In this document: positions 1-64,000 of the stretch, one piece after another | How positions within the stretch are numbered: the stretch's first letter is position 1 | How the letters are laid out: the number at the start of each line of letters is the position of its first letter | NCBI RefSeq assembly: GCF_038049925.1 | Contig: NZ_CP145809.1 | Location: 3,444,599 to 3,508,598, forward strand | Direction of reading: 5' to 3' | Length of the DNA: 64,000 bases | DNA from: Georgenia sp. M64 | GTDB lineage: Bacteria; Actinomycetota; Actinomycetes; Actinomycetales; Actinomycetaceae | Notes under the pieces: generated by a model | Seen by the model: only the letters and a program-made list of their open reading frames with translations | Told to the model about the DNA's origin: nothing | Databases searched by the model: none | Translations under genes and position numbers: made by a program

Positions 1-702
1 TCGCCGGACGGGTCGGGGCGACCGTGACCACAGCGGCACCGGCTCCAGCAGCACGAACACCAGCCAGACCGGAGCCGCGGCGACGGCGAGCCAGAACCAC
101 GCCCACCTCGTCGCCAGGCGGGGCTCGGGCCCGAGGACCAGCACCAGCAGGGCCGCGAGACCCACGGCCGACCAGGCCGGACCAGCCTGGTCCCGCTCGA
201 CGACGGCGAACGGCTCGCTCTGCACCGGGACCCCGGCGTCCCTCGCGGCCGCGAGGATGGTGAGCCCCTCGTCATCCTCCCCGGGCACCGTGCTGGACCA
301 GTACGTCGCCCAGAAGGTCTGTCCGTCGGTGGTCCACTGCACCTCGGCCTCGCCGGAGGTGACGGACCGCGGGTCGGGACGCTCGATGGTCAGGCTTCTC
401 ACCTCGCCGACCGCCAGGTCGGTGAGGAGGTCACCGGTGGACCGCTCGACCGGGCCTCCCGCCGTCTGCGCCCACACGAGGAGCAGGCCGATCGCCACGA
501 GGACACGCACGAGGACCGGCCCCGCACGGGTCGGCCCGGCCGGGGCGGACGCGACCGCTCCGCCGGGGTTCGCCGACGCACCGCCGGGGTTCGCCGACGC
601 ACCGCCGGGGTTCGCCGACGCACCGCCGGGGTTCGCCGACGCACCGCCGGTGCCGGTCGGACCGGTACCGGCCGACCACGATGTCCAGGGTCCCTCGCCC
701 AT
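1..702 (-). CDS. Membrane protein of unknown function, cut by the window edge
   Basis: An open frame reads on the minus strand from ATG at 702 to the window edge without a stop (234 codons seen). The product starts with a Gly/Ala/Asn/Pro-rich tract, then a hydrophobic segment (about residues 64-77, LVRVLVAIGLLLVW), an extracytoplasmic-looking domain of about 100 residues with several Trp, and two more hydrophobic segments near the end (SAVGLAALLVLVLG and WFWLAVAAAPVWLVFVLL). I do not recognise a family. It is divergent from the type VII-like operon that starts at 740, with only 37 bp between starts, so the two may share regulation. The C-terminus lies outside the window. Confidence 0.6.
   Translation of the reverse strand, partial: MGEGPWTSWSAGTGPTGTGGASANPGGASANPGGASANPGGASANPGGAVASAPAGPTRAGPVLVRVLVAIGLLLVWAQTAGGPVERSTGDLLTDLAVGEVRSLTIERPDPRSVTSGEAEVQWTTDGQTFWATYWSSTVPGEDDEGLTILAAARDAGVPVQSEPFAVVERDQAGPAWSAVGLAALLVLVLGPEPRLATRWAWFWLAVAAAPVWLVFVLLEPVPLWSRSPRPVRR
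562..645. repeat. Four tandem 21-bp repeats inside a coding region
   Basis: Four identical 21-bp units lie end to end. On the minus strand they encode the heptapeptide GASANPG repeated in frame near the N-terminus of the membrane protein. The perfect identity suggests recent slippage, and copy number could vary between strains without breaking the frame. Confidence 0.85.
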
Positions 703-739
703 CCCCCGACGGTAGCGGACCGGGTGGGGAGTTCTCCCC

Positions 740-1783
740 ATGTCACGGGGGCAGGATCTGCGCCAGGATGAGCCGGTGAGCACGCTCCGGGTCGACGAGC
801 CCCGCCCCGCGCCCTCCCCGGTGCACGTCACGCTCGACGTCGCGGCGTGGTCGCTCGTCCTCGGCGTCCTGCGGCGGGACCTGCCGGACCTGCCGCTGCC
901 CGACACCTTCGTCACCCCCGTGCCGCTCGCACCCGGCCAGCGGCGTGCCGCCTGGCGCCGGCTCACGAGTCTCGGCCTGGCGACGGCGGAGCCGGGCTCC
1001 CCCGGCAAGCGTGGCTCCGCCGACCAGCGGGACGACCCCGACGAGGCCGACGAGGCCGACGACCCCGACGAGCCCGACGAGCCCGACGAGGCTGCGGAGG
1101 CTGCGGAGGCTGCGGAGGCGACCCTGGCCGACCTCGCGCCCGGGTTCGTCGCCGGCCTGGCCCTGTTCGCCCTGCCGGGGCTGCGCATCCGCGTCAGCGC
1201 CACCGTCGGCGACGTGGCGCTGACCCAGATGCTCGCCTGGGACGGCGACAAGGCGGTCGCCCTGTCGCGCCGTCGCCGCTCGACCGGCACCGGGTCCGAG
1301 CTCGAGCCGGCCGTCGACCTCACCTTCCTCGACACGGCGTCGCTCCTGGCCCAGGTCATGCTCGCTGTGCCCGCCGACCCCCCGGGGCACCGCGGCGCCG
1401 GACGGCCGATCACCCTCGCCTGGCCGACCTCGGTCGCCGTGGCGACGGCCCTGCGGGAGGGGCGCGACGACGTCGCCCGGCACCTCGCCGACCTGCCGCC
1501 CGAGGCGCTGACCGCCGTGGGAGCCGTCGCGTGCGACCTCGTCGGCGCGGTCGACGTCGGCGTGGAGCGGGTCGGCCCCGTCGGGCACCCGGTGGCCGCC
1601 CCCACCCACCGGGCGGTCTGGCTCTGGACCGGCCCCGACGTCGTCCGGCTCACCGCGGCCACGGCCGAGGAGGTCACGCTGCGCCTGAGCAGCCGCGCCG
1701 ACGTCGAGGACGACGTCGCCCGGGCCGTCACGGCGCTCGGGCGCGGGGTGGCCGGGCCCACGCCGCCCGGGGCGGCCCGATGA
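740..1783 (+). CDS. EspG-like type VII secretion-associated protein
   Basis: First gene of a four-gene operon in which each gene overlaps the next by four bases. The 347-residue product resembles ESX secretion-associated EspG proteins, cytosolic chaperones that bind PE/PPE or WXG-type substrates: an N-terminal strand-rich half (HVTLDVAAWSLVLGVL), a central hydrophobic stretch and a C-terminal alternating strand/helix region. A loop at about residues 97-127 is almost pure Asp/Glu/Pro/Ala (DPDEADEADDPDEPDEPDE) and is encoded by short tandem repeats. GTG at 776, preceded by AGGA, is an alternative start. The family call rests on overall pattern and neighbours, not on a signature motif. Confidence 0.5.
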   Translation: MSRGQDLRQDEPVSTLRVDEPRPAPSPVHVTLDVAAWSLVLGVLRRDLPDLPLPDTFVTPVPLAPGQRRAAWRRLTSLGLATAEPGSPGKRGSADQRDDPDEADEADDPDEPDEPDEAAEAAEAAEATLADLAPGFVAGLALFALPGLRIRVSATVGDVALTQMLAWDGDKAVALSRRRRSTGTGSELEPAVDLTFLDTASLLAQVMLAVPADPPGHRGAGRPITLAWPTSVAVATALREGRDDVARHLADLPPEALTAVGAVACDLVGAVDVGVERVGPVGHPVAAPTHRAVWLWTGPDVVRLTAATAEEVTLRLSSRADVEDDVARAVTALGRGVAGPTPPGAAR

Positions 1784-3276
1784 GCTCCCTCACCGTCGCC
1801 GGCGGCGCCGCCTCCATCGACGCCCGCACCGAGGACATGCGTGCCCAGGCCGCGACCCTGCGCACGATGGTCGAAGAGCTCGGTGGCCTCGCCGTCACGG
1901 TGGCGGCCGTCGCCGTCGACGGGCCCGTCCTCGCCTCCGGGATCTTCGACCCCGTCGGCCTGGCCAGGATCGAGGCCGCCGTCGGGCTGGCCCACCTCCC
2001 GCCCGAGGGGCTGACCTGGCTGGTGCTGGAGTACGAGGCGACCGCGACGCTGCTCCTCGGCGCCGCGGACGCGTACGAGCTCATCGACGCCGCGCTCGCC
2101 GAGATGGCCGGCGCCCTGCGGGCGGTCGCGGGCGAAGCGGTCGTCACGGGGCTGTTCGTCACCGCCGCGGGCGCCGTGGTGGCCGTCGGCGCGGCCGGCG
2201 TCGTCGGGCTCGCCGGCCTCGCGGCGCTCCCTCCCGGGGTGCGGGCCCTCCTCCTGGCCGGTGCCGGGCCGTGGCTGGCGCAGCTCGAGGCGAGCGGCGC
2301 GACCGACCGGCTCGGCCGTGGGCTCACCGCCGCCGGGATGCAGACCCTCTTCGACAACCCGTGGCTCGTGGACTCCGTCGCCGCCGGCCTGCCGGGCACG
2401 GTCAGCAGCCCGGGCAACCTCTTCGGGCTGCGTGGGCTCACGTACGAGCAGGTCGTCGCCCTCGTCCTGGCCGGCGGGGGTCTCGGCGGCGCGTTCCACG
2501 ACGGCCCCGTCCGGGTGACCCGGACCGGCCGGTCCGACGGCGCCGGGCCGGTCGGCGTCGGCGACGTCTTCACCCGGATGGGCACCATGACCGGCGCGGA
2601 GGAAACCCACGAGGTCCGCGTCACGCGGGTGACCGGCGCGGACGGCGAGGTGCGCTTCGTCGTCGAGATCCCCGGCACGGAGCAGTGGGACCCGACCTCG
2701 ACGACGAACCCGGCGGACACCAAGACCAACCTCGAGGCGGTCGCGGGCATCGACTCGAACATGGAGGAGGCGGTCCGTCTCGCCCTCACCGACGCCATGC
2801 GGGAGGCCGGCATCCCGGCCGGGGAGCACAGCCGGCCCGAGGTGCTCCTCGCCGGGCACAGCCAGGGCGGGATCGTCGCGGCACGGCTCGCGCAGGAGTC
2901 CGCGTTCAACGTCACCGACGTGCTCACCGGCGGCTCGCCCGTCTCCCGCGTCGACCTGCCGGCCGACGTCCACCTCCTCTCCCTCGAGCACGACCAGGAC
3001 GTCGTCCCCCGGCTCGACGGCGAACCGAACCCGTCGGCCCGGAACGTCACGACGATCAGCCGCGACGTCGCCGCGCTGGTCCCGGGCGACCCGGCGCTCG
3101 GCGGGGCGCAGAACGTGGGCGACGCGCACGCGTCGAACCTCTACGGCGACACCGGGGCCCTGGTGGACACCTCCACCGATCCCGCGGTGGTGGCCGCGCG
3201 CGAGCGCCTCGACCGGTTCCTCACCGGCGGCGCCACCACCTCCACCTACGAGGCCACGCAGGAGGCGACGCCGTGA
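1780..3276 (+). CDS. Alpha/beta hydrolase with helical N-terminus, probable type VII effector
   Basis: 498 residues. The ATG overlaps the stop of the upstream gene (ATGA). The N-terminal 100 residues are helical and Ala-rich like ESX/LXG substrates. A hydrophobic segment follows (about residues 125-165). The C-terminal half is a serine hydrolase: nucleophile elbow GHSQGG with Ser361, candidate acid Asp405 or Asp407 (EHDQD) and His450 (DAHAS). No Sec signal peptide is visible. Sitting between an EspG-like gene and a WXG-like gene, it could be a secreted lipase or esterase effector. The enzyme class is clear; export and substrate are inference. Confidence 0.65.
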   Translation: MSSLTVAGGAASIDARTEDMRAQAATLRTMVEELGGLAVTVAAVAVDGPVLASGIFDPVGLARIEAAVGLAHLPPEGLTWLVLEYEATATLLLGAADAYELIDAALAEMAGALRAVAGEAVVTGLFVTAAGAVVAVGAAGVVGLAGLAALPPGVRALLLAGAGPWLAQLEASGATDRLGRGLTAAGMQTLFDNPWLVDSVAAGLPGTVSSPGNLFGLRGLTYEQVVALVLAGGGLGGAFHDGPVRVTRTGRSDGAGPVGVGDVFTRMGTMTGAEETHEVRVTRVTGADGEVRFVVEIPGTEQWDPTSTTNPADTKTNLEAVAGIDSNMEEAVRLALTDAMREAGIPAGEHSRPEVLLAGHSQGGIVAARLAQESAFNVTDVLTGGSPVSRVDLPADVHLLSLEHDQDVVPRLDGEPNPSARNVTTISRDVAALVPGDPALGGAQNVGDAHASNLYGDTGALVDTSTDPAVVAARERLDRFLTGGATTSTYEATQEATP

Positions 3277-3728
3277 GCCACCGTGCGATCCCGGCGGACC
3301 TGCGCGCCCTGGCGGGGCAGGTCGCCGCCGCGGCGGCCCGCACCGAGGAGGTCGCCGCGGACCTGCCCGCGCTCGGGGAGCGCGCGGGGTGGGGCTCCAC
3401 CGCCGGGGACCGCTTCCGCGAGGACCTCGCGCGCCGCGCGGCCGACACCGCCCGCACCGCCGCCCTCGTGCGCGACGTCGAGGCGGCCCTGCGCGCGCAG
3501 GCGGAATCTGTGGAGGAGCGGATCGCCCTCGTCGACGCCGCCCGGAGCTGGGTGGCCGACCGGGTCGACGAGGCCCGCGGGCTCATCGGCCAGGTGTGGG
3601 ACGGCGTGGTGGACGCCGTCGGCGCGGGGGTGGACGAGGCGCAGCGGGTGCTCGACGTCGCCGCGCGGGCCCCGGACGACGAGCTCGACCCCGGCTGGCT
3701 CGACACCGCCCGGAGCCTCGGCCGGTGA
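3273..3728 (+). CDS. Small helical WXG100-like protein
   Basis: The GTG start overlaps the upstream stop (GTGA). The 151-residue product is almost entirely helical and Ala/Arg/Glu-rich, with a Trp-Gly turn at about residue 48 (RAGWGSTAG) between two long helices, as in WXG100/ESAT-6-like proteins, followed by a longer C-terminal helical part. No signal peptide or membrane segment is seen. The context suggests a substrate or partner of the hydrolase encoded just upstream. Family membership is tentative because the hairpin is longer than a canonical 100-residue WXG protein. Confidence 0.5.
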   Translation: MSHRAIPADLRALAGQVAAAAARTEEVAADLPALGERAGWGSTAGDRFREDLARRAADTARTAALVRDVEAALRAQAESVEERIALVDAARSWVADRVDEARGLIGQVWDGVVDAVGAGVDEAQRVLDVAARAPDDELDPGWLDTARSLGR

Positions 3729-4216
3729 GGCGGCGGCTCATCACGGCCACGCTCGTGGCCGCTCTCGCGCTGTCGGGGTGCGGCGCGGGCGACGGGACCG
3801 GGGCAGGCAGTGCCGGGGCGGGTGGTGCCGGGTCGCGTGGTGCCGGCGCTCAGCCGACCGCTGCCTCCGCCGCCGACCTCGAGCGGGAGGCCGACCGGCT
3901 CCGCGCCGAGATGGCCGCCCTGCCGGGCGTGCGCGACGCGGACGTCGCCGTCGAGCAGGACGAGAAGTCGGGCCGGGCCGTGCGCGGCACCGTCACGGCC
4001 TCGGGTGGCGCCGCCGCGCTCGTCGGCGTGCTCGACCGCGCCACCGAGCTCGGCTGGGACACCGAGGTGTTCGTCCCGCAGGTGGTCGAGGTCCGCGTGG
4101 TCGGCGACGACGGCGTCACCCTCGACGCCACCGACCTCGGCCTGCCCGGCCCTGCCGCGACGCTCACCGGGTTGCACGAGCGCTACGGCCCACCGGCGGC
4201 GGACCCGGACCTCTGA
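3725..4216 (+). CDS. Putative lipoprotein ending the type VII-like operon
   Basis: 163 residues from GTG at 3725, overlapping the upstream stop by four bases. It has an Arg-rich n-region, a hydrophobic h-region and a lipobox LALSGC with Cys19, so it should be lipid-anchored outside the membrane. A Gly/Ala-rich linker leads to a mixed alpha/beta domain (ERE-ADRLRAEMAALPGVRDADV and later strands). I do not recognise the domain. As the last gene after an effector-like hydrolase, it could be an immunity protein or a surface adaptor; this is context only. Confidence 0.6.
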   Translation: MRRRLITATLVAALALSGCGAGDGTGAGSAGAGGAGSRGAGAQPTAASAADLEREADRLRAEMAALPGVRDADVAVEQDEKSGRAVRGTVTASGGAAALVGVLDRATELGWDTEVFVPQVVEVRVVGDDGVTLDATDLGLPGPAATLTGLHERYGPPAADPDL

Positions 4217-4226
4217 CCTCGACCGG

Positions 4227-5150
4227 CTACTGGTTCCACGGCACGTCGGTCGGTGCGGCGCCCTCGTCGGCGCTGCGCGACGGCACGACCATGACCGGGC
4301 ACACGGCGTGGTGGAGCACGGCCTGGCTCGTCGAGCCCAGGAGCAGCCCGGCGAACCCGCCCCGGCCACGCGAGCCGACGACCACGAGCTCCACGGCGGT
4401 GGAGAACTCGGCCATGAGCGCGGCGGCGTTGCCGTCCAGCGCGTGCTGGCGCACGCGGACCTCGCGGTCGCCCACCGCCGCCTGCACCGCCACACCCAGA
4501 CCCTCACGGACGTCCGCGAGGACCTCGTCGCGGTCGACGGCGGCCGGCAGCCAGGCCATCGCGCCCGCACCGGTCGCGATCGGCACGGCGGCGACGGCGC
4601 TGAGCTCGGCGTCCCAGACGATCGCCTCGTCGACGGCTCGCCGCAGGGCGATGCGGGCGGACTCCGAGCCGTCCACGCCGACGACGATGCGCCGCACCGG
4701 CAGGAACGACCGCGCGGGCGACAGCGGCACGACGACCGTCGGGCAGTGCGCGTGGGCGGGCAGGGCCGAGGAGACCGTCCCCAGCAGGCGGTCGGTGAAC
4801 CCACCACCGCCGCGGGTACCGACGACGACGAGCGCGGCCTCGCGCGAGAGGTCCACGAGCACGCCGGCCGGGTCGCCGGTCTCGAGGGAGGACGTCACCT
4901 TGAGCCCGGAGTCGGCGGTGCGGGCGACGGCCTCGTCGACCACGGCTTGGGCGCCCTGCTGGATGGCGGTGTCGTCCATCGCGGCGTACCCGCCGTCGAG
5001 GGAGGCCGCGGTGAAGGACGGCAGCGCGTAGGCGCAGACCACGTGGAGCCGGTGCCCGGTGCGGGTCGCCTCGGCAACGGCCCAGTCGACGGCGGCGAGG
5101 CTCGCCTCGGACCCGTCGACCCCGACGACGATGACCTTCTCGTGCGACAT
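4227..5150 (-). CDS. Universal stress protein, tandem UspA domains
   Basis: 307 residues from ATG at 5150, preceded by a GGGGAGA ribosome-binding site. Two UspA domains lie in tandem. Each opens with a VVGVDGSE strand-loop, and each has a Gly-rich nucleotide loop (VVVGTRGGGGF in the first, VVVGSRGRGGF in the second), typical of ATP-binding Usp proteins. Tandem Usp proteins are common in actinobacteria and act in dormancy, hypoxia or redox stress. The gene converges on the type VII-like operon with a 10-bp gap. A longer in-frame start further upstream has no supporting ribosome-binding site. Confidence 0.9.
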   Translation of the reverse strand: MSHEKVIVVGVDGSEASLAAVDWAVAEATRTGHRLHVVCAYALPSFTAASLDGGYAAMDDTAIQQGAQAVVDEAVARTADSGLKVTSSLETGDPAGVLVDLSREAALVVVGTRGGGGFTDRLLGTVSSALPAHAHCPTVVVPLSPARSFLPVRRIVVGVDGSESARIALRRAVDEAIVWDAELSAVAAVPIATGAGAMAWLPAAVDRDEVLADVREGLGVAVQAAVGDREVRVRQHALDGNAAALMAEFSTAVELVVVGSRGRGGFAGLLLGSTSQAVLHHAVCPVMVVPSRSADEGAAPTDVPWNQ

Positions 5151-5474
5151 GGACTCTCCCCGGCGGTGGTTCGGCGATCCGTTGCCCCACATTGTGCCCT
5201 TCCCCGTCCGGGGGACGTGGGGTTTCGCCGGGCGGTTCGCGCAGGGCCGCGCCACGCGGCGTGACTCAGCAGCCAACGGTCGAGCAAGCACCTCCCGGGG
5301 TGACTCAGCACCACCGGCCCTACGCGCTCGACCCGGAACCCGCGGCCTCACCGCAGACCCGCGACGTCACCGCTCCCCGCGCCGGCGCCGGGCACACCAC
5401 GACGGCCGTACGACGACGGCGGCCCGTCCCTCACGAGGAGGGACGGGCCGTCGGGTGCAGCTGGAGAGGCTCGC
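5151..5474. other. Non-coding spacer with a short direct repeat
   Basis: This 324-bp stretch separates the stress-protein start from the NlpC/P60 stop. Apart from the hairpin at 5420-5450, the only structure I see is a 10-bp direct repeat, TGACTCAGCA at 5262 and 5301. No convincing gene is present. Confidence 0.5.
5420..5450 (-). terminator. Perfect 13-bp stem-loop downstream of the NlpC/P60 gene
   Basis: A 13-bp perfect GC-rich stem (5420-5432 with 5438-5450) and a 5-nt loop lie 25 bp beyond the stop of the NlpC/P60 gene. There is no T-run after it, as is common for actinobacterial terminators. Confidence 0.65.
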
Positions 5475-6296
5475 TCAGAGAACCCGGATGAAGACGGGGT
5501 TCGAGATGTAGATCGGGCTCTCGTACAGCGCGGTGCCCGGGTTGCGGGCGGCGATGTGCTGGCCGTTGCCGGTGTAGATGCCGGCGTGACCGGGGCCCCA
5601 GACGAGGTCGCCGGGGCGGGCCTCCGCGGCGGAGACCCGGTAGCCGACGCTGCCCTGGGCGGAGGACGAGCGGGGCAGCGAGATGCCGACCTGCGCGTAG
5701 ACGTACTGGGTGAAGCCGGAGCAGTCGAAGCCGGCCGGGGTGGCGCCGCCGTAGACGTACGGGGTGCCGATGTACTGGCGGGCGATGTCGACGATCTGCT
5801 GGCCGATGCCGGAGGTGGCGGCGACGGGGGCCGGAGCCGGCGCGGGCGCCGGGGCGGCCTCGACGGCGGCGGCCGGGGCGGCCTCGGCGGGCTCCTCGAT
5901 CGCGGTGCGCTCGGCGGTCCGGGAGGCGACCTCGGTGTCCCGCTCGACGACGGGCTCGGGCTCCGGCTCGGGCTCCGGCGGCGGGGGCGGCGGGGTGGCC
6001 TCGGCGGAGGCGACGACGTCGGCGGACCAGGTGATGTCGGCCGGCACGGTGACGGTCGGGGTGGTCACCATCGCGGTGAGCGCCTCGGACGTCGCGGCGG
6101 AGATGTCGACGTTCGGCAGGGCCGAGGACTCCGGGGCCGCAGCGGCGGAGGTGGCAGCCATCGTCAGGACGAGGCCGGAGGAGGCGAAGGCGGCGATGCC
6201 GCGGCGCGCACCCTGGCCGGAGAGAGCCACGGTCAGGGGGGTGGAGGGACGGCGGGCCGCGCGGTGGCGGGCGCCCTGGGGCGTCATGGTGGTCAC
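5475..6296 (-). CDS. Secreted NlpC/P60 peptidoglycan endopeptidase
   Basis: 273 residues. The start is GTG at 6296, six bases after AGGAGAGG; an ATG three codons later has poorer spacing. The N-terminus has basic residues, a hydrophobic core and an Ala-rich cleavage region (TSAAAAPE). A long Pro/Glu/Ala linker follows, then a C-terminal NlpC/P60 domain with catalytic Cys192 (DCSGF), His237 (GHAGIY) and His247 (GQHIAA). Such RipA-like enzymes cleave stem peptides (gamma-D-Glu to mDAP or equivalent) during growth and division. A c-di-AMP riboswitch in its leader links expression to that second messenger, as is typical of actinobacterial cell-wall hydrolase genes. Confidence 0.9.
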   Translation of the reverse strand: MTTMTPQGARHRAARRPSTPLTVALSGQGARRGIAAFASSGLVLTMAATSAAAAPESSALPNVDISAATSEALTAMVTTPTVTVPADITWSADVVASAEATPPPPPPEPEPEPEPVVERDTEVASRTAERTAIEEPAEAAPAAAVEAAPAPAPAPAPVAATSGIGQQIVDIARQYIGTPYVYGGATPAGFDCSGFTQYVYAQVGISLPRSSSAQGSVGYRVSAAEARPGDLVWGPGHAGIYTGNGQHIAARNPGTALYESPIYISNPVFIRVL

Positions 6297-6312
6297 GGAC
6301 TACCTCTCCTGG

Positions 6313-6480
6313 CTGCCTACGGAGTGAGCTGTCGGGTTCGGGTGGGAGAACACCCGGCGCGGACTCCCGAGGAAGGCCGCACTTCACCCCAAGGCTCCGG
6401 TCTCCCGGAGCCGTCAATCACTTGGTTCCCCCGTCCCTGCCGCTGTTCCTACTCGAAGCTGACTCCGGGGCGGCGGCAGG
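6313..6480 (-). ncRNA. ydaO/yuaA c-di-AMP riboswitch
   Basis: The leader of the NlpC/P60 gene carries the conserved blocks of the ydaO/yuaA class in order: CGGGGGAACCAAG, then CTTGGGGTGAAG, then CCCGAACCCGACAGCTCAC followed by a GTAGGC-type close. The ends can pair (CTGCC at the 5' side with GGCAG at the 3' side). The ribosome-binding site follows within a few bases of the 3' stem. Binding of cyclic di-AMP normally turns the downstream gene off. The family is identified from memory of conserved blocks, with ends good to about 10 bases. Confidence 0.9.
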
Positions 6481-6532
6481 GTTAGGCGTCCGCCCGAAGA
6501 CTTCACGGAGGAGGGTTCCGGAAGCGATCTGG

Positions 6533-6561
6533 ACACTACAGCCAGATTCTGGCTATGTCAC
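6533..6561 (-). promoter_or_regulatory. Sigma70-type promoter with a palindrome in the spacer
   Basis: On the minus strand GTGACA (-35) and TAGTGT (-10) are separated by exactly 17 bp, about 50 bp upstream of the riboswitch. The spacer and -10 edge contain a 15-bp palindrome, AGCCAGATTCTGGCT at 6540-6554 (7-bp arms, one central base), in an ideal place for a repressor. No regulator can be assigned. Confidence 0.6.
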
Positions 6562-6844
6562 GTTTCGATCACGACCCCGGGGATGCGCCGTCGGCGCAGG
6601 TGTGGTGAGGTCCACCGCGACCCGTCCGTCGCCGGTCCCGGGGAGCACCCGCGAGGTGGTCACGTCAAGGGGTGTCGTCCCAGGTGACGGGACCGCAGGG
6701 GACCATCGGCCCACCCGCCTCCGACCACACCCGGGGGCGGCCGGAAAGCGCTTCTCAGCGCGTCTTCTGTGAGGCGGCTCACACCCGGCGGCGCGCGTGG
6801 CGCCCATTCCCGAGCGGATGCCGCCTCGCGTGCCCGAGCGCTCG
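6562..6844. other. Spacer between the IdeR/DtxR gene and the NlpC/P60 promoter
   Basis: I see no gene here. The only motif is AAGCGCTT at 6746-6753, resembling a LacI-family half palindrome, but no promoter is next to it. Confidence 0.4.
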
Positions 6845-7645
6845 TCAGGTGGTGACGAACAGGTGCCGGGTGATCTCCTCCGGCAGATCCAGGACCGTCT
6901 CGGAGCCCGGTGCGTACAGGGACACGACGTCCCCGCCGGGCCGCACCCGGACCTCGACGCGCACCCCGGGCCGCAGGCCCGACTGGTCCATGCGGGAGAG
7001 GAGGTCGACGTCGACCTGCAGCGGCTCGCCGATGCGGGCCAGCACGACGTCGGCACGGAGGTCGGCGGCGTCCGCGCGGGCGGCACCGTCGGCGGCGCTG
7101 CGGCTCTCGCCGTGCACGGGGGCCTGCGGGGCGGAGCGCTCTCCGTCGTCGCCGGCCGGGAGGAGCTCGGCGGCGACGTCGGCGAGGGACCGGACCTCCT
7201 CACGCGGCGGCATGACCTCCTCACCCCCCGTCAGGGCGTCGAGGCCGGGGATGGGGTTGCCGTAGGGGTCGACGTGCGGGTGGTCGAGCAGCTCGAGGAG
7301 GCGGCGCTCGACCCGCTCGCTCATGACGTGCTCCCAGCGGCAGGCCTCGTCGTGGACGTACGCCCACTCCAGGCCGACGACGTCGGTGAGCAGCCGCTCG
7401 GCGAGCCGGTGCTTGCGCATGACCTCCGTCGCCCGGCGGCGACCGGCGTCGGTGAGCTCGATCTGCCGGGTCCCGGAGAGCAGGAGCAGCCCGTCGCGCT
7501 CCATGCGGGCCACGGTCTGGGACACCGTCGGGCCGGAGTGGCCCAGACGCTCCGCGATGCGCGCGCGCAGCGGCACGACGCGCTCCTCCTCGAGCTCGTA
7601 GACGGTCTTGAGGTACATCTCCGTCGTGTCGATGAGATCGCTCAC
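6845..7645 (-). CDS. dtxR: Iron-dependent repressor of the DtxR/IdeR family
   Basis: 266 residues from GTG at 7645 behind GGGAG. The N-terminal winged helix (residues 1-70) and dimerisation domain match IdeR closely. All primary and ancillary metal ligands known from DtxR/IdeR are at the same numbers: Met10, His79, Glu83, His98, Cys102, Glu105 and His106. The NPIPGL segment of IdeR is also present. A Pro/Ala/Asp-rich linker, longer than in IdeR (230 aa), precedes a C-terminal SH3-like domain. With Fe(II) it should repress iron uptake and siderophore genes. No metal-uptake genes are adjacent. Confidence 0.9.
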   Translation of the reverse strand: MSDLIDTTEMYLKTVYELEEERVVPLRARIAERLGHSGPTVSQTVARMERDGLLLLSGTRQIELTDAGRRRATEVMRKHRLAERLLTDVVGLEWAYVHDEACRWEHVMSERVERRLLELLDHPHVDPYGNPIPGLDALTGGEEVMPPREEVRSLADVAAELLPAGDDGERSAPQAPVHGESRSAADGAARADAADLRADVVLARIGEPLQVDVDLLSRMDQSGLRPGVRVEVRVRPGGDVVSLYAPGSETVLDLPEEITRHLFVTT

Positions 7646-7806
7646 GTACTCCCGCTCTCTTCCGCGCGCGCCCCAGCGGCCGCGTCGCGACGGCTGGTGA
7701 TGGCATGCCTGCCCTCAGGATAGGGATGCGGGACGACAGCGGGCAGCGGTCCGCCCCGGTGAGGGCCCTCACATGATACGGACGGACCGCTTCTTCAAGA
7801 GTCGCC

Positions 7807-7846
7807 GCACCGCCCGGTTCGCGACCGCACCGCCCGGTTCGCGACC
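7807..7846. repeat. Tandem duplication of a 20-bp GC-rich unit
   Basis: GCACCGCCCGGTTCGCGACC occurs twice in a row in the spacer upstream of the citrate synthase-like gene. It may be a duplicated regulatory site or simple slippage. Confidence 0.6.
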
Positions 7847-7943
7847 GCGCGCACCACCGTCCGACGAGGCCTCCCGTCGCCGGGCCGGGGAAGCGTCCCG
7901 TCTGTTTTCCGTTCTGTCCCCTTTCGGCTCTATGGTTCGCGTG

Positions 7944-8954
7944 ATGCCGCTCACGCCACCTCGCCTCCCGCGGCCCGACCCGGGCACCGCGCCGCCCCTG
8001 TACGCGGTCGCCGACGGCGAGCCGGTCTTCCGCGGCCGGCGGATGCGCGACCTGGTGGGCACCCCGTTCGAGCAGATCTGGGGCCTGCTGGTCGACGGCG
8101 AGGGCGGCGCCGCCCTCCCGCCGGCCGAGCCGTTCAACCTCCCCGTGCGCACCGGCGACACGCGGGTCGACGTCCTCTCCGCGCTGGCCCAGCTCACCCC
8201 CGTCTGGGGCTACCGGCCGCTGGTGGAGATCGACTCCACGCGTGCCCGGGAGGACCTCGCTCGGGCGTCGGTGATGACGCTGAGCTTCGTGGCCCAGTCC
8301 GCGCGGGGCGAGGACGTGCCGGCGGTGCCCCAGCGCGAGGTCGACATGGTCACGACCATCGCGGAGCGGTTCCTCGTGCGGTGGCGCGGCGTCGCCGACC
8401 CGGAGGCCGTCGCGGCGCTCGACCTGTTCTGGCTCGCCGTCTCCGAGACGGGCCTGGTCCCCTCCACCCGCACCGCACGCACGGCCGCGGAGATGGGGGC
8501 CGACGCCGCCTCGTGCCTCGCCGCCGCGGTCGCCGTCGCGGGCGCACCCTTCGGCGGTGGCGCGGCCGCCCGGGCGCTGGCGATCGTCGAGGAGGCCGAG
8601 CGGACCGGCGACGCCGACGCCGCCATCGCGGCGCACCTCGCGCGGGGCGGCGACCTCTCCGGCTTCGGCGACGAGCTGGTCCCGGCGGACGCCCGCGTGG
8701 GGCTGCTCCGCGACGCCTGCGTCCGGGTCGGCGCGCGCCGGCTGGAGGCCGCCGAGGCGGTCGCCCGCGCGGGCGCCGAGGCCCTCGCCCGCACGTCGGG
8801 CTCCACCCCCGGGGCGAACACGCTCTTCTGGGGTGGCGTGCTGCTCGACCACGTCGGGGTCCCGCCCCAGCTCTTCTGCGCCCTGTACCTGTGCGGGCGC
8901 ACAGCCGGGTGGTCTGCGCACGTCCTGGAGGTCCAGCGCCTGCGGCGCCAGTGA
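7944..8954 (+). CDS. Degenerate citrate synthase-like protein (CitA family)
   Basis: 336 residues from ATG at 7944; ATG at 7932 is also possible. A TATGGT box ends eight bases before 7944, so the message may be leaderless. The sequence follows actinobacterial CitA (second citrate synthase) along its whole length: YRPLVEIDST, ASVMTLSFVAQSARG, GRTAGWSAHVLE. All three catalytic regions have changed. The usual GPLHGGA reads GAPFGGGA (residues 200-206), GFGHRVYR reads GFGDELVP (240-247) and the NVDFY/NVEFW region reads ANTLFW. Both active-site His and the Asp/Glu are thus absent, so condensation of oxaloacetate with acetyl-CoA is unlikely. The frame is intact, which argues for a repurposed protein rather than a pseudogene. 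Confidence 0.75.
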   Translation: MPLTPPRLPRPDPGTAPPLYAVADGEPVFRGRRMRDLVGTPFEQIWGLLVDGEGGAALPPAEPFNLPVRTGDTRVDVLSALAQLTPVWGYRPLVEIDSTRAREDLARASVMTLSFVAQSARGEDVPAVPQREVDMVTTIAERFLVRWRGVADPEAVAALDLFWLAVSETGLVPSTRTARTAAEMGADAASCLAAAVAVAGAPFGGGAAARALAIVEEAERTGDADAAIAAHLARGGDLSGFGDELVPADARVGLLRDACVRVGARRLEAAEAVARAGAEALARTSGSTPGANTLFWGGVLLDHVGVPPQLFCALYLCGRTAGWSAHVLEVQRLRRQ

Positions 8955-8991
8955 GCAGACACCGGGCAGGCCGCCACGGGAGCCCTCACCG

Positions 8992-11020
<2,029 letters not shown>

Positions 11021-11100
11021 CGGGCGCGGCACACGGGCCGGGGCCCGGCGGCGACAGGCCGGCTCTCGCCCGGCCGGACGACCCGGCGCATCATGGACGG

Positions 11101-11718
11101 GTGGACAGCGCCGTCGAGATCCGCCCGCTCACGCCGACACGGTTCGGCGACCTCGAGCACCTCTTCCGACGCCGCGAGGACCCGGCGAGCTGCTGGTGCA
11201 TGTGGTGGCGGCTCTCCCCCGAGGCGTTCTCCGCCTCCCGCGTGGCGGAGCGGCACGACCTCCTCGCGGCACGGGCCGGCGAGGCACCCGCCCCGGGCCT
11301 GCTCGCGTACACCGGCGGCGAGGCGGTGGGCTGGGTCGCCGTCGCCCCGCGCCCGGAGCACGCGCGCATCCCCCGCTCGACGATCATCACGCACGAGGAC
11401 GTCCCCGACTGCTGGTCGGTCACCTGCTTCTACGTCCGCGCGGACCACCGCGGCGAGGGCGTGACCGGCGCGCTCGTCAGCGCCGCGGTGGACCATGCCC
11501 GGGGGCACGGTGCCCGCTTCGTCGAGGCGTACCCGGTGGACACCGGGGACGACGCCGGCCCGCGCAGCAGCTCGAGCCTGTTCCGCGGCACGCTCGCCAC
11601 GTTCACCCGGGCCGGGTTCGTCGAGACCGGCCGACGACGGGGCCGCCCCACCGTGCGACTGGCCCTCGAGGCGAACGAGGATTCCCCTGCGCCCCCACCG
11701 CCGGGGCCCCTACGCTGA
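11101..11718 (+). CDS. GNAT-family N-acetyltransferase
   Basis: 205 residues from GTG at 11101. A GNAT fold is indicated by VTCFYVRADHRGEGVTGALV (beta4 and the acetyl-CoA pyrophosphate loop R-x-x-G-x-G/A) and a C-terminal AGFVETGRRRGRPTVRL. The N-terminus contains CWCMWWRLSPEAF, a motif of a widespread actinobacterial GNAT subgroup of unknown substrate. It lies 80 bp after serC in the same direction. Substrate is not predictable. Confidence 0.8.
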   Translation: MDSAVEIRPLTPTRFGDLEHLFRRREDPASCWCMWWRLSPEAFSASRVAERHDLLAARAGEAPAPGLLAYTGGEAVGWVAVAPRPEHARIPRSTIITHEDVPDCWSVTCFYVRADHRGEGVTGALVSAAVDHARGHGARFVEAYPVDTGDDAGPRSSSSLFRGTLATFTRAGFVETGRRRGRPTVRLALEANEDSPAPPPPGPLR

Positions 11719-11768
11719 ACACATCCGGACCCGTGCCGGAACCGGACATCTGAAGACCAGGACCCGCC

Positions 11769-13016
11769 ATGTCGAACCCTCCCGACGACCGTTCGCCCTA
11801 CGCCCCGCCACCTCCGCCCGGGCAGGCCGGCCGGTCGGCCGGGCAGGGTGCGGACGGTGACACGCCCGGCCAGCCCTACCAGCAGGGTGACGCGGAGACC
11901 TCAGGCGACCAGCAGGGCTACGGCCAGCAGGGTTACGGCCAGCAGGGCTACGGCCAGCAGGGCTACGGCCAGCAGGGCTACGGCCAGCAGGGCTACGGGC
12001 CGCCGTCCGGCTCGGAGGGATACCCGGGTCAGCAGCCGTACGGTCAGCCCTACACGGGCCAGCAGCCGTACTCCGGCCAGCCGCCGTACACCGGCCAACA
12101 GCCCTACACCGGCCAGCAGCCCTACACCGGCCAGCAGCCCTACGGTCAGGGCTACGGGTACCAGCAGCAGTACGGCCAGCCCACCGGCCAGCCACAGCGG
12201 ACGAACGGCCTGGCTGTGGCCGCGTTCGTCGTCGGCCTGCTGTCGATCCTCGTCGCGTGGATCCCCGTGGTGGGCATCGCGGGGATCGTGGGCGGGATCG
12301 TCGCCGTCGTGCTCGGACTCATGGCGCTCAGCAAGGCCAACAAGGGCCAGGCGGGCGGCAAGGGGCTGGGGATCGCCGGGCTCGTGCTCGGCGTGCTCTC
12401 GGTCCTGCTCGGGCTCGTCGTCTCGGTGATCCTCGGGGCGGCCCTCACGGCCTTCCAGGAGAGCGACCTGGGTGCTCCCGCTCCCGTCGTCGAGGAGGAG
12501 CCCGCCGAGGCCCCGGCCGACGAGGACCTCATGGACGCCCCCACCGGCGACGGCGCGACGACCGCCCTGGACGGCGCTACCGGCGACGCCCCCGACCTGG
12601 CCGCCGCGCTGCCGCTGGGTCAGGGAGCCGAGGTGGGCGACTACACCGTCACCGTCACCGCGATCGACCTCGACGCCGACGAGGAGATGGGCGCCGTCGA
12701 GTTCAACGAGCCCCCCGAGGGCCGCTACGTCCTCGCCGACGTCTCCGTGGTCTACAACGGCACGGACGAGGGCGACCCCTGGATCGACCTCAACCACGTC
12801 TTCGTCGGCACCGACGCCCTGCAGTACGACTGGGCGTCCTGCGCGGCCACCGAGCCGAACCCCGTTTTCGACGTCCCGACGATGGGCGCCGGCGCGAGCG
12901 CGAGCTACCAGGTGTGCATGGACGTCCCGCCCGAGGAGATCCAGGGCGGGAGCTTCTTCATCGAGGAGCTCTTCGCGTTCGACGACGCGGGCCGGGCGGT
13001 CTGGGAGATCCGCTGA
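11769..13016 (+). CDS. Membrane protein with Gln/Tyr repeats, DUF4190 and DUF4352-like domains
   Basis: 415 residues. The cytosolic N-terminus (1-140) is Pro/Gln/Gly/Tyr-rich, with six QQGYG repeats followed by PYTGQQ repeats. Then comes a DUF4190-type pair of membrane helices (about 145-225, with a KANKGQ loop). After an acidic linker the C-terminus (about 285-415) has the pattern of an extracytoplasmic DUF4352/telokin-like beta domain ([27 protein letters not shown]) with two Cys (WASCAATE and YQVCMD) that could form a disulfide. Function is unknown; such proteins are common in actinobacterial envelopes. Confidence 0.8.
11910..11999 (+). repeat. Six tandem 15-bp repeats coding QQGYG
   Basis: Six near-identical 15-bp units (CAGCAGGGCTACGGC with one T variant in the second) encode repeated QQGYG. 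A looser 18-bp series encoding PYTGQQ follows at about 12040-12150. Confidence 0.85.
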
Positions 13017-13080
13017 CAGCCGGACCCACCGAGAGCGCGGCGTGAGCCTGCGGGCAGCGTCGGACGCCCTGCCTCGTCGG

Positions 13081-14127
13081 TCAGCCCTTGATGAGCGGCG
13101 CCAGCCAGGCCACCTGCTTGGCGAACTGGTGCACCTGGCCGCCCTCGTGCTGGTTGAAGGGGTAGACGACGATCTCCTTCGCCGGCCCGTCGGCACCGGC
13201 ACCGGCACCGGCACCGGCACCGGCACCGGCAGCGACGTCGGTGCGCGAGCCCGCGCCCGCGCCGTAGTGGTTGAACGCGGCGTACACCGTCGACGGTGGG
13301 CACGTGGCGTCCATGAGCGCCACCGAGAACAGCGCCGGGGCGTTCGCGCGCCGGGCGAACGTGACGCCGTCGAGGTAGGACAGCGTCTCGAAGACCCGCT
13401 CGACGCCGTCCCGGTGGACGGCGAGGTACCGGGTGATCTCGGCGTAGGGCAGGGAGTCGGTGATCTCCGTGGCCCGGCGGTAGTGGCACAGGAACGGCAC
13501 GTCCGGCAGCACGGCGGCGAGGTCGGGGACCAGTCCCGCGACGGCGAGGGTGATGCCGCCGCCCTGGCTGATGCCGGCCACGGCCACACGCGCCGGGTCC
13601 ACCCCGGGCACCGCACGCACGGCCTCGACCGCGCGGACGGCGTCGGTGAAGACCCGGCGGTAGTAGTGGCCGGCGGGGTCCTCCACGCCGCGGGTGAGGA
13701 AGCCCGGTGCCGCGGGGCCGGCGCCGGCCGGGTCGGGCGTGTGCCCGCCGCCGCCCCACGACGAGCCCTGGCCGCGGGTGTCCATGACGAGGTGGGCGTA
13801 GCCGGCGGTCGCCCAGCCGATGCGCTCGTGGGGCAGCCCGCGGCCCCCGCCGTAGCCCACGTACTCCACGACGGCGGGCAGCGGACCGGCGGCGCCGGCG
13901 GGCCGGGTCAGCCAGCCCTTGACCGGGTGGCCGCCGAAGCCGGCGAAGGTGACGTCGAAGGTCTCGACGAGCTCGAGGCCCGTGTCGACCCGCTCGAGCC
14001 TCAGCGCGAGGTCGTGGCCGCGGGCCTCGGCCAGCGTGGTCGACCAGAAGTCGTCGAAGTCCGCGGGCTCGGCGACGTCGGGCAGGTACGACTCGAGGGC
14101 GCTCTGGGGGAGGTCGAACAGCGGCAT
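13081..14127 (-). CDS. Acetyl-xylan esterase / cephalosporin-C deacetylase family
   Basis: 348 residues from ATG at 14127 (MPLFDLPQSALESY is the usual N-terminus of the AXE1 family, CE7). The alpha/beta hydrolase triad is visible: Ser187 in GISQGG, Asp273 in LMDATCPPS and His327 in NQHEGG. The oxyanion strand EYVGYGGGRG is present. CE7 enzymes remove acetyl groups from xylo-oligosaccharides and other small acetylated molecules in the cytosol. An Ala-Gly tract, roughly residues 298-314, has expanded just before the last strand and is absent from usual members. It fits the surrounding carbohydrate genes. Confidence 0.88.
   Translation of the reverse strand: MPLFDLPQSALESYLPDVAEPADFDDFWSTTLAEARGHDLALRLERVDTGLELVETFDVTFAGFGGHPVKGWLTRPAGAAGPLPAVVEYVGYGGGRGLPHERIGWATAGYAHLVMDTRGQGSSWGGGGHTPDPAGAGPAAPGFLTRGVEDPAGHYYRRVFTDAVRAVEAVRAVPGVDPARVAVAGISQGGGITLAVAGLVPDLAAVLPDVPFLCHYRRATEITDSLPYAEITRYLAVHRDGVERVFETLSYLDGVTFARRANAPALFSVALMDATCPPSTVYAAFNHYGAGAGSRTDVAAGAGAGAGAGAGADGPAKEIVVYPFNQHEGGQVHQFAKQVAWLAPLIKG
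13191..13232. repeat. Hexanucleotide GGCACC microsatellite
   Basis: About seven copies of a GGCACC/CACCGG hexamer lie in the esterase gene and encode its Ala-Gly tract. Hexamer slippage keeps the frame. Confidence 0.8.
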
Positions 14128-14218
14128 GGGCGGGAACCTACCGCAGCCCGTGCGGACCCTGCGCCCATCGGTCACGATGGCTCCGACCTGCGAGGACGCG
14201 TGACCGGCGGGAGGGACC

Positions 14219-15286
14219 ATGACTGTCGACGTCGCCCTGGTGGGCGCGGGCTGGTGGGCCGCCAACCACCACCTGCCCGCCCTGGCCGGCCACCCCCACG
14301 CCCGGGTCGTCGCGGTGTGCGACCCGGACCGGGACCGCGCCGACGAGCTCGCCGCCCGCGTGGGGGCGCGCTCGTTCCCCACGGCGGCGGACGCGTGGAC
14401 CGCGGTGCCGGTCGACGCCGTCGTCGTCGCGACGCCGCACGCGTCCCACCACGAGGTCGTCGCGGCGGCACTGGACGCCGGCCTGCACGTGCTGGTGGAG
14501 AAGCCGATGACGCTCACCGCGGCGGACGCGTTCGACCTCGTGCGCCGCGCCGAGGAGGCGTGCGTCCACCTCACGGTCGGCTACACCCACCACTTCCAGC
14601 CCGCCGCGCTGGCTGCGCGTGACGCCGTCGCGAACGACATCGGCGACCTGCTCCAGGTGACGGTCGAGTTCTCCTCCCGGACGGGCCCGCTGTTCGAGCG
14701 GGCCGAGCGCGGCGAGTCGGGCGACCGTCCCGAGGAGCAGCACGCCGAGAGCTACTCCGCCGAGCACGGCGGCGGGCAGGCGCACACCCAGCTCACCCAC
14801 GCCCTCGGCATGCTCACCTGGGTCACCGGCGACCAGCTCACCGAGGTCGCGGCGTTCACCTCCTCCGGCGGGCTCGACGTCGACGTCGACGACGCCGCCG
14901 CGTTCCGGCTCGCGTCCGGGGCGACCGGGGTGGCCGTCGGCACCGGCCGCACGGCCGACGCCGTGCCGGTGCGCGAGCACCTGCGCTACCACGGCACCTC
15001 CGGGGTGGTGGAGCAGGACCTCGCCCGCGGCCGCACGGTGGTCCGCCGCGCCGACGGCACGGCGGTGGTGACCGAGCCGGCCGAGGACGAGCCGGCCTAC
15101 GACCCCGGCGCGCCGGCCCGCGCGTTCGTCGACCTCGTGCGCGGCGAGGGACCCGACCTCGCCCCCGCCCGCCCGGCCGCGGCGACCGTCGCCGCGATCG
15201 AGGCCCTGCTCACGGCCGCCCGGGAGGGCCGGGTCGTCGCGGTGCCCCAGCTGCCGGACCGTCAGCCGCGCGGGGGGAGCGGGTAG
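14219..15286 (+). CDS. Gfo/Idh/MocA-family oxidoreductase
   Basis: 355 residues, ATG behind GGCGGGAGGG. The N-terminal Rossmann fold is complete: VALVGAGWWAANHHLPAL, VVAVCDPD, VDAVVVATPHASHHEVVAAAL and EKPMTL with the conserved EKP lysine. The C-terminal GFO/IDH/MocA beta-sheet domain has the GGGQAHTQLTHALGML helix that carries the usual catalytic His. It likely oxidises or epimerises a sugar or inositol with NAD(P). The gene diverges from the esterase with about 90 bp between starts and overlaps the end of the convergent cupin gene by 25 bp. Confidence 0.88.
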   Translation: MTVDVALVGAGWWAANHHLPALAGHPHARVVAVCDPDRDRADELAARVGARSFPTAADAWTAVPVDAVVVATPHASHHEVVAAALDAGLHVLVEKPMTLTAADAFDLVRRAEEACVHLTVGYTHHFQPAALAARDAVANDIGDLLQVTVEFSSRTGPLFERAERGESGDRPEEQHAESYSAEHGGGQAHTQLTHALGMLTWVTGDQLTEVAAFTSSGGLDVDVDDAAAFRLASGATGVAVGTGRTADAVPVREHLRYHGTSGVVEQDLARGRTVVRRADGTAVVTEPAEDEPAYDPGAPARAFVDLVRGEGPDLAPARPAAATVAAIEALLTAAREGRVVAVPQLPDRQPRGGSG

Positions 15287-16125
15287 GTGCGCAGCCACCC
15301 GCACATACCGGCGTGGCGCGGCCCGGGGTCGGCGACGACGGAGCGCGTCGTGGCGTCGGCGAGGTGGGCGGCGCCCTGGCCGGCCGCCGCGGCGAGGGCG
15401 GTGAGCGCCTCGTCGGTCGCGCGGGTCTGGGCCAGGGCGCCGGCCTCCCAGGTCTGCCGCCATCCCGGGATCTCGTGGGCGACCAGGCGCGCGGCGGCGT
15501 CGTACAGCCCGACGAGGGCGGCGGGGCCGCGGCGCTGGACGGCGTCGACGAGATCGGCGTAGCCGGTCAGCGCCAGGTCGCGGCGACGCCGGGCGGCGGT
15601 GGCGACCTCGAGGGCGTCCCCGGTGGGCAGGCGCGCGGCCTCGGCGTAGCGCGCGGCGTCGTCGAGGACCTCCGGCGGGAAGGTCAGGACGGCGTCCCCG
15701 GCCTCGGGCAGGCCGGAGCTCTGCATGACCACGAGGATCTCGAGGTCGCCGTCGTTGACGAGGCGGTGCACGGTGCCGGGCGTGAACCACAGGACGGTGC
15801 CGGCGGCGAGATCGTGCTCGGCGTAGCCGGCGGAGCCGAGCGTCTGCACGCCGCCGCTGCCCCCGAGGACGACGTAGGCCTCCCCCGAGACGGTGTGCAG
15901 GTGCGGGGTGCCGCCGCCCGCCGCGCCCGCACCGTCGGGGGTGGGCCAGTCGTAGACCCGCAGGTGACTCAGACCCACCCCGCCGGGGAAGCTCGCGGCG
16001 CGGGCCGCGCCGGCGCCCGCGTGCCGGGCGACGTGCCCGCCGTCGTGCGCGGCGTCCCCGCTGTCGTGCGCGGCGTCCCCGCCGTCGTGCGCGGCCGGCC
16101 CGCCGACGTGCGCGGCGTGGCTCAT
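15262..16125 (-). CDS. Cupin-domain protein
   Basis: 287 residues from ATG at 16125, overlapping the upstream oxidoreductase by four bases, so the two are co-transcribed. A His/Ala/Asp-rich N-terminal stretch of about 45 residues (repeated AAHDGGD units) precedes a cupin fold. The metal motif is recognisable as PHLHTVSGEAYVVLGG and later GTVLWFTPGTVHRLVN. The C-terminal 100 residues are helical. Cupins beside Gfo/Idh/MocA genes are often sugar isomerases or sensors; the substrate is unknown. The His-rich repeats may add metal binding or may just be slippage (the DNA shows CCGCCGTCGTGCGCGG units). Confidence 0.75.
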   Translation of the reverse strand: MSHAAHVGGPAAHDGGDAAHDSGDAAHDGGHVARHAGAGAARAASFPGGVGLSHLRVYDWPTPDGAGAAGGGTPHLHTVSGEAYVVLGGSGGVQTLGSAGYAEHDLAAGTVLWFTPGTVHRLVNDGDLEILVVMQSSGLPEAGDAVLTFPPEVLDDAARYAEAARLPTGDALEVATAARRRRDLALTGYADLVDAVQRRGPAALVGLYDAAARLVAHEIPGWRQTWEAGALAQTRATDEALTALAAAAGQGAAHLADATTRSVVADPGPRHAGMCGWLRTYPLPPRG

Positions 16126-17027
16126 GCCCGCACCGCCGCCCCGTTCATCGAGTGGTAGAAGGGGTTGTCCGGGGTGAGCTCCTCCCGCAGGACGGGGCGT
16201 CCGGTCATCGCGGACTGGTACAGCCCCGCGGCGAGCTCGAGCGAGCGCCGGCCGTCGTGGCCGCCGGCGGCCGGCCGCTCGCCGGACGCGAGGGAGTCGA
16301 GCAGGGCGCTCAGCTGGGCGGCGTGGGAGCTGGGCAGGTCGTTCGCCGGCGCCCAGCCGTCGGTGCGGGCGACGTCGTCGACGTGCGCGGCCGGGGTCCA
16401 GCGCCAGTGGGAGTTGTCGTACCCGTACAGGTGGGTCAGCTCGACCGTGGCGTCGGAGAAGTCGAAACGCAGGTAGCTCGTCTCCCGCGGTGAGAGCAGG
16501 GAGTTGACCACCGAGAGCATCGCCCCGGACTCCAGGCGGACCATGGCCATGGAGACGTCCTCGGTCTCGACGTCCCGGTCGAGCGTGCCCGTCATCGCCC
16601 GCACCTCGGTCCAGTCCCCCAGGAGGGACAGCGCCAGGTCCATCTGGTGGATCCCGTGGCCCATCGTGGGCCCGCCCCCCTCGGTGTCCCACCGGCCGCG
16701 CCAGGGCAGGTCGAAGTACGACGGCGGGCGGAACCAGAGCGTGTGGCACACGGCCACGAGCGGGCGGCCGAGGGCGCCGGCGTCGATCTGGGCGCGCAGG
16801 GTTGTCGCGCCCGAGCCGAACCGGTGCTGGAAGACGTAGCTGACGACGGCGCCGTCGCGCTCGTGGGCGGCGATCTCGTCATACTCCGCCAGGGACAGCG
16901 CGGGCGGCTTCTCGCACCACACGGACACCCCGGCGTCGAGGCACGCGACGATCGCCTCTCGGTGGGCGCCGTCGGCGATGCCACCGGCCCCCACGACGGC
17001 GATGCGAACGGCACGGTCGGAGTGCAT
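16122..17027 (-). CDS. Gfo/Idh/MocA-family protein with a shortened Rossmann fold
   Basis: 301 residues from ATG at 17027. The first strand and Gly-loop (IAVVGAGGIADG) run directly into HREAIVACLDAGVSVWCEKPPA, a segment that in normal family members comes some 60-70 residues later. The beta-alpha-beta units holding the adenosine end of NAD(P), including the D/R that binds the ribose and the VVATP strand, are missing in frame. The C-terminal domain is complete (GGGPTMGHGIHQMDL with the usual His pair). It could be an internal deletion that inactivates cofactor binding, or a repurposed protein. It is the first gene of an operon with the cupin. Confidence 0.75.
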   Translation of the reverse strand: MHSDRAVRIAVVGAGGIADGAHREAIVACLDAGVSVWCEKPPALSLAEYDEIAAHERDGAVVSYVFQHRFGSGATTLRAQIDAGALGRPLVAVCHTLWFRPPSYFDLPWRGRWDTEGGGPTMGHGIHQMDLALSLLGDWTEVRAMTGTLDRDVETEDVSMAMVRLESGAMLSVVNSLLSPRETSYLRFDFSDATVELTHLYGYDNSHWRWTPAAHVDDVARTDGWAPANDLPSSHAAQLSALLDSLASGERPAAGGHDGRRSLELAAGLYQSAMTGRPVLREELTPDNPFYHSMNGAAVRA

Positions 17028-17063
17028 GGGGTCCTCACGGCAGGTGTGTCCGGGGTCACGTCG

Positions 17064-17103
17064 ACCCTATGCTCGGTGTCGACCGGCCTGCAAGCGCTTT
17101 CCC
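17064..17103 (-). promoter_or_regulatory. Promoter overlapped by a LacI-type operator
   Basis: On the minus strand TTGCAG and TAGGGT are separated by 18 bp, upstream of the oxidoreductase-cupin operon. The palindrome AAGCGCTT (17092-17099), within GGGAAAGCGCTTGC, covers the -35 box. This is the core of LacI/GalR-family operators, so repression by a sugar-responsive LacI protein is plausible. No lacI gene lies in the window. Confidence 0.5.
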
Positions 17104-17183
17104 GGCATGTGGGCCTACGTCCGCGGACCCCTGCCGCGAACCCGCTGGGGCTCGCGAGAACCGCACCGACCGAGGAGGACCCG

Positions 17184-18245
17184 ATGACCCGTTTCGCCGT
17201 GATCGGCAGCGGCTTCCGCGCCGAGGCCTTCGTGCGGGTGGCGAGCCTCGTCCCCGGCCTGGAGGTCACCGGCGTCCTTGCACGTGACCCGGGGCGTGGT
17301 GCGCAGCTCGAGCGGGCCTTCGGCGTGCGCACGCACCGCGACCTCGCCGCGGCGCTCACCGGTGACCCGGACTTCGCCGTCGTCGCCGTCGCGAAGGCCG
17401 CCTCGGAGGAGGTGGTCACCGCGGTCGCGGCCGCGGGCGTCGCCGTCCTGGCCGAGACCCCGCCGGCGCCCGACGTCGCCGGGCTCGCCCGGCTGCACGC
17501 CCTCGTGCGGGGCGGCGCGCGCATCCAGGTGGCCGAGCAGTACCACCTCGAGCCGCTGGTCAGCGCGCAGATCGCCGTCACCCGGTCGGGCCTGCTCGGG
17601 GACGTCAGCGAGGCGCTGGTCTCCGTGGCCCACGACTACCACGGCATCTCGGTGCTGCGCCGGCTGCTGGGGATCGGATTCGAGGACGCCACGGTCACCG
17701 CGCACGAGTCGGTCGCCCCGCTGGCAGGCGGACCGGACCGGGCCGGCGACCCCGCCGCCGAGCGGGTGCTCGAGGAGCGGCACATCACCGCACGGCTGGA
17801 CTTCGGCGGCCGGGTGGGCACCTACGACTTCAGCTCCGACCAGTACCGCTCCTGGATCCGCTCAGGCACGGTGCTCGTCCGCGGGGACCGCGGCGAGCTC
17901 CGCGACGAGACGGTGCGCCGGATGGTCGACCACCGCACCCCGCTGCTCACGCGCATCGAGCGGCTGGCCGCCGGCGGCCCGGGCAACCACGAGGGCATGT
18001 TCCTGCGCGGGCTCACCCTCGGGGACCGGTGGCTCTACCGCAACGAGCTCCTCCCGGCCCGGCTGCCCGACGAGGAGCTGTCCGTGGCGGCGCTGCTGCG
18101 CGGGATGGGCGAGCACGTCGCCGGCGGCCCGGAGGTGTACAGCCTCGCCGAGGCGGCGCAGGACCAGTACCTCGCCCTGGCGGTGCGCCGCTCGGTCGAG
18201 ACCGGCGCCGCCGTCCGCACGAGCCGGCAGGTCTGGGCGCCGTGA
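17184..18245 (+). CDS. Gfo/Idh/MocA-family oxidoreductase
   Basis: 353 residues, ATG eight bases after GAGGAGG. The Rossmann fold is complete (FAVIGSGFRAEAFVRVA, EVTGVLARDPGR, DFAVVAVAKAASEEVV). The usual EKP motif reads AETPPAP, so the conserved Lys is replaced by Thr. The later domain has YHLEPLVSAQIAV and HDYHGISVLRRLLGI. Divergently arranged from the shortened family member across a LacI-type operator. Probably acts on a sugar or sugar acid. The missing EKP Lys makes its catalysis uncertain. Confidence 0.82.
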   Translation: MTRFAVIGSGFRAEAFVRVASLVPGLEVTGVLARDPGRGAQLERAFGVRTHRDLAAALTGDPDFAVVAVAKAASEEVVTAVAAAGVAVLAETPPAPDVAGLARLHALVRGGARIQVAEQYHLEPLVSAQIAVTRSGLLGDVSEALVSVAHDYHGISVLRRLLGIGFEDATVTAHESVAPLAGGPDRAGDPAAERVLEERHITARLDFGGRVGTYDFSSDQYRSWIRSGTVLVRGDRGELRDETVRRMVDHRTPLLTRIERLAAGGPGNHEGMFLRGLTLGDRWLYRNELLPARLPDEELSVAALLRGMGEHVAGGPEVYSLAEAAQDQYLALAVRRSVETGAAVRTSRQVWAP

Positions 18246-18283
18246 GTGCCTGGGCCTGACGGCGGTGGAGCCGGCCTCCTCGC

Positions 18284-19495
18284 CTACAGCGCCCCGCGTG
18301 CCTGCAGGTGCAGCGCCGCGGCCAGGCCGGGGGCGAGCGGCAGCACCGGCACCAGGGTCGCCTGGACCGCGTGGTAGAGGTCCGGCTTGCCGGGCCACAC
18401 CGTCCCGGCCGGGACGTTGGCCGGGTCGAGCTCGTGGTGCCACGAGCCGCGGGCGCGGTCGAGGTGGAAACCGGCGGCGAAGTCCCACCACCGGTGGTAG
18501 TCGGTGAGGTAGGCGTCGTCGCCCGTGGCGTGGAACAGCGCCGCCGCGGCGCCGACCGCCTCGGCCACCACCCAGTGCATCCGCTCGCGCACGACCGGCG
18601 CGCCGGTCCAGTCGGTGGTGTAGACGAAGCCGGGGGCGCCGTCGGCGTGCCAGCCGTCGGCGACGGCGCGCGAGTACAGCGACCGCGCGGCCGGGACGAG
18701 CTCGGCGGTGGTGCCGGACGCGGCGCCGACGTGCAGCAGCAGCCGGGCCCACTCCAGCCCGTGGCCGATCGTGGCGCCGTAGGGCTTGAACGGGTCGGCC
18801 GGGCGGTCCCGGTTGAGCTCGAGCTGCGGCGTCCACGCCTCGTCGAAGTGCTCGGGGATGCGCCAGTCGTTCCCCTGCGCCAGGCGGACGACGTTGCGGC
18901 CGATGATCCCGGCGCGGTCGAGCCAGCGCCGGTCGCCGGTGGCGTCGTGGGCGGCGAGGAGGGCCTCGACGGCGTGCATGTTGGCGTTGACGCCGCGGTA
19001 GGGGTCGGCGGTGGTGAAGGTGCGGTCCCACTCGTCGAGGTGCATCCCGGCCTCGGGCTCCCAGAAGCGCACGAGCGTCTCCAGGGCCTCGCCGAGCAGC
19101 TCGGGGGCGCCGTCGAGCCCGGCGATCGTGGCGGAGGCCGAGGAGAGGACGACGAACGCGTGGGCGTAGGCGCTCTTCGTCTCGTCCGGCGTGCCGTCCG
19201 CGGCCACCGAGGCGAACCAGCCGCCGTTCTCGTCGTCGTGCAGCGTGCCGCGCAGGCCCGCGAGCGCACGCTCGGCCACCGGACGCGAGCCCGGGTGACC
19301 CAGGAGGTGGCCGAGGGACTGCACATGGACGGTGCGGGCGGTGATCCAGGTGTGGACGGCCGCGCCGGGCTCCGGTGCGCCGTCGTCGTCCAGCCAGCGG
19401 GCGCCGGCGTCGTCGGGGGCCTGGGCGAGCCCGAAGTCGAGGAGGCGGCGCCGCTCGGCGTCGAGCCAGGCGAGGTGGTGGGCGGTGTGGGTCAC
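18284..19495 (-). CDS. AGE-family sugar epimerase/isomerase
   Basis: 403 residues from GTG at 19495. An (alpha/alpha)6 barrel of the N-acylglucosamine 2-epimerase superfamily is indicated by repeated Trp/His-bearing helices: HTWITARTVHVQSLG, NANMHAVEALLAAHDATGD, KPYGATIGHGLEWARLLLH, ERMHWVVAEAVGAAAALF and DYHRWWDFAAGFHLD. The His residues at the ends of barrel helices are the catalytic type in mannose isomerase/YihS and cellobiose 2-epimerase. It likely interconverts an aldose and ketose or C2 epimers. It converges on the oxidoreductase gene. Confidence 0.87.
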   Translation of the reverse strand: MTHTAHHLAWLDAERRRLLDFGLAQAPDDAGARWLDDDGAPEPGAAVHTWITARTVHVQSLGHLLGHPGSRPVAERALAGLRGTLHDDENGGWFASVAADGTPDETKSAYAHAFVVLSSASATIAGLDGAPELLGEALETLVRFWEPEAGMHLDEWDRTFTTADPYRGVNANMHAVEALLAAHDATGDRRWLDRAGIIGRNVVRLAQGNDWRIPEHFDEAWTPQLELNRDRPADPFKPYGATIGHGLEWARLLLHVGAASGTTAELVPAARSLYSRAVADGWHADGAPGFVYTTDWTGAPVVRERMHWVVAEAVGAAAALFHATGDDAYLTDYHRWWDFAAGFHLDRARGSWHHELDPANVPAGTVWPGKPDLYHAVQATLVPVLPLAPGLAAALHLQARGAL

Positions 19496-19568
19496 GGCAC
19501 CGACGGTACTGGTCCCGCGCCCCCGCCGGGAGGCACACTGGCCGGACGTCCCGAGGAAGGAGACCCCC

Positions 19569-19952
19569 GTGAAGGTCACCGCGTCCGCCGTCGTCCTCAC
19601 CGTCGACGACCCCGCCGCCTCCGCCACGTTCCTCGTGGACCACTTCGGGTTCGCCGAGGAGATGGCCGCCGACGGGTACTCCTCCCTCACCCGGCCCGAC
19701 GTCGGCATGAACGTCGTCCTCGTCCGGGTGGGGATGGACACGATGCCGCCCGACCAGCGCGACGTCCACGCCCGCGGTCAGATCCTCGCGTTCGTCGTCG
19801 ACGACCTCGAGGGCGAGCTCGCCCGGCTCACGGCCGAGGGCGTGGCGATCACGATGCCGCTGACCGAGGAGGAGTGGGGCGAGCGGGCCTTCCAGGTGCG
19901 CGACCCCAACGGGATCGTCGTCCAGCTCGTCGACTGGAAGGGCGGGGCCTGA
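19569..19952 (+). CDS. VOC-superfamily (glyoxalase-like) protein
   Basis: 127 residues from GTG at 19569 behind GAGGAAGGAG. One vicinal-oxygen-chelate fold with two beta-alpha-beta3 modules is suggested by AVVLTVDDPAASATFLVDHFGF and by the C-terminal WGERAFQVRDPNGIVVQLVDW, which is the common VOC ending. The metal site is not clear from sequence. Such proteins range from glyoxalases to drug-binding resistance proteins, so no substrate is assigned. Divergent from the epimerase gene with 73 bp between starts. Confidence 0.82.
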   Translation: MKVTASAVVLTVDDPAASATFLVDHFGFAEEMAADGYSSLTRPDVGMNVVLVRVGMDTMPPDQRDVHARGQILAFVVDDLEGELARLTAEGVAITMPLTEEEWGERAFQVRDPNGIVVQLVDWKGGA

Positions 19953-19973
19953 GGAGGCGCGCCACCCGGCGCG

Positions 19974-21512
19974 TCAGCCCTTGCCGTTGCCGTTGTTGCC
20001 GTTCGCGTTCTCGTTGGCGTTGGGGTTGGTGTTCTCGCCGGGAGTCTTCTCGGTCGCGGCAGGCACCTGCGCCGCCGGGGCCTCCTCCGCCGGGGCCGCC
20101 GGCGGGGCGGCGGGAGCGACGGGGGCCGGGGCGACGGGGGCCTCCGTCTGGGCCACCGGTTGGGCCGGCTGCTCCGGTTCGGCCGTCGTGCTGTCCTCGG
20201 TCTGCGCCGCGGTCGGCTCCTCCGACGGCGTCTCGGATCCCAGCGGCGCCTCGATGGCGGACAGGTCGGTGGAGGTCTTCGCGGCGTCGGCGGGGGGCCG
20301 GGTCGCCAGCGCAGCCCCGGTGACGAGCCCCGCGGCCACGGCGGCCGCGACACCGAACCGCAGCCATCGGCCGCGCCCGGCCCGGGCCGGCGCGTAGGCG
20401 GGCAGACCGGTGGCGGTGGTGTCGGTGCCCGGCTCGTCGGGCGTCGCGGCGACCGACCCGACGGGCGCTGCGCCGACCGGGACCGCGCCGACCGGGACGC
20501 CGCCGAGCGGGAGAGCCGCGGCCGGGGCCGCGGGGCGGGCGGGGGCGGCCGACGCCGCGTCGGTCTCGGACCAGTCCGCGAGGGCCATCGCCCCGGTCGG
20601 CAGGTCGGTGACGTCGACGGCCCCCGCGGCGCCGGCGCCGCCCAGGGCGGGGACCGCGCCGGACCGCTCGGCCAGGCCGGCGAGGAGCTCGTGGGCCTGG
20701 ACCGCCGTCGGGCGCCCCGCGGGGTCCTTCTCGAGCAGGGCGGTGACGAGGTCGTCGACCTCGATCGCCACGCCGGGGGCGAGGTCCTTCAGGCGCGGGG
20801 CAGGCTCGGCCACGTGCTGGTGCAGCACCGCGATCGGGGAGTCGCCGGTGAACGGCGGGCGGCCGGCGAGGAGGGTGGTGAGGAGGCAGCCGAGCGAGTA
20901 CATGTCCGCGGCGGCGGTGACCGGCTCGGCGCGCGCCTGCTCGGGGGCCATGTACTCGGCCGTGCCCAGGGTGGTGCCGGGACCGGTCAGGGCCGCGGCG
21001 GCGGCGTGCTCGACGGCGGCGATCCCGAAGTCGACGACCGTGACCTTGTCGCCGTCGAGGAGGATGTTGGCGGGCTTGATGTCACGGTGGACGATCCCGG
21101 CGGCGTGGGCGACGGCGAGCGCGCCGGCGATCCGCGAGCCCACCCGGATGGCGTCGGGCTCGGTGAGCGGACCCTCCTGCAGGACCGCGGCGAGGTTGTG
21201 CCCGCCGAGGAGCTCCATGACCAGGTAGGCGGTGTCGCCGTCGACGCCGGCGTCGTAGACGGTGACGACGTCGGGGTGGTCCAGGGCCGCGGTGGCCACG
21301 GCCTCGCGGCGGAGCCGGTCACCGAGCGTGGGGTCACCGGCGGTGTCGAGGTCGACGGTCTTGACGGCGACCGAGCGGCCGAGGACGAGGTCGCGCGCCT
21401 CCCAGACCTCGGCCATGCCGCCGCGCCCGAGGGGTCGCCGGAGCTCGTACCGGCCGGCGAGCACGACGTTCTCCACGCCGTCGATTGTCGCCCGCCGCCG
21501 TCCGGTCGGCAT
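19974..21512 (-). CDS. Membrane Ser/Thr protein kinase
   Basis: 512 residues from ATG at 21512; GTG at 21476 is an alternative. The N-terminal eukaryotic-type kinase domain (about 20-285) has every key motif: GRGGMAEV, Lys51, HRDIKPAN with Asp144, DFG at 161-163 and APEQ. An Ala/Pro-rich juxtamembrane region and one membrane helix (near WLRFGVAAAVAAGLVTGAAL) follow. The extracytoplasmic tail is Pro/Ala/Glu-rich and ends in an Asn/Gly repeat (NANENANGNNGNG). No PASTA or other sensor domain is seen. A close paralogue lies immediately upstream. Confidence 0.92.
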   Translation of the reverse strand: MPTGRRRATIDGVENVVLAGRYELRRPLGRGGMAEVWEARDLVLGRSVAVKTVDLDTAGDPTLGDRLRREAVATAALDHPDVVTVYDAGVDGDTAYLVMELLGGHNLAAVLQEGPLTEPDAIRVGSRIAGALAVAHAAGIVHRDIKPANILLDGDKVTVVDFGIAAVEHAAAAALTGPGTTLGTAEYMAPEQARAEPVTAAADMYSLGCLLTTLLAGRPPFTGDSPIAVLHQHVAEPAPRLKDLAPGVAIEVDDLVTALLEKDPAGRPTAVQAHELLAGLAERSGAVPALGGAGAAGAVDVTDLPTGAMALADWSETDAASAAPARPAAPAAALPLGGVPVGAVPVGAAPVGSVAATPDEPGTDTTATGLPAYAPARAGRGRWLRFGVAAAVAAGLVTGAALATRPPADAAKTSTDLSAIEAPLGSETPSEEPTAAQTEDSTTAEPEQPAQPVAQTEAPVAPAPVAPAAPPAAPAEEAPAAQVPAATEKTPGENTNPNANENANGNNGNGKG

Positions 21513-21573
21513 CCGGTACGGGGGCGTTCATCCTTCGTGGCAGGTCAGCGGGGGTGAGAGATCGGCCACACGC

Positions 21574-23226
21574 TCAGTCGTCGCCGTCGTTCTCGTCGTT
21601 CCCGCCGCCGTTCTCGTCCTTGCCGCCGTCGTTGCCCCGGCCGGAGCTGTCCTGCTCCAGCACACCGGCGCCGAGGACGGCCTCGACCTGTGCGGCGAGC
21701 TCGTCGCGGTCCGCGGGGTCGAGGCGGCCCTCGTCGGCGAGCTCGTCGGCCCGGGTGAGGAGGTCCTGGGCCTTGTCGGCGACCTTCTGCTCCTGGTCCT
21801 TCTCCCGCGCCGCGAGCACCTCCTGCCAGTCCTCGAGCAGGGTCTCGCGGACGTCCGCCTCCGCGGGGAGGGCGACGATGAGTGCGGTGACCGGGTCCGT
21901 GTCGGCCGGTGGGGTGGCCGAGGGCGGCGCCTCGGTGGCCGGTGGCTCGGTTGCCGGCGCCTGGGTGGCGGGTGCCTCGGTGGGGGGCGCCTCGGTGGGC
22001 TCGGCGCCGGGATCCTCGGTGGTCTGCTCCTGGACCGTGGGCCGGGCGTCCGCCGCCGGGTCCGGCCCGGTCTGCGACCGCAGCGCCCAGCCGACGACGG
22101 CCAGGAGCAGCAGCACGGCCGCGACGACGGCGGCCGGGCCGACCCAGCGACGCTCGTCGGGACGGCGCGGCGGCGGTGCGCTCGCGGCGCCGGACCACCT
22201 GGCGGAGCCGGTCGGGGGGCCGGCGTCCGCGGTGGGCACGCCGGCGGCCTCCCGAGCCGCCTCGGCCGCCAACGCCCCGCCCGCGAGCGCCGATCCCCCG
22301 GCAGCCGCGGCTGCGGCGGTGGGCATGGCCCGGGTCGTTCCAGCCGACAGCACCGTGGTGGGAGCGGTCGGCGCCCCGGCAGCCGTGACACCGGCCGGAC
22401 CGCCGGAGCGGGCCGCGGCGAGCGACCGTGCCGCGTCGGCCGCCCCCGGCCGGACCGCGGGGTCCTTCGCGAGCAGCGCGGTGACGAGCGCGTCGGCCTC
22501 GGCGGGCACCTCCGGGTTCAGCGACCTCAGGCGCGGCGGCACCTCGTCGAGGTGGCGGCGCAGGACCTCGACGGGGTGCCCGCCGGAGAACGGCGGCCGG
22601 CCGGTGACCATCGCGACGAGGAGGCAGCCGAACGCGTACATGTCGGTGGCGGCGGAGACCGTGCCGCCGTTGGCCTGCTCGGGCGCCATGTACTCGGCGG
22701 TGCCGATGGTCGTGCCCGTGGCGGTGAGCCCGGCGCCGGCCTCCTGCTCCACGGCGGCAATGCCCAGGTCGACCACCGTGACGCTCTCGCCGTCGACGAT
22801 GACGTTGCCGGGCTTGACGTCGCGGTGGACGATCCCGGCGGCGTGGGCGGCCGCGAGCGCGCCGGCCACCTTCTCCCCCACCCGCAGGGCCTCGGGCACG
22901 GGCAGGGGGCCCTCGCGCAGCACCGCGGCGAGGTCACGGCCCGGGAGGAGCTCCATGACGATGTAGGCGGTGTCACCGTCGACGCCGGTGTCGTAGACCG
23001 TGACGATCCCCGGGTGGGCCAGGGCGGCGGTGGCGCGGGCCTCGCGCCGCAGGCGCTCGCCGAGGGTGGGGTCGTGGGCGGCGGCGAGGTCGACCGTCTT
23101 GACCGCGACCGTGCGCCCGAGCACGGTGTCGTGGGCCTGGTGGACCTCCGCCATGCCGCCCCGGCCGATGGACCGCTCGAGCCGGTAGCGGCCGGCGAGG
23201 AGGACAGTCATGACCTCCATCATCAC
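21574..23226 (-). CDS. Membrane Ser/Thr protein kinase (paralogue)
   Basis: 550 residues with a GTG at 23226; the ATG at 23211 fits the usual start MTVLLAGRY equally well. The kinase motifs are GRGGMAEV, Lys43, HRDVKPGN with Asp136 and APEQ. The DFG motif reads DLG (153-155), keeping the metal-binding Asp. A membrane helix (near AAVVAAVLLLLAVVGWAL) leads to an extracytoplasmic Thr/Pro/Glu-rich linker (repeated PATEAP) and a helical domain ending in an acidic Asn/Gly/Asp tail. The kinase domain is very like its downstream neighbour, indicating tandem duplication; the extracytoplasmic parts differ, so they may sense different signals. Confidence 0.92.
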   Translation of the reverse strand: MMMEVMTVLLAGRYRLERSIGRGGMAEVHQAHDTVLGRTVAVKTVDLAAAHDPTLGERLRREARATAALAHPGIVTVYDTGVDGDTAYIVMELLPGRDLAAVLREGPLPVPEALRVGEKVAGALAAAHAAGIVHRDVKPGNVIVDGESVTVVDLGIAAVEQEAGAGLTATGTTIGTAEYMAPEQANGGTVSAATDMYAFGCLLVAMVTGRPPFSGGHPVEVLRRHLDEVPPRLRSLNPEVPAEADALVTALLAKDPAVRPGAADAARSLAAARSGGPAGVTAAGAPTAPTTVLSAGTTRAMPTAAAAAAGGSALAGGALAAEAAREAAGVPTADAGPPTGSARWSGAASAPPPRRPDERRWVGPAAVVAAVLLLLAVVGWALRSQTGPDPAADARPTVQEQTTEDPGAEPTEAPPTEAPATQAPATEPPATEAPPSATPPADTDPVTALIVALPAEADVRETLLEDWQEVLAAREKDQEQKVADKAQDLLTRADELADEGRLDPADRDELAAQVEAVLGAGVLEQDSSGRGNDGGKDENGGGNDENDGDD

Positions 23227-23280
23227 CGACGCACCTGGCGCGGGCGAGCCGGGCCTCCCGCTCAGGGGGCCGGGGACCGG

Positions 23281-24081
23281 TCAGGGCCCGGGGAGGAACT
23301 CCTTGAGCCGCAGCGCCAGCTCACGGTCGCCCTGCAGGCGCAGGCGCGGCGAGGTCAGGGGCAGGCGTCCGTAGGCGGCCAGGAGCACGGCGTCGTCGTC
23401 GCCGCCGATGACGACGGCGGGCGCCCGGGTCGGCTCGGCCCAGCCGTCCCGGGTGTACTCGGCAGCGACGACGACGGCCTCGCCGCGCAGCTCGAACCCG
23501 GTCCCCGCGGGCGGGGCGGTCAGCGCGGCCGCGGCGAGCGTGCCCCAGAGGGTCTGCAGCACGCCGGCGGCGGCGGCGTGGGTGCCGGGGTGGAGCCGGT
23601 CGTCGTCGCCGAGCGCGTGCGCGAGGTCGCTGCGGTGCATCGCGGCCTCCATGACGAAGATGTGCAGCGCGAGCGCCATCGGCAGGTCGCCGTAGGGCAT
23701 CGGGGCGACCGCGCCGGGGTCGGTCGGGGCGGCGGCGAGCGCGGCGAGGAGCCGGTCCCGGGCCGCGCGGAGGGCCGGCACGAGGGTCTCGACGGGTCCG
23801 TCGTGCTGGATGCCGCGGGCGCGCTGGTCCGGGTCGTGGTGGTCGACGGCCGGGGTACCGGCGGCGTCGGCGGAGCTGGCGGCTCTCGCGGCGGCCATGT
23901 TGGCGGCGGCGAGCTCGAGGGCCTCGGCCTCCAGGGTCATCCCCCAGTGGGCGTGGCGGGCCAGGCCGGCCACGTCCCAGCCGTCGAGGCGGGTGGCGAT
24001 CGACCACACGCCCGGGCCGGCGGCGTCGAGGAGATCGATGAAGGCCGCCCAGTCCCGCCCGACGTGCCCGGTGGTGCTCAT
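23281..24081 (-). CDS. DinB/mycothiol-dependent maleylpyruvate isomerase-fold protein
   Basis: 266 residues from ATG at 24081, overlapping the upstream cyclase gene by four bases (ATGA), so likely translated with it. The N-terminal four-helix bundle has DWAAFIDLLDAAGP, LDGWDVAGLARHAHWG and a later MEAAMHRSDLAHALG, matching the metal-binding His pattern of TIGR03083/MDMPI-N proteins. The C-terminus is a small alpha/beta domain (WAEPTRAPAVVIGGDDDAVL) like the SCP2-type sterol-carrier fold often joined to it. Probably a thiol-dependent metalloenzyme of unknown substrate. Confidence 0.72.
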   Translation of the reverse strand: MSTTGHVGRDWAAFIDLLDAAGPGVWSIATRLDGWDVAGLARHAHWGMTLEAEALELAAANMAAARAASSADAAGTPAVDHHDPDQRARGIQHDGPVETLVPALRAARDRLLAALAAAPTDPGAVAPMPYGDLPMALALHIFVMEAAMHRSDLAHALGDDDRLHPGTHAAAAGVLQTLWGTLAAAALTAPPAGTGFELRGEAVVVAAEYTRDGWAEPTRAPAVVIGGDDDAVLLAAYGRLPLTSPRLRLQGDRELALRLKEFLPGP

Positions 24082-27000
24082 GTGCCTGGTTCCTTCCCCG
24101 TGAGCTGCGCCCTCGAGCGTGCGGCGAGGGCCCGCGCGCCCAGGGCGTCGTTGAGCCGGGCGGCGGCGCGCAGGTGCGCCTCCGCCCCGACCGTCTCCCC
24201 GGCGCCGCGCAGGGCGAGGCCGAGGAAGTGGTCCGCGGCGCCCAGGCACAGCGCCCCGGAGCCGAGGACGACCAGGTGGCCCGCCCACGGCGCGAGCTCG
24301 CGGGCGAGCGCCGCGCACTGCTCTGGGGCGCCGACGGCGGCACCGACCTCGGCGAGGTAGGCCAGCGTCGTGCTGCGGCTGAGGTCGGTGGAGACGTTCG
24401 CGAAGTCCCGCCGGGCGTAGTGCTCGAAGCCGTCGCGAGCGCCGTCGGGGTCGCCGCCGAGGAGCTGGACGAGAGCGCGGGCGAAGACCCACCGGTCCAG
24501 GTCGGCGTCGGCGTACCGGCCGATCTCGGCCGCCAGGTCCGCCGCGACGTCACCGGTCATCCGGCCGAGCTCGAGGAGCTGGATGCTGCGCACGAGCGCG
24601 GTGTCCCGGTAGTGCGAGCGCGCTCCCTGGTCGGCGAACGCCTCCACGAGCGCCGGCGCACCGGCGTGGTCGCCCGCGAGGAGGGCGCGCATCGACCGCC
24701 ACATCGCCGGGTACCACAGGTAGAGCGGCCGCCCGAGCTCCCCCGCGAGGTCGGTGGCCCGGGCCTGGGCGCGGTCCGCGGCCATGACGTCACCGGCCTC
24801 GAGCTGGTCGACCAGCTCGAGCCGGGCCGCCTCGAGACGCAGCTCGTCGTCGCCCGTGCGCTCCGCGGCCTCGACGGCGCGGCGGATGCCCGCCAGTCGG
24901 GCGGGCAGATCCGCCGGGGAGTCCTGTCCCGCGCGCAGCGCGAGATGGGCCTCGGCGACGGCGCGCGGCTCGTCGCCGGCCTCCGCGAGGCGCACGGCCT
25001 CGGTGCCGGCCGCGACACCCTCCTCGCGACGTCCCGAGTACACCAGCGCCCGCCCGAGGGCGGCCAGGACCCGCACGCGGGGGTCGACGGCGGTGTCCGC
25101 GCGCGGCGTCGATTCGCCGTCTGAAGCGGCCGGCGGGTCGGCGGCCGGCGGGTCGACGGCCGGCGCGTCCGCGGTCAGCGCGTCGAGCGCCGCCCGTAGG
25201 AGCGTGAGCGACTCCTCCCCCCACGCGGCTCGGGGCAGCCGGCTGGCGAAGAGGGCGTTCTCGTAGCCGAGCGCGGCCTCGACGAGCGCGGCGCCGTCGG
25301 CGCGAACCTCATCGGCACGCACCGGCACACCCTCGTCGGCACGCGCCAGCGCACCGGCGTCGCGGAACCCTCGCAGCGCCTCCTCGAGCCGGCCCGAGCG
25401 GCGCAGAGCCTCGGCGTGGGCGAGGGTGCGGCGCAGCCGGTTCGCTGGCGTCGCGGCGGCGTCGACGGCCAGGGCGCGGCCGAGGAGCTCCGCCGCGCGC
25501 TGCGGTGAGCTGACGAGGTGGTCCCCCGCCGCGCGCTCGAGGAGACCGGCCGCCTCCGCCGCCACCTCGGCGACCGGCCGCCCCTCGAGGTCGGTCGCGG
25601 TGGCGGGCAGGGCTGCCAGGGCCAGGGCCAGGTGGATGCCGACGAGCTCGCCGGAGCCGTGCTCGCCCACCCAGCGGGCGAAGCGCGCGTGGAGCCCCGC
25701 CCGGCGCCGGCGCGAGAGCGAGGCGTAGGCGGTGTCGCGCAGCAGGGCGTGGCGGTAGGTGTACGAGGCGCCGCCGGCCGGGCCGTCGTGCGGGCCGTGC
25801 AGCAGCCCCACCACGGTGAGGCGGTGCAGGGCCGGGGTCGCGTCGTCGTCGATCCCGAGCACCGACAGCGCACCCGCCGGGAAGGTCGTGCCCGGCACCG
25901 ACCCACCCTCGACGACGGCGCGTGGGCCCTCGGCGAGCCGGTCCAGCTGCGCCTGGTAGATCGCCTGGACGGTGGTCGGCAGCACCGGCTCCTGCGGGCC
26001 GGCGGTGAAGCGCCACCCGGGCTCGTCGGGCCGCAGGACCCCGGCGAGCATCCACGAGCGCAGCAGCTCCTCGACGAAGAGCGGGTTGCCGCCGGACGCC
26101 GCGAGGATCCCCTCCCGGTACCGCGCGGGCACCGTGCCCCGCCCGACGAGCGCCTCGACCATCGCCGACGTCGCCGCGGCGGGCAGCGGCGGCAGGTGGA
26201 GCACGGGCAGCAGGCCGAGCACGGGGTCACCGATGATCACCGGGTAGGGCCGCGAGGTCAGCACGACCATCCCGCGGACGTGGCCGAGGAGGTGGGCGAG
26301 GAACGCGCGCAGGTCGGGGCCGGCCAGGTGGGCGTCCTCGACCAGCCACAGCGGCGCCGGTCCGGCCTGCGGGTCGGGCGCGCCGGTCCGGGCCAGGGCG
26401 GCGAGCGCCGCGGACCAGGACGCGAACAGGTCGGCCTGCTCGGCCGCCAGTGCCCGCCCGTCCAGCAGGTCGGCGACGTGGGTGGCCACGGTGCGGGCGT
26501 GGGCCGGCGCGAAGCCGACCTCCTCGAGACGTCGGGCGACGACGGCGCCCGGGTCGTCCACCGGTGCGCCGGATCCGGCCAGAGCTGCGCGGAGCAGTGT
26601 GGCGACCGCCCCGTACCCGTCGCCATCGCGTCGCAGCCGTGCCTCCAGCACCGGGTGACCGGCGGCCCGGGCGCGGACCGCGAGCTCCTCAACCAGCCGG
26701 CTCTTGCCGACACCGGGCGGGGCCGAGACGACGATGCCCGTGCTCGCCTCGCCGGCAGCGGCCAGCCGCTCCATCAGGCCGGCGAGCTGCTCCTCCCGGC
26801 CGACCGTGGGGGCCCGGAGCCCGTGCGGCGCCAGGCCGCGCGGGACCGGCCGGGGCGCCCCCGGCCGGAAGACCCGCACCGGTGCGGTCCGGCCGCGCAG
26901 GACCCGCTCCCCCGCCGGCTCGACCGCGTAGGCGTGGGCCACCCCGAACGCCGTCTCCGCCCCGAGGAGCACCTCACCGGGTTCGGCCGCGACCTGGAGC

Positions 27001-27395
27001 CGGGCGGCGGTGTTGACGACGTCGCCGGTCACCCGCCACTGCGAGCCCGCCCGGGAGACCGCGACCTCGCCGGTGTTGACGCCCACCCGTAGGTCGAGCG
27101 GACCGAGGGCGTCGCTCGCGAGCGACCGGACCGCCTCGACCAGCCCGGTGGCGGCGCGGACGGCCGCCACGGCGTCGTCGTCGGTGGCGGACTGGACGCC
27201 GAAGGTGGCCATGACGGCATCGCCGATGAACTTCTCGGTGCGCCCGCCGTGGGCGTCGATGACCTCGGCCGCGCGCGCGAAGTAGTCCTCCTGGACGCGG
27301 GCGACGTCCTCGGGGTCGAGGTTCTCGGACAGCCCGGTGAAGCCAACGAGGTCTGCGAACACCACGCTGACGACACGACGCTCGATCCGCTCCAT
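24078..27395 (-). CDS. Class III nucleotidyl cyclase fused to an AAA/STAND ATPase
   Basis: 1105 residues. The N-terminal class III cyclase domain (about 5-175) has the metal aspartates Asp15 (FADLVGFT) and Asp59 (KFIGDAVMATFG), substrate Lys55, and the transition-state pair Asn128/Arg132 (GDVVNTAARL). It should therefore be active as an adenylate cyclase. A STAND-type ATPase follows, with Walker A APPGVGKSR near residue 230 and a Walker B-like LWLVEDAH. The C-terminal half is a helical TPR-like repeat array. Such proteins combine a signal-responsive NTPase scaffold with cAMP production. The input is unknown. Confidence 0.9.
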   Translation of the reverse strand: MERIERRVVSVVFADLVGFTGLSENLDPEDVARVQEDYFARAAEVIDAHGGRTEKFIGDAVMATFGVQSATDDDAVAAVRAATGLVEAVRSLASDALGPLDLRVGVNTGEVAVSRAGSQWRVTGDVVNTAARLQVAAEPGEVLLGAETAFGVAHAYAVEPAGERVLRGRTAPVRVFRPGAPRPVPRGLAPHGLRAPTVGREEQLAGLMERLAAAGEASTGIVVSAPPGVGKSRLVEELAVRARAAGHPVLEARLRRDGDGYGAVATLLRAALAGSGAPVDDPGAVVARRLEEVGFAPAHARTVATHVADLLDGRALAAEQADLFASWSAALAALARTGAPDPQAGPAPLWLVEDAHLAGPDLRAFLAHLLGHVRGMVVLTSRPYPVIIGDPVLGLLPVLHLPPLPAAATSAMVEALVGRGTVPARYREGILAASGGNPLFVEELLRSWMLAGVLRPDEPGWRFTAGPQEPVLPTTVQAIYQAQLDRLAEGPRAVVEGGSVPGTTFPAGALSVLGIDDDATPALHRLTVVGLLHGPHDGPAGGASYTYRHALLRDTAYASLSRRRRAGLHARFARWVGEHGSGELVGIHLALALAALPATATDLEGRPVAEVAAEAAGLLERAAGDHLVSSPQRAAELLGRALAVDAAATPANRLRRTLAHAEALRRSGRLEEALRGFRDAGALARADEGVPVRADEVRADGAALVEAALGYENALFASRLPRAAWGEESLTLLRAALDALTADAPAVDPPAADPPAASDGESTPRADTAVDPRVRVLAALGRALVYSGRREEGVAAGTEAVRLAEAGDEPRAVAEAHLALRAGQDSPADLPARLAGIRRAVEAAERTGDDELRLEAARLELVDQLEAGDVMAADRAQARATDLAGELGRPLYLWYPAMWRSMRALLAGDHAGAPALVEAFADQGARSHYRDTALVRSIQLLELGRMTGDVAADLAAEIGRYADADLDRWVFARALVQLLGGDPDGARDGFEHYARRDFANVSTDLSRSTTLAYLAEVGAAVGAPEQCAALARELAPWAGHLVVLGSGALCLGAADHFLGLALRGAGETVGAEAHLRAAARLNDALGARALAARSRAQLTGKEPGT

Positions 27396-27770
27396 CGAGG
27401 CTGAAGATAGTCGCCGCCGGGCGCCCTCACGGAGGCTTTTCGGCGGCTGTCCGGACCGTGGGCGCCGGGGGCCTGCCGTCGGATCCGCGACGCCGGCAGG
27501 GAGGTGTGTCCGGGGCGGCAGGGACGGCGGTCCGGGCCGCGATAGGGGCGACCGTCCCGGCCACGGAAGGGGCGACCGTCCCGGCCGCGGGAGGGCTGAC
27601 TCTCCGGGCCGCGGGAGGGTTGTGTTTCGGCCCTGTGGGGCGATCGAGCATAGTGGCGGAGGGAGCGAACCGGATGTTCGATCCGCCGTCAGCGCTCAAA
27701 AACGGTACCCCCGTGCTCCGAGATCACCGCCGAAGCCTCAGCAACCACCGCCGACAGCGGGCCCGATGGG
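27396..27770. other. Intergenic region with degenerate GC-rich tandem repeats
   Basis: No convincing gene. Between about 27535 and 27620 a unit of roughly 24-27 bp (GGCGACCGTCCCGGCC-x-CGG-type) is repeated three to four times with changes. Short frames across it encode only Pro/Ala/Thr-rich sequence without a ribosome-binding site, so I do not call them genes. Confidence 0.5.
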
Positions 27771-28247
27771 TCAGGCGTCGAGGCGCGCCGCGACGTCGGG
27801 CGGGAACCCACCCGTCGCGACCGGACCCCACCGCGTGGGGGTGATCCGGATGAGCGACTTGCCCTGGAGCACCATCGCCGCGCGGTACTCCGCCCAGTCC
27901 GGGTGCTCGCCGGCGATGCAGCGGTAGTAGTCGACGAGCCCCTCGACGGCGTCGGGCGTGTGGAGCACCTCGGCGTCGCCGTCGAGCTGGACGTAGGGGC
28001 CGTCCCACGTGTCGGAGAGCACGCAGACCGAGGCCCGCGGGTCCCGCTGGAGGTTCACGGCCTTCGCGCGCGCCGGGTAGGTGGAGATGACGATGCGGCC
28101 CTCGCCGTCCACGCCGCCCGCGACCGGGGAGACCTGGGGCCGGCCGTCCTTGCGCAGGGTGACCAGGAGCATGTGGTGCCGCGGACGCACGAAGTCCAGG
28201 AGCCCGGCGAGGTCCACCTTCTGCGTCGTCGCGATCGTTCTGGCCAT
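27771..28247 (-). CDS. PNPOx-fold F420/FMN-dependent oxidoreductase-like protein
   Basis: 158 residues from ATG at 28247. A split beta-barrel flavin-binding fold is indicated by HHMLLVTLRKDGRPQVSPVAGGVDGEGRIVISTYPARAKAVNLQRDPRASVCVL, a pattern typical of actinobacterial TIGR03618-type F420-dependent enzymes, and by the C-terminal IRITPTRWGP. Family members bind F420 or FMN and reduce varied substrates, or act as haem/biliverdin enzymes. Single gene; divergent from the YeiH-type transporter. Confidence 0.85.
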   Translation of the reverse strand: MARTIATTQKVDLAGLLDFVRPRHHMLLVTLRKDGRPQVSPVAGGVDGEGRIVISTYPARAKAVNLQRDPRASVCVLSDTWDGPYVQLDGDAEVLHTPDAVEGLVDYYRCIAGEHPDWAEYRAAMVLQGKSLIRITPTRWGPVATGGFPPDVAARLDA

Positions 28248-28406
28248 GACCCGATCCTAGGCCGGATCGGCTCCGCGGCGACCTCGTCGGAAGGGCACCA
28301 CTGGACCGCTCGCGCCGGTCCGACCTGGTGTGGCCATAGTCTCGGGCTATGGCTCCATCGCGAGATCGGCCTACTACGGGAGGTCGCGAACGGGCAGGGT
28401 GGAGGG

Positions 28407-29456
28407 ATGACCCCGGATCAAGCCACCCGTCCCGACGTGACGACAAGGCGCGCTGTCGCGCGGCGCAACCTGCCGGGCCTGGCCCTCGTGGCGGCCGTCG
28501 CGGCGATGAGTCTCATGGTCTCGAGTCTCGTGCCGATCGTCTCCCCGCTGATCCTCGCCATCGTCCTGGGCATCGTCGCTCGTAACGCCGGCCTGCTCCC
28601 CGCCGTCGCCCGGCCGGGCACGCAGTGGTCGACGAAGCGCCTGCTTCGCGCCGGCGTGGTGCTCCTGGGTCTGCAGCTCTCTCTCGGTGAGGTTCTCTCC
28701 TTGGAGGTGGGAGAGCTCGCCACCATCGTCGCCACGGTGGCGGTCACGTTCCTGGCGACGCGGTGGGTGGGCGCACGCCTGGGCGTGAGCAGGACGACGT
28801 CGCTCCTCGTCGCGACCGGCTTCTCCATCTGCGGCGCGTCGGCGATCGCCGCCATGAGCTCGGTCGTGCAGGAGGACGAGACCACCGAGGACGACGTCGC
28901 GACGTCGATCGCCATGGTGACGCTCTTCGGCTCCCTCGCCATCTTCGTCATGCCGTTGCTGCAAGGAGTGGCCGGCCTCGACGACCGGCAGATGGGCGTG
29001 TGGATCGGCTCGTCGGTGCACGAGGTCGCACAGGTGGTGGCCGCGGCCGCCGCCGTCTCGACGGCGGCCCTGACCGTCGCCGTCGTGGTGAAGCTGGCAC
29101 GGGTGGTCCTCCTGGCCCCGATGGTCGCGATCGTGGGGGCGACCGAGCGGCGACGGGCGACACGAGCCGGGCTGAGTGGCCAGGACGGCGCCGCCCGGCC
29201 CCCGCTGGTGCCCCTCTTCGTCCTGGGCTTCCTCGCCATGGTGGTCGTGCGAAGCGTCGACGTCGTCCCCGATCAGGTGCTGGAGCCAGCGAAGCTCGCG
29301 ACGACCGCTCTGCTCACCGCCGCCATGTTCGGCCTCGGGACGGGGGTCCACCTCGCCACCCTGCGTGCGACCGGGGCTCGAGCCGTGGCACTCGGTGCCG
29401 CCTCCACGGCCATCGCGGCGACAGTGAGCCTCACCGGGATCCACCTTCTGACCTGA
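28407..29456 (+). CDS. YeiH-family (UPF0324) putative sulfate/sulfite exporter
   Basis: 349 residues from ATG at 28407 directly after a GGAGGG stretch. About ten hydrophobic helices are seen. Signature parts of the family are VSPLILAIVLGIVARN, GVVLLGLQLSLGEVL, TGFSICGASAIAAMSSVV (a re-entrant-like motif) and GSSVHEVAQVVAAA. In Escherichia coli yeiH is linked to the LysR gene yeiE. Here a LysR gene overlaps its 3' end on the opposite strand, which supports the family call. Its proposed role is anion (sulfonate/sulfite) export. Substrate is not proven for the family. Confidence 0.85.
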   Translation: MTPDQATRPDVTTRRAVARRNLPGLALVAAVAAMSLMVSSLVPIVSPLILAIVLGIVARNAGLLPAVARPGTQWSTKRLLRAGVVLLGLQLSLGEVLSLEVGELATIVATVAVTFLATRWVGARLGVSRTTSLLVATGFSICGASAIAAMSSVVQEDETTEDDVATSIAMVTLFGSLAIFVMPLLQGVAGLDDRQMGVWIGSSVHEVAQVVAAAAAVSTAALTVAVVVKLARVVLLAPMVAIVGATERRRATRAGLSGQDGAARPPLVPLFVLGFLAMVVVRSVDVVPDQVLEPAKLATTALLTAAMFGLGTGVHLATLRATGARAVALGAASTAIAATVSLTGIHLLT

Positions 29457-30354
29457 CCGAGACCGCGAGCAGCTCGCGCGCGGCCGCGCCGAGGTCGTCC
29501 CGCGCCCGTCGGACGGCGCGGAACTCGCGGCGCAGGTCCAGTCCGACGAGGGGAACCCGAACCAGCGTGCCGAGCCGCAGCTCACCGCTCACGGCCCGCA
29601 TCGAGATCACGCCGACGGAGTCTCCCTCCGCCAGAGCGGACTTGATCGCCGATGTCGACCCGAGCTGCGGCAGGTCGTGCGGCAGCACGGCCCCGACGGC
29701 AGCGAGGGCCCGTTCGAGCACCTCACGCGTACCAGACCCCTTCTCGCGCAGGACCAGCCCCGCGGTGGCGAGCTGGTCCGGAGCGGCGGCAACCTGGCCG
29801 TCGGCCCACGGGTGGGTCGGGCCGACGACGGCGACGAGCTCGTCCACGCCGACCGTGACGGCCGTCAGGCCGGGCAGCACGTCACCGCCCTCGATGTAAC
29901 CGATCTCGGCGTCACGGTCGAGCACCGCCCGCATGACCCCCACCGAGTTGCGCACCAGCAGCTCGACGCTCGGGCGTTGCACACGACGGTTCGTCAGCTC
30001 CCGCTGCCAGCGCGCGAGCCAGCTCGGCATGAGGTTCTCGGCCACCGTCATCGACGCCGCGACCACCAGCCGACCGCTCCCCCGGCCCGAGGCACCGGCC
30101 ATCGACTGCTCGAACCTGTCCGATGCCGCCAGCACGTCACGGGCGAGCTCCGCGGCCCTGACACCGGCCTCGGTGAGCGTGGAGCCCCGGGCGGTTCGGC
30201 GGACCAGCTGCACCCCGAGACTGCGCTCGAGTCCTCGCAGTCCGGCAGAGACCGTGGGCTGTGCCAGTCCTAGCGCCCGCGCCGCGCCGCCGATGCTCCC
30301 GTGCGTCTCGACGGCGAGAAGAAGCTCCAGGGAGGTCAACGATGTGCGCGACAT
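29431..30354 (-). CDS. LysR-family transcriptional regulator (YeiE/CysB-like)
   Basis: 307 residues from ATG at 30354. The N-terminal winged helix (residues 4-63: LELLLAVETHGSIGGAARALGLAQPTVS, then LGVQLVRRTARGSTLTEAG) is standard LysR. The effector domain follows (GSGRLVVAASMTVAENLMP, EIGYIEGGD), resembling YeiE and CysR-type regulators. Its 3' end overlaps the YeiH-type gene by 26 bp convergently. It lies 85 bp downstream of the MFS gene in the same direction, so it could also be read through from the long carboxylate operon. Confidence 0.88.
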   Translation of the reverse strand: MSRTSLTSLELLLAVETHGSIGGAARALGLAQPTVSAGLRGLERSLGVQLVRRTARGSTLTEAGVRAAELARDVLAASDRFEQSMAGASGRGSGRLVVAASMTVAENLMPSWLARWQRELTNRRVQRPSVELLVRNSVGVMRAVLDRDAEIGYIEGGDVLPGLTAVTVGVDELVAVVGPTHPWADGQVAAAPDQLATAGLVLREKGSGTREVLERALAAVGAVLPHDLPQLGSTSAIKSALAEGDSVGVISMRAVSGELRLGTLVRVPLVGLDLRREFRAVRRARDDLGAAARELLAVSVRSEGGSR

Positions 30355-30438
30355 GCCGTGCTCACCGGTCGCGGACGGACGAGGGCCAGGACACGGGGCC
30401 GTGCGCCGTCGTGCTCATGGACGGCTCACCGGGACCGC

Positions 30439-31635
30439 TCACGGCGTCGCCTCTTCAGCCACCGGGGGGTCCCCGCGGCGGGAGACCGTGGTCACGACGG
30501 TGGCGGTCGCAAGGAGGAGGGAGAGCATCCAGAACACGGCGCGGGACCCGACGACGCCGGACACGCCGGCCGCTGCGGTGGGAGCCAGCACCTGCCCCAG
30601 CCGGTTTCCCACGAGCCGGACGGCGAGCGCCCGACCGCGGAGCGTCTGCGGGACGAGGAGGGCCAGCCACGACATGGTCAGCGGCTGCCCGAAACCGAGC
30701 GTGAGGCCCAGCACGGTCATCAGGATGACCAGCAGCGCCGTCTCGGTCATGAGCGGCAGAACCCCCATGACGAGCGCGGCGACCGCCGTCGAGACGATCA
30801 GGACGAGCGCTCTCGAGGTCCAGGCCACCAGGCGCCCGATGAGCAGTCGGGACGCGATGGAGGCCGCGGCGCGCACGGACAGGAGCATGCCGACCACGAG
30901 GGGCGGGATCGAGGTCTCCTCCCCCAGCACCGGCAGGTAGGCGGTCAGGATGTCGATCCCCGCCAGGACGATGAGACCGACGTAGATCGCGGAGGTCGCC
31001 CCGCGGTGACGGAGCACGTCGCGCGCGCCGCGTCCGAGCCCGTCCGTGCCGGACCTGGAGACCTCCGTCCTCGGACCGCCCCGAACCAGGGCGAGGCTGG
31101 AGAACGCCGTGACCAGGCAGGCGGCGGCGGCGATGAACATCGCGGTGCTCGTCCCCGCCCTCGCATCGCCCGCCGCGGTGAGCACAGCCGTACCGGCGAT
31201 CGGGCCCAGCAGCTGCCCGAGTGAGGCTCCGGCCGTGAAGATCCCGAAGTTGCGGTCGTAGCTCTCGTCCGGCGACTCCTGCGTGATGAGGATCTGCAGC
31301 GCGAGCATGAGCCCGATGTGGCCGGCCCCGAGGACGACCGACGCGACAACCGCCTGCACGGTGGTCGCCATCAGGGCGAGCCCCAGCGCCCCGACGACCA
31401 TGATCGCGCTGCCCACCGTGCCGAGGATCGCGGTGCGCCGCCCGGTGGCCAACCTGCTCAGCGGCAGGGCAAGGAACAGCGGGGCCAGCGCGAACGCGGC
31501 TGTGACGATGCCGATGCTCGTGCTTCCCTCACCAAGGGCGAGCAGCCGGTAGGACGTCATCGGCCGGACGATGTGCAGGGCCGCCTGGGAGGTCATGAGC
31601 CCGAACGCGACAAGACCCAGCCTGATCGGCGTCAC
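30439..31635 (-). CDS. MFS transporter
   Basis: 398 residues from GTG at 31635. Twelve hydrophobic segments are seen, with the MFS loop between helices 2 and 3 as LPLSRLATGRRTAILG. The RPMTSYRLLALGEG start of helix 1 to 2 is typical of drug:proton or metabolite efflux members. It is the last gene of the ten-gene carboxylate operon, 43 bp after the Ldh_2-type gene. It could export a toxic intermediate or import the substrate, alongside the tripartite transporter in the same operon. Substrate is unknown. Confidence 0.82.
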   Translation of the reverse strand: MTPIRLGLVAFGLMTSQAALHIVRPMTSYRLLALGEGSTSIGIVTAAFALAPLFLALPLSRLATGRRTAILGTVGSAIMVVGALGLALMATTVQAVVASVVLGAGHIGLMLALQILITQESPDESYDRNFGIFTAGASLGQLLGPIAGTAVLTAAGDARAGTSTAMFIAAAACLVTAFSSLALVRGGPRTEVSRSGTDGLGRGARDVLRHRGATSAIYVGLIVLAGIDILTAYLPVLGEETSIPPLVVGMLLSVRAAASIASRLLIGRLVAWTSRALVLIVSTAVAALVMGVLPLMTETALLVILMTVLGLTLGFGQPLTMSWLALLVPQTLRGRALAVRLVGNRLGQVLAPTAAAGVSGVVGSRAVFWMLSLLLATATVVTTVSRRGDPPVAEEATP

Positions 31636-31678
31636 TGCGACAGCGCTCCGTCGGTCGTCGGGACCGGCCCGAGGACGC

Positions 31679-32791
31679 TCACCGGGGGCCGGCAGGTTCG
31701 TCGGCGCGCGGGCCCTCCGCCCGGTCCAGCGGGGACGGAAGCTCGACCTCGTAGGCCTCGGCGGTTCCGGCCAGGGCTCGGACGACATGGGCGGAGAGGG
31801 GGACGCCGTGAGCAGTGGCGTCCATCTCTCGCTCGTGCTCGATCTCCCCCGGGAGGTAGATCCGCTCCACACCCTCTGCCCTGGCACTGCCGCGTACCTG
31901 CCTGACGAGTCCGTCGACCCGAGATGTGAAGGTGTCGACCGTCGAGAACCGGGCGACGTCGATGGCGATGAAGAGGTGGCCGACGTCCTGTCGCGCCGCC
32001 GCGTCCTGCGGGGGCTGCAGGTCAGAGGTCGACGACGCGCCGGTGAGCAGACCGGCGAGGACGTCGACCGCGAGGGCCATCGCGTAGCCCTTGTGCCCGC
32101 CGATCGGCTGCAGGAGCCCCTCCAGCGCGGCAGCAGGATCGGCGGTCGGATGCCCGTCCTTGTCGAGCGCCCACGTGGTGGGTATCGCCTGTCCCAGGTC
32201 GAGGGCTTTGCGGATCCGTCCACGAGCGACCGCCGTCAGGGCGAAGTCCATGACGATCGGCTCTTCACGTCCCGCAGGGACGGCCATCGCCCAGGGGTTC
32301 GTGCCGAAGAGGGGTGTCAGCCCACCGGTGGGCGCGAGCGCCGGAGGTGCGTTCGTCGTGACGATGCCGATCATGCCCCGAGGCGGTGCGTACATCGCGT
32401 AGGCGTCCGTCGCTCCGAAGTGGCCGCTGCCCCGCACGCCCACCACCCCGACCCCGACGGACGCCGCGAGCTCGAGCGCACGCTCCATCGCCCGGTGGGC
32501 GGCCAGGTGGCCCATCCCCCCGGCGGCGTCGAGGAGTGCGGTTGCGCCGGAGGACCGCACGAACTGCATGGAGGCGCCGGGATCGATGCCTCCCGACCGG
32601 ATGCGGTCGGCGTACATCGGGAGGCGGACGAGCCCGTGGGTCTCGATGCCCCGAAGATCCGCACGGACGATCAGTGGTGCGACGGTCCGGGCGTCCTCGG
32701 TGGACAGTCCCGCCCGCACGAGGACCTCCTCCGCGAAAGCCTCGAGCGCCCCGGCGTCGTACCGGTGTGCTGCGGGTGTTTCCGTTGTCAC
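31679..32791 (-). CDS. Malate/L-lactate dehydrogenase family (Ldh_2) oxidoreductase
   Basis: 370 residues from GTG at 32791 behind GGGAGA. The family fold (not Rossmann) is clear: ADLRGIETHGLVRLPMYADRI with the catalytic His, GMGHLAAHRAMERAL, VGVRGSGHFGATDAYA, GLTPLFGTNPWAMAVP and GGHKGYAMALAVDVL. Members oxidise 2-hydroxy acids (malate, lactate, sulfolactate, ureidoglycolate) with NAD(P). In this operon it would make a 2-oxo acid for the IorA-like or DapA-like enzyme. The substrate cannot be read from sequence. Confidence 0.9.
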   Translation of the reverse strand: MTTETPAAHRYDAGALEAFAEEVLVRAGLSTEDARTVAPLIVRADLRGIETHGLVRLPMYADRIRSGGIDPGASMQFVRSSGATALLDAAGGMGHLAAHRAMERALELAASVGVGVVGVRGSGHFGATDAYAMYAPPRGMIGIVTTNAPPALAPTGGLTPLFGTNPWAMAVPAGREEPIVMDFALTAVARGRIRKALDLGQAIPTTWALDKDGHPTADPAAALEGLLQPIGGHKGYAMALAVDVLAGLLTGASSTSDLQPPQDAAARQDVGHLFIAIDVARFSTVDTFTSRVDGLVRQVRGSARAEGVERIYLPGEIEHEREMDATAHGVPLSAHVVRALAGTAEAYEVELPSPLDRAEGPRADEPAGPR

Positions 32792-32904
32792 GGGGATCTC
32801 CCAGCTGTCGGGATCGGCGGAGGAGAGGTCGTCCTCCGCGCCGGACGAGGCGTAGCCCACCCCCAGGTGTCGTCGTAGCCGCCGGGTGGGCCACGCACTG
32901 TGAC

Positions 32905-34581
32905 TCACGTTCGGCGTTCCGATCGCTCGTCGTCGGGCCCGAACGGCACCGGCTGCGCCGCGTCCGGGACCTTGGCGCGGGGGACCCCGCCGTCGGAGCC
33001 CACCGCGACCGGGCGGTCGGCGCCAGCGTCTGCACCGCCGGGAGGCACACCGCCCGGACGCACGTCCCCGGGGTCGGGACGCGAGCGGCCGCCGTCCGGG
33101 CCGGGCATCCGCCGCCGGCGGATGATCCCGGCAAGGAGCGGCCAGAGGACCGTGACGATGGTGAGGGCGAGCAGCACCAGTGCGAGGGGGCGCTGGAGGA
33201 AGATGTCCAGCGACCCCCCGGAGATGACCATCGAGCGGCGGAACGAGCCCTCGACCAGCTTGCCGAGGACGATCGCCAGCACGATCGGGGCGATCGGGAA
33301 GTCGAACCTCCGGAACGCATAGCCGACGACACCGAACGCGATGGCGACCCACACGTCGAAGATGGTGTTCGAGTCCGAGTACGCCGCCACCAGGCTCAGG
33401 GCGAGGACGAGAGGCATGAGGACCCGTGGGGAGATGAGGGTCACCCGAGCCCACAGCCGCACGCCGCCCAGCCCGAGGGCGAGCATGACGAAGTTGCCGA
33501 CGAACAGCGCGCCGAAGAGTCCGTAGATGAGGTCCGGCTCGTTCTGGAACAGCAGGGGCCCCGGGGTGAGCCCGTGGATGAGGAAGGCCCCGATGAGGAT
33601 GGCCGCCGTCGCGGACCCGGGGATACCGAGGGCCAGCAGCGGCACCAGCGAGCCGCTGACGGCGGCGTTGTTGGACGCCTCGGGGGCCGCGACACCCCTC
33701 AGGTCCCCCTTGCCGAACGTCTCCGGGTGGCGGGAGGAGCGCTTCTCCTGGCTGTAGGCGACGAACGAGGAGACGGAGGCGCCGGCGCCGGGGAGCACGC
33801 CGATGAGGAAGCCGATGATCGAACCCCTGACCATGGCGGGCGCCGCATAGCGGTACTCCTTCGTCGTGGGCATTCCACCCCGGAGCTTCGTCTCGGGCTT
33901 GACTCCCTGCAGGGACTGCTCCACGGAGACGAGGACCTCGGAGATGGCGAACAGCCCGATGAGCGCCGGTACCAGGGTGATTCCCTCGTACAGCTCCGTG
34001 ACGTAGGTGTAGCGCGGGGAGCCGGTGAGTGCGTCGAGCCCGATGGTGCTGACGAGCAGGCCCACGCACACCGCGATGAGTGCCTTGAGCTGTGACCCGC
34101 TGCCGAGCGTCGCCGCCACGGTGAGGCCGAAGACGGCGAGGGCGAAGTACTCCGGAGGGCCGAAGCGGAGGGCGATCTCGCCGAGCTGGATGGCGGCGAA
34201 CATCAGCCCCACCGTGCTCACCAGACCACCGAAGAAGGAGGCGCCCATCGACATCCCGAGCGCCTTCTGGGGTTTGCCCTGCTTCGTCAGCGGATAGCCG
34301 TCGAAGGTCGTCGCGGTGGCCCCCGCCTCGCCAGGGATGTTCATGAGGACGGCCGTGATGGACCCTGCGTACTGTGCGGCCATGTACAGGGCGGTGAGCA
34401 TCGCGAGGCTCGTCAGGGGCGACATGTCGTACGTGAACGGCAGGAGCAGCGCGACGGTGACCGCGGGCCCCAGGCCTGGTAGCGCCCCGACGATGTAGCC
34501 CAGGACGACCCCGACGACGATGGCCAGGAGGATGACGGGCTGGGCGGCCTGGCTGAGTGCGGTGAGGAGGTTGTCGATCAT
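32905..34581 (-). CDS. tctA: Tripartite tricarboxylate transporter, large membrane subunit TctA
   Basis: 558 residues, about 11-12 membrane helices. TctA signatures are GALPGLGPAVTVALLLPFTY, YAGSITAVLMNIPGEAGATATTFDGYPL, FGPPEYFALAVFGL, LPGAGASVSSFVAYSQEKRSS and NNAAVSGSLVPLLALGIPG. A basic, Pro/Gly-rich cytosolic tail of about 65 residues (PGPDGGRSRPDPGD and on) exceeds the usual length. It works with TctB (9-bp gap upstream) and TctC (encoded four genes earlier in the same operon) for sodium- or proton-driven uptake of a carboxylate. Confidence 0.95.
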   Translation of the reverse strand: MIDNLLTALSQAAQPVILLAIVVGVVLGYIVGALPGLGPAVTVALLLPFTYDMSPLTSLAMLTALYMAAQYAGSITAVLMNIPGEAGATATTFDGYPLTKQGKPQKALGMSMGASFFGGLVSTVGLMFAAIQLGEIALRFGPPEYFALAVFGLTVAATLGSGSQLKALIAVCVGLLVSTIGLDALTGSPRYTYVTELYEGITLVPALIGLFAISEVLVSVEQSLQGVKPETKLRGGMPTTKEYRYAAPAMVRGSIIGFLIGVLPGAGASVSSFVAYSQEKRSSRHPETFGKGDLRGVAAPEASNNAAVSGSLVPLLALGIPGSATAAILIGAFLIHGLTPGPLLFQNEPDLIYGLFGALFVGNFVMLALGLGGVRLWARVTLISPRVLMPLVLALSLVAAYSDSNTIFDVWVAIAFGVVGYAFRRFDFPIAPIVLAIVLGKLVEGSFRRSMVISGGSLDIFLQRPLALVLLALTIVTVLWPLLAGIIRRRRMPGPDGGRSRPDPGDVRPGGVPPGGADAGADRPVAVGSDGGVPRAKVPDAAQPVPFGPDDERSERRT

Positions 34582-34590
34582 CGTGACCCC

Positions 34591-35064
34591 CTAGGGCAGA
34601 GGAACATTGAGGATCCTGTCGAAGACGTAGAAGGCCCCGGCGGTGTAGATCGCGGCGGAGAGGGCGAGGGTCTTCCAGGAGCGGACCCCCGCCGCGGCCA
34701 TCGTCACCAGCACGAAGACGACTGTGAGCGGGACGAAGCCGACCTCCCACAGCAGGGGGTAGGCGACGATGGCCACCCACATGGTCGCGAGCATCGGCCA
34801 GTGGACCGCGTCGCGCTCTCCCGGGTGCGGGCGCGCCCACACGACGACGACGAGCCGGACCAGGGAGAGGCCGATCATGATCCCGGCGACCATCCGCGGG
34901 AAGAAGGCGCTCCCCAGGTCGGTAGGCGCGTAGGAGCGCCCGGTCGGCGCCTCCACGATGAACGCCGTCGCGACGACCATGAGGCCCAGGAGGACAGCCA
35001 CCTCACCGAGGTAGGCCGTGAGGGGTGCACGGCCCCCCACGGAGACTGCCCCGACGTCAGCCAT
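34591..35064 (-). CDS. tctB: Tripartite tricarboxylate transporter, small subunit TctB
   Basis: 157 residues with four hydrophobic helices (LLGLMVVATAFIVEAP, MIGLSLVRLVVVVWA, MLATMWVAIVAYPLL and the FVLVTMAAAGVRSWK region), the TctB layout. The SAFFPRMVAGIMIGL motif is typical of the family. Its start overlaps the end of the DapA-like gene by eight bases, so the lyase and transporter are translationally linked. Confidence 0.88.
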   Translation of the reverse strand: MADVGAVSVGGRAPLTAYLGEVAVLLGLMVVATAFIVEAPTGRSYAPTDLGSAFFPRMVAGIMIGLSLVRLVVVVWARPHPGERDAVHWPMLATMWVAIVAYPLLWEVGFVPLTVVFVLVTMAAAGVRSWKTLALSAAIYTAGAFYVFDRILNVPLP

Positions 35065-35989
35065 CGACCCCAGCCGCCTTCAGAGCGGCATCCAGCCGAG
35101 GCTTCACCGCGTCGCCGGCCGGCATCACCGGGAGCCGGGGCTCCCCGACGTTCCAACCCCGCCGCGACATCATGTACTTGATGGCGCCCGGGATGGGCGC
35201 CCAGTGGCAGGCCTGGATGACGGGCAGGCACCGGTAGAACAGCTCCCGGGCGCCGGCCACGTCCCCGGCCGACCACGTCTCGTAGATCTTCACGAGCTCC
35301 GGGGCGATGATGTTGCCCGAGAAGCTGATGGAACCCGGTCCGCCCATCGCGAGGACGGTGAGCAGGTCGAACTCACCGCGGGACCAGACCGGGATCCGCT
35401 GCCCCAGACGCCGGTAGCTCTCCACGAGCAGCGCCGGGTCGGCCTGCTTGAGTCCGACGACGTCCTGGTACTCGTCGGTGAGCCGCTCGATGACGTCGAG
35501 CGGCAGGTCGACCGACGTGCGGTCCGGGTTGTTGTAGAGCACGGCGGCGAAACCGGGCGTCGCCTCGATGGTGCGCCGGTAGTGCTCGTACAGCCCGGCC
35601 GCGTCCGGCCGCGTGAACAGCGGCTGCACGAGGAAGTACGCGTCGGCGCCGATCTCCTGGGCACGCTTCGTGAGCCGGATGGTGTGGGCGGTGTCGGGCC
35701 GACCGGGATAGGCGGTGACCAGCGTCCCGGTGCCGGCGCACTCCTCCACGGCGATCTCGAGCAGCCGCGCGTACTCGTCGTCACTGGTCTGCATCACCTG
35801 GCCCGTCGCCGCGGACGGCTGCACGTATCCGACGCCCGACTCGATCAGCCACTGCAGGTGTCTGCGGTACTCGGACTCGACCACGTTCCCGTCGTTGTCC
35901 GTCGGGGTCGCGACGACGACTCCGATCCCCCTGATCACGGGACGCTCCCACCTGAAGGCGTCCCACTCCTTGTTCCCCACTTCACGCAT
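35057..35989 (-). CDS. DapA/DHDPS-family class I lyase or aldolase
   Basis: 310 residues. The ATG at 35989 has AAGGAG six bases upstream; a GTG at 36013 has none. It is a TIM-barrel class I aldolase: Schiff-base Lys181 (VVGLKQAD), Tyr152 (VLYNNPDRT) and an altered substrate loop, PSAATGQ instead of the usual G-T-T-G-E. DHDPS-family members act on pyruvate-derived adducts (dihydrodipicolinate synthase, N-acetylneuraminate lyase, keto-deoxy sugar acid aldolases and dehydratases). The operon context suggests cleavage or dehydration of a 2-oxo acid from the imported carboxylate rather than lysine synthesis. Confidence 0.88.
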   Translation of the reverse strand: MREVGNKEWDAFRWERPVIRGIGVVVATPTDNDGNVVESEYRRHLQWLIESGVGYVQPSAATGQVMQTSDDEYARLLEIAVEECAGTGTLVTAYPGRPDTAHTIRLTKRAQEIGADAYFLVQPLFTRPDAAGLYEHYRRTIEATPGFAAVLYNNPDRTSVDLPLDVIERLTDEYQDVVGLKQADPALLVESYRRLGQRIPVWSRGEFDLLTVLAMGGPGSISFSGNIIAPELVKIYETWSAGDVAGARELFYRCLPVIQACHWAPIPGAIKYMMSRRGWNVGEPRLPVMPAGDAVKPRLDAALKAAGVDG

Positions 35990-36052
35990 GCTGCTCTCCT
36001 TCTGTCTTGTCACGATGTGGTCGTCCGGGCCGTGCCGTGCCGGCGCTCGGTG

Positions 36053-36535
36053 TCAGGCGGGTACCGCCGAGAGCGCTGCCCGCGCTTCTGCGAGGAGCGC
36101 GGCGACCACCTCGGCGTCGGGGCCGCCCTCGACCCAGATCACCTCGGCCCCGGCTGCCGTGAGCTGTTGCGCCGCGGCGTCGAGGGACGGGTAGTCCGCT
36201 CCGCGGTGCAGCACCGTGGACGGGAGGACTCGTTGTGTCAGGGAGATGACCACCATGCCCGGGGTGAAGTACTTCACCGCGCAGCGCAACGCCTCCAGCG
36301 GTTCGAGACCGACCACGAGGTGGCACTCCCCGGGCTTCACGAGAGGCACGACGGCCGAGGAGTCGGCGCCCAGACGGGCGTGGGCCTCGACGCCACGGCC
36401 TGGCCGCGCGTCGGGGTTGCCGCAGACGCTCGCGCTGGACGTGTCCGTCAGGGCGCCGTCGGCGAGGTCGCGTGCCAGCGCGTACACGGCCTGGCCCGCC
36501 ACACCTGCGACGACGATGCCGGTCGCGCCGCTCAT
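36053..36535 (-). CDS. IorB-like (2-oxoacid:ferredoxin oxidoreductase gamma) subunit, short and divergent
   Basis: 160 residues from ATG at 36535, overlapping the IorA-like gene by four bases. The fold of the gamma/IorB subunit is recognisable: GIVVAGVAGQAVYALARDLA (normally GVGGQG), AHARLGADSSAVVPLV, VGLEPLEALRCAVKYFTPGMVVISLTQRVLP and ADYPSLDAAAQQLTAAGAEVIWV. The HGMAQRGG motif typical of IorB is replaced by ASVCGNPDARPGRG, and the C-terminal helices appear missing (about 190-200 residues is usual). It probably pairs with the IorA-like protein, but in a changed reaction. Confidence 0.75.
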   Translation of the reverse strand: MSGATGIVVAGVAGQAVYALARDLADGALTDTSSASVCGNPDARPGRGVEAHARLGADSSAVVPLVKPGECHLVVGLEPLEALRCAVKYFTPGMVVISLTQRVLPSTVLHRGADYPSLDAAAQQLTAAGAEVIWVEGGPDAEVVAALLAEARAALSAVPA

Positions 36536-38379
36536 CGCTGCTCCCTCTCGGTGCCGGGCCAGACGGTGATGGCGTCCGGCGCGATCTGCTTGCAGTCCCC
36601 GACTCTCACGCAGAGCCTCCCGTCGATCTGTGCCCTGCCGTCGGCGAAGCCGAGGGCGGGGCAGGCGAACTCCTCGATCTGCTTGCGGTACGTCTCGGCC
36701 TTCTGCGGGTCGATCTCGACCCTCTCGACCAGGCCCTCCGCAGGGCGACCCACCGCGAGAACCACCGAGACCCCGTCGACCGCCGCACACTCCTCGAGCG
36801 CCTCGTCGACGGCCGTGATGTCCCGCGAGTCGACCTTGACGAGGTGGTGCACGCCGATGGCGCGGAGGGTCCCCTCGATGTCCAGCGGCGCCTCGTCACC
36901 GCGCAGACCGGCGGTCGACGTGGGTGTCGGCTGCCCGCCCGTGGACTCCATGGTCCCGTTGTCGACCACGAGGAGGACCAGCCGTGCCCGGTTGTAGACG
37001 GCGTCGGCGACGCCGTTGAGGGCGAAGCCGTACAGGGTGCCGTCGCCCACCACCGTGACCACCAGCGCGCTGGGGTCGCTGCGGGCGGCTCCGACGGCCA
37101 TCCCGATGCCAGCGCCCATCGCCGAGTGGGCCTTCATGAACGGCCGTCCGATGGACGCCGCCTCGCCGACGTCGCCCATGAACACGACGTTCTCGTGCCG
37201 TCGCGCGAAGCGGCGCAGGGCGAAGAAGGTGGGGCGGTGCGGGTTCCCCGGCGCCGGCGCCGCCGGCCGCTCGGGGAGGTCCAGGTGCACGCCGGCGCTC
37301 GTCGTGGTCGTGGCGCCCACGAGCTCGCCGACGGCGTCGGTCACCATGGTGGGGGTGAGCTCGCCGACGGGTGGCAGCGCACCGGTGCCGCGTCCCATGA
37401 CCTGTGTCGCCAGGCCCGCCCGATGAGCGAGGACGGCAACACCCTCCTCGACGACGGGCTCGATCTCCTCGACGACGAGCACGCGCTCGCACCGCCCCAG
37501 GAAGGGCTCGAGCACCCCTTCGGGAAGGGGGTTGATGGTCGAGAGCTTGGCCACCGGCACCTGTGCGGACGCCCCGTGGCGCTCCAGCGCCTCCAGGACG
37601 AAGTGGTAGGCGTTGCCGGACGCGATGACGCCCACAGCCGCCGCCCCCCCCGGCCCCTCCACGCGGTCCATGCCCCATGCCGACGTCACCGTCGGCACCT
37701 GCGCGAGCGTGCTGTGGAGCCGGCGGTGCTGGCCGAGGATGGGCCGGGACTGGTAGTGGTGGGAGTCCCAGACGGGCGCCGACGCCGGCGTCGGGTCGTT
37801 CCGCGGCGTGACCGGGCCCGCCCAGTCGCTCAGCCACTTCACGAGCCTGAGATAGACGGGGACGGAGAGCTCCTCCGAGAGGTCGTAGGCGTGGCCGATC
37901 AGCTCGTAGGCCTCCTGCGGCGAGGATGCCTCCAAGCAGGGCATGTCCGCAGCCTTGGGATACGGCCTGGTGTCCTGCTCACTGTGAGAGGTGTGGCCCT
38001 GAGGGTCGTCGCCGACCACGATGACGAGGCCGGGGATGAACATCAGCGGGGCGGCGAAGATCATGTCCGCGGCGTTGTTGGCGCCGAAGTGCTTCATCAC
38101 CGCCATGGCCCTGACGCCGCCCATGGCGGCACCGGCGGCCGCCTCGACCGCCACCTTCTCGTTGAGGGACCACTGCACCTGCGGACCGCCGTGCGCCGAG
38201 AGCTCAGCCAGTGCGTACACGAGCCCGGTGGTGGGGCCCCCCGGGAACGCGGAGACGAACGAGACCCCGGCGTCGGCGGCACCGCGGGCCACCGCCTGGT
38301 TGCCGCTGAGCAGCAACCGGCTGCCCCCCGGGCCCGTGACCTCCGACCGCTGACCGGTCGAGGTCGCCGTGCCGGTCAC
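36532..38379 (-). CDS. IorA-like thiamine-diphosphate enzyme without Fe-S clusters
   Basis: 615 residues from GTG at 38379 behind GGTGGAG. It aligns with indolepyruvate:ferredoxin oxidoreductase alpha: pyrimidine domain LLSGNQAVARGAADAGVSF and SLNEKVAVEAAAGAAMGG, then the TPP site VVGDGTLYGFALNGVADAVYN and NGTMESTGGQP. The C-terminal ferredoxin domain is still alignable, but only three of eight cluster cysteines remain (in ACPAL, RLCVR and GDCKQ). Neither [4Fe-4S] cluster can form normally. It may use another electron acceptor or act as a non-oxidative 2-oxoacid decarboxylase or lyase. It overlaps tctC and the IorB-like gene by four bases each. Confidence 0.82.
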   Translation of the reverse strand: MTGTATSTGQRSEVTGPGGSRLLLSGNQAVARGAADAGVSFVSAFPGGPTTGLVYALAELSAHGGPQVQWSLNEKVAVEAAAGAAMGGVRAMAVMKHFGANNAADMIFAAPLMFIPGLVIVVGDDPQGHTSHSEQDTRPYPKAADMPCLEASSPQEAYELIGHAYDLSEELSVPVYLRLVKWLSDWAGPVTPRNDPTPASAPVWDSHHYQSRPILGQHRRLHSTLAQVPTVTSAWGMDRVEGPGGAAAVGVIASGNAYHFVLEALERHGASAQVPVAKLSTINPLPEGVLEPFLGRCERVLVVEEIEPVVEEGVAVLAHRAGLATQVMGRGTGALPPVGELTPTMVTDAVGELVGATTTTSAGVHLDLPERPAAPAPGNPHRPTFFALRRFARRHENVVFMGDVGEAASIGRPFMKAHSAMGAGIGMAVGAARSDPSALVVTVVGDGTLYGFALNGVADAVYNRARLVLLVVDNGTMESTGGQPTPTSTAGLRGDEAPLDIEGTLRAIGVHHLVKVDSRDITAVDEALEECAAVDGVSVVLAVGRPAEGLVERVEIDPQKAETYRKQIEEFACPALGFADGRAQIDGRLCVRVGDCKQIAPDAITVWPGTEREQR

Positions 38380-39395
38380 TGCTCCACCAGTCCCGCGTCG
38401 GTGAGGAGCTTCAGGTAGACCTCGTCCTGCTCCGTCACGGCCTCGCGCGTCTCCTCCGAGTCGAGGAAGCGCGGCGCCGACCCACCGGAGACCATCGCCT
38501 CCTGGAACTCGGGGTCCTCCACCGCCGTCTTCATCGCGCTCTCCAGCACCTCGATGCGCTCGGGCGGCGTGCCCTTCGGGACGAGGATGACGCGGACGGT
38601 CTCGAACACGATGTCGTACCCGGCCTCCGTGAAGGTCGGCACCCCCGGCATGGCCTCCTCCAGCGGCTCCTCCGCCGTGATGGCCAGCACGCGGATGTTG
38701 CCCGCGTCGAGCTGGGCGCGGAGCTCGGTGGGTGAGGCGAAGGTGGCGTCCAGGGTCCCGCCGGCGGTGTCCGTGACGGCGCCGGCGGCGCCGCCGTCGT
38801 AGGGCACGAGGCTGAAGACGTTGCCGACCGCGTCGTTCACGAGCGTGGCCGCCAGGAAGTTGTTGCCGCCGACGGCGGTGGTCCCGACGTTGAGGGGGCT
38901 CTCCTCACCGGCCGCAACGAGGTCTTCGAATGTCTGGTGCGGGGAGTCGGCCGGGACCGCGATGCCGTAGGGCTCGGCCTGGATGGTGGCGACGGTGTCG
39001 AAGTCCTCGGACCCGAACTCAGAGGTGCCGATCGGCTTGAGCGCGGACAGGGAGGAGGTGATGACCATCATCGTGTACCCGTCCGGCTCCGCCTCGTGCA
39101 GCTTGGCGAGACCGATCGCACCCGAGCCGCCGGGCAGGTTCGTCGGCGTCACGGTCACTCCGAGCTCTGGCTCGATGATCCGCGCCACGAGCCGGGCGGT
39201 GACATCCGACCCGCCGCCCGCGTCGTAGGGGATGATGAACTCGATGCGCTCGGTGGGGAAGTCGTCGGCCGCCGCCTCCCCCGTCGCATCGGCGTCGTCC
39301 GGAGAGCCGCTGGATCCTCCAGATGCTGTGGATCCGCACGCCGCCAGGGCGAGCGTGGCCACCATGGCGGTCAGGGCCGGGAGTGGGTTACGCAC
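38376..39395 (-). CDS. tctC: TctC solute-binding lipoprotein
   Basis: 339 residues from GTG at 39395, eight bases after AAGGAG. Lipobox LALAAC, then the TctC/Bug fold: RIEFIIPYDAGGGSDVTARLVA, TPTNLPGGSGAIGLAKL, DGYTMMVITSSLS and VPTFTEAGYDIV. It captures a carboxylate outside the cell for TctAB encoded downstream. Its start lies inside the last codons of the dehydrogenase gene and its stop inside the start of the IorA-like gene, placing it between catabolic genes rather than beside tctAB. Confidence 0.93.
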   Translation of the reverse strand: MRNPLPALTAMVATLALAACGSTASGGSSGSPDDADATGEAAADDFPTERIEFIIPYDAGGGSDVTARLVARIIEPELGVTVTPTNLPGGSGAIGLAKLHEAEPDGYTMMVITSSLSALKPIGTSEFGSEDFDTVATIQAEPYGIAVPADSPHQTFEDLVAAGEESPLNVGTTAVGGNNFLAATLVNDAVGNVFSLVPYDGGAAGAVTDTAGGTLDATFASPTELRAQLDAGNIRVLAITAEEPLEEAMPGVPTFTEAGYDIVFETVRVILVPKGTPPERIEVLESAMKTAVEDPEFQEAMVSGGSAPRFLDSEETREAVTEQDEVYLKLLTDAGLVEQ

Positions 39396-40371
39396 GACGG
39401 GACTCCTTCGTCTCGGTTGTCGTTCGGTCGCGTTCGGTAGTCGTTCGGTTGGTCGTCGTCTGCTCCGGGTCGTCGATGTGCTCGTGCGCCCGCTCGTGGT
39501 CGGCGTAGAAGCTGACGACGGCCTCGTAGCGCTCCGGCGGAATGCCGCCGAAGTGCTCGCGGGCGCCGCTCGAGGCTGACCTGCGCATCCGCTCGAGCGT
39601 TCCCCTCGTGGCGAGGGGCTCCACGCCCTGGGCCTCGAGGAGCGCGATGACGTCCTCGACCTCGTGCACCCGCCGACCGGCGTGGATGGCGTTGCCGGTG
39701 ACGTAGCGGTTCGCCGCCGCCGGGAACCTCTGACTGGCGAGGGTCTTCTCGATGGAGGTCAGGACGGTATCGGAGACGCCGAGGCTCTCGGCCGCCATGA
39801 GCGTCTCGACCAGGAGTGCCTCGATGCCCTTGGTGAACACCGAGCGGCACAGCTTGATGGCCGAGGCGTCGCCGGCCTCGTCGGACACGACGTCGATGTC
39901 CATCCCGACGGCGCCCAGCGCCTCGAGGTGGCCGGCGGCGAAACGGCCGCTCGCCAGGATCGGAACCCGTTGCGCGAGAACTCGGACCGGTCCGACGATG
40001 GCGAGGTCCGCCACGGGCACGGGCCCGAGCAGGTCGGCCACGTGGACCTTGGTCCGGGGGTGCGACGCTGTCAGGTCGTAGTACGCGGCGCCTCCTCCGA
40101 GGTGCTCCCTGACCGAGGCGGCCGCCTCGACCGCGAACGAGCTCGGTACCGCCGAGAACACGGCGTCGCTCGCCGTCGCGATCTCCTCCGCGGAGCCGAC
40201 CAGGCGCACGCCGACGTCCTGCGCGCGTGACGCGACGAGCCGTGCCGCGTCCGAGCCGGGCGGTGCGGCGTCGTAGGCGAGCACCCGCACGTCGCCGCCC
40301 TCGTCGCGCAGGCCGCGGGCGAAGGACGACCCCACCTCGCCGAACCCCAGAAAGCCGATGGTCAGAGTCAT
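39388..40371 (-). CDS. 3-hydroxyisobutyrate/phosphogluconate dehydrogenase-like oxidoreductase
   Basis: 327 residues from ATG at 40371, overlapping the MmgE/PrpD gene by four bases. Rossmann start TIGFLGFGEVGSSFARGL, then YYDLTASHPRTK and the catalytic-lysine helix GDASAIKLCRSVFTKGIEAL. The C-terminal domain resembles DUF1932-type members. It would oxidise a beta-hydroxy acid with NAD(P). The last 25 residues are an odd Thr/Arg/Glu repeat (TTTNRTTTERDRTTTETKE), encoded by DNA that also carries the ribosome-binding site of tctC. Confidence 0.85.
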   Translation of the reverse strand: MTLTIGFLGFGEVGSSFARGLRDEGGDVRVLAYDAAPPGSDAARLVASRAQDVGVRLVGSAEEIATASDAVFSAVPSSFAVEAAASVREHLGGGAAYYDLTASHPRTKVHVADLLGPVPVADLAIVGPVRVLAQRVPILASGRFAAGHLEALGAVGMDIDVVSDEAGDASAIKLCRSVFTKGIEALLVETLMAAESLGVSDTVLTSIEKTLASQRFPAAANRYVTGNAIHAGRRVHEVEDVIALLEAQGVEPLATRGTLERMRRSASSGAREHFGGIPPERYEAVVSFYADHERAHEHIDDPEQTTTNRTTTERDRTTTETKESRRA

Positions 40372-41762
40372 GCGATCACCTCGTGGGTCGTGACACGGTG
40401 CCGGAGGAGGCCGTCGACCGAGGTCGCGTCCGAGCCGACCGTCTCGACGATCTCCGCCGCCGCGCCGCTCGTCAGCAGCGGTGAGGCGAGGTCGGTGAAC
40501 TTGCGCGTCACCTGCTCGGACGTGAGCGGGCGCTCCGGCATCCCGGCGGCGGACTCGGCGACGGCACTGAGGGAGGACCCGTCCGCGAGTCGGACAACGA
40601 CCTCGGTGGGACGTCGTGCGGGAAAGGCGTCGGTGAAGCTCGGCTCCTCCGTCACGCGGGTCCGGCCGGCGAGCGCGAGGACCGACGTGTCGGACAGCCC
40701 GGAACGAACGGAGTCGATCGAGACCACACCATGGTGCAGGCACAGCGAGACGAGGAACGGGATCGAGAACTGCCCCTCCTGGAACGTCTGCGGCTCTGCG
40801 TTGCGCAGGACCGAGGCGGCTCGGTACGTCGCGACCTCCACCGCCACGATCTGACTCGCCTCGACACCTCTGCGCCGCAGGTCGAGAGCGGCCTCGATCG
40901 CCGTGAAGCCGTGTCCACAGGCGGTGTAGGGCTTGAAGTAGTTCGAGAGAATCTCCGTCCGCGCCCCGAGCCCTTCGGTCACCACCTCCGGTCGGACCTC
41001 GTCGGAGTAGGCACGGAAGAAGCCCTCCGGACCTTCGAGGACGTCCTCGGGTCCGGTGAAGCCGTTGCGTGCCAGGAGCGCCGCGAGCACCCCGGCCTGT
41101 GCCGCGTGCCCGGCGTGGAGGTGCTTGGTGGGATGCAGCCCGTTGAGGAACGCGAACACCCCGCCGGCCATCGAGGCGGCCACCGCAAGGGCCATCGCGG
41201 TCTCGTGCGGCCCGAGACGGAGCATTCGGGCCGCCCCGGCGGCGGCCCCCAGGACGCCCACGGTCCCGGTGCTGTGGAAGCCACGGTAGCGGTGCGAAGG
41301 GTTGATGGCCCGACCGATGCGGCCACCCACCTCGTACCCCACGACGATGCCCTCGAGGACCGCGGAGATCCCCGCCCGCTCCTGCTCCGCGACTGCCAGG
41401 ACCGCGGGGATGACCGTTGCGCCCGGGTGGTAGCCCGCCGCGAACCGGTGAGAGTCGTCGAGGTCGAGGGCGTGGGCCGAGATCCCGTTGCACAGGGCGG
41501 CCGACGGGGCGGACATCTTCAGCCCCTCACCGACCACCGTTGCGGGTCCGCTCTCACCGAGCGCCCGCATGGTGTCCCGCACGATGTGCGCCGACCGGCC
41601 GTATGCCGCTCCCGCGAGCATGGCGCCGACCGTGTCGAGCAGCACCAGACGCGCCCGCTCCTGCGTCTGCTGGGAAAGGTCGGCGAACCTGATGTCGCTG
41701 AGGTCCGCAGCCAGCGCCCCGGCGAGCGACCCGTTGAGCTGAACCTGCGCGGTGTCGACCAC
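40368..41762 (-). CDS. MmgE/PrpD-family dehydratase/decarboxylase/epimerase
   Basis: 464 residues if started at GTG 41762, which follows GGAGAGGGGG and lies about 35 bases after a likely transcription start. ATG at 41828 would fall inside the promoter/operator. The family pattern is plain: ARLVLLDTVGAMLAGA, NGISAHALDLDDSHRFAAGYHPGATVIPA, HSTGTVGVLGAAAGAARML, GLHPTKHLHAGHAAQAGVLAALLA and KPYTACGHGFTAIEAAL. Members include 2-methylcitrate dehydratase, cis-aconitate decarboxylase and iminodisuccinate epimerase, all acting on polycarboxylates, which matches the tripartite transporter. First gene of the ten-gene operon. Confidence 0.85.
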   Translation of the reverse strand: MVDTAQVQLNGSLAGALAADLSDIRFADLSQQTQERARLVLLDTVGAMLAGAAYGRSAHIVRDTMRALGESGPATVVGEGLKMSAPSAALCNGISAHALDLDDSHRFAAGYHPGATVIPAVLAVAEQERAGISAVLEGIVVGYEVGGRIGRAINPSHRYRGFHSTGTVGVLGAAAGAARMLRLGPHETAMALAVAASMAGGVFAFLNGLHPTKHLHAGHAAQAGVLAALLARNGFTGPEDVLEGPEGFFRAYSDEVRPEVVTEGLGARTEILSNYFKPYTACGHGFTAIEAALDLRRRGVEASQIVAVEVATYRAASVLRNAEPQTFQEGQFSIPFLVSLCLHHGVVSIDSVRSGLSDTSVLALAGRTRVTEEPSFTDAFPARRPTEVVVRLADGSSLSAVAESAAGMPERPLTSEQVTRKFTDLASPLLTSGAAAEIVETVGSDATSVDGLLRHRVTTHEVIA

Positions 41763-41802
41763 GGGCGCCCCCTCTCCGTCGAGTTTCGGACCTGCGCTCC
41801 GG

Positions 41803-41856
41803 ACGGTAGGGAGGGTGACCTCTGTCATGCAACGGTCGGTTGCACGATATGAAACG
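41803..41856 (-). promoter_or_regulatory. Promoter and IclR-type operator of the carboxylate operon
   Basis: The palindrome TGCAAC-N5-GTTGCA (41828-41844) is preceded on the minus strand by CGTTTCATATCG. The -35 TTGCAT overlaps the right arm and TACCGT lies 18 bp downstream as -10. The same arrangement occurs at the divergent promoter, making this a probable binding site for the IclR protein encoded nearby. Confidence 0.65.
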
Positions 41857-41971
41857 TACCGTTCGTGATGCCCGAATTCTGGGGACACGACGGCCGCATC
41901 CTCATGAGGCGCCCTGCACCTGCGGTTATCTGGATGCGTTGCCCAGGGCCGGGTGGTGGGAATGACGACCG

Positions 41972-42026
41972 CGTTTCACATCGCGCAACACAACGTTGCG
42001 ACTGTGCGTGGGCCGGGGCCTAGTCT
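41972..42026 (+). promoter_or_regulatory. Promoter and IclR-type operator of the aldehyde dehydrogenase unit
   Basis: CGCAAC-N5-GTTGCG (41984-42000), preceded by CGTTTCACATCG, matches the divergent site in arm sequence, spacer length and flank, on the opposite strand. TTGCGA at 41996 serves as -35 and TAGTCT at 42021 as -10 (19-bp spacer). Repression, or effector-dependent activation, of both transcripts by one regulator is likely. Confidence 0.65.
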
Positions 42027-42081
42027 GCGCGAAGGGGGCACGAGCGCCCCGCCCGCGGCACATCTACATCTCGGAGGCGAC

Positions 42082-43566
42082 ATGACCATCGATTCCGCGC
42101 GCGTGTCAGAGAACGAGCGGACCCTGTTGGCCAGGGTGCCGAAGGGGCTCTTCATCGCCGGGGAGTGGCGAGACGCCGCCGGCGGCGCCACGTTCGGCGT
42201 CGAGGACCCGGCGACCGGAGACCTCCTGGCACATGTCGCCGACGCGTCCGCGGCCGACGGGGCTACGGCGCTCGAGGCCGCCCGCGCCGCACAGCCCACG
42301 TGGGCCGCCACGCCACCGCGCGAGCGATCGGACATCCTCGACCGCGCGTACCACGCCGTCGTCGAGCGCATCGAGGACTTCGCGCTCGTCATCACCCTCG
42401 AGATGGGCAAGCCGCTGGCCGAGTCCCGCGGCGAGGTCCGATACGCCGCGGACTTCCTGAAGTGGTTCAGCGAGCAGGCGGTCCGGATCCGGGGAGACTA
42501 CCGCGTCAGCCCGGACGGTCAGTCGCGCCTGCTCACCCTCCGCCAGCCCGTCGGGCCGTCGCTGCTGATCAGCCCGTGGAACTTCCCGCTCGCCATGATC
42601 ACCCGGAAGGTGGCACCGGCACTGGCTGCGGGATGCACGGCCGTGCTCAAGCCGGCCGAGGACACTCCCCTGACGTGCCAGCTCCTTGCCGAGGTGCTCT
42701 CCGACGCAGGGCTGCCTCCCGGTGTGCTGAGCGTCCTTCCGACCAGCGATCCCGCCGGGCTCGTCGGGCCCATGCTCGCGGACGAGCGGCTGCGGAAGGT
42801 GTCCTTCACCGGTTCGACGGCGGTGGGGCAGAACCTCCTCATCGGAGCCGCTCAGAACGTGCTGCGCACGTCCATGGAGCTCGGCGGGAACTCCGCGTTC
42901 CTCGTCTTCGACGACGCGGATCTGGACGCCGCTGTCGAGGGCGCCCTCCTCGCCAAGCTCCGTAACGGAGGCGAGTCCTGCGTCGCGGCCAACCGCATCC
43001 TCGTCCAGTCCGGTGTCGCGGACGAGTTCGCGGAGCGGCTCGCCGACCGGATCAGCCAGGTCAAGGTCGGCCGCGGCACCGAGCCCGGCACACAGCTGGG
43101 CCCGATGATCAACCGCGAGCAGCGCGACCGCGTGCAGCTCCTCGTCGACGACGCGGTGCGCGGCGGTGCGACCGTCGTCACGGGCGGATCTGCTCCCGAC
43201 TCCGACGGCTACTTCTACGAGCCCACGGTCATCACGGGCGTCTCCGCGTCGGCACGGATCACGCACGAGGAGGTCTTCGGGCCGGTTGCACCGGTCTACA
43301 CCTTCGACCACGAGAACGAGGCGCTGAGGGCGGCCAACGACACGAGGTTCGGGCTCGTCTCCTACGCCTACACCCGGGACATCGGCCGCGCCCTGCGCGT
43401 CGCCGAGGGCCTCGAGGCCGGGATGGTCGGAGTGAACCGCGGCCTGGTCTCCAACGCCGCGGCACCGTTCGGCGGGGTCAAGCAGTCCGGGCTCGGCCGT
43501 GAAGGCGGTTTCGAGGGGATCGACGAGTATCTGTCGGTCAAGTACGTCGCCATCGACAAGCCGTGA
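42082..43566 (+). CDS. NAD(P)-dependent aldehyde dehydrogenase, succinate-semialdehyde type
   Basis: 494 residues from ATG at 42082 behind CGGAGG. Aldehyde dehydrogenase motifs are complete: SPWNFPLAMITRKVAPALAAG with Asn167, FTGSTAVG, MELGGNSAF with Glu266 and GGESCVAANR with nucleophile Cys300. The overall pattern (PFGGVKQSGLGREGG, EEVFGPVAPVY) is that of GabD-like succinate-semialdehyde dehydrogenases. It would oxidise an aldehyde released in the divergent catabolic operon. IclR and Usp genes follow closely. Confidence 0.92.
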   Translation: MTIDSARVSENERTLLARVPKGLFIAGEWRDAAGGATFGVEDPATGDLLAHVADASAADGATALEAARAAQPTWAATPPRERSDILDRAYHAVVERIEDFALVITLEMGKPLAESRGEVRYAADFLKWFSEQAVRIRGDYRVSPDGQSRLLTLRQPVGPSLLISPWNFPLAMITRKVAPALAAGCTAVLKPAEDTPLTCQLLAEVLSDAGLPPGVLSVLPTSDPAGLVGPMLADERLRKVSFTGSTAVGQNLLIGAAQNVLRTSMELGGNSAFLVFDDADLDAAVEGALLAKLRNGGESCVAANRILVQSGVADEFAERLADRISQVKVGRGTEPGTQLGPMINREQRDRVQLLVDDAVRGGATVVTGGSAPDSDGYFYEPTVITGVSASARITHEEVFGPVAPVYTFDHENEALRAANDTRFGLVSYAYTRDIGRALRVAEGLEAGMVGVNRGLVSNAAAPFGGVKQSGLGREGGFEGIDEYLSVKYVAIDKP

Positions 43567-43579
43567 CGCAGAGCTTGCG

Positions 43580-44347
43580 ATGAGCGCGACCCCGGGTAGA
43601 GGGACAGGGACGATCCAGTCGGTCGAGCGAGCGCTGGACGTCCTCCTCGCGCTGGCGATCGCCCCTGGCGCGGGTCCGACGACCATCGGTGCGCAGCTGG
43701 GCCTGCACAAGAGCACGGTCCATCGGCTTCTCCGCAGCATGGAGTCGCGGGGGTTCGTTGCGCGGGACAGCGCCACGGACCGCTACCGCGTCGGACCCGC
43801 GGCACTGCAGCTGGCCCAGTCCTCCGCGATCAGGCCCGACCTCGCCGCCGTCGCCCAGCCCGAGCTGACCAGGCTCCGTGATGCCACCAGCGAGACCGCG
43901 ATCCTCGACATCCGCGTGGGTGCGTCGCGGATGTGCATCGCCCAGGCGGAGTCCCGCCAGGAGATCCGGCGCTCGCAGCCCCTCGGCTCACCGATGGAGA
44001 TCCACGCCGGTGCCATGGGCAAGGTTCTCCTGATGGACGAGCCTGTCGACCACCTCCAGGAGATTGCCCAACGGGTCGGCTTCCGCAAGCTGACCGACCA
44101 CACGCCCGTGACCGTCGAGGCGCTGATCGCGCAGATCCACAAGCTTCGGCGGGACGGCTACCTCGTGTCCGTCGGCGAGCGCGTGAAAGGCGCGACGACG
44201 ATCGCGGCGCCGGTCCGCTCATCGTCCGGCCAGGTGGCGGCCGCCGTCGCCGTGAGCGGGCCGACCTTCCGCTTCGGCGTCCCTCAGGCCCGTGCGGTCG
44301 TGCCCCAGCTGCTCGAGACCGCCGCTCGGATCGCCGCGAGGCTCTGA
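43580..44347 (+). CDS. IclR-family transcriptional regulator
   Basis: 255 residues from ATG at 43580, 13 bp after the dehydrogenase stop. N-terminal winged helix (TIQSVERALDVLLALA, GPTTIGAQLGLHKSTVHRLLRSMESRGFV) and C-terminal GAF-like effector domain (PMEIHAGAMGKVLLM, VTVEALIAQIHKLRRDGYLVSVGERVKGATTIAAPV) are typical IclR. It most likely controls both divergent promoters through the paired palindromes at 41828 and 41984, and so autoregulates its own operon. Confidence 0.92.
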   Translation: MSATPGRGTGTIQSVERALDVLLALAIAPGAGPTTIGAQLGLHKSTVHRLLRSMESRGFVARDSATDRYRVGPAALQLAQSSAIRPDLAAVAQPELTRLRDATSETAILDIRVGASRMCIAQAESRQEIRRSQPLGSPMEIHAGAMGKVLLMDEPVDHLQEIAQRVGFRKLTDHTPVTVEALIAQIHKLRRDGYLVSVGERVKGATTIAAPVRSSSGQVAAAVAVSGPTFRFGVPQARAVVPQLLETAARIAARL

Positions 44348-44405
44348 GTCGCGCTCGTCCACCGACAGAACCCCATCCCAGACCCGACACCGAATGGAGA
44401 CGTCC

Positions 44406-44816
44406 GTGTTCGACAACATCGTCATCGCCCTCAAGGAAGGGCTGCCCCACGACCGGCTTCTGGACCTCGGAACGTCGGTCGCCCGTGAAGGAGCCAAGAT
44501 CCACCTCGTCACCCTGGTTCGTGTGGGTACCGACGAGGACGAGCCGAAGCGGCTGGCCGCAGTGGGTGAGTACCTCGAGCAGCGAGCTGGGCAGCTTCGC
44601 GACCGAGGACTCGACGCCACGTGGGAGCGTGGTCTCGTCGTGGTCGCCGCGGCCGCCGACATCCTTCAGGTCGCCGGCAGCAGGAACGCCGATCTCGTCG
44701 TCATCGGGCTGGCGAAACGGACACGTGTGGGCAAGGCTCTCATGGGCAGCGACGCCCAGCGGATCATGATGGGCGCCCCGTGCCCCGTGCTGGTGACCCA
44801 GCTCTACCGCGACTGA
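44406..44816 (+). CDS. Single-domain universal stress protein
   Basis: 136 residues. GTG at 44406 sits seven bases after GGAG and gives the usual [11 protein letters not shown] start; the ATG at 44394 overlaps that ribosome-binding site. It has one UspA domain: the nucleotide loop ends as [33 protein letters not shown], close to the G-x2-G-x9-G-S/T motif of ATP-binding members. Usp proteins often accompany TctABC/IclR carboxylate clusters. It is the last gene of the aldehyde dehydrogenase unit. Confidence 0.88.
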
Positions 44817-44910
44817 CGCGGCCGCCGACCTCGCGAGACAGCCGACCCGGCGGTGCCGCGCGTCGCTACGCTGGCGCCGCACCCCCCCTCGACGACGAAG
44901 GACGGCCCCA

Positions 44911-46230
44911 GTGAGCACCCCGGACATGACGACGGCGCCGGTCGCGGCGCGCAGCACCGATCCCCTGGGCATCGAGGTGCCCTCGACCGTGCCGACGCAC
45001 TGGTACAACCTCGCCGCCGACCTGCCCGAGCCCACCCCGCCGCACCTGCACCCCGGCACGAAGGAGCCGCTCGGCCCGGCGGACCTCGCGCCGCTGTTCC
45101 CCATGGCGCTCATCGAGCAGGAGGTCACCACCGAGCGGTACGTGGAGATCCCGCAGACGGTGCGGGAGATCTACGCCCTGTGGCGGCCCTCGCCGCTCAT
45201 CCGCGCGCACCGCCTCGAGCGGGCGCTGGGGTCGAGGGCGCGGATCTACTACAAGTACGAGGGCGTCTCGCCGGCCGGGTCGCACAAGCCCAACACCGCC
45301 GTCGCGCAGGCGTACTACAACGCCGTCGAGGGCGTCACGCGGCTGACCACGGAGACCGGTGCGGGCCAGTGGGGCGCGTCGCTGTCGCTGGCGTGCGCGC
45401 TGCTGGGGATGACGTGCGAGGTGTGGCAGGTGCGCAGCTCCTACGACGCCAAGCCCTACCGCCGCTTCCAGATGGAGACCTACGGCAGCGTCTGCCACTC
45501 CTCCCCGTCCGAGCTGACCGAGGCGGGCCGGGCGATGCTCGCGGCCGACCCCGACACCACCGGCTCGCTCGGCATGGCGATCTCCGAGGCGGTCGAGGTC
45601 GCGGCGAAGGACCCCGCCGCCCACTACTCCCTCGGCAGCGTCCTCAACCACGTCATGCTCCACCAGAGCGTCATCGGCCAGGAGGTGCTCGTCCAGCTCG
45701 AGGAGACGGGCGAGCGGCAGGCCGACGTCGTCTTCGGCTGCGCCGGCGGCGGGTCGAACCTGGCCGGGCTGACGTTCCCCCTCATCGGGCAGAACCTGCG
45801 CGAGGGGACGACGACGCGGGTGGTCGCGTGCGAGCCGGCCGCCTGCCCGTCGCTGACCCAGGGCGAGTACCGCTACGACCACGGCGACGTCGCCGGCCTG
45901 ACCCCGCTGCTGAAGATGCACACCCTCGGCAAGGACTTCGTCCCGCCGGCCATCCACGCCGGCGGGCTGCGCTACCACGGCATGGCGCCGATGGTCTCGC
46001 ACGCCCTCAACCTCGGGCTGCTCTCCGCGGTCGCGGTCGAGCAGGACGACGCCTTCCGCGCAGGGGTCCAGTTTGCCCGCGCCGAGGGGATCATCCCGGC
46101 GCCGGAGTCCACCCACGCCGTCGCCGCGGCGATGGACTACGCCCGGACGGCGCCCAAGGGTGAGGTCGTCGTCATCGGGCTGTCCGGCAACGGGGTGCTC
46201 GACCTGCCGGCCTACGGGTCGTACGTCTGA
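44911..46230 (+). CDS. trpB: Tryptophan synthase beta chain, TrpB2 type
   Basis: 439 residues from GTG at 44911. TrpB2 hallmarks are the long N-terminal extension, [30 protein letters not shown], the PLP lysine Lys126 in [27 protein letters not shown] and [19 protein letters not shown]. TrpB2 enzymes condense indole and serine to tryptophan, often without a TrpA partner, and act as stand-alone indole-salvage enzymes. No trpA or other trp gene is adjacent, in line with that role. Confidence 0.93.
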
Positions 46231-46254
46231 GGTCCTCGCCCGCAGTCGCGCGGT

Positions 46255-46277
46255 GACGCCCTCGCCGCGAGGGCGTC
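46255..46277. terminator. Bidirectional hairpin terminator
   Basis: GACGCCCTCG-CCG-CGAGGGCGTC: a perfect 10-bp stem with a 3-nt loop lies between the convergent tryptophan synthase and nuclease genes and overlaps the nuclease stop by two bases. There is no T-run. Confidence 0.7.
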
Positions 46278-47868
46278 AGGGGAGCGACTCGCAGGCGAGG
46301 TGGTCGTTGTCGCTGCCGTCGAGGCGGTGGACGTCACCGAGGCCCTGGCTCGACCAGTAGTCGTAGGTCGCCTGCGCCTGCGCGCGGGAGGAGAAGTCGG
46401 CGCAGTCGAGGTCCGGGCTCGCCGGGGCGACACCTCCCGCCGGCGTGGGGGCAGCGGGCGCCGGTGCCGGAGCGGGCGCCGGTGCCGGAGCGGGCGCCGG
46501 AGCCGGAGCGGGCGCCGGAGCCGGAGCGGGCGCCGGAGCCGGAGCGGGCGCCGGAGCCGGAGCGGGCGCCGGGGCCGGAGCGGGCGCCGGGGCCGGAGCG
46601 GGTGCAGGAGCCGGAGCCGGATCCGCGGGCGTCGCGGCGTCGTCGGCGGTCTTCGCCACCGTCCCCTCGGGTAGCGGCTCCTCGGGGCAGGTGGACAGCA
46701 CGCGCACCATCGCGTCGCGCTCGGCTGCGGTGACCCACAGCCCGTACGTGAGCTTCACCCCGACCTGGCGTGCCACGTACGCGCACCGGAACGCCTTGTT
46801 GGGCGGGAGCCAGGTGGCGGTGTCGCCGTCGCCCTTCTGGCTGTTGAGCGGACCGTCGACGGCGAGGAGGTTGAGCGGGTCGTTCCCGAACCGGCCGAGC
46901 GTGGTCGCGTCCCACTGCTGGGCGCCCTTCTGCCAGGCGTCCGAGAGGGCGACGACGTGGTCGATCTGGACGTCGCCGGACGTGGCCGAGCCGCGCGTGA
47001 AGGCGATGAGCGCGCCCCCGTACGGATCGGCGAGGGTCCCGGTCTCGACCACGCAGCCGTTCGTCCCGCCGCGCAGCCGGACGTCCGTGAGGTCGCGGCG
47101 CAGGACGTCGTTGCGGGTGTCGCAGCCGTTGCGGTCGACGTCGACGGCGCGCCACTGGAAGAGGTCACGGTCGTAGCCGGTCTTCGGTGCCCGTCCCTTC
47201 ACCTCGAGGAGCGGGACGGCAGCCACGGCCGTCATCGCCCCGGGTGCGGCGCCGCTCTGGGGCGGCGTGGAGGGTTCGGGCGCAGCGGTGGGCTCGGCAC
47301 TCGCTGTCGGCGTGCTCGCCTCGGGCGTGGGCTCGGGTGACGTGCTGGGCTCGGGTGACGTGCTGGGCTCGGGCGTGACGTCGGGCCCCGTGCTGGGCTG
47401 CTCGGTGACGACGGCGAGCGACGGCCCGTCCGCCGTCGGAGCTGCCGTCGCGCCGCCGACGGTCATGAGCACCAGCGCCGCGGCGAGCGCACCGGCGCCG
47501 GCCTTGCGGCCGACGAGGCTGAACGGCCGTCGCCCGAGGAGCAGCAGCAGCCCGACGACGACGGCGAGCAGCGAGGTCATGACCAGAGCCCCGCTGATCC
47601 CGCCCGTGACGCCGCCGAGCAGCGCGACGAGACCGACCACGACCGTCGGGACCAGCCACCGGTGCCGCACCTGCCCGGGCGGACCGCCCCGCCCAGCGGG
47701 TGCAGGCGTCGACGGCGTCGGGCCAGGCGACGGCCCCGGCCCCGGCGCCGGCAACCACAGCTGCCAGCCGGCCGGGGGCGGTCCCCACCGCGGGTCCGGC
47801 TGCCAGCCCGGCCCGGGCGTCCAGCCGGGCGGCGGGGCGGGCCAGCTCGGTGGCGGGTTGAAGATCAC
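46276..47868 (-). CDS. Membrane-anchored HNH (DUF1524) nuclease with excalibur domain
   Basis: 530 residues from GTG at 47868 behind GAGGG. A Pro/Gly/Trp-rich cytosolic start, three hydrophobic helices (about 72-141) and a Ser/Thr/Pro linker lead to an extracytoplasmic DUF1524/GmrSD-type HNH domain (about 225-405): GDVQIDHVVALSDAWQKGA, then FGNDPLNLLAVDGPLNSQKGD. Next is an Ala-Pro dipeptide linker of some 60 residues and a C-terminal excalibur-like calcium motif (DLDCADF, SDNDHLACESLP). It is probably a surface nuclease for DNA scavenging, recycling or defence. Confidence 0.88.
   Translation of the reverse strand: MIFNPPPSWPAPPPGWTPGPGWQPDPRWGPPPAGWQLWLPAPGPGPSPGPTPSTPAPAGRGGPPGQVRHRWLVPTVVVGLVALLGGVTGGISGALVMTSLLAVVVGLLLLLGRRPFSLVGRKAGAGALAAALVLMTVGGATAAPTADGPSLAVVTEQPSTGPDVTPEPSTSPEPSTSPEPTPEASTPTASAEPTAAPEPSTPPQSGAAPGAMTAVAAVPLLEVKGRAPKTGYDRDLFQWRAVDVDRNGCDTRNDVLRRDLTDVRLRGGTNGCVVETGTLADPYGGALIAFTRGSATSGDVQIDHVVALSDAWQKGAQQWDATTLGRFGNDPLNLLAVDGPLNSQKGDGDTATWLPPNKAFRCAYVARQVGVKLTYGLWVTAAERDAMVRVLSTCPEEPLPEGTVAKTADDAATPADPAPAPAPAPAPAPAPAPAPAPAPAPAPAPAPAPAPAPAPAPAPAPAPAPAPAPAPAAPTPAGGVAPASPDLDCADFSSRAQAQATYDYWSSQGLGDVHRLDGSDNDHLACESLP
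46456..46620. repeat. Ala-Pro coding minisatellite
   Basis: About 165 bp of 12- to 18-bp units (GGAGCGGGCGCC with GCCGGA or GCCGGT) encode the Ala-Pro linker of the nuclease. All unit lengths are multiples of six, so changes in number keep the frame and alter only linker length. Confidence 0.85.
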
Positions 47869-48201
47869 TCGGACGCCCTCGGTTCACTGGACGGACAGAC
47901 CCCGGCGAGGCCTCGTCCCATCCATCCTCCTCGACCGCACCGCGGCCGCGCAGGACGATTGTCGTCGGTCCGGCACCTCAGACCTTCCCGGCGCCCCGGC
48001 GCGCCGCGGACCCGCCTGCTCCGGCTCCCGCCAGGGCCACACGCGACAGGCGCGAAACCGCCCGGTTCGGCCCGGAATCGAACCATTGACGCGAACCGGA
48101 CAACGGCGCGAAAATCCTCGGACCAGGCACCTCCCGACGTCGTCGGCGCACTCCCGGCGGCGACAAGCCGGTGCGTTTCTCGCTCGCCGAAGGAGAACGC
48201 T
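47869..48201. other. Non-coding spacer upstream of the three-gene cassette
   Basis: No gene is supported in these 333 bp. Composition falls in GC around 48040-48120 (CGCGAAAATCC), a likely place for the promoter of the cassette at 48202, but I cannot name definite -35/-10 boxes. Confidence 0.4.
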
Positions 48202-48492
48202 GTGGACCCCAAGGACGACCGGCTCTCGCTCGGAGAGCTCCGGCACCTCGACGGGCTGATCACCATCCTCGAGGAGCAGGGGCTCTCGGTCGACGACGTG
48301 ATCATCACCGGGGAGGACGGCTGCTGCGGCGCGATCGCCGCGACCGCCCACGAGAACGACCGGTTCGCCTCCTCGGTCCACGACCGCGAGATCCTCGCCC
48401 GGATCCGCGAGCTGGAGTCCCAGCTCGAGTCGGCCCCCACGCTGGGCGAGCTCATCGAGCTGCGCGGAAGAGCGCTCCGGCCGCAGGGCTGA
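48202..48492 (+). CDS. Small protein with a Cys-Cys motif, family unknown
   Basis: 96 residues. GTG at 48202 lies six bases after AAGGAG, a strong ribosome-binding site. The sequence is acidic and hydrophilic with two predicted helices (LGELRHLDGLITILEEQG and HDREILARIRELESQLES) around a central VDDVIITGEDGCCGAIAATAHE segment. There is no signal peptide or membrane helix. I do not recognise it. It is followed within 13 bp by a single-TM gene and a polytopic HTTM/SdpB-like gene, so it may be the substrate, regulator or precursor of a membrane maturation system. The CCGA core flanked by a leader-like helix is the notable part. Confidence 0.6.
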   Translation: MDPKDDRLSLGELRHLDGLITILEEQGLSVDDVIITGEDGCCGAIAATAHENDRFASSVHDREILARIRELESQLESAPTLGELIELRGRALRPQG

Positions 48493-48504
48493 GGGGGCCG
48501 CCGG

Positions 48505-49014
48505 GTGTGGCGGACCCTGACGGTCGTCGTGCTGGCCGCGGTGCTCGTCGCCAGCGCGCTCAACCAGCTCAAGCTCCGGCAGTGGGAGCGGTTCGCCGGC
48601 CGCTGGGACCGGTGGGCCGTGCTGCCCCACTTCGCGTTCTTCGCCCCTGAGCCGGGCCATGCCGGCACCCACCTCGTCCTGCGCGACCGGGGCGAGGACG
48701 GGTGGACCGGCTGGCAGGAGGTGCCGCTCTCCCCACGCACCCGGTGGCGGTTCGTGTGGAACCCCGCGCGGTACGAGCGCAAGGCGCTGCAGGACCTCCT
48801 GAGCGGGATCGCGCGCGACGCCCAGGAGATCGACGACGCCGGCGCCCTGACGCTGACCTCCTGCTACCTCGGCCTGGCGGCGTGGGCGGACGCGCAACCA
48901 CCTGCCGCGCCCGGCGCCGCAGAACGCCAGTTCGCCGTCCTGCAGACCATCGGGCACGGCGACGACCGCGCGCTGCGGCCGGCGATCCTCTCGCGCCCGC
49001 TGCGCCGTGTCTGA
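48505..49014 (+). CDS. Single-TM protein of the FFAPEPG type (SdpA-like)
   Basis: 169 residues from GTG at 48505. An N-terminal membrane helix (TLTVVVLAAVLVASAL) is followed by an extracytoplasmic domain that opens with WAVLPHFAFFAPEPGHAGTHLVLRDRG. This resembles the P-x-W/F-x-FF-(T/A)-x-x-P segment I recall from SdpA proteins and from unnamed partners of HTTM proteins. One Cys (LTSCYLG). It overlaps the downstream polytopic gene by eight bases. In Bacillus subtilis SdpA and SdpB together mature the SDP toxin. Homology here is suggested by topology and one motif only. Confidence 0.55.
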   Translation: MWRTLTVVVLAAVLVASALNQLKLRQWERFAGRWDRWAVLPHFAFFAPEPGHAGTHLVLRDRGEDGWTGWQEVPLSPRTRWRFVWNPARYERKALQDLLSGIARDAQEIDDAGALTLTSCYLGLAAWADAQPPAAPGAAERQFAVLQTIGHGDDRALRPAILSRPLRRV

Positions 49015-49801
49015 CGAGGCCTGGGCCGTCTCGATCGCCGCCCGCGCCGCCTGTCTGGCCCTGACCGTCGGCTTCCTCGAGCAGCTCACCGTCTTCCGCC
49101 GCGCCTACGGTCCGCGCGGGCCGTTCTCCGCCGCGGTCGCCGGCGTTTTCGCCCGGCCCGGGCACCGGCTCCTCGCCCGCGACGGCGTCGCGCGGGGGGT
49201 CCTCGCGGTCGGCGCCGTCGCCGGCACGGTCGGGCTCGTCCTGGGTCCGCTCCCCGTGGCCGGGTGGGCCGCGGGCCTGACCTGCGTGCTGGCGGCGCTC
49301 GCGATCAAGGGCCGGCGCGTCACCGCCGGCGACGGCGCGGAGCAGATCTCGGTCATCGTCCTGCTCGCGACGAGCCTCGCCCTGGCACCGGTCGCCGGCG
49401 AGCCCGCGCTCAACGTCGTCGCCCTGTTCGTCGGTGCGATGAGCGTGCTGAGCTACGTCACCGCCGGGCTCGCCAAGGCGGTCTCGTCCACGTGGCGCTC
49501 CGGCGCCGCGATCGCGATCATCATGGGCTCGACCGCCTACGGCCAGCCGCGGGTGGCCGCCCTGCTCGACGGCAGGCCGTACCTCGGCGTCCTCCTCGCC
49601 CGGTCGACGGTCGCCTTCGAGTGCGCCTTCCCGCTGGTGCTGCTCGCGCCGCTGCCGGTGGCCCTGGCCCTCCTGGGCGTCGGGCTGATGTTCCACCTCG
49701 GCACGGCCGTCACGATGGGGCTCAACACGTTCGTGTGGGCGTTCGTCGGGACCTACCCGGCGGTGCTGGTCCTGGCGCGGGCGACCTCGCCCTTCTGGTG
49801 A
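49007..49801 (+). CDS. Polytopic membrane protein, HTTM/SdpB- or MauE/DoxX-like
   Basis: 264 residues, seven or so hydrophobic helices (SIAARAACLALTVGFLEQL, GVLAVGAVAGTVGLVLG, ISVIVLLATSLALAP, VVALFVGAMSVLSYVTAGLAKAV, STVAFECAFPLVLLAPLPVAL, LGVGLMFHLGTAVTMGLNTFVWAFVGTYPAVLVLA). The YVTAGLAKAVSSTWRSG and GLMFHLGTAVTMGLNTF patterns recall the HTTM (vitamin K-dependent carboxylase-like) family that includes SdpB. Translationally coupled to the single-TM gene. Function unknown; a redox or maturation role for the small Cys-Cys protein is inference. Confidence 0.6.
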   Translation: MSDEAWAVSIAARAACLALTVGFLEQLTVFRRAYGPRGPFSAAVAGVFARPGHRLLARDGVARGVLAVGAVAGTVGLVLGPLPVAGWAAGLTCVLAALAIKGRRVTAGDGAEQISVIVLLATSLALAPVAGEPALNVVALFVGAMSVLSYVTAGLAKAVSSTWRSGAAIAIIMGSTAYGQPRVAALLDGRPYLGVLLARSTVAFECAFPLVLLAPLPVALALLGVGLMFHLGTAVTMGLNTFVWAFVGTYPAVLVLARATSPFW

Positions 49802-49925
49802 CCGGGCACCGGGCACGCAGCGGTCCCGTGGCGGTGCCAGATCCACCGCACCGATGAGGAGGGAGGCCAAACCCAGCCGGTTGCGGGCCGTCCGGTCGCG
49901 GAGCACCAGCCCGCCGTCACCACGA

Positions 49926-50055
49926 CGAGTCTGCTCATCTGGTCGCTGATCACGACCATCCGAGCAACCTCGCCCGGCACCAACCGACGGCACCACCCGC
50001 GCATTCAACGAGTCTGCTCATCTGGTCGTCAATCACGACCATCCGAGCAATCTCG
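49926..50055. repeat. 130-bp composite palindromic intergenic repeat, copy A
   Basis: Two 47-bp palindromic units in direct orientation (49926-49972 and 50009-50055) are separated by 36 bp. Each unit has outer arms (CGAGTCTGCTC matched, fully or partly, to GAGCAGACTCG) and inner arms TGGTCG/CGACCA, giving a nested hairpin. A second copy with the same spacing lies at 58883-59012. It resembles a REP/BIME-like element or small non-autonomous mobile repeat. Confidence 0.85.
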
Positions 50056-50153
50056 TGCAGCTGGGAGGGCGGCACGAGTCCGGGCGTGACAGCCCCACGC
50101 CGGCCGCCACCGCTGAGGTCACGCCAAGCCAGGTCAGGCCGAGCCAGGTCAGG

Positions 50154-50921
50154 TCACGAGGCGCCCAGCACCCGCACGAGCCCGCGCACGAGTGTGCCGG
50201 CCGCCCCGAGCGAGACCACGACGACGGCCACGGTCCGGGCCGTCGTCGGCGGGACCCGGCGCGCGACCCGTCCGCCGAGGAGCACACCGACCGGGACGGC
50301 ACCGAGTACCGCAACCACGAGCGGCCAGGGCACCGCGGCCCCCTGCGCGCTAGCGCCGAGGAGGGTCTTGGTCGACAGCGACACCACGCTCATCGTGAGG
50401 AAGATCGGCTGGAGCGTGGCGGCGAAGGACCGCTGCGCCCACCTCGTCGCCCGCGCGTAGACGAGCAGTGCCGGCGCCGCGACGCCGACGGCGGTGTTGA
50501 GGAACCCGCCCGTCACCCCCGCGAGCAGGCCGGCCGGGGTCGGCGCGAGGTCCGGGACCCCCCGCACGAGGGCGCCCCCGCCCAGCGCGAGCAGGAGCAC
50601 CGCGCCGATGACCACCTCGAGCCAGCCTGGGTCGGCCTCCCGCACGAGCAGGGCCGCCGGGACCGACCCGACCACCACCACGGGCGCGATCCGCAGCAGC
50701 CGGCCGAGGTCGACGTCGGCCCGCATCGCGACCGTCATGAGCAGGGCCGAGACGAGTGTCGTGACGTTGGTGAGCATGACGCCGGTGACCGGACCGATCG
50801 CGAGGACCAGTGTCGGGGAGACGACGAGGCCCGTCCCCGTCCCGCTGGTGCGCTGCAGGACGCAGCCCAGCACGACGGCGGCGACGACGACCGGCGCCAC
50901 CACCTCGACCGGCAGGTCCAC
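50154..50921 (-). CDS. TSUP (TauE/SafE) family permease
   Basis: 255 residues from GTG at 50921. About eight hydrophobic helices, with the TSUP two-repeat layout: VLGCVLQRTSGTGTGLVVSPTLVLAIGPVTGVMLTN in the first half and GLLAGVTGGFLNTAVGVAAPALLVYAR in the second. TSUP proteins move sulfite, sulfonates or organic acids. As the last gene of the tartrate operon, 13 bp after the dehydratase gene, it may export a product or an anion by-product. Confidence 0.87.
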   Translation of the reverse strand: MDLPVEVVAPVVVAAVVLGCVLQRTSGTGTGLVVSPTLVLAIGPVTGVMLTNVTTLVSALLMTVAMRADVDLGRLLRIAPVVVVGSVPAALLVREADPGWLEVVIGAVLLLALGGGALVRGVPDLAPTPAGLLAGVTGGFLNTAVGVAAPALLVYARATRWAQRSFAATLQPIFLTMSVVSLSTKTLLGASAQGAAVPWPLVVAVLGAVPVGVLLGGRVARRVPPTTARTVAVVVVSLGAAGTLVRGLVRVLGAS

Positions 50922-50933
50922 CGACGGACCCGC

Positions 50934-52097
50934 TCAGCCGGACAGCTCGGCCATGACGGCGTACAGGTCGGACTTGCCCTCGAACCCGATGCCGGGGAGC
51001 TCGGGCATGGTGACGTACCCGTCCTCGACGCCCACCCCGTCGGGGAATCCCCCGAAGGGCTGGAACAGGTCGGGGTAGGACTCGTTGCCGCCCAGTCCCA
51101 GGCCCGCCGCGATGTTGAGGGACATCTGGTGGCCGCCGTGCGGGATGCACCGGCTCGCGGACCAGCCGTGCTCGGCGAGCATCGCGAGGATGTGCTCGTA
51201 CTCCACGAGCCCGTAGGACAGGGCGCAGTCGAACTGGAGCCAGTCGCGGTCCTTGCGCATGCCGCCGTACCGGATGAGGTTGGCGGCGTCCTGGACGGAG
51301 AAGAGGTTCTCCCCGGTGGCGACCGGGCCGTCGTACGCGGCGGTGAGCGCGGCGTTGAGCTCGTAGTCGAGGGGGTCGCCGGCCTCCTCGTACCAGAAGA
51401 GGTCGTAGGCGCTCAGCGCCTCGCCGTAGGCCAGCGCGGTGTCGCGGTCGAACCGGCCGTTGGCGTCGACGGCGAGGCGCTGGCCGGGGCCGAGCACGTC
51501 GAGGGCCGCCTCGATGCGGCGCACGTCCTCACCGAGCCCGGCGCCGCCGATCTTCATCTTCACCACGGTGAACCCACGGTCGGTGTAGGAGCGCATCTCG
51601 TCCTGCAGTCCGCGCACGTCCTTGCCCGGGTAGTAGTAGCCGCCTGCGGCGTAGACGAACACGCGAGGGTCGGCCGTGCGCCCGTGCCGCTCGGCGAGGA
51701 GGCGGAAGAGGGGCTTGCCCGCGATCTTGGCGACGGCGTCCCACACGGCCATGTCGAGCGTCCCGACGGCGACCGAGCGCTCCCCGTGCCCGCCCGGCTT
51801 CTCGTTGGTCATCGCCGTCGCCCAGATGCGGTGCGGGTCGAGGTTCGTGCCGTCGTCGTCGACCAGGGTCGCCGGGTCCGCGGCGAGGACGCGCGGGATG
51901 AACCGGTCACGCAGGAGCGCCCCCTGGCCGTAGCGGCCGTTGGAGTTGAAGCCGTACCCCACCACCGGCCGGCCGTCACGCACCACGTCGGTGACGACGG
52001 CGACCAGGCTCAGCGTCATCGTCGAGAAGTCGATGTAGGCGTTGCGGATGGGCGAGCTGATGGGGAGCGTCCGCTCCCGGATGTCGACGATCCTCAT
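50934..52097 (-). CDS. D-tartrate dehydratase (enolase superfamily, TarD-like)
   Basis: 387 residues from ATG at 52097, overlapping the dehydrogenase gene by four bases. Enolase-superfamily residues are complete: Lys180-x-Lys182 (VVKMKIGG), metal ligands Asp211, Glu237 and Glu263, and His320 (RCIPHGGHQMS). Lys100 in TNEKPGGHGERS also matches. Each number is exactly two lower than the residues I recall for Bradyrhizobium TarD (K102, K184, D213, E239, E265, H322), which dehydrates D-tartrate to oxaloacetate. With two tartrate dehydrogenase genes and a TctABC system in the same operon the assignment is strong. Confidence 0.88.
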   Translation of the reverse strand: MRIVDIRERTLPISSPIRNAYIDFSTMTLSLVAVVTDVVRDGRPVVGYGFNSNGRYGQGALLRDRFIPRVLAADPATLVDDDGTNLDPHRIWATAMTNEKPGGHGERSVAVGTLDMAVWDAVAKIAGKPLFRLLAERHGRTADPRVFVYAAGGYYYPGKDVRGLQDEMRSYTDRGFTVVKMKIGGAGLGEDVRRIEAALDVLGPGQRLAVDANGRFDRDTALAYGEALSAYDLFWYEEAGDPLDYELNAALTAAYDGPVATGENLFSVQDAANLIRYGGMRKDRDWLQFDCALSYGLVEYEHILAMLAEHGWSASRCIPHGGHQMSLNIAAGLGLGGNESYPDLFQPFGGFPDGVGVEDGYVTMPELPGIGFEGKSDLYAVMAELSG

Positions 52098-53164
52098 CGG
52101 GCCGCCACCTCCCGGTCCAGGGCCGTGAGGAGCTCGGCGGTGACCTCCCGGGTGGAGGCCGTGCCACCGAGGTCGGCGGTGCGCACGCCCGTCTCGGCGA
52201 GCACGTGGGACACGGCGCCCATGACCGCCTCGGCGGCGTCGGCGTGGCCGAGGTGGTCGAGCATCATCGCCCCGGCCCACACCTGGCCGAGCGGGTTCGC
52301 GCGCCCGGTGCCGGCGATGTCGGGGGCGGAGCCGTGGACGGGCTCGAACATGGACGGGAACGCACCCTCGGGGTTGAGGTTGGCCGACGGGGCGATGCCG
52401 ATGCTGCCGATGATCGCGGCGCCGAGGTCGGTGAGGATGTCGCCGAACAGGTTGGAGGCGACGACGACGTCGAACCGTCCGGGGTCGAGGACGAACAGGG
52501 CCGAGAGGGCGTCGATGTGGTACTCGCTGGTCTCCACGCCCGGGTGCTCGGCGGCGAGCTCGCGGAAGACGTCGTCCCAGAACGGCATCGTGTGGATGAT
52601 CCCGTTCGACTTGGTCGCCGAGGCGAGCCTGCCGCGGCGCGAGCCGGCGAGGTCGTACGCGTACCGCATGACCCGCTCGACCCCGCGGCGAGTGAAGACC
52701 GACTCCTGGATGGCGACCTCGTCCGCGGTGCCGCGGTACAGACGCCCGCCGGCCTCGGAGTACTCACCCTCGTTGTTCTCCCGCACGACGACGAAGTCGA
52801 TGGCCGGCACGTCCCGCAGCGGCGAGCTGATCCCGGGCAGCAGCGTGACGGGACGGAGGTTGACGTACTGCCGGAACGCCCGCCGGATCGGGATGAGCAG
52901 CCCCCACAGGGAGACGTGGTCGGGCACACCGGGGTAGCCGACGGCACCGAGGAAGATCTGGTCGAACCCGCCGAGCGTCTCGATGCCGTCCTCGGGCATC
53001 ATCCGGCCCGTGCGGGCGTAGTACTCGCACGACCACTCCAGCTCGGTCCAGGCCAGCTCGATGCCGAAGCGGGCGCCGACGCGCTCGAGGACCTCCTGAG
53101 CCGCGGGCACGACCTCCGTGCCGATGCCGTCGCCCGGGATCGTGGCGATCCGGTACGTGTCCAT
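52094..53164 (-). CDS. Tartrate/D-malate dehydrogenase (isopropylmalate dehydrogenase family)
   Basis: 356 residues from ATG at 53164 behind CTGGAGA. Beta-decarboxylating dehydrogenase motifs: IATIPGDGIGTEVVP, FVVVRENNEGEYS, ATKSNGIIHTMPFWDDVF, HIDALSALFVL, VVASNLFGDILTDLGAAIIGSIGIAPSANLNPEG and FEPVHGSAPDIAG. The GAVGYPGVPDHVSLWGLLIPIRR segment is typical of tartrate dehydrogenase/decarboxylase (TtuC/D-malate type). It oxidises L- or meso-tartrate, or decarboxylates D-malate, with NAD and Mn/Mg. A second paralogue starts the same operon. Confidence 0.9.
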   Translation of the reverse strand: MDTYRIATIPGDGIGTEVVPAAQEVLERVGARFGIELAWTELEWSCEYYARTGRMMPEDGIETLGGFDQIFLGAVGYPGVPDHVSLWGLLIPIRRAFRQYVNLRPVTLLPGISSPLRDVPAIDFVVVRENNEGEYSEAGGRLYRGTADEVAIQESVFTRRGVERVMRYAYDLAGSRRGRLASATKSNGIIHTMPFWDDVFRELAAEHPGVETSEYHIDALSALFVLDPGRFDVVVASNLFGDILTDLGAAIIGSIGIAPSANLNPEGAFPSMFEPVHGSAPDIAGTGRANPLGQVWAGAMMLDHLGHADAAEAVMGAVSHVLAETGVRTADLGGTASTREVTAELLTALDREVAAR

Positions 53165-53249
53165 GTGTCTCCAGTTCGGGGTCGGCGGGCGCGGGAGCGC
53201 GCCCGCGGGAAGCGGGGTGGGTGGCTCGGTGGGTCAGCGGGTCGGTGGC

Positions 53250-53717
53250 TCAGAACGCGGTCTCGGGCAGGCGGACGTACAGCACCTCGGTGAAGAGCAG
53301 GTAGAACGCCCCGACGACGACGACCGCGACGGCGGTGTCGAGCAGGACCCCGCGCACCGTCGGGCGGTCCTTGCGCATGACGACCGCCATGAGCACGAAG
53401 AAGACGATCCCCCCGACGAGGTAGCCGAGGTAGGGCAGCGCGGCCACCCAGCCGATAAGAACCGCGACCGCGACGAGGAGCCCGCGTACGGGCATGCGCT
53501 CCTCGACCTCGGTGCCGTGCCCGACCGCGCGGCGCAGGAGACCCATGACGAGCAGGGCGAGCCCGAGCACACCGAGCGCTAGGATGACGGGGTCGGCGAA
53601 GGTGCCGCCGTGCTCGGTCGTGTAGCTGCGCTGCGACCAGAAGACGGCGGTCACGGCGACGGTGAGGCCGCCCACCGCGACGTTGACCTTGTCGGCGGTC
53701 ATCGTTCGTGCGGCCAT
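53250..53717 (-). CDS. tctB: TctB subunit of the second tripartite transporter
   Basis: 155 residues with four membrane helices (VNVAVGGLTVAVTAVFW, PVILALGVLGLALLVMGLL, RGLLVAVAVLIGWVAALPYLGYLVGGIVFFVLMAVVM, AVAVVVVGAFYLLF). The TFADPVILALGVLG motif replaces the usual FP-R of TctB. It follows tctA by one base and is read with it. Confidence 0.88.
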   Translation of the reverse strand: MAARTMTADKVNVAVGGLTVAVTAVFWSQRSYTTEHGGTFADPVILALGVLGLALLVMGLLRRAVGHGTEVEERMPVRGLLVAVAVLIGWVAALPYLGYLVGGIVFFVLMAVVMRKDRPTVRGVLLDTAVAVVVVGAFYLLFTEVLYVRLPETAF

Positions 53718-53718
53718 G

Positions 53719-55365
53719 TCAGTCCTTCCTCAGTGTGTCGGCGCGGACGGTGCCGGGCGCGTCGCCGTCGGACGCTGGGGTGGGCGCGTCACCGTCGGGC
53801 GAGGCGTCGGACGCGGTGGCGCCATCGCGGTCGGGCGCCTCGGTGGACAGCACCACGGAGGGCCGCCCGCCCCGCCGGGCACGCCGGGCCCGCACGAGGG
53901 GCCACAGGAGCGAGACGAGGGTCATCGCGATGAGGACGATGCTCAGCGGCCGCGTGAAGAACGACATCCACGGCACTGCGTCGCCCTGCGAGGTGAGCAG
54001 CCCCTGCACGAGACCGGTCTCGGCGATGGACCCGAGGATGAGGCCCAGGACGATCGGGGCCGAGCTGATCCCGGCGAGGGAGAGGAAGTAGGCGAGCACG
54101 CCGAGCACGAGCATGATGACGACGTCGACGACCGAGCTCCGCACGGCGTACGCGCCGACGATCGTCAGCACCGTGATGCCCGGGGCGAGGTACCGCGCCG
54201 GCATCGCGATGACGCCCCGCTGCAGAGCGCGGCCACCGATGAGGCCCACCGGGACCATCATGAGCGCCGAGACCGCGAGCGCGATGACGAAGGTGTAGAC
54301 GAGGTCGCCGGAGGTGGTGAACAGCTGCGCGCCCGGGCGCAGGCCGTGGAGGAGGAGCACCCCGAGGATGATCGCGTCCGGCGGGGTGCCGGGGACGCCG
54401 ATGGTCAGCGTCGGGATGAGGCCGGCGCCGACGGTGGCGTTGTTGGCCGACTCCGCGGCGACGACCCCGTCGACCTCGCCCTTGCCGTAGGTCTCCGGGT
54501 GCTTGGAGGAGCGCTTGGCCTCGTTGTAGGCGACGAGGTTGGCGATGCTGCCCCCGGCGCCGGGCAGGATGCCGACGACCGTGCCGATCGCGCTGGAGCG
54601 CAGCAGGTTGACCGGTTGGCCGAGCACCCGGCGGACCATCGGCCACAGGGTCTCGCGGTGCTCGCGGTCGCCCACCATGTGCGCCTCGCGGCCCTTGCGG
54701 GCGACGAGCCGGATGATCTCGGGGACGGTGAAGAGGCCCACCATGGCGGGCACGAGCGGGACGCCGCCCTGGAGCATCGGCTCACCGAAGGTGAACCGGA
54801 CTTCACCGCCGACCGGTGCGACACCGACGGTCGCGAGGAGCAGCCCGAACGCCCCGCCGATGAGTCCCTTGAGCAGGGACCCCGACGCCATGGAGATGAT
54901 GATCGTCAGGCCGAAGACCGCGATCCAGAAGTACTCCTGCGGCCCGAACCGCAGGGAGAGGTCGGCCAGCGGCGGGGCGAGGAAGATCAGCGCGAGGACG
55001 CCGACGATGCCGCCGACGAGCGAGCCCATCGTCGCACCGACGACGGCCAACTCGCTCTTGCCCTTCCTCGTCATCTGGAAGCCCTCGATCGCCGTCGCCA
55101 CGGACGACGGCGTCCCGGGGGCGTTGACGAGGATGGCGGTGAACGACCCGCCGTAGATGGCGCCCATGTAGAAGGCACCCAGAAGGACGAGGGCCCTCGT
55201 GGGCTCCATGACGAACGTGAACGGCACGAGGAGGGCCAGGCCCATCGTCGCGCTGAGGCCGGGCATGGCGCCGACCGCCATGCCGGCGGCGGTGCCGACG
55301 AGGACGAGGAGCAGCATCGAGGGGGCGAGGTTGGCGAGGACGCCACTGCCGAGGAGGTCGAGCAT
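53719..55365 (-). CDS. tctA: TctA subunit of the second tripartite transporter
   Basis: 548 residues from ATG at 55365, eight bases after GGAAGGG. TctA signatures: GAMPGLSATMGLALLVPFTF, YGGSFTAILVNAPGTPSSVATAIEGFQM, FGPQEYFWIAVFGLTI, LPGAGGSIANLVAYNEAKRSSK and NNATVGAGLIPTLTIGVPG. A Pro/Asp-rich tail (DRDGATASDASPDGDAPTP) is longer than usual. Imports tartrate or a related C4 hydroxydicarboxylate, judging from the operon. Confidence 0.95.
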   Translation of the reverse strand: MLDLLGSGVLANLAPSMLLLVLVGTAAGMAVGAMPGLSATMGLALLVPFTFVMEPTRALVLLGAFYMGAIYGGSFTAILVNAPGTPSSVATAIEGFQMTRKGKSELAVVGATMGSLVGGIVGVLALIFLAPPLADLSLRFGPQEYFWIAVFGLTIIISMASGSLLKGLIGGAFGLLLATVGVAPVGGEVRFTFGEPMLQGGVPLVPAMVGLFTVPEIIRLVARKGREAHMVGDREHRETLWPMVRRVLGQPVNLLRSSAIGTVVGILPGAGGSIANLVAYNEAKRSSKHPETYGKGEVDGVVAAESANNATVGAGLIPTLTIGVPGTPPDAIILGVLLLHGLRPGAQLFTTSGDLVYTFVIALAVSALMMVPVGLIGGRALQRGVIAMPARYLAPGITVLTIVGAYAVRSSVVDVVIMLVLGVLAYFLSLAGISSAPIVLGLILGSIAETGLVQGLLTSQGDAVPWMSFFTRPLSIVLIAMTLVSLLWPLVRARRARRGGRPSVVLSTEAPDRDGATASDASPDGDAPTPASDGDAPGTVRADTLRKD

Positions 55366-55383
55366 CGTGTTCCCTTCCGGGAG

Positions 55384-55418
55384 CGGTGTCCCCCCGCCCC
55401 GCGGGCGGGGGGACACCG
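55384..55418 (-). terminator. Perfect 16-bp hairpin between tctC and tctA
   Basis: CGGTGTCCCCCCGCCC and its exact complement are separated by three bases, right after the binding-protein gene in transcription order and 18 bp before the tctA start. It probably acts as a partial terminator or as an RNA-stabilising end, raising TctC over TctAB. Confidence 0.6.
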
Positions 55419-55481
55419 GTCGTCAACGCAGGGAGCCGGTCCGGAGGCGGTCGTGCGACCACCGGGAGACCGTCAGGGAGG

Positions 55482-56492
55482 TCAGAGCAGGCCGAGGCGC
55501 TCGAAGAGGTCCTGGTAGACCTCCTTGCGCTCCGCCGTGAACTCGGTGGCCTCCTCCGGCCCCATGTTCTCCAGGACGAAGCCCTGCTCCTCGAACTCCG
55601 CGGCGAGGTCAGGGTCCTCGTTGATCTCGGTGAAGGTGTCGACGAGCTTGTCGACGATCGCGTCCGGGGTCTCCTGCGGGACGGCGACGCCGCGGTACGC
55701 GCCGTCGACGAGGTCGATGCCCTGCTCGGTGAAGGTGGGCAGGTCGTCCAGGCCCTCCATCCGCTCCTCCGTCGCCACGCCGAGGACCCGGATCTGGTCG
55801 CCCAGCTGGCCGACCATCGGGGTGTACGTCATGAGGGCGTCCACGTGTCCGCCGAGGAGCGCGGGCACAGCGGCGCCCGTGCCGGAGAACGGCGTGTAGG
55901 TGGTCTCGATCCCCGCCTCGTCGTTGAGGAGGAGCGTGCCGACGTGGTTCGCGCTGTAGTCGCCGCTGCCGCCGACCGAGATCGCCCCGGGGCTCTCCTT
56001 CGCCGCGGCGATGAAGTCGTCGAGCGTCTCGTACTCGCTGTCGGCGGGCACGGCGAGGATGTTCGGGGTGCTCTGGAAGATGTAGACCTGCTTGAGGTCC
56101 TCGGTCTCGTAGCCGGCGTCACCGCGCATCATCGGCTGGAGGATGATGTGCGGAAGGTTGTGCCCCATGATCGTGTAGCCGTCCGGCTCGGTCCTCGTCA
56201 GCTCCGACCACGCGAGCGCGCCACCGCCGCCGGGCTTGTAGGAGACCGTCACGGTCGTGTCGAGCGCCTCCTGGAGCGGCTCCTGCTGGAGGCGGGCCGT
56301 GATGTCGGACTCGCCGCCGGCGTCGAAGGCGATGACGTAGTCGATCGGGCGCTCGGGGTAGCCCGCGGCGGCGTCCTCCGTCTCACCCCCTCCACCACCT
56401 CCCGCGCCGGCGTCGGAGGGGTTTCCGCCGCAGGCGGCCAGCAGGCCGCTCACGGCGAGGACGGACAGGGCGATCGTGGCAGTGCGCTTCAT
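55482..56492 (-). CDS. tctC: TctC solute-binding lipoprotein of the tartrate operon
   Basis: 336 residues from ATG at 56492, preceded by GGAGGA. Lipobox GLLAAC, a Gly-rich linker and the TctC/Bug fold: PIDYVIAFDAGGESDITARLQQ, VSYKPGGGGALAWSEL, DGYTIMGHNLPH and LPTFTEQGIDLV. It delivers its ligand, probably tartrate, to TctAB. A strong hairpin separates it from tctA. Confidence 0.93.
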   Translation of the reverse strand: MKRTATIALSVLAVSGLLAACGGNPSDAGAGGGGGGETEDAAAGYPERPIDYVIAFDAGGESDITARLQQEPLQEALDTTVTVSYKPGGGGALAWSELTRTEPDGYTIMGHNLPHIILQPMMRGDAGYETEDLKQVYIFQSTPNILAVPADSEYETLDDFIAAAKESPGAISVGGSGDYSANHVGTLLLNDEAGIETTYTPFSGTGAAVPALLGGHVDALMTYTPMVGQLGDQIRVLGVATEERMEGLDDLPTFTEQGIDLVDGAYRGVAVPQETPDAIVDKLVDTFTEINEDPDLAAEFEEQGFVLENMGPEEATEFTAERKEVYQDLFERLGLL

Positions 56493-56535
56493 CGTGATCC
56501 TCCATTGGATCGTCAGGTGCGGGTGCTCGGTGCGG

Positions 56536-57666
56536 TCAGTGCTGTGGGACGACGTCGGCCTTCTCGAGGTGCTCCGACGTCGCGGCCTCGCGCAGCGCGG
56601 CGACGAGGGCGGCGGTGACGTCCTCGGTCGTGGCCGCGCCGCCGAGGTCGCGGGTGAGGACGCCGGCGGCGGTGACGGCGTCGATGGCGGCCCGGACGGC
56701 GTCGGCGGCCGCGGGCAGGCCGAGGTGGTCGAGCATGAGGGCGCCGCTCGCGACGGCCCCGACCGGGTTGGCCATGCCCTGGCCGGCGATGTCCGGGGCG
56801 GAGCCGTGGACGGGCTCGAACATGGACGGGTAGCGGCGCTCGGGGTTGAGGTTGGCGCTCGCCGCGAGGCCGAGGCTGCCGGCGAGCGCGCTGCCGAGGT
56901 CGGAGAGGATGTCGGCGTTGAGGTTGGAGGCGACGACGACGGACAGGGTCTCGGGCCGCAGGACGAACCTCGCGGCCATGGCGTCGACGAGGACCGACTC
57001 GGTCTCGACGTCCGGGTAGTCCGCGGCGACCCGGGCGAAGACCTCGTCCCACAGCACCATCCCGTACTGCTGGGCATTGGACTTCGTCACCGAGGTGAGC
57101 GTCTTGCGGTCGCGGGTGCGGGCGAGGTCGAAGGCGAACCGCATGATCCGCTCGCAGCCGACCTCGGTGAACAGCGACGTCTGGACGGCGACCTCGCCGC
57201 CGGTGCGGGCGGAGAGGTTCCGCCCGCCGAGCCCGGCGTACTCGCCCTCGCTGTTCTCCCGGACCACCACCCAGTCCAGCTCGGTGGTGTCGGCCTTGCG
57301 CAGGGGGCTGGTCACGCCGGGGTGGAACCGCACCGGCCGGACGTTGGCCCACTGGTCGAAGCCCTGGCAGATGGCCAGCCGCAGACCCCACAGGCTCACG
57401 TGGTCGGGCACGCCCGGCCAGCCGACCGCGCCGAAGTAGATGGCGTCGAAGTCCTGGAGCACCTCGAGCCCGTCGGTGGGCATCATCCGGCCGGTCTCGC
57501 CGTAGTACGCCGACCCCCAGGGGAGCTCCGTCCACTCCACCGCGGAGGCGCCGTGCAGGCGCAGCGCCTCGTCGAGGACGACCCGGCCGGCGTCGACGAC
57601 CTCACGCCCGACGCCGTCGCCAGGGATCGAGGCGACGCGGAAGGTGCGGGGAGCGGGGTCGGTCAT
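56536..57666 (-). CDS. Tartrate dehydrogenase/decarboxylase-like enzyme (paralogue)
   Basis: 376 residues from ATG at 57666 behind CCGGAGA. The same family motifs as its operon mate: VASIPGDGVGREVV, WVVVRENSEGEYAGLGG, SVTKSNAQQYGMVLWDEVF, VDAMAARFVL, VVASNLNADILSDLGSALAGSLGLAASANLNPE and FEPVHGSAPDIAGQG. FGAVGWPGVPDHVSLWGLRLAIC identifies the tartrate/D-malate subgroup. Its TKSNAQQYG differs from TKSNGIIHT in the paralogue at a substrate-side position, so the two may prefer different tartrate isomers or D-malate. First gene of the operon. Confidence 0.9.
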   Translation of the reverse strand: MTDPAPRTFRVASIPGDGVGREVVDAGRVVLDEALRLHGASAVEWTELPWGSAYYGETGRMMPTDGLEVLQDFDAIYFGAVGWPGVPDHVSLWGLRLAICQGFDQWANVRPVRFHPGVTSPLRKADTTELDWVVVRENSEGEYAGLGGRNLSARTGGEVAVQTSLFTEVGCERIMRFAFDLARTRDRKTLTSVTKSNAQQYGMVLWDEVFARVAADYPDVETESVLVDAMAARFVLRPETLSVVVASNLNADILSDLGSALAGSLGLAASANLNPERRYPSMFEPVHGSAPDIAGQGMANPVGAVASGALMLDHLGLPAAADAVRAAIDAVTAAGVLTRDLGGAATTEDVTAALVAALREAATSEHLEKADVVPQH

Positions 57667-57741
57667 CGTGGTCTCCGGTCTCGCGGGGTGTGGCACGCCC
57701 CGAGTGAACCGGTCGTGGCGCGGTCGTGTCCAAGACGAACC

Positions 57742-57773
57742 TCCGATATCTCCGATAGCCACGGCCTATCGGA
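57742..57773. promoter_or_regulatory. LysR-type operator between divergent genes
   Basis: TCCGATAG-CCACGGC-CTATCGGA (57751-57773) is a perfect 8-bp dyad and fits the T-N11-A rule of LysR sites as ATAG-N7-CTAT. An extra half site, TCCGATA, lies 9 bp to the left (57742). The pair matches the recognition-plus-activation site layout of LysR promoters between the regulator and the tartrate operon. Confidence 0.75.
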
Positions 57774-57874
57774 CATCGTCACCGGCCGGCATAGATCTGC
57801 ATGTCAACTGCGACGCGGCTCGTTCCGGACGTCGGGTCAATAGGTGCGGACCGTCCGACCGGTACGGTGCCGGT

Positions 57875-58774
57875 GTGGACGTGCGCCAGCTCCAGTACTT
57901 CCTCGCCGTCGTCGACGAGGGCGGGGTGCACGCCGCCGCGGAGAAGCTGTTCGTCGCGCAGCCGTCGGTGTCGCAGTCCCTGCGCGCCCTCCAGCGCACC
58001 CTGGGGGCCGAGCTCTTCACCCGCACCGGGCGGCGGCTGCAGCTCACGGCCGCCGGGGAGGCACTGGTCGCACCGGCCCGTCAGGTCCTGCACTGGATGG
58101 AGCTCTCCCGGGCGCACGTCGAGGCGGTCAACGGCCTGCGCACCGGCCGCCTCGTCGTCGCCACCATGCCCTCGCAGGCGGTGGACCCGCTGCCCACCGT
58201 CATCGACCGGTTCGTGCGCAAGTACCCGATGGTGCAGATCTCGATCCGGTCCGCCGGGACCCCGCAGACGGTGATGGCGCTGGTGCGCTCGGGTGGCGTG
58301 GAGCTCGGCGTCATGGCGGTGACCGAGACCCCGGACGCCGAGGACCTCATCGTCCATCCCCTGGCCCAGCAGGGGTTCATCGTCATCTCCTCCCGGGAGG
58401 CGAACCTGCCGGCGCGGGGACCGCTCACCTACGACCAGCTCGAGGGCCAGCGGCTCATCATCGGCCAGCCCGGCACGGGCATGCGGCGGGTGGCCGACCA
58501 GGTGATCGCGGCGAACCGGTCGACGGTCGCCGTCGTCGAGACCGAGCACCGGGAGGCGATCCTCCCAATGGTCCTCGCAGGCACCGGGATCGCGATCATC
58601 GCCGAGCCGTGGCGCGCCCTCGCCCGGGAGGCCGGGCTGGTCGTCCACGACCTCGTCACGGACGAGCGGCTCGAGGCCTCGGTCGTGCACCGCGACGTCG
58701 ACCTCTCCCCGGCCGCGCGCGCCTTCCTGCTCCTCACTGCGCCGGTCGCGGCCACGCACCACCCACCCGGCTGA
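57875..58774 (+). CDS. LysR-family regulator of the tartrate operon
   Basis: 299 residues from GTG at 57875 (VDVRQLQYFLAVVDEGGVHAAAEKL is the standard N-terminus). TACGGT ends six bases before the GTG, so the transcript may be leaderless. Winged helix VAQPSVSQSLRALQRTLGAELFTRTGRRLQLTAAG, then the effector domain. Divergent from the tartrate operon across a clear LysR dyad, so it most likely activates that operon on binding tartrate or a related acid. Confidence 0.9.
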   Translation: MDVRQLQYFLAVVDEGGVHAAAEKLFVAQPSVSQSLRALQRTLGAELFTRTGRRLQLTAAGEALVAPARQVLHWMELSRAHVEAVNGLRTGRLVVATMPSQAVDPLPTVIDRFVRKYPMVQISIRSAGTPQTVMALVRSGGVELGVMAVTETPDAEDLIVHPLAQQGFIVISSREANLPARGPLTYDQLEGQRLIIGQPGTGMRRVADQVIAANRSTVAVVETEHREAILPMVLAGTGIAIIAEPWRALAREAGLVVHDLVTDERLEASVVHRDVDLSPAARAFLLLTAPVAATHHPPG

Positions 58775-59178
58775 CGGCGGCACCGCCGCGGCGCCACCGC
58801 CCGCGAGCGCCGTCACCCTCCAGCACCGGCACCCTCACGGCTACCACCGCCACTGGCCGCCCGCCGCCCGGTCTGCCGCCATCGAGTCTGCTCATCTGGT
58901 CGCTCATCACTACCATCCGAGCAGACTCGTCCGGCAAGGACCGACGGCGCCACGGACGCACGCACCGAGTCTGCTGATCTGGTCGTGGATCGCGACCATC
59001 CGAGCAATCTCGTGCGGAGGGGACTGACGGTGCCACGTCAGTGCGGCTGCCGGGAGCGCACTGAGCTCGGTGGCACCGGCACCGGCACCGGCGCCGGCCG
59101 ACGGTCAGTCCGGCGGGCTCGCGGAGACGACGCCGCGGCGACGAGAGAAGTGCGCCGCCCGGCTGAAGAGCTGCCCGG
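58775..59178. other. Intergenic region holding a palindromic repeat element
   Basis: 404 bp between the LysR gene and the SorC gene. It holds repeat copy B (58883-59012) and a short GGCACC run near 59070-59090. No gene is supported. Confidence 0.6.
58883..59012. repeat. 130-bp composite palindromic intergenic repeat, copy B
   Basis: Units at 58883-58929 and 58966-59012, both 47 bp and 83 bp start to start, exactly as in copy A at 49926-50055. In the first unit the outer arms CGAGTCTGCTC/GAGCAGACTCG pair perfectly. The 36-bp linker is also similar between copies (both include CCGACGGC-CCAC), so the pair moved or was copied as one element. Confidence 0.85.
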
Positions 59179-60183
59179 TCAGGTCGTCGCGCTGTCTTGG
59201 AGGAGCATCTCCGCGGTCCTCGAGTCCGTGATGAGCACGTTGACCCAGCCGCCAAGAACCGCCCCGCGGACGGCCTGGAGCTTGGACTCACCGCCGGCAA
59301 CCCCCACCCGGCGGGGGACCCGGTGGAGCAGCTCCGCGGAGATCCCGGCCACGCGACCGTCGAAGTCGGACCGGACGAGGCGCCCGGCGTGGTCGAAGTA
59401 CCGCAGGCACACGTCACCGACGGCGTCCAGGTCCTGGAGCTGGCGCAGGTCGGCCTCCGCCAAGGTGTTGCCGCTCTCTCGCAGCATCGGGGAGGGGTTC
59501 AACGCACCGATTCCCACCAGAGCCACCGTCAGGTCCTGCCAGAAGGTCATCACGTGCTCCATGGTCGGGTCGCTCAGCAGGCTCTCGCGCGCCTCGGCGG
59601 TGCCCATGACCCCCGGCGTGAGCATGAAGACGGCCTCAGCCCCCACCAGCATGGCGAGCCGCTCGAGCAGGCGCGTGGCCTGGACCTGAACCCTGGGCGT
59701 CCCGAGCCCGCCGACGAGCTGGACGACCACATCGGCGGCTCGCGTCTTGCTCGGCCGCATGACCTCGATCGCCGCCAGCAGGGAGGCACTCCACGAGGAG
59801 ATGCCGATACGGTCGTGACCGGTCAGCGTGGTCTCCAGGTAGGTCGCCGCAGCGGCCCCCAGCGCCTGGACGGAGTCTCCCTCGATGCCCGAGACATCGG
59901 CGACGACGGCCTCCGAGAGGCCGAACCGCGCCTCCAACGCCTCCTCGAGATCTGTGTGGACCCCCGCGGGAAGGCTGACGACCGTGCGCACGATGCCCAC
60001 GTCGACGGCCTGCTTGAGCAGCCGCGAGACGCGCGGCTGGGAGATGTGCAGCTCCGCAGCGATCTCGGCCTGCCGCATCCCTCGCTCGTGGTACATCCGC
60101 GCCACACGGGCCATCAGCCTCAGGTGATCGTTGCGGACGAGGTTCGCCGGCTGGCGCCCGCGCCGCAGAGTGCTGTCCAGCAC
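59179..60183 (-). CDS. SorC-family sugar-responsive regulator
   Basis: 334 residues from GTG at 60183 after GAGAGGGG. N-terminal HTH (LRLMARVARMYHERGMRQAEIAAELHISQPRVSRLLKQAVDVGIVRTVV) is typical of SorC/DeoR sugar-binding regulators. The C-terminal NagB-like effector domain follows (GISSWSASLLAAIEVM, VVQLVGGLGTP, LVGIGALNPSPML, VGDVCLRYFDHAG, GVAGGESKLQAVRGAVLGGWVNVLITD). It should bind a phosphorylated sugar made by the upstream pathway and control the operon that ends with it. Confidence 0.9.
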   Translation of the reverse strand: MLDSTLRRGRQPANLVRNDHLRLMARVARMYHERGMRQAEIAAELHISQPRVSRLLKQAVDVGIVRTVVSLPAGVHTDLEEALEARFGLSEAVVADVSGIEGDSVQALGAAAATYLETTLTGHDRIGISSWSASLLAAIEVMRPSKTRAADVVVQLVGGLGTPRVQVQATRLLERLAMLVGAEAVFMLTPGVMGTAEARESLLSDPTMEHVMTFWQDLTVALVGIGALNPSPMLRESGNTLAEADLRQLQDLDAVGDVCLRYFDHAGRLVRSDFDGRVAGISAELLHRVPRRVGVAGGESKLQAVRGAVLGGWVNVLITDSRTAEMLLQDSATT

Positions 60184-60211
60184 CGGTGTCCCCTCTCTCG
60201 CGAAATGTCCC

Positions 60212-60240
60212 GGGCGGTGCGCTCTGAGAACGCACCGCCC
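60212..60240 (-). terminator. 10-bp hairpin between the transketolase and SorC genes
   Basis: GGGCGGTGCG and CGCACCGCCC pair around a 9-nt loop, 43 bp after the transketolase stop and 28 bp before the SorC start. It may attenuate read-through into the regulator gene. Confidence 0.5.
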
Positions 60241-60283
60241 TGTGACCATGGTCGCATCCGCCGCGTGGGCGCGGCGGTGTCGG

Positions 60284-61240
60284 TCAGGCCTTGCGTCCGA
60301 TCGTCTCGCGAGCCGCTGCGGCGATCCCCTCGGCACTGATACCGAAGTGGTCCATCAACCAGCCCGCGGAACCGGTCGGCGCGAAGGTGTCCGGGACCCC
60401 GACCCGACGCACGGGCACGGGGTGGTGCTCGACGACGACCTCGGCGACGGCGCCGCCGAGTCCGCCGTTGACCGTGGCCTCCTCCGCGGTCACGATGGCG
60501 CCGGTCTCCCGGGCCGCCACCACCACGGCATCGACGTCGAACGGCTTGATCGACGGGACCGACAGCACCCGGGCGCGGACACCCTCGGCGGCCAGGATGT
60601 CGGCGGCGCCCAGGGCACGCGTCACGACCGTCCCGTTGGCCATCAGGGTGACGTCGTCGCCGTCGCGGAGCCGGACGGCCCTGCCCGGCTCGAACTGGTA
60701 TCCCTCCGGGTTCACCGCCGGCACGCCCATCCGGCTGACCCGCACGAACACCGGGCCCTCGTGCCGGGCCGCCCAGGCGATGGCCTGCGCCGTCTCCGCG
60801 GCGTCGGCCGGGACGATCACCGCCAGGTCCGGGATGGCGCGCAGCCAGGCCAGGTCCTCGATGGAGTGGTGCGTGGGGCCGAGCTGGCCGTAGGCCATGC
60901 CAGGGCTCATGCCGCAGAGCTTGATGTTGCCCTGGGCGTAGGCACCGTCGACCTTCACCTGCTCCATGGCGCGGGCCGTGAGGAAGCACGCCGCCCCGGA
61001 GACGAACGGGATCTTCCCGCCGTTCGCGAGACCAGCGGCCACTCCCACCATGTCCTGCTCCGCGATGCCCACGTTGATGAGGCGGTCGGGGAACCGCTCG
61101 GCGAACGGCGCGAGCTTGCTCGAGCCGACCGAGTCGTTGACCACGACGACGATCCGCTCATCGTGCTCCGCCGCCTCCAGCAGCGCCTCGACGTAGGCCT
61201 CGCGGCAGTCGTGCAGCGTCTCCTGCAGGACGGCGTTCAT
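60284..61240 (-). CDS. Split transketolase, C-terminal subunit
   Basis: 318 residues from ATG at 61240, overlapping the N-terminal subunit gene by four bases. Pyrimidine-binding and C-terminal domains of transketolase: IVVVVNDSVGSSKLAPFAERFPDRLINVGIAEQDMVGVAAGLANGGKIPFV (with the catalytic Glu of GIAEQ), TARAMEQVKVDGAYAQGNIKLCG, GQLGPTHHSIEDLAWLRAIPDLAVIVPAD and EEATVNGGLGGAVAEV. Split transketolases occur in sugar-specific pathways such as apulose-4-phosphate transketolase (AptAB). Needs the partner encoded upstream. Confidence 0.92.
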   Translation of the reverse strand: MNAVLQETLHDCREAYVEALLEAAEHDERIVVVVNDSVGSSKLAPFAERFPDRLINVGIAEQDMVGVAAGLANGGKIPFVSGAACFLTARAMEQVKVDGAYAQGNIKLCGMSPGMAYGQLGPTHHSIEDLAWLRAIPDLAVIVPADAAETAQAIAWAARHEGPVFVRVSRMGVPAVNPEGYQFEPGRAVRLRDGDDVTLMANGTVVTRALGAADILAAEGVRARVLSVPSIKPFDVDAVVVAARETGAIVTAEEATVNGGLGGAVAEVVVEHHPVPVRRVGVPDTFAPTGSAGWLMDHFGISAEGIAAAARETIGRKA

Positions 61241-62124
61241 GCTTCCTCCAGCTCGGTCGTGGCCGTCGCCACCTGCTCGGCGCTCGGGACCTTGTGGTGC
61301 CAGGCCGCCTTGTCGCTCATGAACGAGATGGGGTGGCCCTTGTGGGTGTGGGCGATGACGAACGTCGGTCGGCCGGAGGCCGCCGGCACCGCGGCGAAGG
61401 CGTCGATGAGCGCACCGTGGTCGTGCCCGTCGACCTCCACGACCTCCCACCCGAACGCCCGCGCCTTGTCGGCGAGCGGCTCCAGGTCGTTGGTCTCGGC
61501 CACCGCGGCACCCTGCTGCAGGCCGTTGCGGTCGACGATCGCCACGAGGTTGCCCAGGCGCCGGTTGCCGGCCGTCATCATGGCCTCCCAGTTCGAGCCC
61601 TCCTGGAGCTCACCGTCGCCGAGGATGACGTAGGTCTTGCGGTCCGAGCCGTCGATCTGCGCTGCGATCGCCGTGCCGACGGCGATGGGCAGGCCATGGC
61701 CGAGCGGCCCGGTGTTGGCCTCGACGGCTGCGACCTTCTTCCGGTCGGGGTGGCCGTTGAGCTTGGACAGCGGCTGCAGGAAGGTCTCCAGCTCGTCGGG
61801 GTCGAGGAGCCCGGCCGCCGCGAGGGTGGTGTAGAGAGCGGCGGCGACGTGCCCCTTGGACAGCACGACCCGGTCGCGCTCGGGGTCGTCGAGCCGGGTG
61901 GGGTCGATGTCAAGGACGTGCAGGTACAGGGTCGCCAGGACGTCGGTGATGGACATCTCGCCGCCGATGTGGCCCTGCCCGGCCTCGTGCACCATCCTGA
62001 TGTCGCGCAGCCGGATCTGGCGGGCACCCTCGGCGACGTGGGCGACGATCTCCTCCCTGCCCGCGCCGGCGCCGGTCCGGCCGATCCAGGGTGCCTTGCC
62101 CGCCGGCGGCATCAGCGCGGTCAT
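61237..62124 (-). CDS. Split transketolase, N-terminal subunit
   Basis: 295 residues from ATG at 62124, overlapping the isomerase gene by four bases. Thiamine-diphosphate domain: [101 protein letters not shown] (GDG-N motif) and [10 protein letters not shown]. Together with the C-terminal subunit it forms a full transketolase. The 4-bp overlaps imply equal expression of both halves. Confidence 0.92.
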
Positions 62125-63122
62125 CGCTTCAGCTCTGCGGACGTCATGGAGCTCAGCAGCGCGTCCTGGATCAGCCGCTGGGCGGCCATCGCGTCGTGGC
62201 GCTCCTGCGCCTCGGCCAGTGCGGCCATGTCCAGGCTCTCGAGCGCCCGGTAGAGCGCCTTGAGAAACCGGATCGCGGTCCGGGCGGCGTCGACGCTGTC
62301 CTCGCGGAACGGGAACTGGTCGAGCTGCCACACCCCTTCCCAGCCGTTGATCTTGAGGGTGTAGAAGAACTCGAAGATCTCCGTCATGTGCACGGTGCCG
62401 ACGACGAGGTCGTCGTCCCAGCCGCGCAGGTTGTCGTTGACGTCCATCGCCCAGAGCTTGCCGTGGTCGATGAGCAGCTGGGCCGCGGCCGCGGGCGACT
62501 CACCGCCGAAGAGCGAGTGGCCGAAGTCCATGAGGACCCCGATGTTGTCCAGGCCCGTCTCCTGGATCCCGAGCAGGGTGGTGGCGGCCGAGTCCCAGAG
62601 CATCTTGACCCGCGGTTCGCGGGGCTTGTACTCGATGACGAACTTCAGGTCGGGGTGTGCGCCGGCGAGCTCACGCAGCCCGTCGACCGAGCGCTTCCAC
62701 TGCTGGCGGTGGTTGACCTGGAAGGGGTAGTCGAAACCGTCCTGCCCCGGCCAGAGCTTGACGTAGGTCGCACCGAGCTCACGAACCACCTCCGCGGAGG
62801 CGTGCATGATGTCCATCGCCCGGCTCCGGGCCCCGGCGTCGGGGTTGGTGAAGGCACCCTTGACGTGGTCGCGGAGGTAGATCTCGGGGGTGATCCCCAC
62901 GGCCTCGAGACCGTGCGCGGCGAGCGCCTGCTTGATCTCGTCGACGCCGACACCCGGGGTGAACGGGTAGGGCAGGTCGACGTAGGACAGGTCGCCGACC
63001 TTCCCCGCCAGCTCGATCATGTCGAGCGTGGTCCTGGGGTCGCCGTATCCGTCCACGGCGTAACGGTCCACGTACGTGGCGAAGTGCCACAGACCGGCTC
63101 CGAACTTCGGGTATGTCGTCAT
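62121..63122 (-). CDS. Xylose-isomerase-like TIM-barrel sugar isomerase
   Basis: 333 residues from ATG at 63122. The AP-endonuclease-2/xylose isomerase TIM barrel is shown by [15 protein letters not shown] (metal Glu and catalytic Lys as in xylose isomerase), [22 protein letters not shown] (Asp, His), [23 protein letters not shown] and [16 protein letters not shown]. It is shorter than xylose isomerase and has its own subgroup pattern. Combined with a split transketolase it could be a D-apiose isomerase or an isomerase of another rare pentose or tetrose. Kinase genes are not seen and may lie beyond the window. Confidence 0.82.
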
Positions 63123-63163
63123 GTCAGCTCTTTCTTTGGTGGTGGTGCTCGCCACGAGGCCGT

Positions 63164-63200
63164 TCCCGGGGGAGCGGCGCACCGCGCCGCTCCCCCGGGA
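63164..63200 (-). terminator. Perfect 17-bp hairpin after the binding-protein gene
   Basis: CCCGGGGGAGCGGCGC pairs exactly with its complement across a 3-nt loop (one more T-A pair closes it). It lies five bases after the stop of the solute-binding gene and 42 bp before the isomerase start. It probably protects or partly terminates the upstream message. Confidence 0.65.
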
Positions 63201-63204
63201 GCGT

Positions 63205-64000
63205 TCAGCTCTCGAGGGCGAAGAGGGTGTACTGCTCGGCGTTGTCCGCGTTGATGAGGACGCAGTCCACGGACTGCTTCTCGGGCTGACCGGTCTCGCC
63301 GGTGCGGATGAAGGCGTCGGCCTGCTCGACCGCCATCTCGGAGATGGTCACGGCCGGCTGCAGACCGGTGGCCAGGAGCGTTCCGTCCTTGATGGCCTGC
63401 ACCGCGTCCGGGCTGCCGTCGAAGCCCGCGACCACGACCTCGCCGGTCAGGCCGGCGGCGTCCACCGCCGCCACGGCTCCGAGCGCCATGGTGTCGTTGC
63501 CGGCGATGACGCCCGCGACGTCGGGGTGCTGCTGGAGCAGGGTCTCCATCTTGGTGAACGCCTCCTGCTGGTCCCAGTTGGCGGTCTCCTGGGCGACCAT
63601 CTCCATGCCCTCGAACTGGTCGATGACGGAGTGGAACGCCTCGGAGCGGACCTGGGCGTTGGTGTCGGTCTCGCGGCCGAGGAGCTCGATGTAGGTGCCC
63701 TCTCCCTCGAGCGCGGTGGCGAAGGCCTCCGCCACGAGTCCCGCACCCTGGGAGTTGTTGGCGACGATCTGGGAGGTCGCGATCCCGGTCTCGTTGATCT
63801 CGCGGTCGATGAGGAACACCGGGATGCCTGCGTCGACGGCCTTCTGCACCGGGCCGATCGTGGAGTCCGCGCCCGCGTTGTCCAGGACGATCGCGACGGC
63901 GTCGCGGGAGATGGCGGCGTCGATGAGCTCGCTCTGCTTGTTCGGGTCGTCGTCGTGGGAGTCGCTGGCCGTCTCGTAGCCGAGCTCCTCGGCCTTGGCG
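63205..64000 (-). CDS. RbsB-like sugar ABC transporter binding protein, cut by the window edge
   Basis: The frame is open from the stop at 63205 to the window edge (265 codons seen); the signal peptide and start lie outside. Periplasmic-binding type I fold (ribose/xylose-like): [79 protein letters not shown] and [21 protein letters not shown]. It delivers a sugar to an ABC importer that should be encoded beyond the window. Likely first or early gene of the sugar operon ending with SorC. Confidence 0.9.

What the first reader, a model, noticed from the sequence alone, without database searches (positions are those of the whole stretch)
30439..44816. Uncharacterised carboxylate catabolic system: ten-gene operon plus divergent ALDH-IclR-USP
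Genes for MmgE/PrpD, beta-hydroxyacid dehydrogenase, TctC, IorA-like, IorB-like, DapA-like, TctB, TctA, Ldh_2-type dehydrogenase and MFS lie in one direction, many overlapping by 4-8 bases. An aldehyde dehydrogenase, IclR and Usp form the other arm. Established: TctABC and PrpD members handle polycarboxylates, DapA members cleave or dehydrate 2-oxo acids, Ldh_2 makes 2-oxo acids. Inference: import, isomerisation or dehydration by PrpD, oxidation, aldol cleavage, then TPP-dependent decarboxylation and aldehyde oxidation. I know of no described pathway with this gene set.
Basis: partly seen in the sequence, partly recalled or inferred. Interest (0 to 1): 0.75.

Follow-up and report, generated by a model that had tools for sequence, protein, structure and literature searches.

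The report
Acid-catabolism island with cluster-less enzyme
A bacterium carries a block of genes, missing from a close sister species, that looks built to import and break down an unknown organic acid, and one of its enzymes resembles an iron-sulfur enzyme that has lost its iron-sulfur sites and may have become a simple decarboxylase.

Summary
The genes are real and correctly placed: ten on the minus strand (PrpD, DUF1932 dehydrogenase, TctC, IorA-like, IorB-like, DapA-like, TctB, TctA, Ldh_2, MFS; six of nine junctions overlap by 4-8 bases) and ALDH-IclR-Usp on the plus strand. New here: (1) with LysR and YeiH genes they form a 16.6-kb segment (28266-44855) absent at this place in a sister species whose flanks match at 87-96%. 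(2) The IorA-like protein keeps thiamine (TPP) motifs but only 3 of 13 cysteines conserved in 31 relatives; the IorB-like protein lost its signatures. In an archaeal relative the cluster is needed for oxidative but not for non-oxidative decarboxylation (PMC5020499, passages), so I read the pair as an iron-sulfur-free 2-oxo-acid decarboxylase feeding the ALDH. (3) DUF1932 relatives lie near RraA genes in 4 of 4 plasmid regions viewed, and near 4,5-cleavage-pathway genes in 3 of 6 same-class loci; this genome has no RraA match, so the DapA-like protein may do the cleavage. (4) Two palindromes with the same arms lie between the two arms. Substrate, reactions and co-transcription are not shown.

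The parts
28266..44855 (.). segment absent at this place in sister species G781 (gain here or loss there not settled)
   Evidence: blastn of 40 kb of G781: collinear hits end at window 28265 and resume at 44856, 24 bases apart in G781
28407..29456 (+). YeiH family (Cons_hypoth698) membrane protein, possible sulfite/sulfate exporter; start chosen by me
   Evidence: PF03601 232.8 bits; link to the operon unproven
29431..30354 (-). LysR regulator (best NCBIfam score YeiE, 142 bits, cut-off 480)
   Evidence: 84 bases after MFS
30439..31635 (-). MFS transporter (start uncertain)
   Evidence: PF07690 115.5 bits; start candidates
31679..32908 (-). Ldh_2 family 2-hydroxyacid dehydrogenase
   Evidence: PF02615 391.7 bits
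32905..34581 (-). TctA
   Evidence: PF01970 522.5 bits
34591..35064 (-). TctB
   Evidence: PF07331 69.5 bits
35057..36013 (-). DapA-like class I lyase; Lys189 at the Schiff-base position (role recalled)
   Evidence: PF00701 179.2 bits; alignment; position
36053..36535 (-). IorB-like small subunit, motifs lost, short C-terminus
36532..38379 (-). IorA-like TPP enzyme without most iron-sulfur ligands
   Evidence: TIGR03336 424.2 bits, cut-off 650.9; cysteine count
38376..39395 (-). TctC solute-binding protein, probable lipoprotein
   Evidence: PF03401 120.7 bits; LAAC near the N-terminus (lipobox recalled)
39388..40371 (-). DUF1932 dehydrogenase
   Evidence: PF09130 60.1 bits
40368..41828 (-). 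MmgE/PrpD family protein (ATG 41828; GTG 41888 also possible)
   Evidence: PF03972 224 bits, PF19305 110.7 bits
41829..41843 (.). palindrome GCAAC-N5-GTTGC, candidate operator
41985..41999 (.). palindrome GCAAC-N5-GTTGC, candidate operator
42082..43566 (+). aldehyde dehydrogenase, nearest to succinate-semialdehyde dehydrogenases
   Evidence: PF00171 535.8 bits; TIGR01780 552.7 bits, cut-off 646.35; solved relatives
43580..44347 (+). IclR regulator
   Evidence: PF01614, PF09339
44394..44816 (+). Usp
   Evidence: PF00582 58.3 bits

Best explanation
The segment is a catabolic island. TctABC imports a carboxylic acid. PrpD isomerises or dehydrates it; Ldh_2 and the DUF1932 dehydrogenase bring it to a 2-oxo (likely 4-hydroxy-2-oxo, highly carboxylated) acid; the DapA-like lyase splits that into pyruvate and a second 2-oxo acid or aldehyde; the IorAB-like pair removes CO2 from a 2-oxo acid without ferredoxin or CoA, giving a carboxy-aldehyde; the SSADH-like ALDH oxidises it to a dicarboxylate for the TCA cycle. 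IclR controls both arms through paired palindromes. Shown by sequence: gene identities, operon layout, loss of iron-sulfur ligands, palindromes, absence from the sister at this place. Inferred: every reaction, their order, the substrate, the operator.
For: Gene identities and overlaps. IorA-like: of 13 cysteine columns present in 29-31 of 31 relatives the window keeps 3 (573, 590, 596); lost are 376, 379, 406, 420, 548, 561, 564, 567, 593, 600; NEK..E and GDG...N motifs kept (roles recalled). IorB-like: GVGGQG (25 of 26 relatives) and QRGG (26 of 26) lost. In an archaeal 2-oxoacid:ferredoxin oxidoreductase the cluster was needed for oxidative but not for non-oxidative decarboxylation, and CXGC ligates the proximal cluster (PMC5020499, passages). 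ALDH is nearest to SSADH. DUF1932 context: RraA beside it in three and within 5 kb in one of four plasmid regions that I picked; in 3 of 6 same-class loci OMA-tautomerase-like and CHA-aldolase genes within 9 kb. No RraA-like match in this genome. Palindromes: 4 exact sites in 4.18 Mb, 2 of them here; reversed-pattern control 2. Segment edges.
Against: No cluster with the same gene order was found, so conserved co-occurrence is not shown. IorA searches of 396 (phylum), 396 (order), 394 (class) and 213 (family) genomes, overlapping sets, gave other matches of at best 39% identity over nearly the whole length (40% over 414 residues; short pieces up to 48%); only the 31 loci L005-L035, with at most about 1.5 kb on each side, were compared with the other window proteins, and only IorA matched there. 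Plasmids: at best 34%. Phyla outside our own were searched only through the plasmid, genome contigs and viral collections. The STGGQPT motif is not specific for decarboxylases: solved ferredoxin oxidoreductase beta chains show a similar one. IorA-like sits on a very long branch (4.56), so decay or a different reaction is possible. The palindromes were noticed by eye first, then counted; within the window with one mismatch allowed, 28 of 100 shuffles reach two matches. Three of six same-class DUF1932 loci show no such context.
Confidence: 0.45

Rival explanations
1. Sulfonate route: TTT imports a sulfolactate-like acid, Ldh_2 acts as sulfolactate dehydrogenase, the IorA-like pair as sulfopyruvate decarboxylase, YeiH exports sulfite.
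For: Best NCBIfam hit of Ldh_2 is L-sulfolactate dehydrogenase (270.6 bits); the IorA-like TPP domain weakly matches sulfopyruvate decarboxylase beta (31.9 bits); SlcHFG is a TTT for sulfolactate (PMC5812351, passages); YeiH lies inside the same segment.
Against: Ldh_2 is far below the 500-bit cut-off; no sulfolyase or sulfoacetaldehyde acetyltransferase appeared among the window proteins scanned (not every ORF of the window was scanned), and none was searched for genome-wide; PrpD, DapA-like and DUF1932 have no role; the IorA-like protein matches IOR alpha over its whole length; a YeiH relative occurs in 9 of 9 genomes of the genus.
Confidence: 0.1
2. The IorAB-like pair is still an oxidoreductase or a carboligase that uses another electron acceptor or none, not a decarboxylase.
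For: Overall similarity is to IOR alpha (424 bits); IorB-like partner retained; relatives in three same-family genomes appear to lack the ferredoxin domain yet keep CXGC (one sequence is partly masked).
Against: All four cysteines that I assign to the proximal cluster are gone, and oxidative decarboxylation needed the cluster in the studied enzyme.
Confidence: 0.25
3. A loose set of carboxylate genes brought together on an island, some decaying, with no single pathway.
For: No conserved gene order found elsewhere in the limited comparison; long branch of IorA-like; the surrounding region also differs from the sister species elsewhere.
Against: Open frames, six tight overlaps, codon-position pattern of coding DNA, divergent arm with paired palindromes.
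Confidence: 0.2

Closest known systems
Indolepyruvate ferredoxin oxidoreductase (IorAB)
   Same: full-length match of the large subunit, adjacent small subunit, TPP motifs
   Different: 10 of 13 conserved cysteines lost, small-subunit motifs lost
Sulfolobus StOFOR1 cysteine mutants (PMC5020499, passages, citing Yan et al. 2014, not read)
   Same: loss of the cluster ligands with the TPP site kept
   Different: laboratory mutants of a pyruvate enzyme; here a natural, far diverged protein
Itaconate/methylsuccinate cluster with PrpD-family isomerase (PMC12290011, passages)
   Same: PrpD-family protein in a dicarboxylate gene cluster
   Different: that cluster uses CoA transferase, hydratase, lyase and acyl-CoA dehydrogenase, none of them in this operon
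Sulfolactate TTT systems (SlcHFG, PMC5812351, passages)
   Same: TTT; an Ldh_2 dehydrogenase related to sulfolactate dehydrogenase here
   Different: no sulfolyase or Xsc seen among the window proteins scanned
Protocatechuate 4,5-cleavage operons with DUF1932 (L096, L099)
   Same: DUF1932 dehydrogenase; pathway of tricarboxylic 2-oxo acids
   Different: no ring-cleavage, OMA tautomerase or RraA aldolase gene in this operon

Membership tests
Indolepyruvate ferredoxin oxidoreductase | score above NCBIfam IOR_alpha cut-off (650.9) | tested here: not met
   424.2 bits
Indolepyruvate ferredoxin oxidoreductase | cysteine ligands of the [4Fe-4S] clusters | tested here: not met
   3 of 13 conserved cysteine columns kept
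Indolepyruvate ferredoxin oxidoreductase | TPP motif and catalytic Glu region | tested here: met
   GDG at 445 with downstream N, NEKVAVE at 73; role of the residues recalled
Indolepyruvate ferredoxin oxidoreductase | IorB partner with GVGGQG and QRGG | tested here: not met
2-methylcitrate dehydratase PrpD | equivalog cut-off (950 for NF042438) | tested here: not met
   58.8 bits
MmgE/PrpD family | both Pfam domains; active-site His, Asp and Lys | tested here: met
   alignment with IDS epimerase keeps the DDS, HP, GFH, TK and K..C positions, but the Tyr that I take by spacing for its Tyr145 aligns with Arg (residues named)
Tripartite tricarboxylate transporter | TctA, TctB and TctC together | tested here: met
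DapA (DHDPS) | equivalog cut-off 206.15 | tested here: not met
   144.9 bits; Schiff-base Lys kept (role recalled)
Succinate-semialdehyde dehydrogenase | TIGR01780 cut-off 646.35 | tested here: not met
   552.7 bits, best of the 25 hits shown of 40
L-sulfolactate dehydrogenase | cut-off 500 | tested here: not met
   270.6 bits
Any named catabolic operon | same gene order with assayed members | tested here: inconclusive
   none found, but gene order was compared only in short flanks, in four plasmid regions and in six DUF1932 loci; papers:

The most novel reading that the evidence does not exclude
Evolution has turned a two-subunit ferredoxin-dependent 2-oxo-acid oxidoreductase into an iron-sulfur-free, oxygen-tolerant, CoA-independent decarboxylase, and built it into an undescribed pathway for a tricarboxylic or hydroxy-dicarboxylic acid in which a DapA-type lyase replaces the RraA-type aldolase.
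Probability: 0.4. Interest if true: 0.65.

Novelty: new variant of a known kind. Interest (0 to 1): 0.5.

Why it matters
Ferredoxin oxidoreductases are as a rule oxygen-sensitive enzymes of anaerobes (recalled). A natural member that has shed its cluster ligands would show how such an enzyme becomes a plain decarboxylase, and would be a ready test of the mutant-based statement that the cluster is dispensable for decarboxylation. It would also give a lead on the function of DUF1932 dehydrogenases, for which my one paper search found nothing, and on acids imported by tripartite transporters of unknown substrate.

Tried and rejected
The single genome-contig scan gave one locus, L003 (Phycisphaerae); its ORFs show an unrelated protein sharing a short peptide, so it was dropped as chance. 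A viral-contig scan with IorA found nothing. Plasmid searches with IorA, DapA, DUF1932 and PrpD gave best listed identities of 34, 33, 40 and 38%; only four of the DUF1932 regions and one IorA region were opened, none with our gene set, though L047 has a TTT beside DUF1932 and RraA. The idea that the STGGQPT motif marks decarboxylases was rejected because solved oxidoreductase chains share a similar one. The YeiH-LysR pair as part of a sulfite-releasing pathway was weakened because a YeiH relative occurs in 9 of 9 genomes of the genus; LysR was found beside it in 1 of the 11 other YeiH loci, within their short flanks. No structure prediction or fold search was run: without an alignment of permitted relatives the model would be poor. 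The promoter and terminator scans gave nothing above chance.

Rows left out: one search used the 31 IorA loci L005-L035, not all matches (83 of 396 and 3 of 396 genomes matched, own included); 26 IorB relatives were found among those 31 loci. L106-L108 and L051-L057 were looked at only, and L107 holds masked letters. NCBIfam was run on ten proteins from L096, L097 and L098; L099, L100 and L101 were judged from their translations and tblastn only. The other two exact palindrome sites of the genome (L102, L103) were glanced at and not followed.
Full report
Observation. All are where stated. Six of the nine junctions in the ten-gene run overlap by 4 or 8 bases, so one transcript is likely, though not shown.

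The block as a unit. In a genome of the same genus (G781) the left flank (window 27594-28265 at 87.5%; 18286-27469 at 90%) is followed after 24 bases by the right flank (from 44856, 94%), with none of the 16.6 kb between. The direction (gain here or loss there) is not settled, and the two genomes also differ elsewhere nearby (about 6.6 kb extra in G781 before the 18286 block, and window 14235-17166 mostly missing there). The segment is 71.1% G+C against 76.3% and 72.9% in the flanks. No IorA relative was found at E 1e-10 in the eight other genomes of the genus.

The thiamine enzyme. The IorA-like protein aligns over its length with indolepyruvate ferredoxin oxidoreductase alpha but scores 424 against a cut-off of 651. 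Against 31 relatives of the same phylum, 97 of 151 near-invariant columns are kept, but of 13 cysteine columns only three. The lost ones include the CXGC pair at 376 and 379 and those at 406 and 420, which I assign to the proximal cluster (CXGC from PMC5020499; the other two by position, recalled), one at 548, and five of eight in the C-terminal ferredoxin-like domain. The IorB-like protein lost GVGGQG and QRGG and is shorter at the C-terminus. The own genome has one IorA match at E 1e-10, six of fourteen first-look candidates being scored. PMC5020499 (passages read) states that in a Sulfolobus enzyme the cluster was required for oxidative decarboxylation but neither it nor CoA for the non-oxidative reaction; PMC4030962 (passages read) describes a bifunctional pyruvate ferredoxin oxidoreductase and decarboxylase. 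So the natural loss fits a decarboxylase. Against this, the TPP-domain motif is not diagnostic, and the branch is very long (4.56). Three same-family genomes have an IorA that seems to lack the ferredoxin domain and keeps CXGC (one is partly masked), so partial loss occurs elsewhere.

The other enzymes. PrpD is nearest, among solved structures, to IDS epimerase and IRG1-type proteins; methylcitrate dehydratase comes far behind (2.6e-42 against 2.8e-05). Known family members share a C4-dicarboxylate substructure in their substrates, and an enolate mechanism is proposed (PMC12290011, passages). The DapA-like protein keeps the lysine that forms the Schiff base and the Tyr of YNxP (roles recalled) but not two of three residues that I recall as the DHDPS triad (Thr44, Tyr107), so another substrate is likely. 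The ALDH is closest to succinate-semialdehyde dehydrogenases.

DUF1932 context. Of 384 class genomes, 7 including our own have a match at E 1e-25. Of the six others, fetched with flanks, L096 and L099 hold it inside a protocatechuate 4,5-cleavage operon, L097 within 9 kb of an OMA-tautomerase-like and a CHA aldolase gene; L098, L100 and L101 do not show this. In L096, LigA, LigB type, CHA aldolase and OMA tautomerase exceed NCBIfam cut-offs; in L097 CHA aldolase exceeds one of two cut-offs and OMA tautomerase misses narrowly (437.3 of 440). L099 was judged by the likeness of its translations to L096. In four plasmid regions that I picked (of 124 matching records), an RraA family gene is adjacent in three and within 5 kb in one. 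Our genome has no RraA-like match (7 of 14 control genomes ring). This suggests highly carboxylated 2-oxo acids as the substrate class and the DapA-like protein as stand-in for RraA; both are inference.

Regulation. GCAAC-N5-GTTGC occurs four times in 4.18 Mb, twice in the divergent region (41829-41843, 41985-41999); the reversed pattern occurs twice. With four sites placed at random, two within 253 bases has a chance near 0.0007, but the motif was noticed first in this region. In the window alone, with one mismatch allowed, 28 of 100 shuffles reach two matches. That IclR binds them is a guess.

Known? Paper searches returned no paper; others listed papers, of which I read passages of five. 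The library is open-access only, so absence is weak. Verdict: an ordinary kind of island (carboxylate catabolism) with one unusual enzyme; a new variant of a known kind, interest 0.5.

Noticed in passing
50154-58774: Second TTT cluster: TauE/SafE, enolase-family protein, two Iso_dh dehydrogenases, TctB, TctA, TctC and divergent LysR, perhaps for tartrate or malate.
   Followed up: partly
59179-63849: Apparent sugar operon with a sugar-binding-domain regulator, split transketolase, TIM-barrel isomerase and periplasmic binding protein.
   Followed up: no
6299-6470: c-di-AMP riboswitch above Rfam gathering score, minus strand.
   Followed up: no
44911-46230: TrpB-like PLP enzyme, 99% identical in G781 but not matched at E 1e-40 in the seven other genomes of the genus.
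   Followed up: partly
L106, L108 (L107 partly masked): IorA of same-family genomes that seems to lack the ferredoxin-like domain but keeps CXGC.
   Followed up: partly
L096, L099: DUF1932 dehydrogenase of unknown role inside protocatechuate 4,5-cleavage operons.
   Followed up: partly
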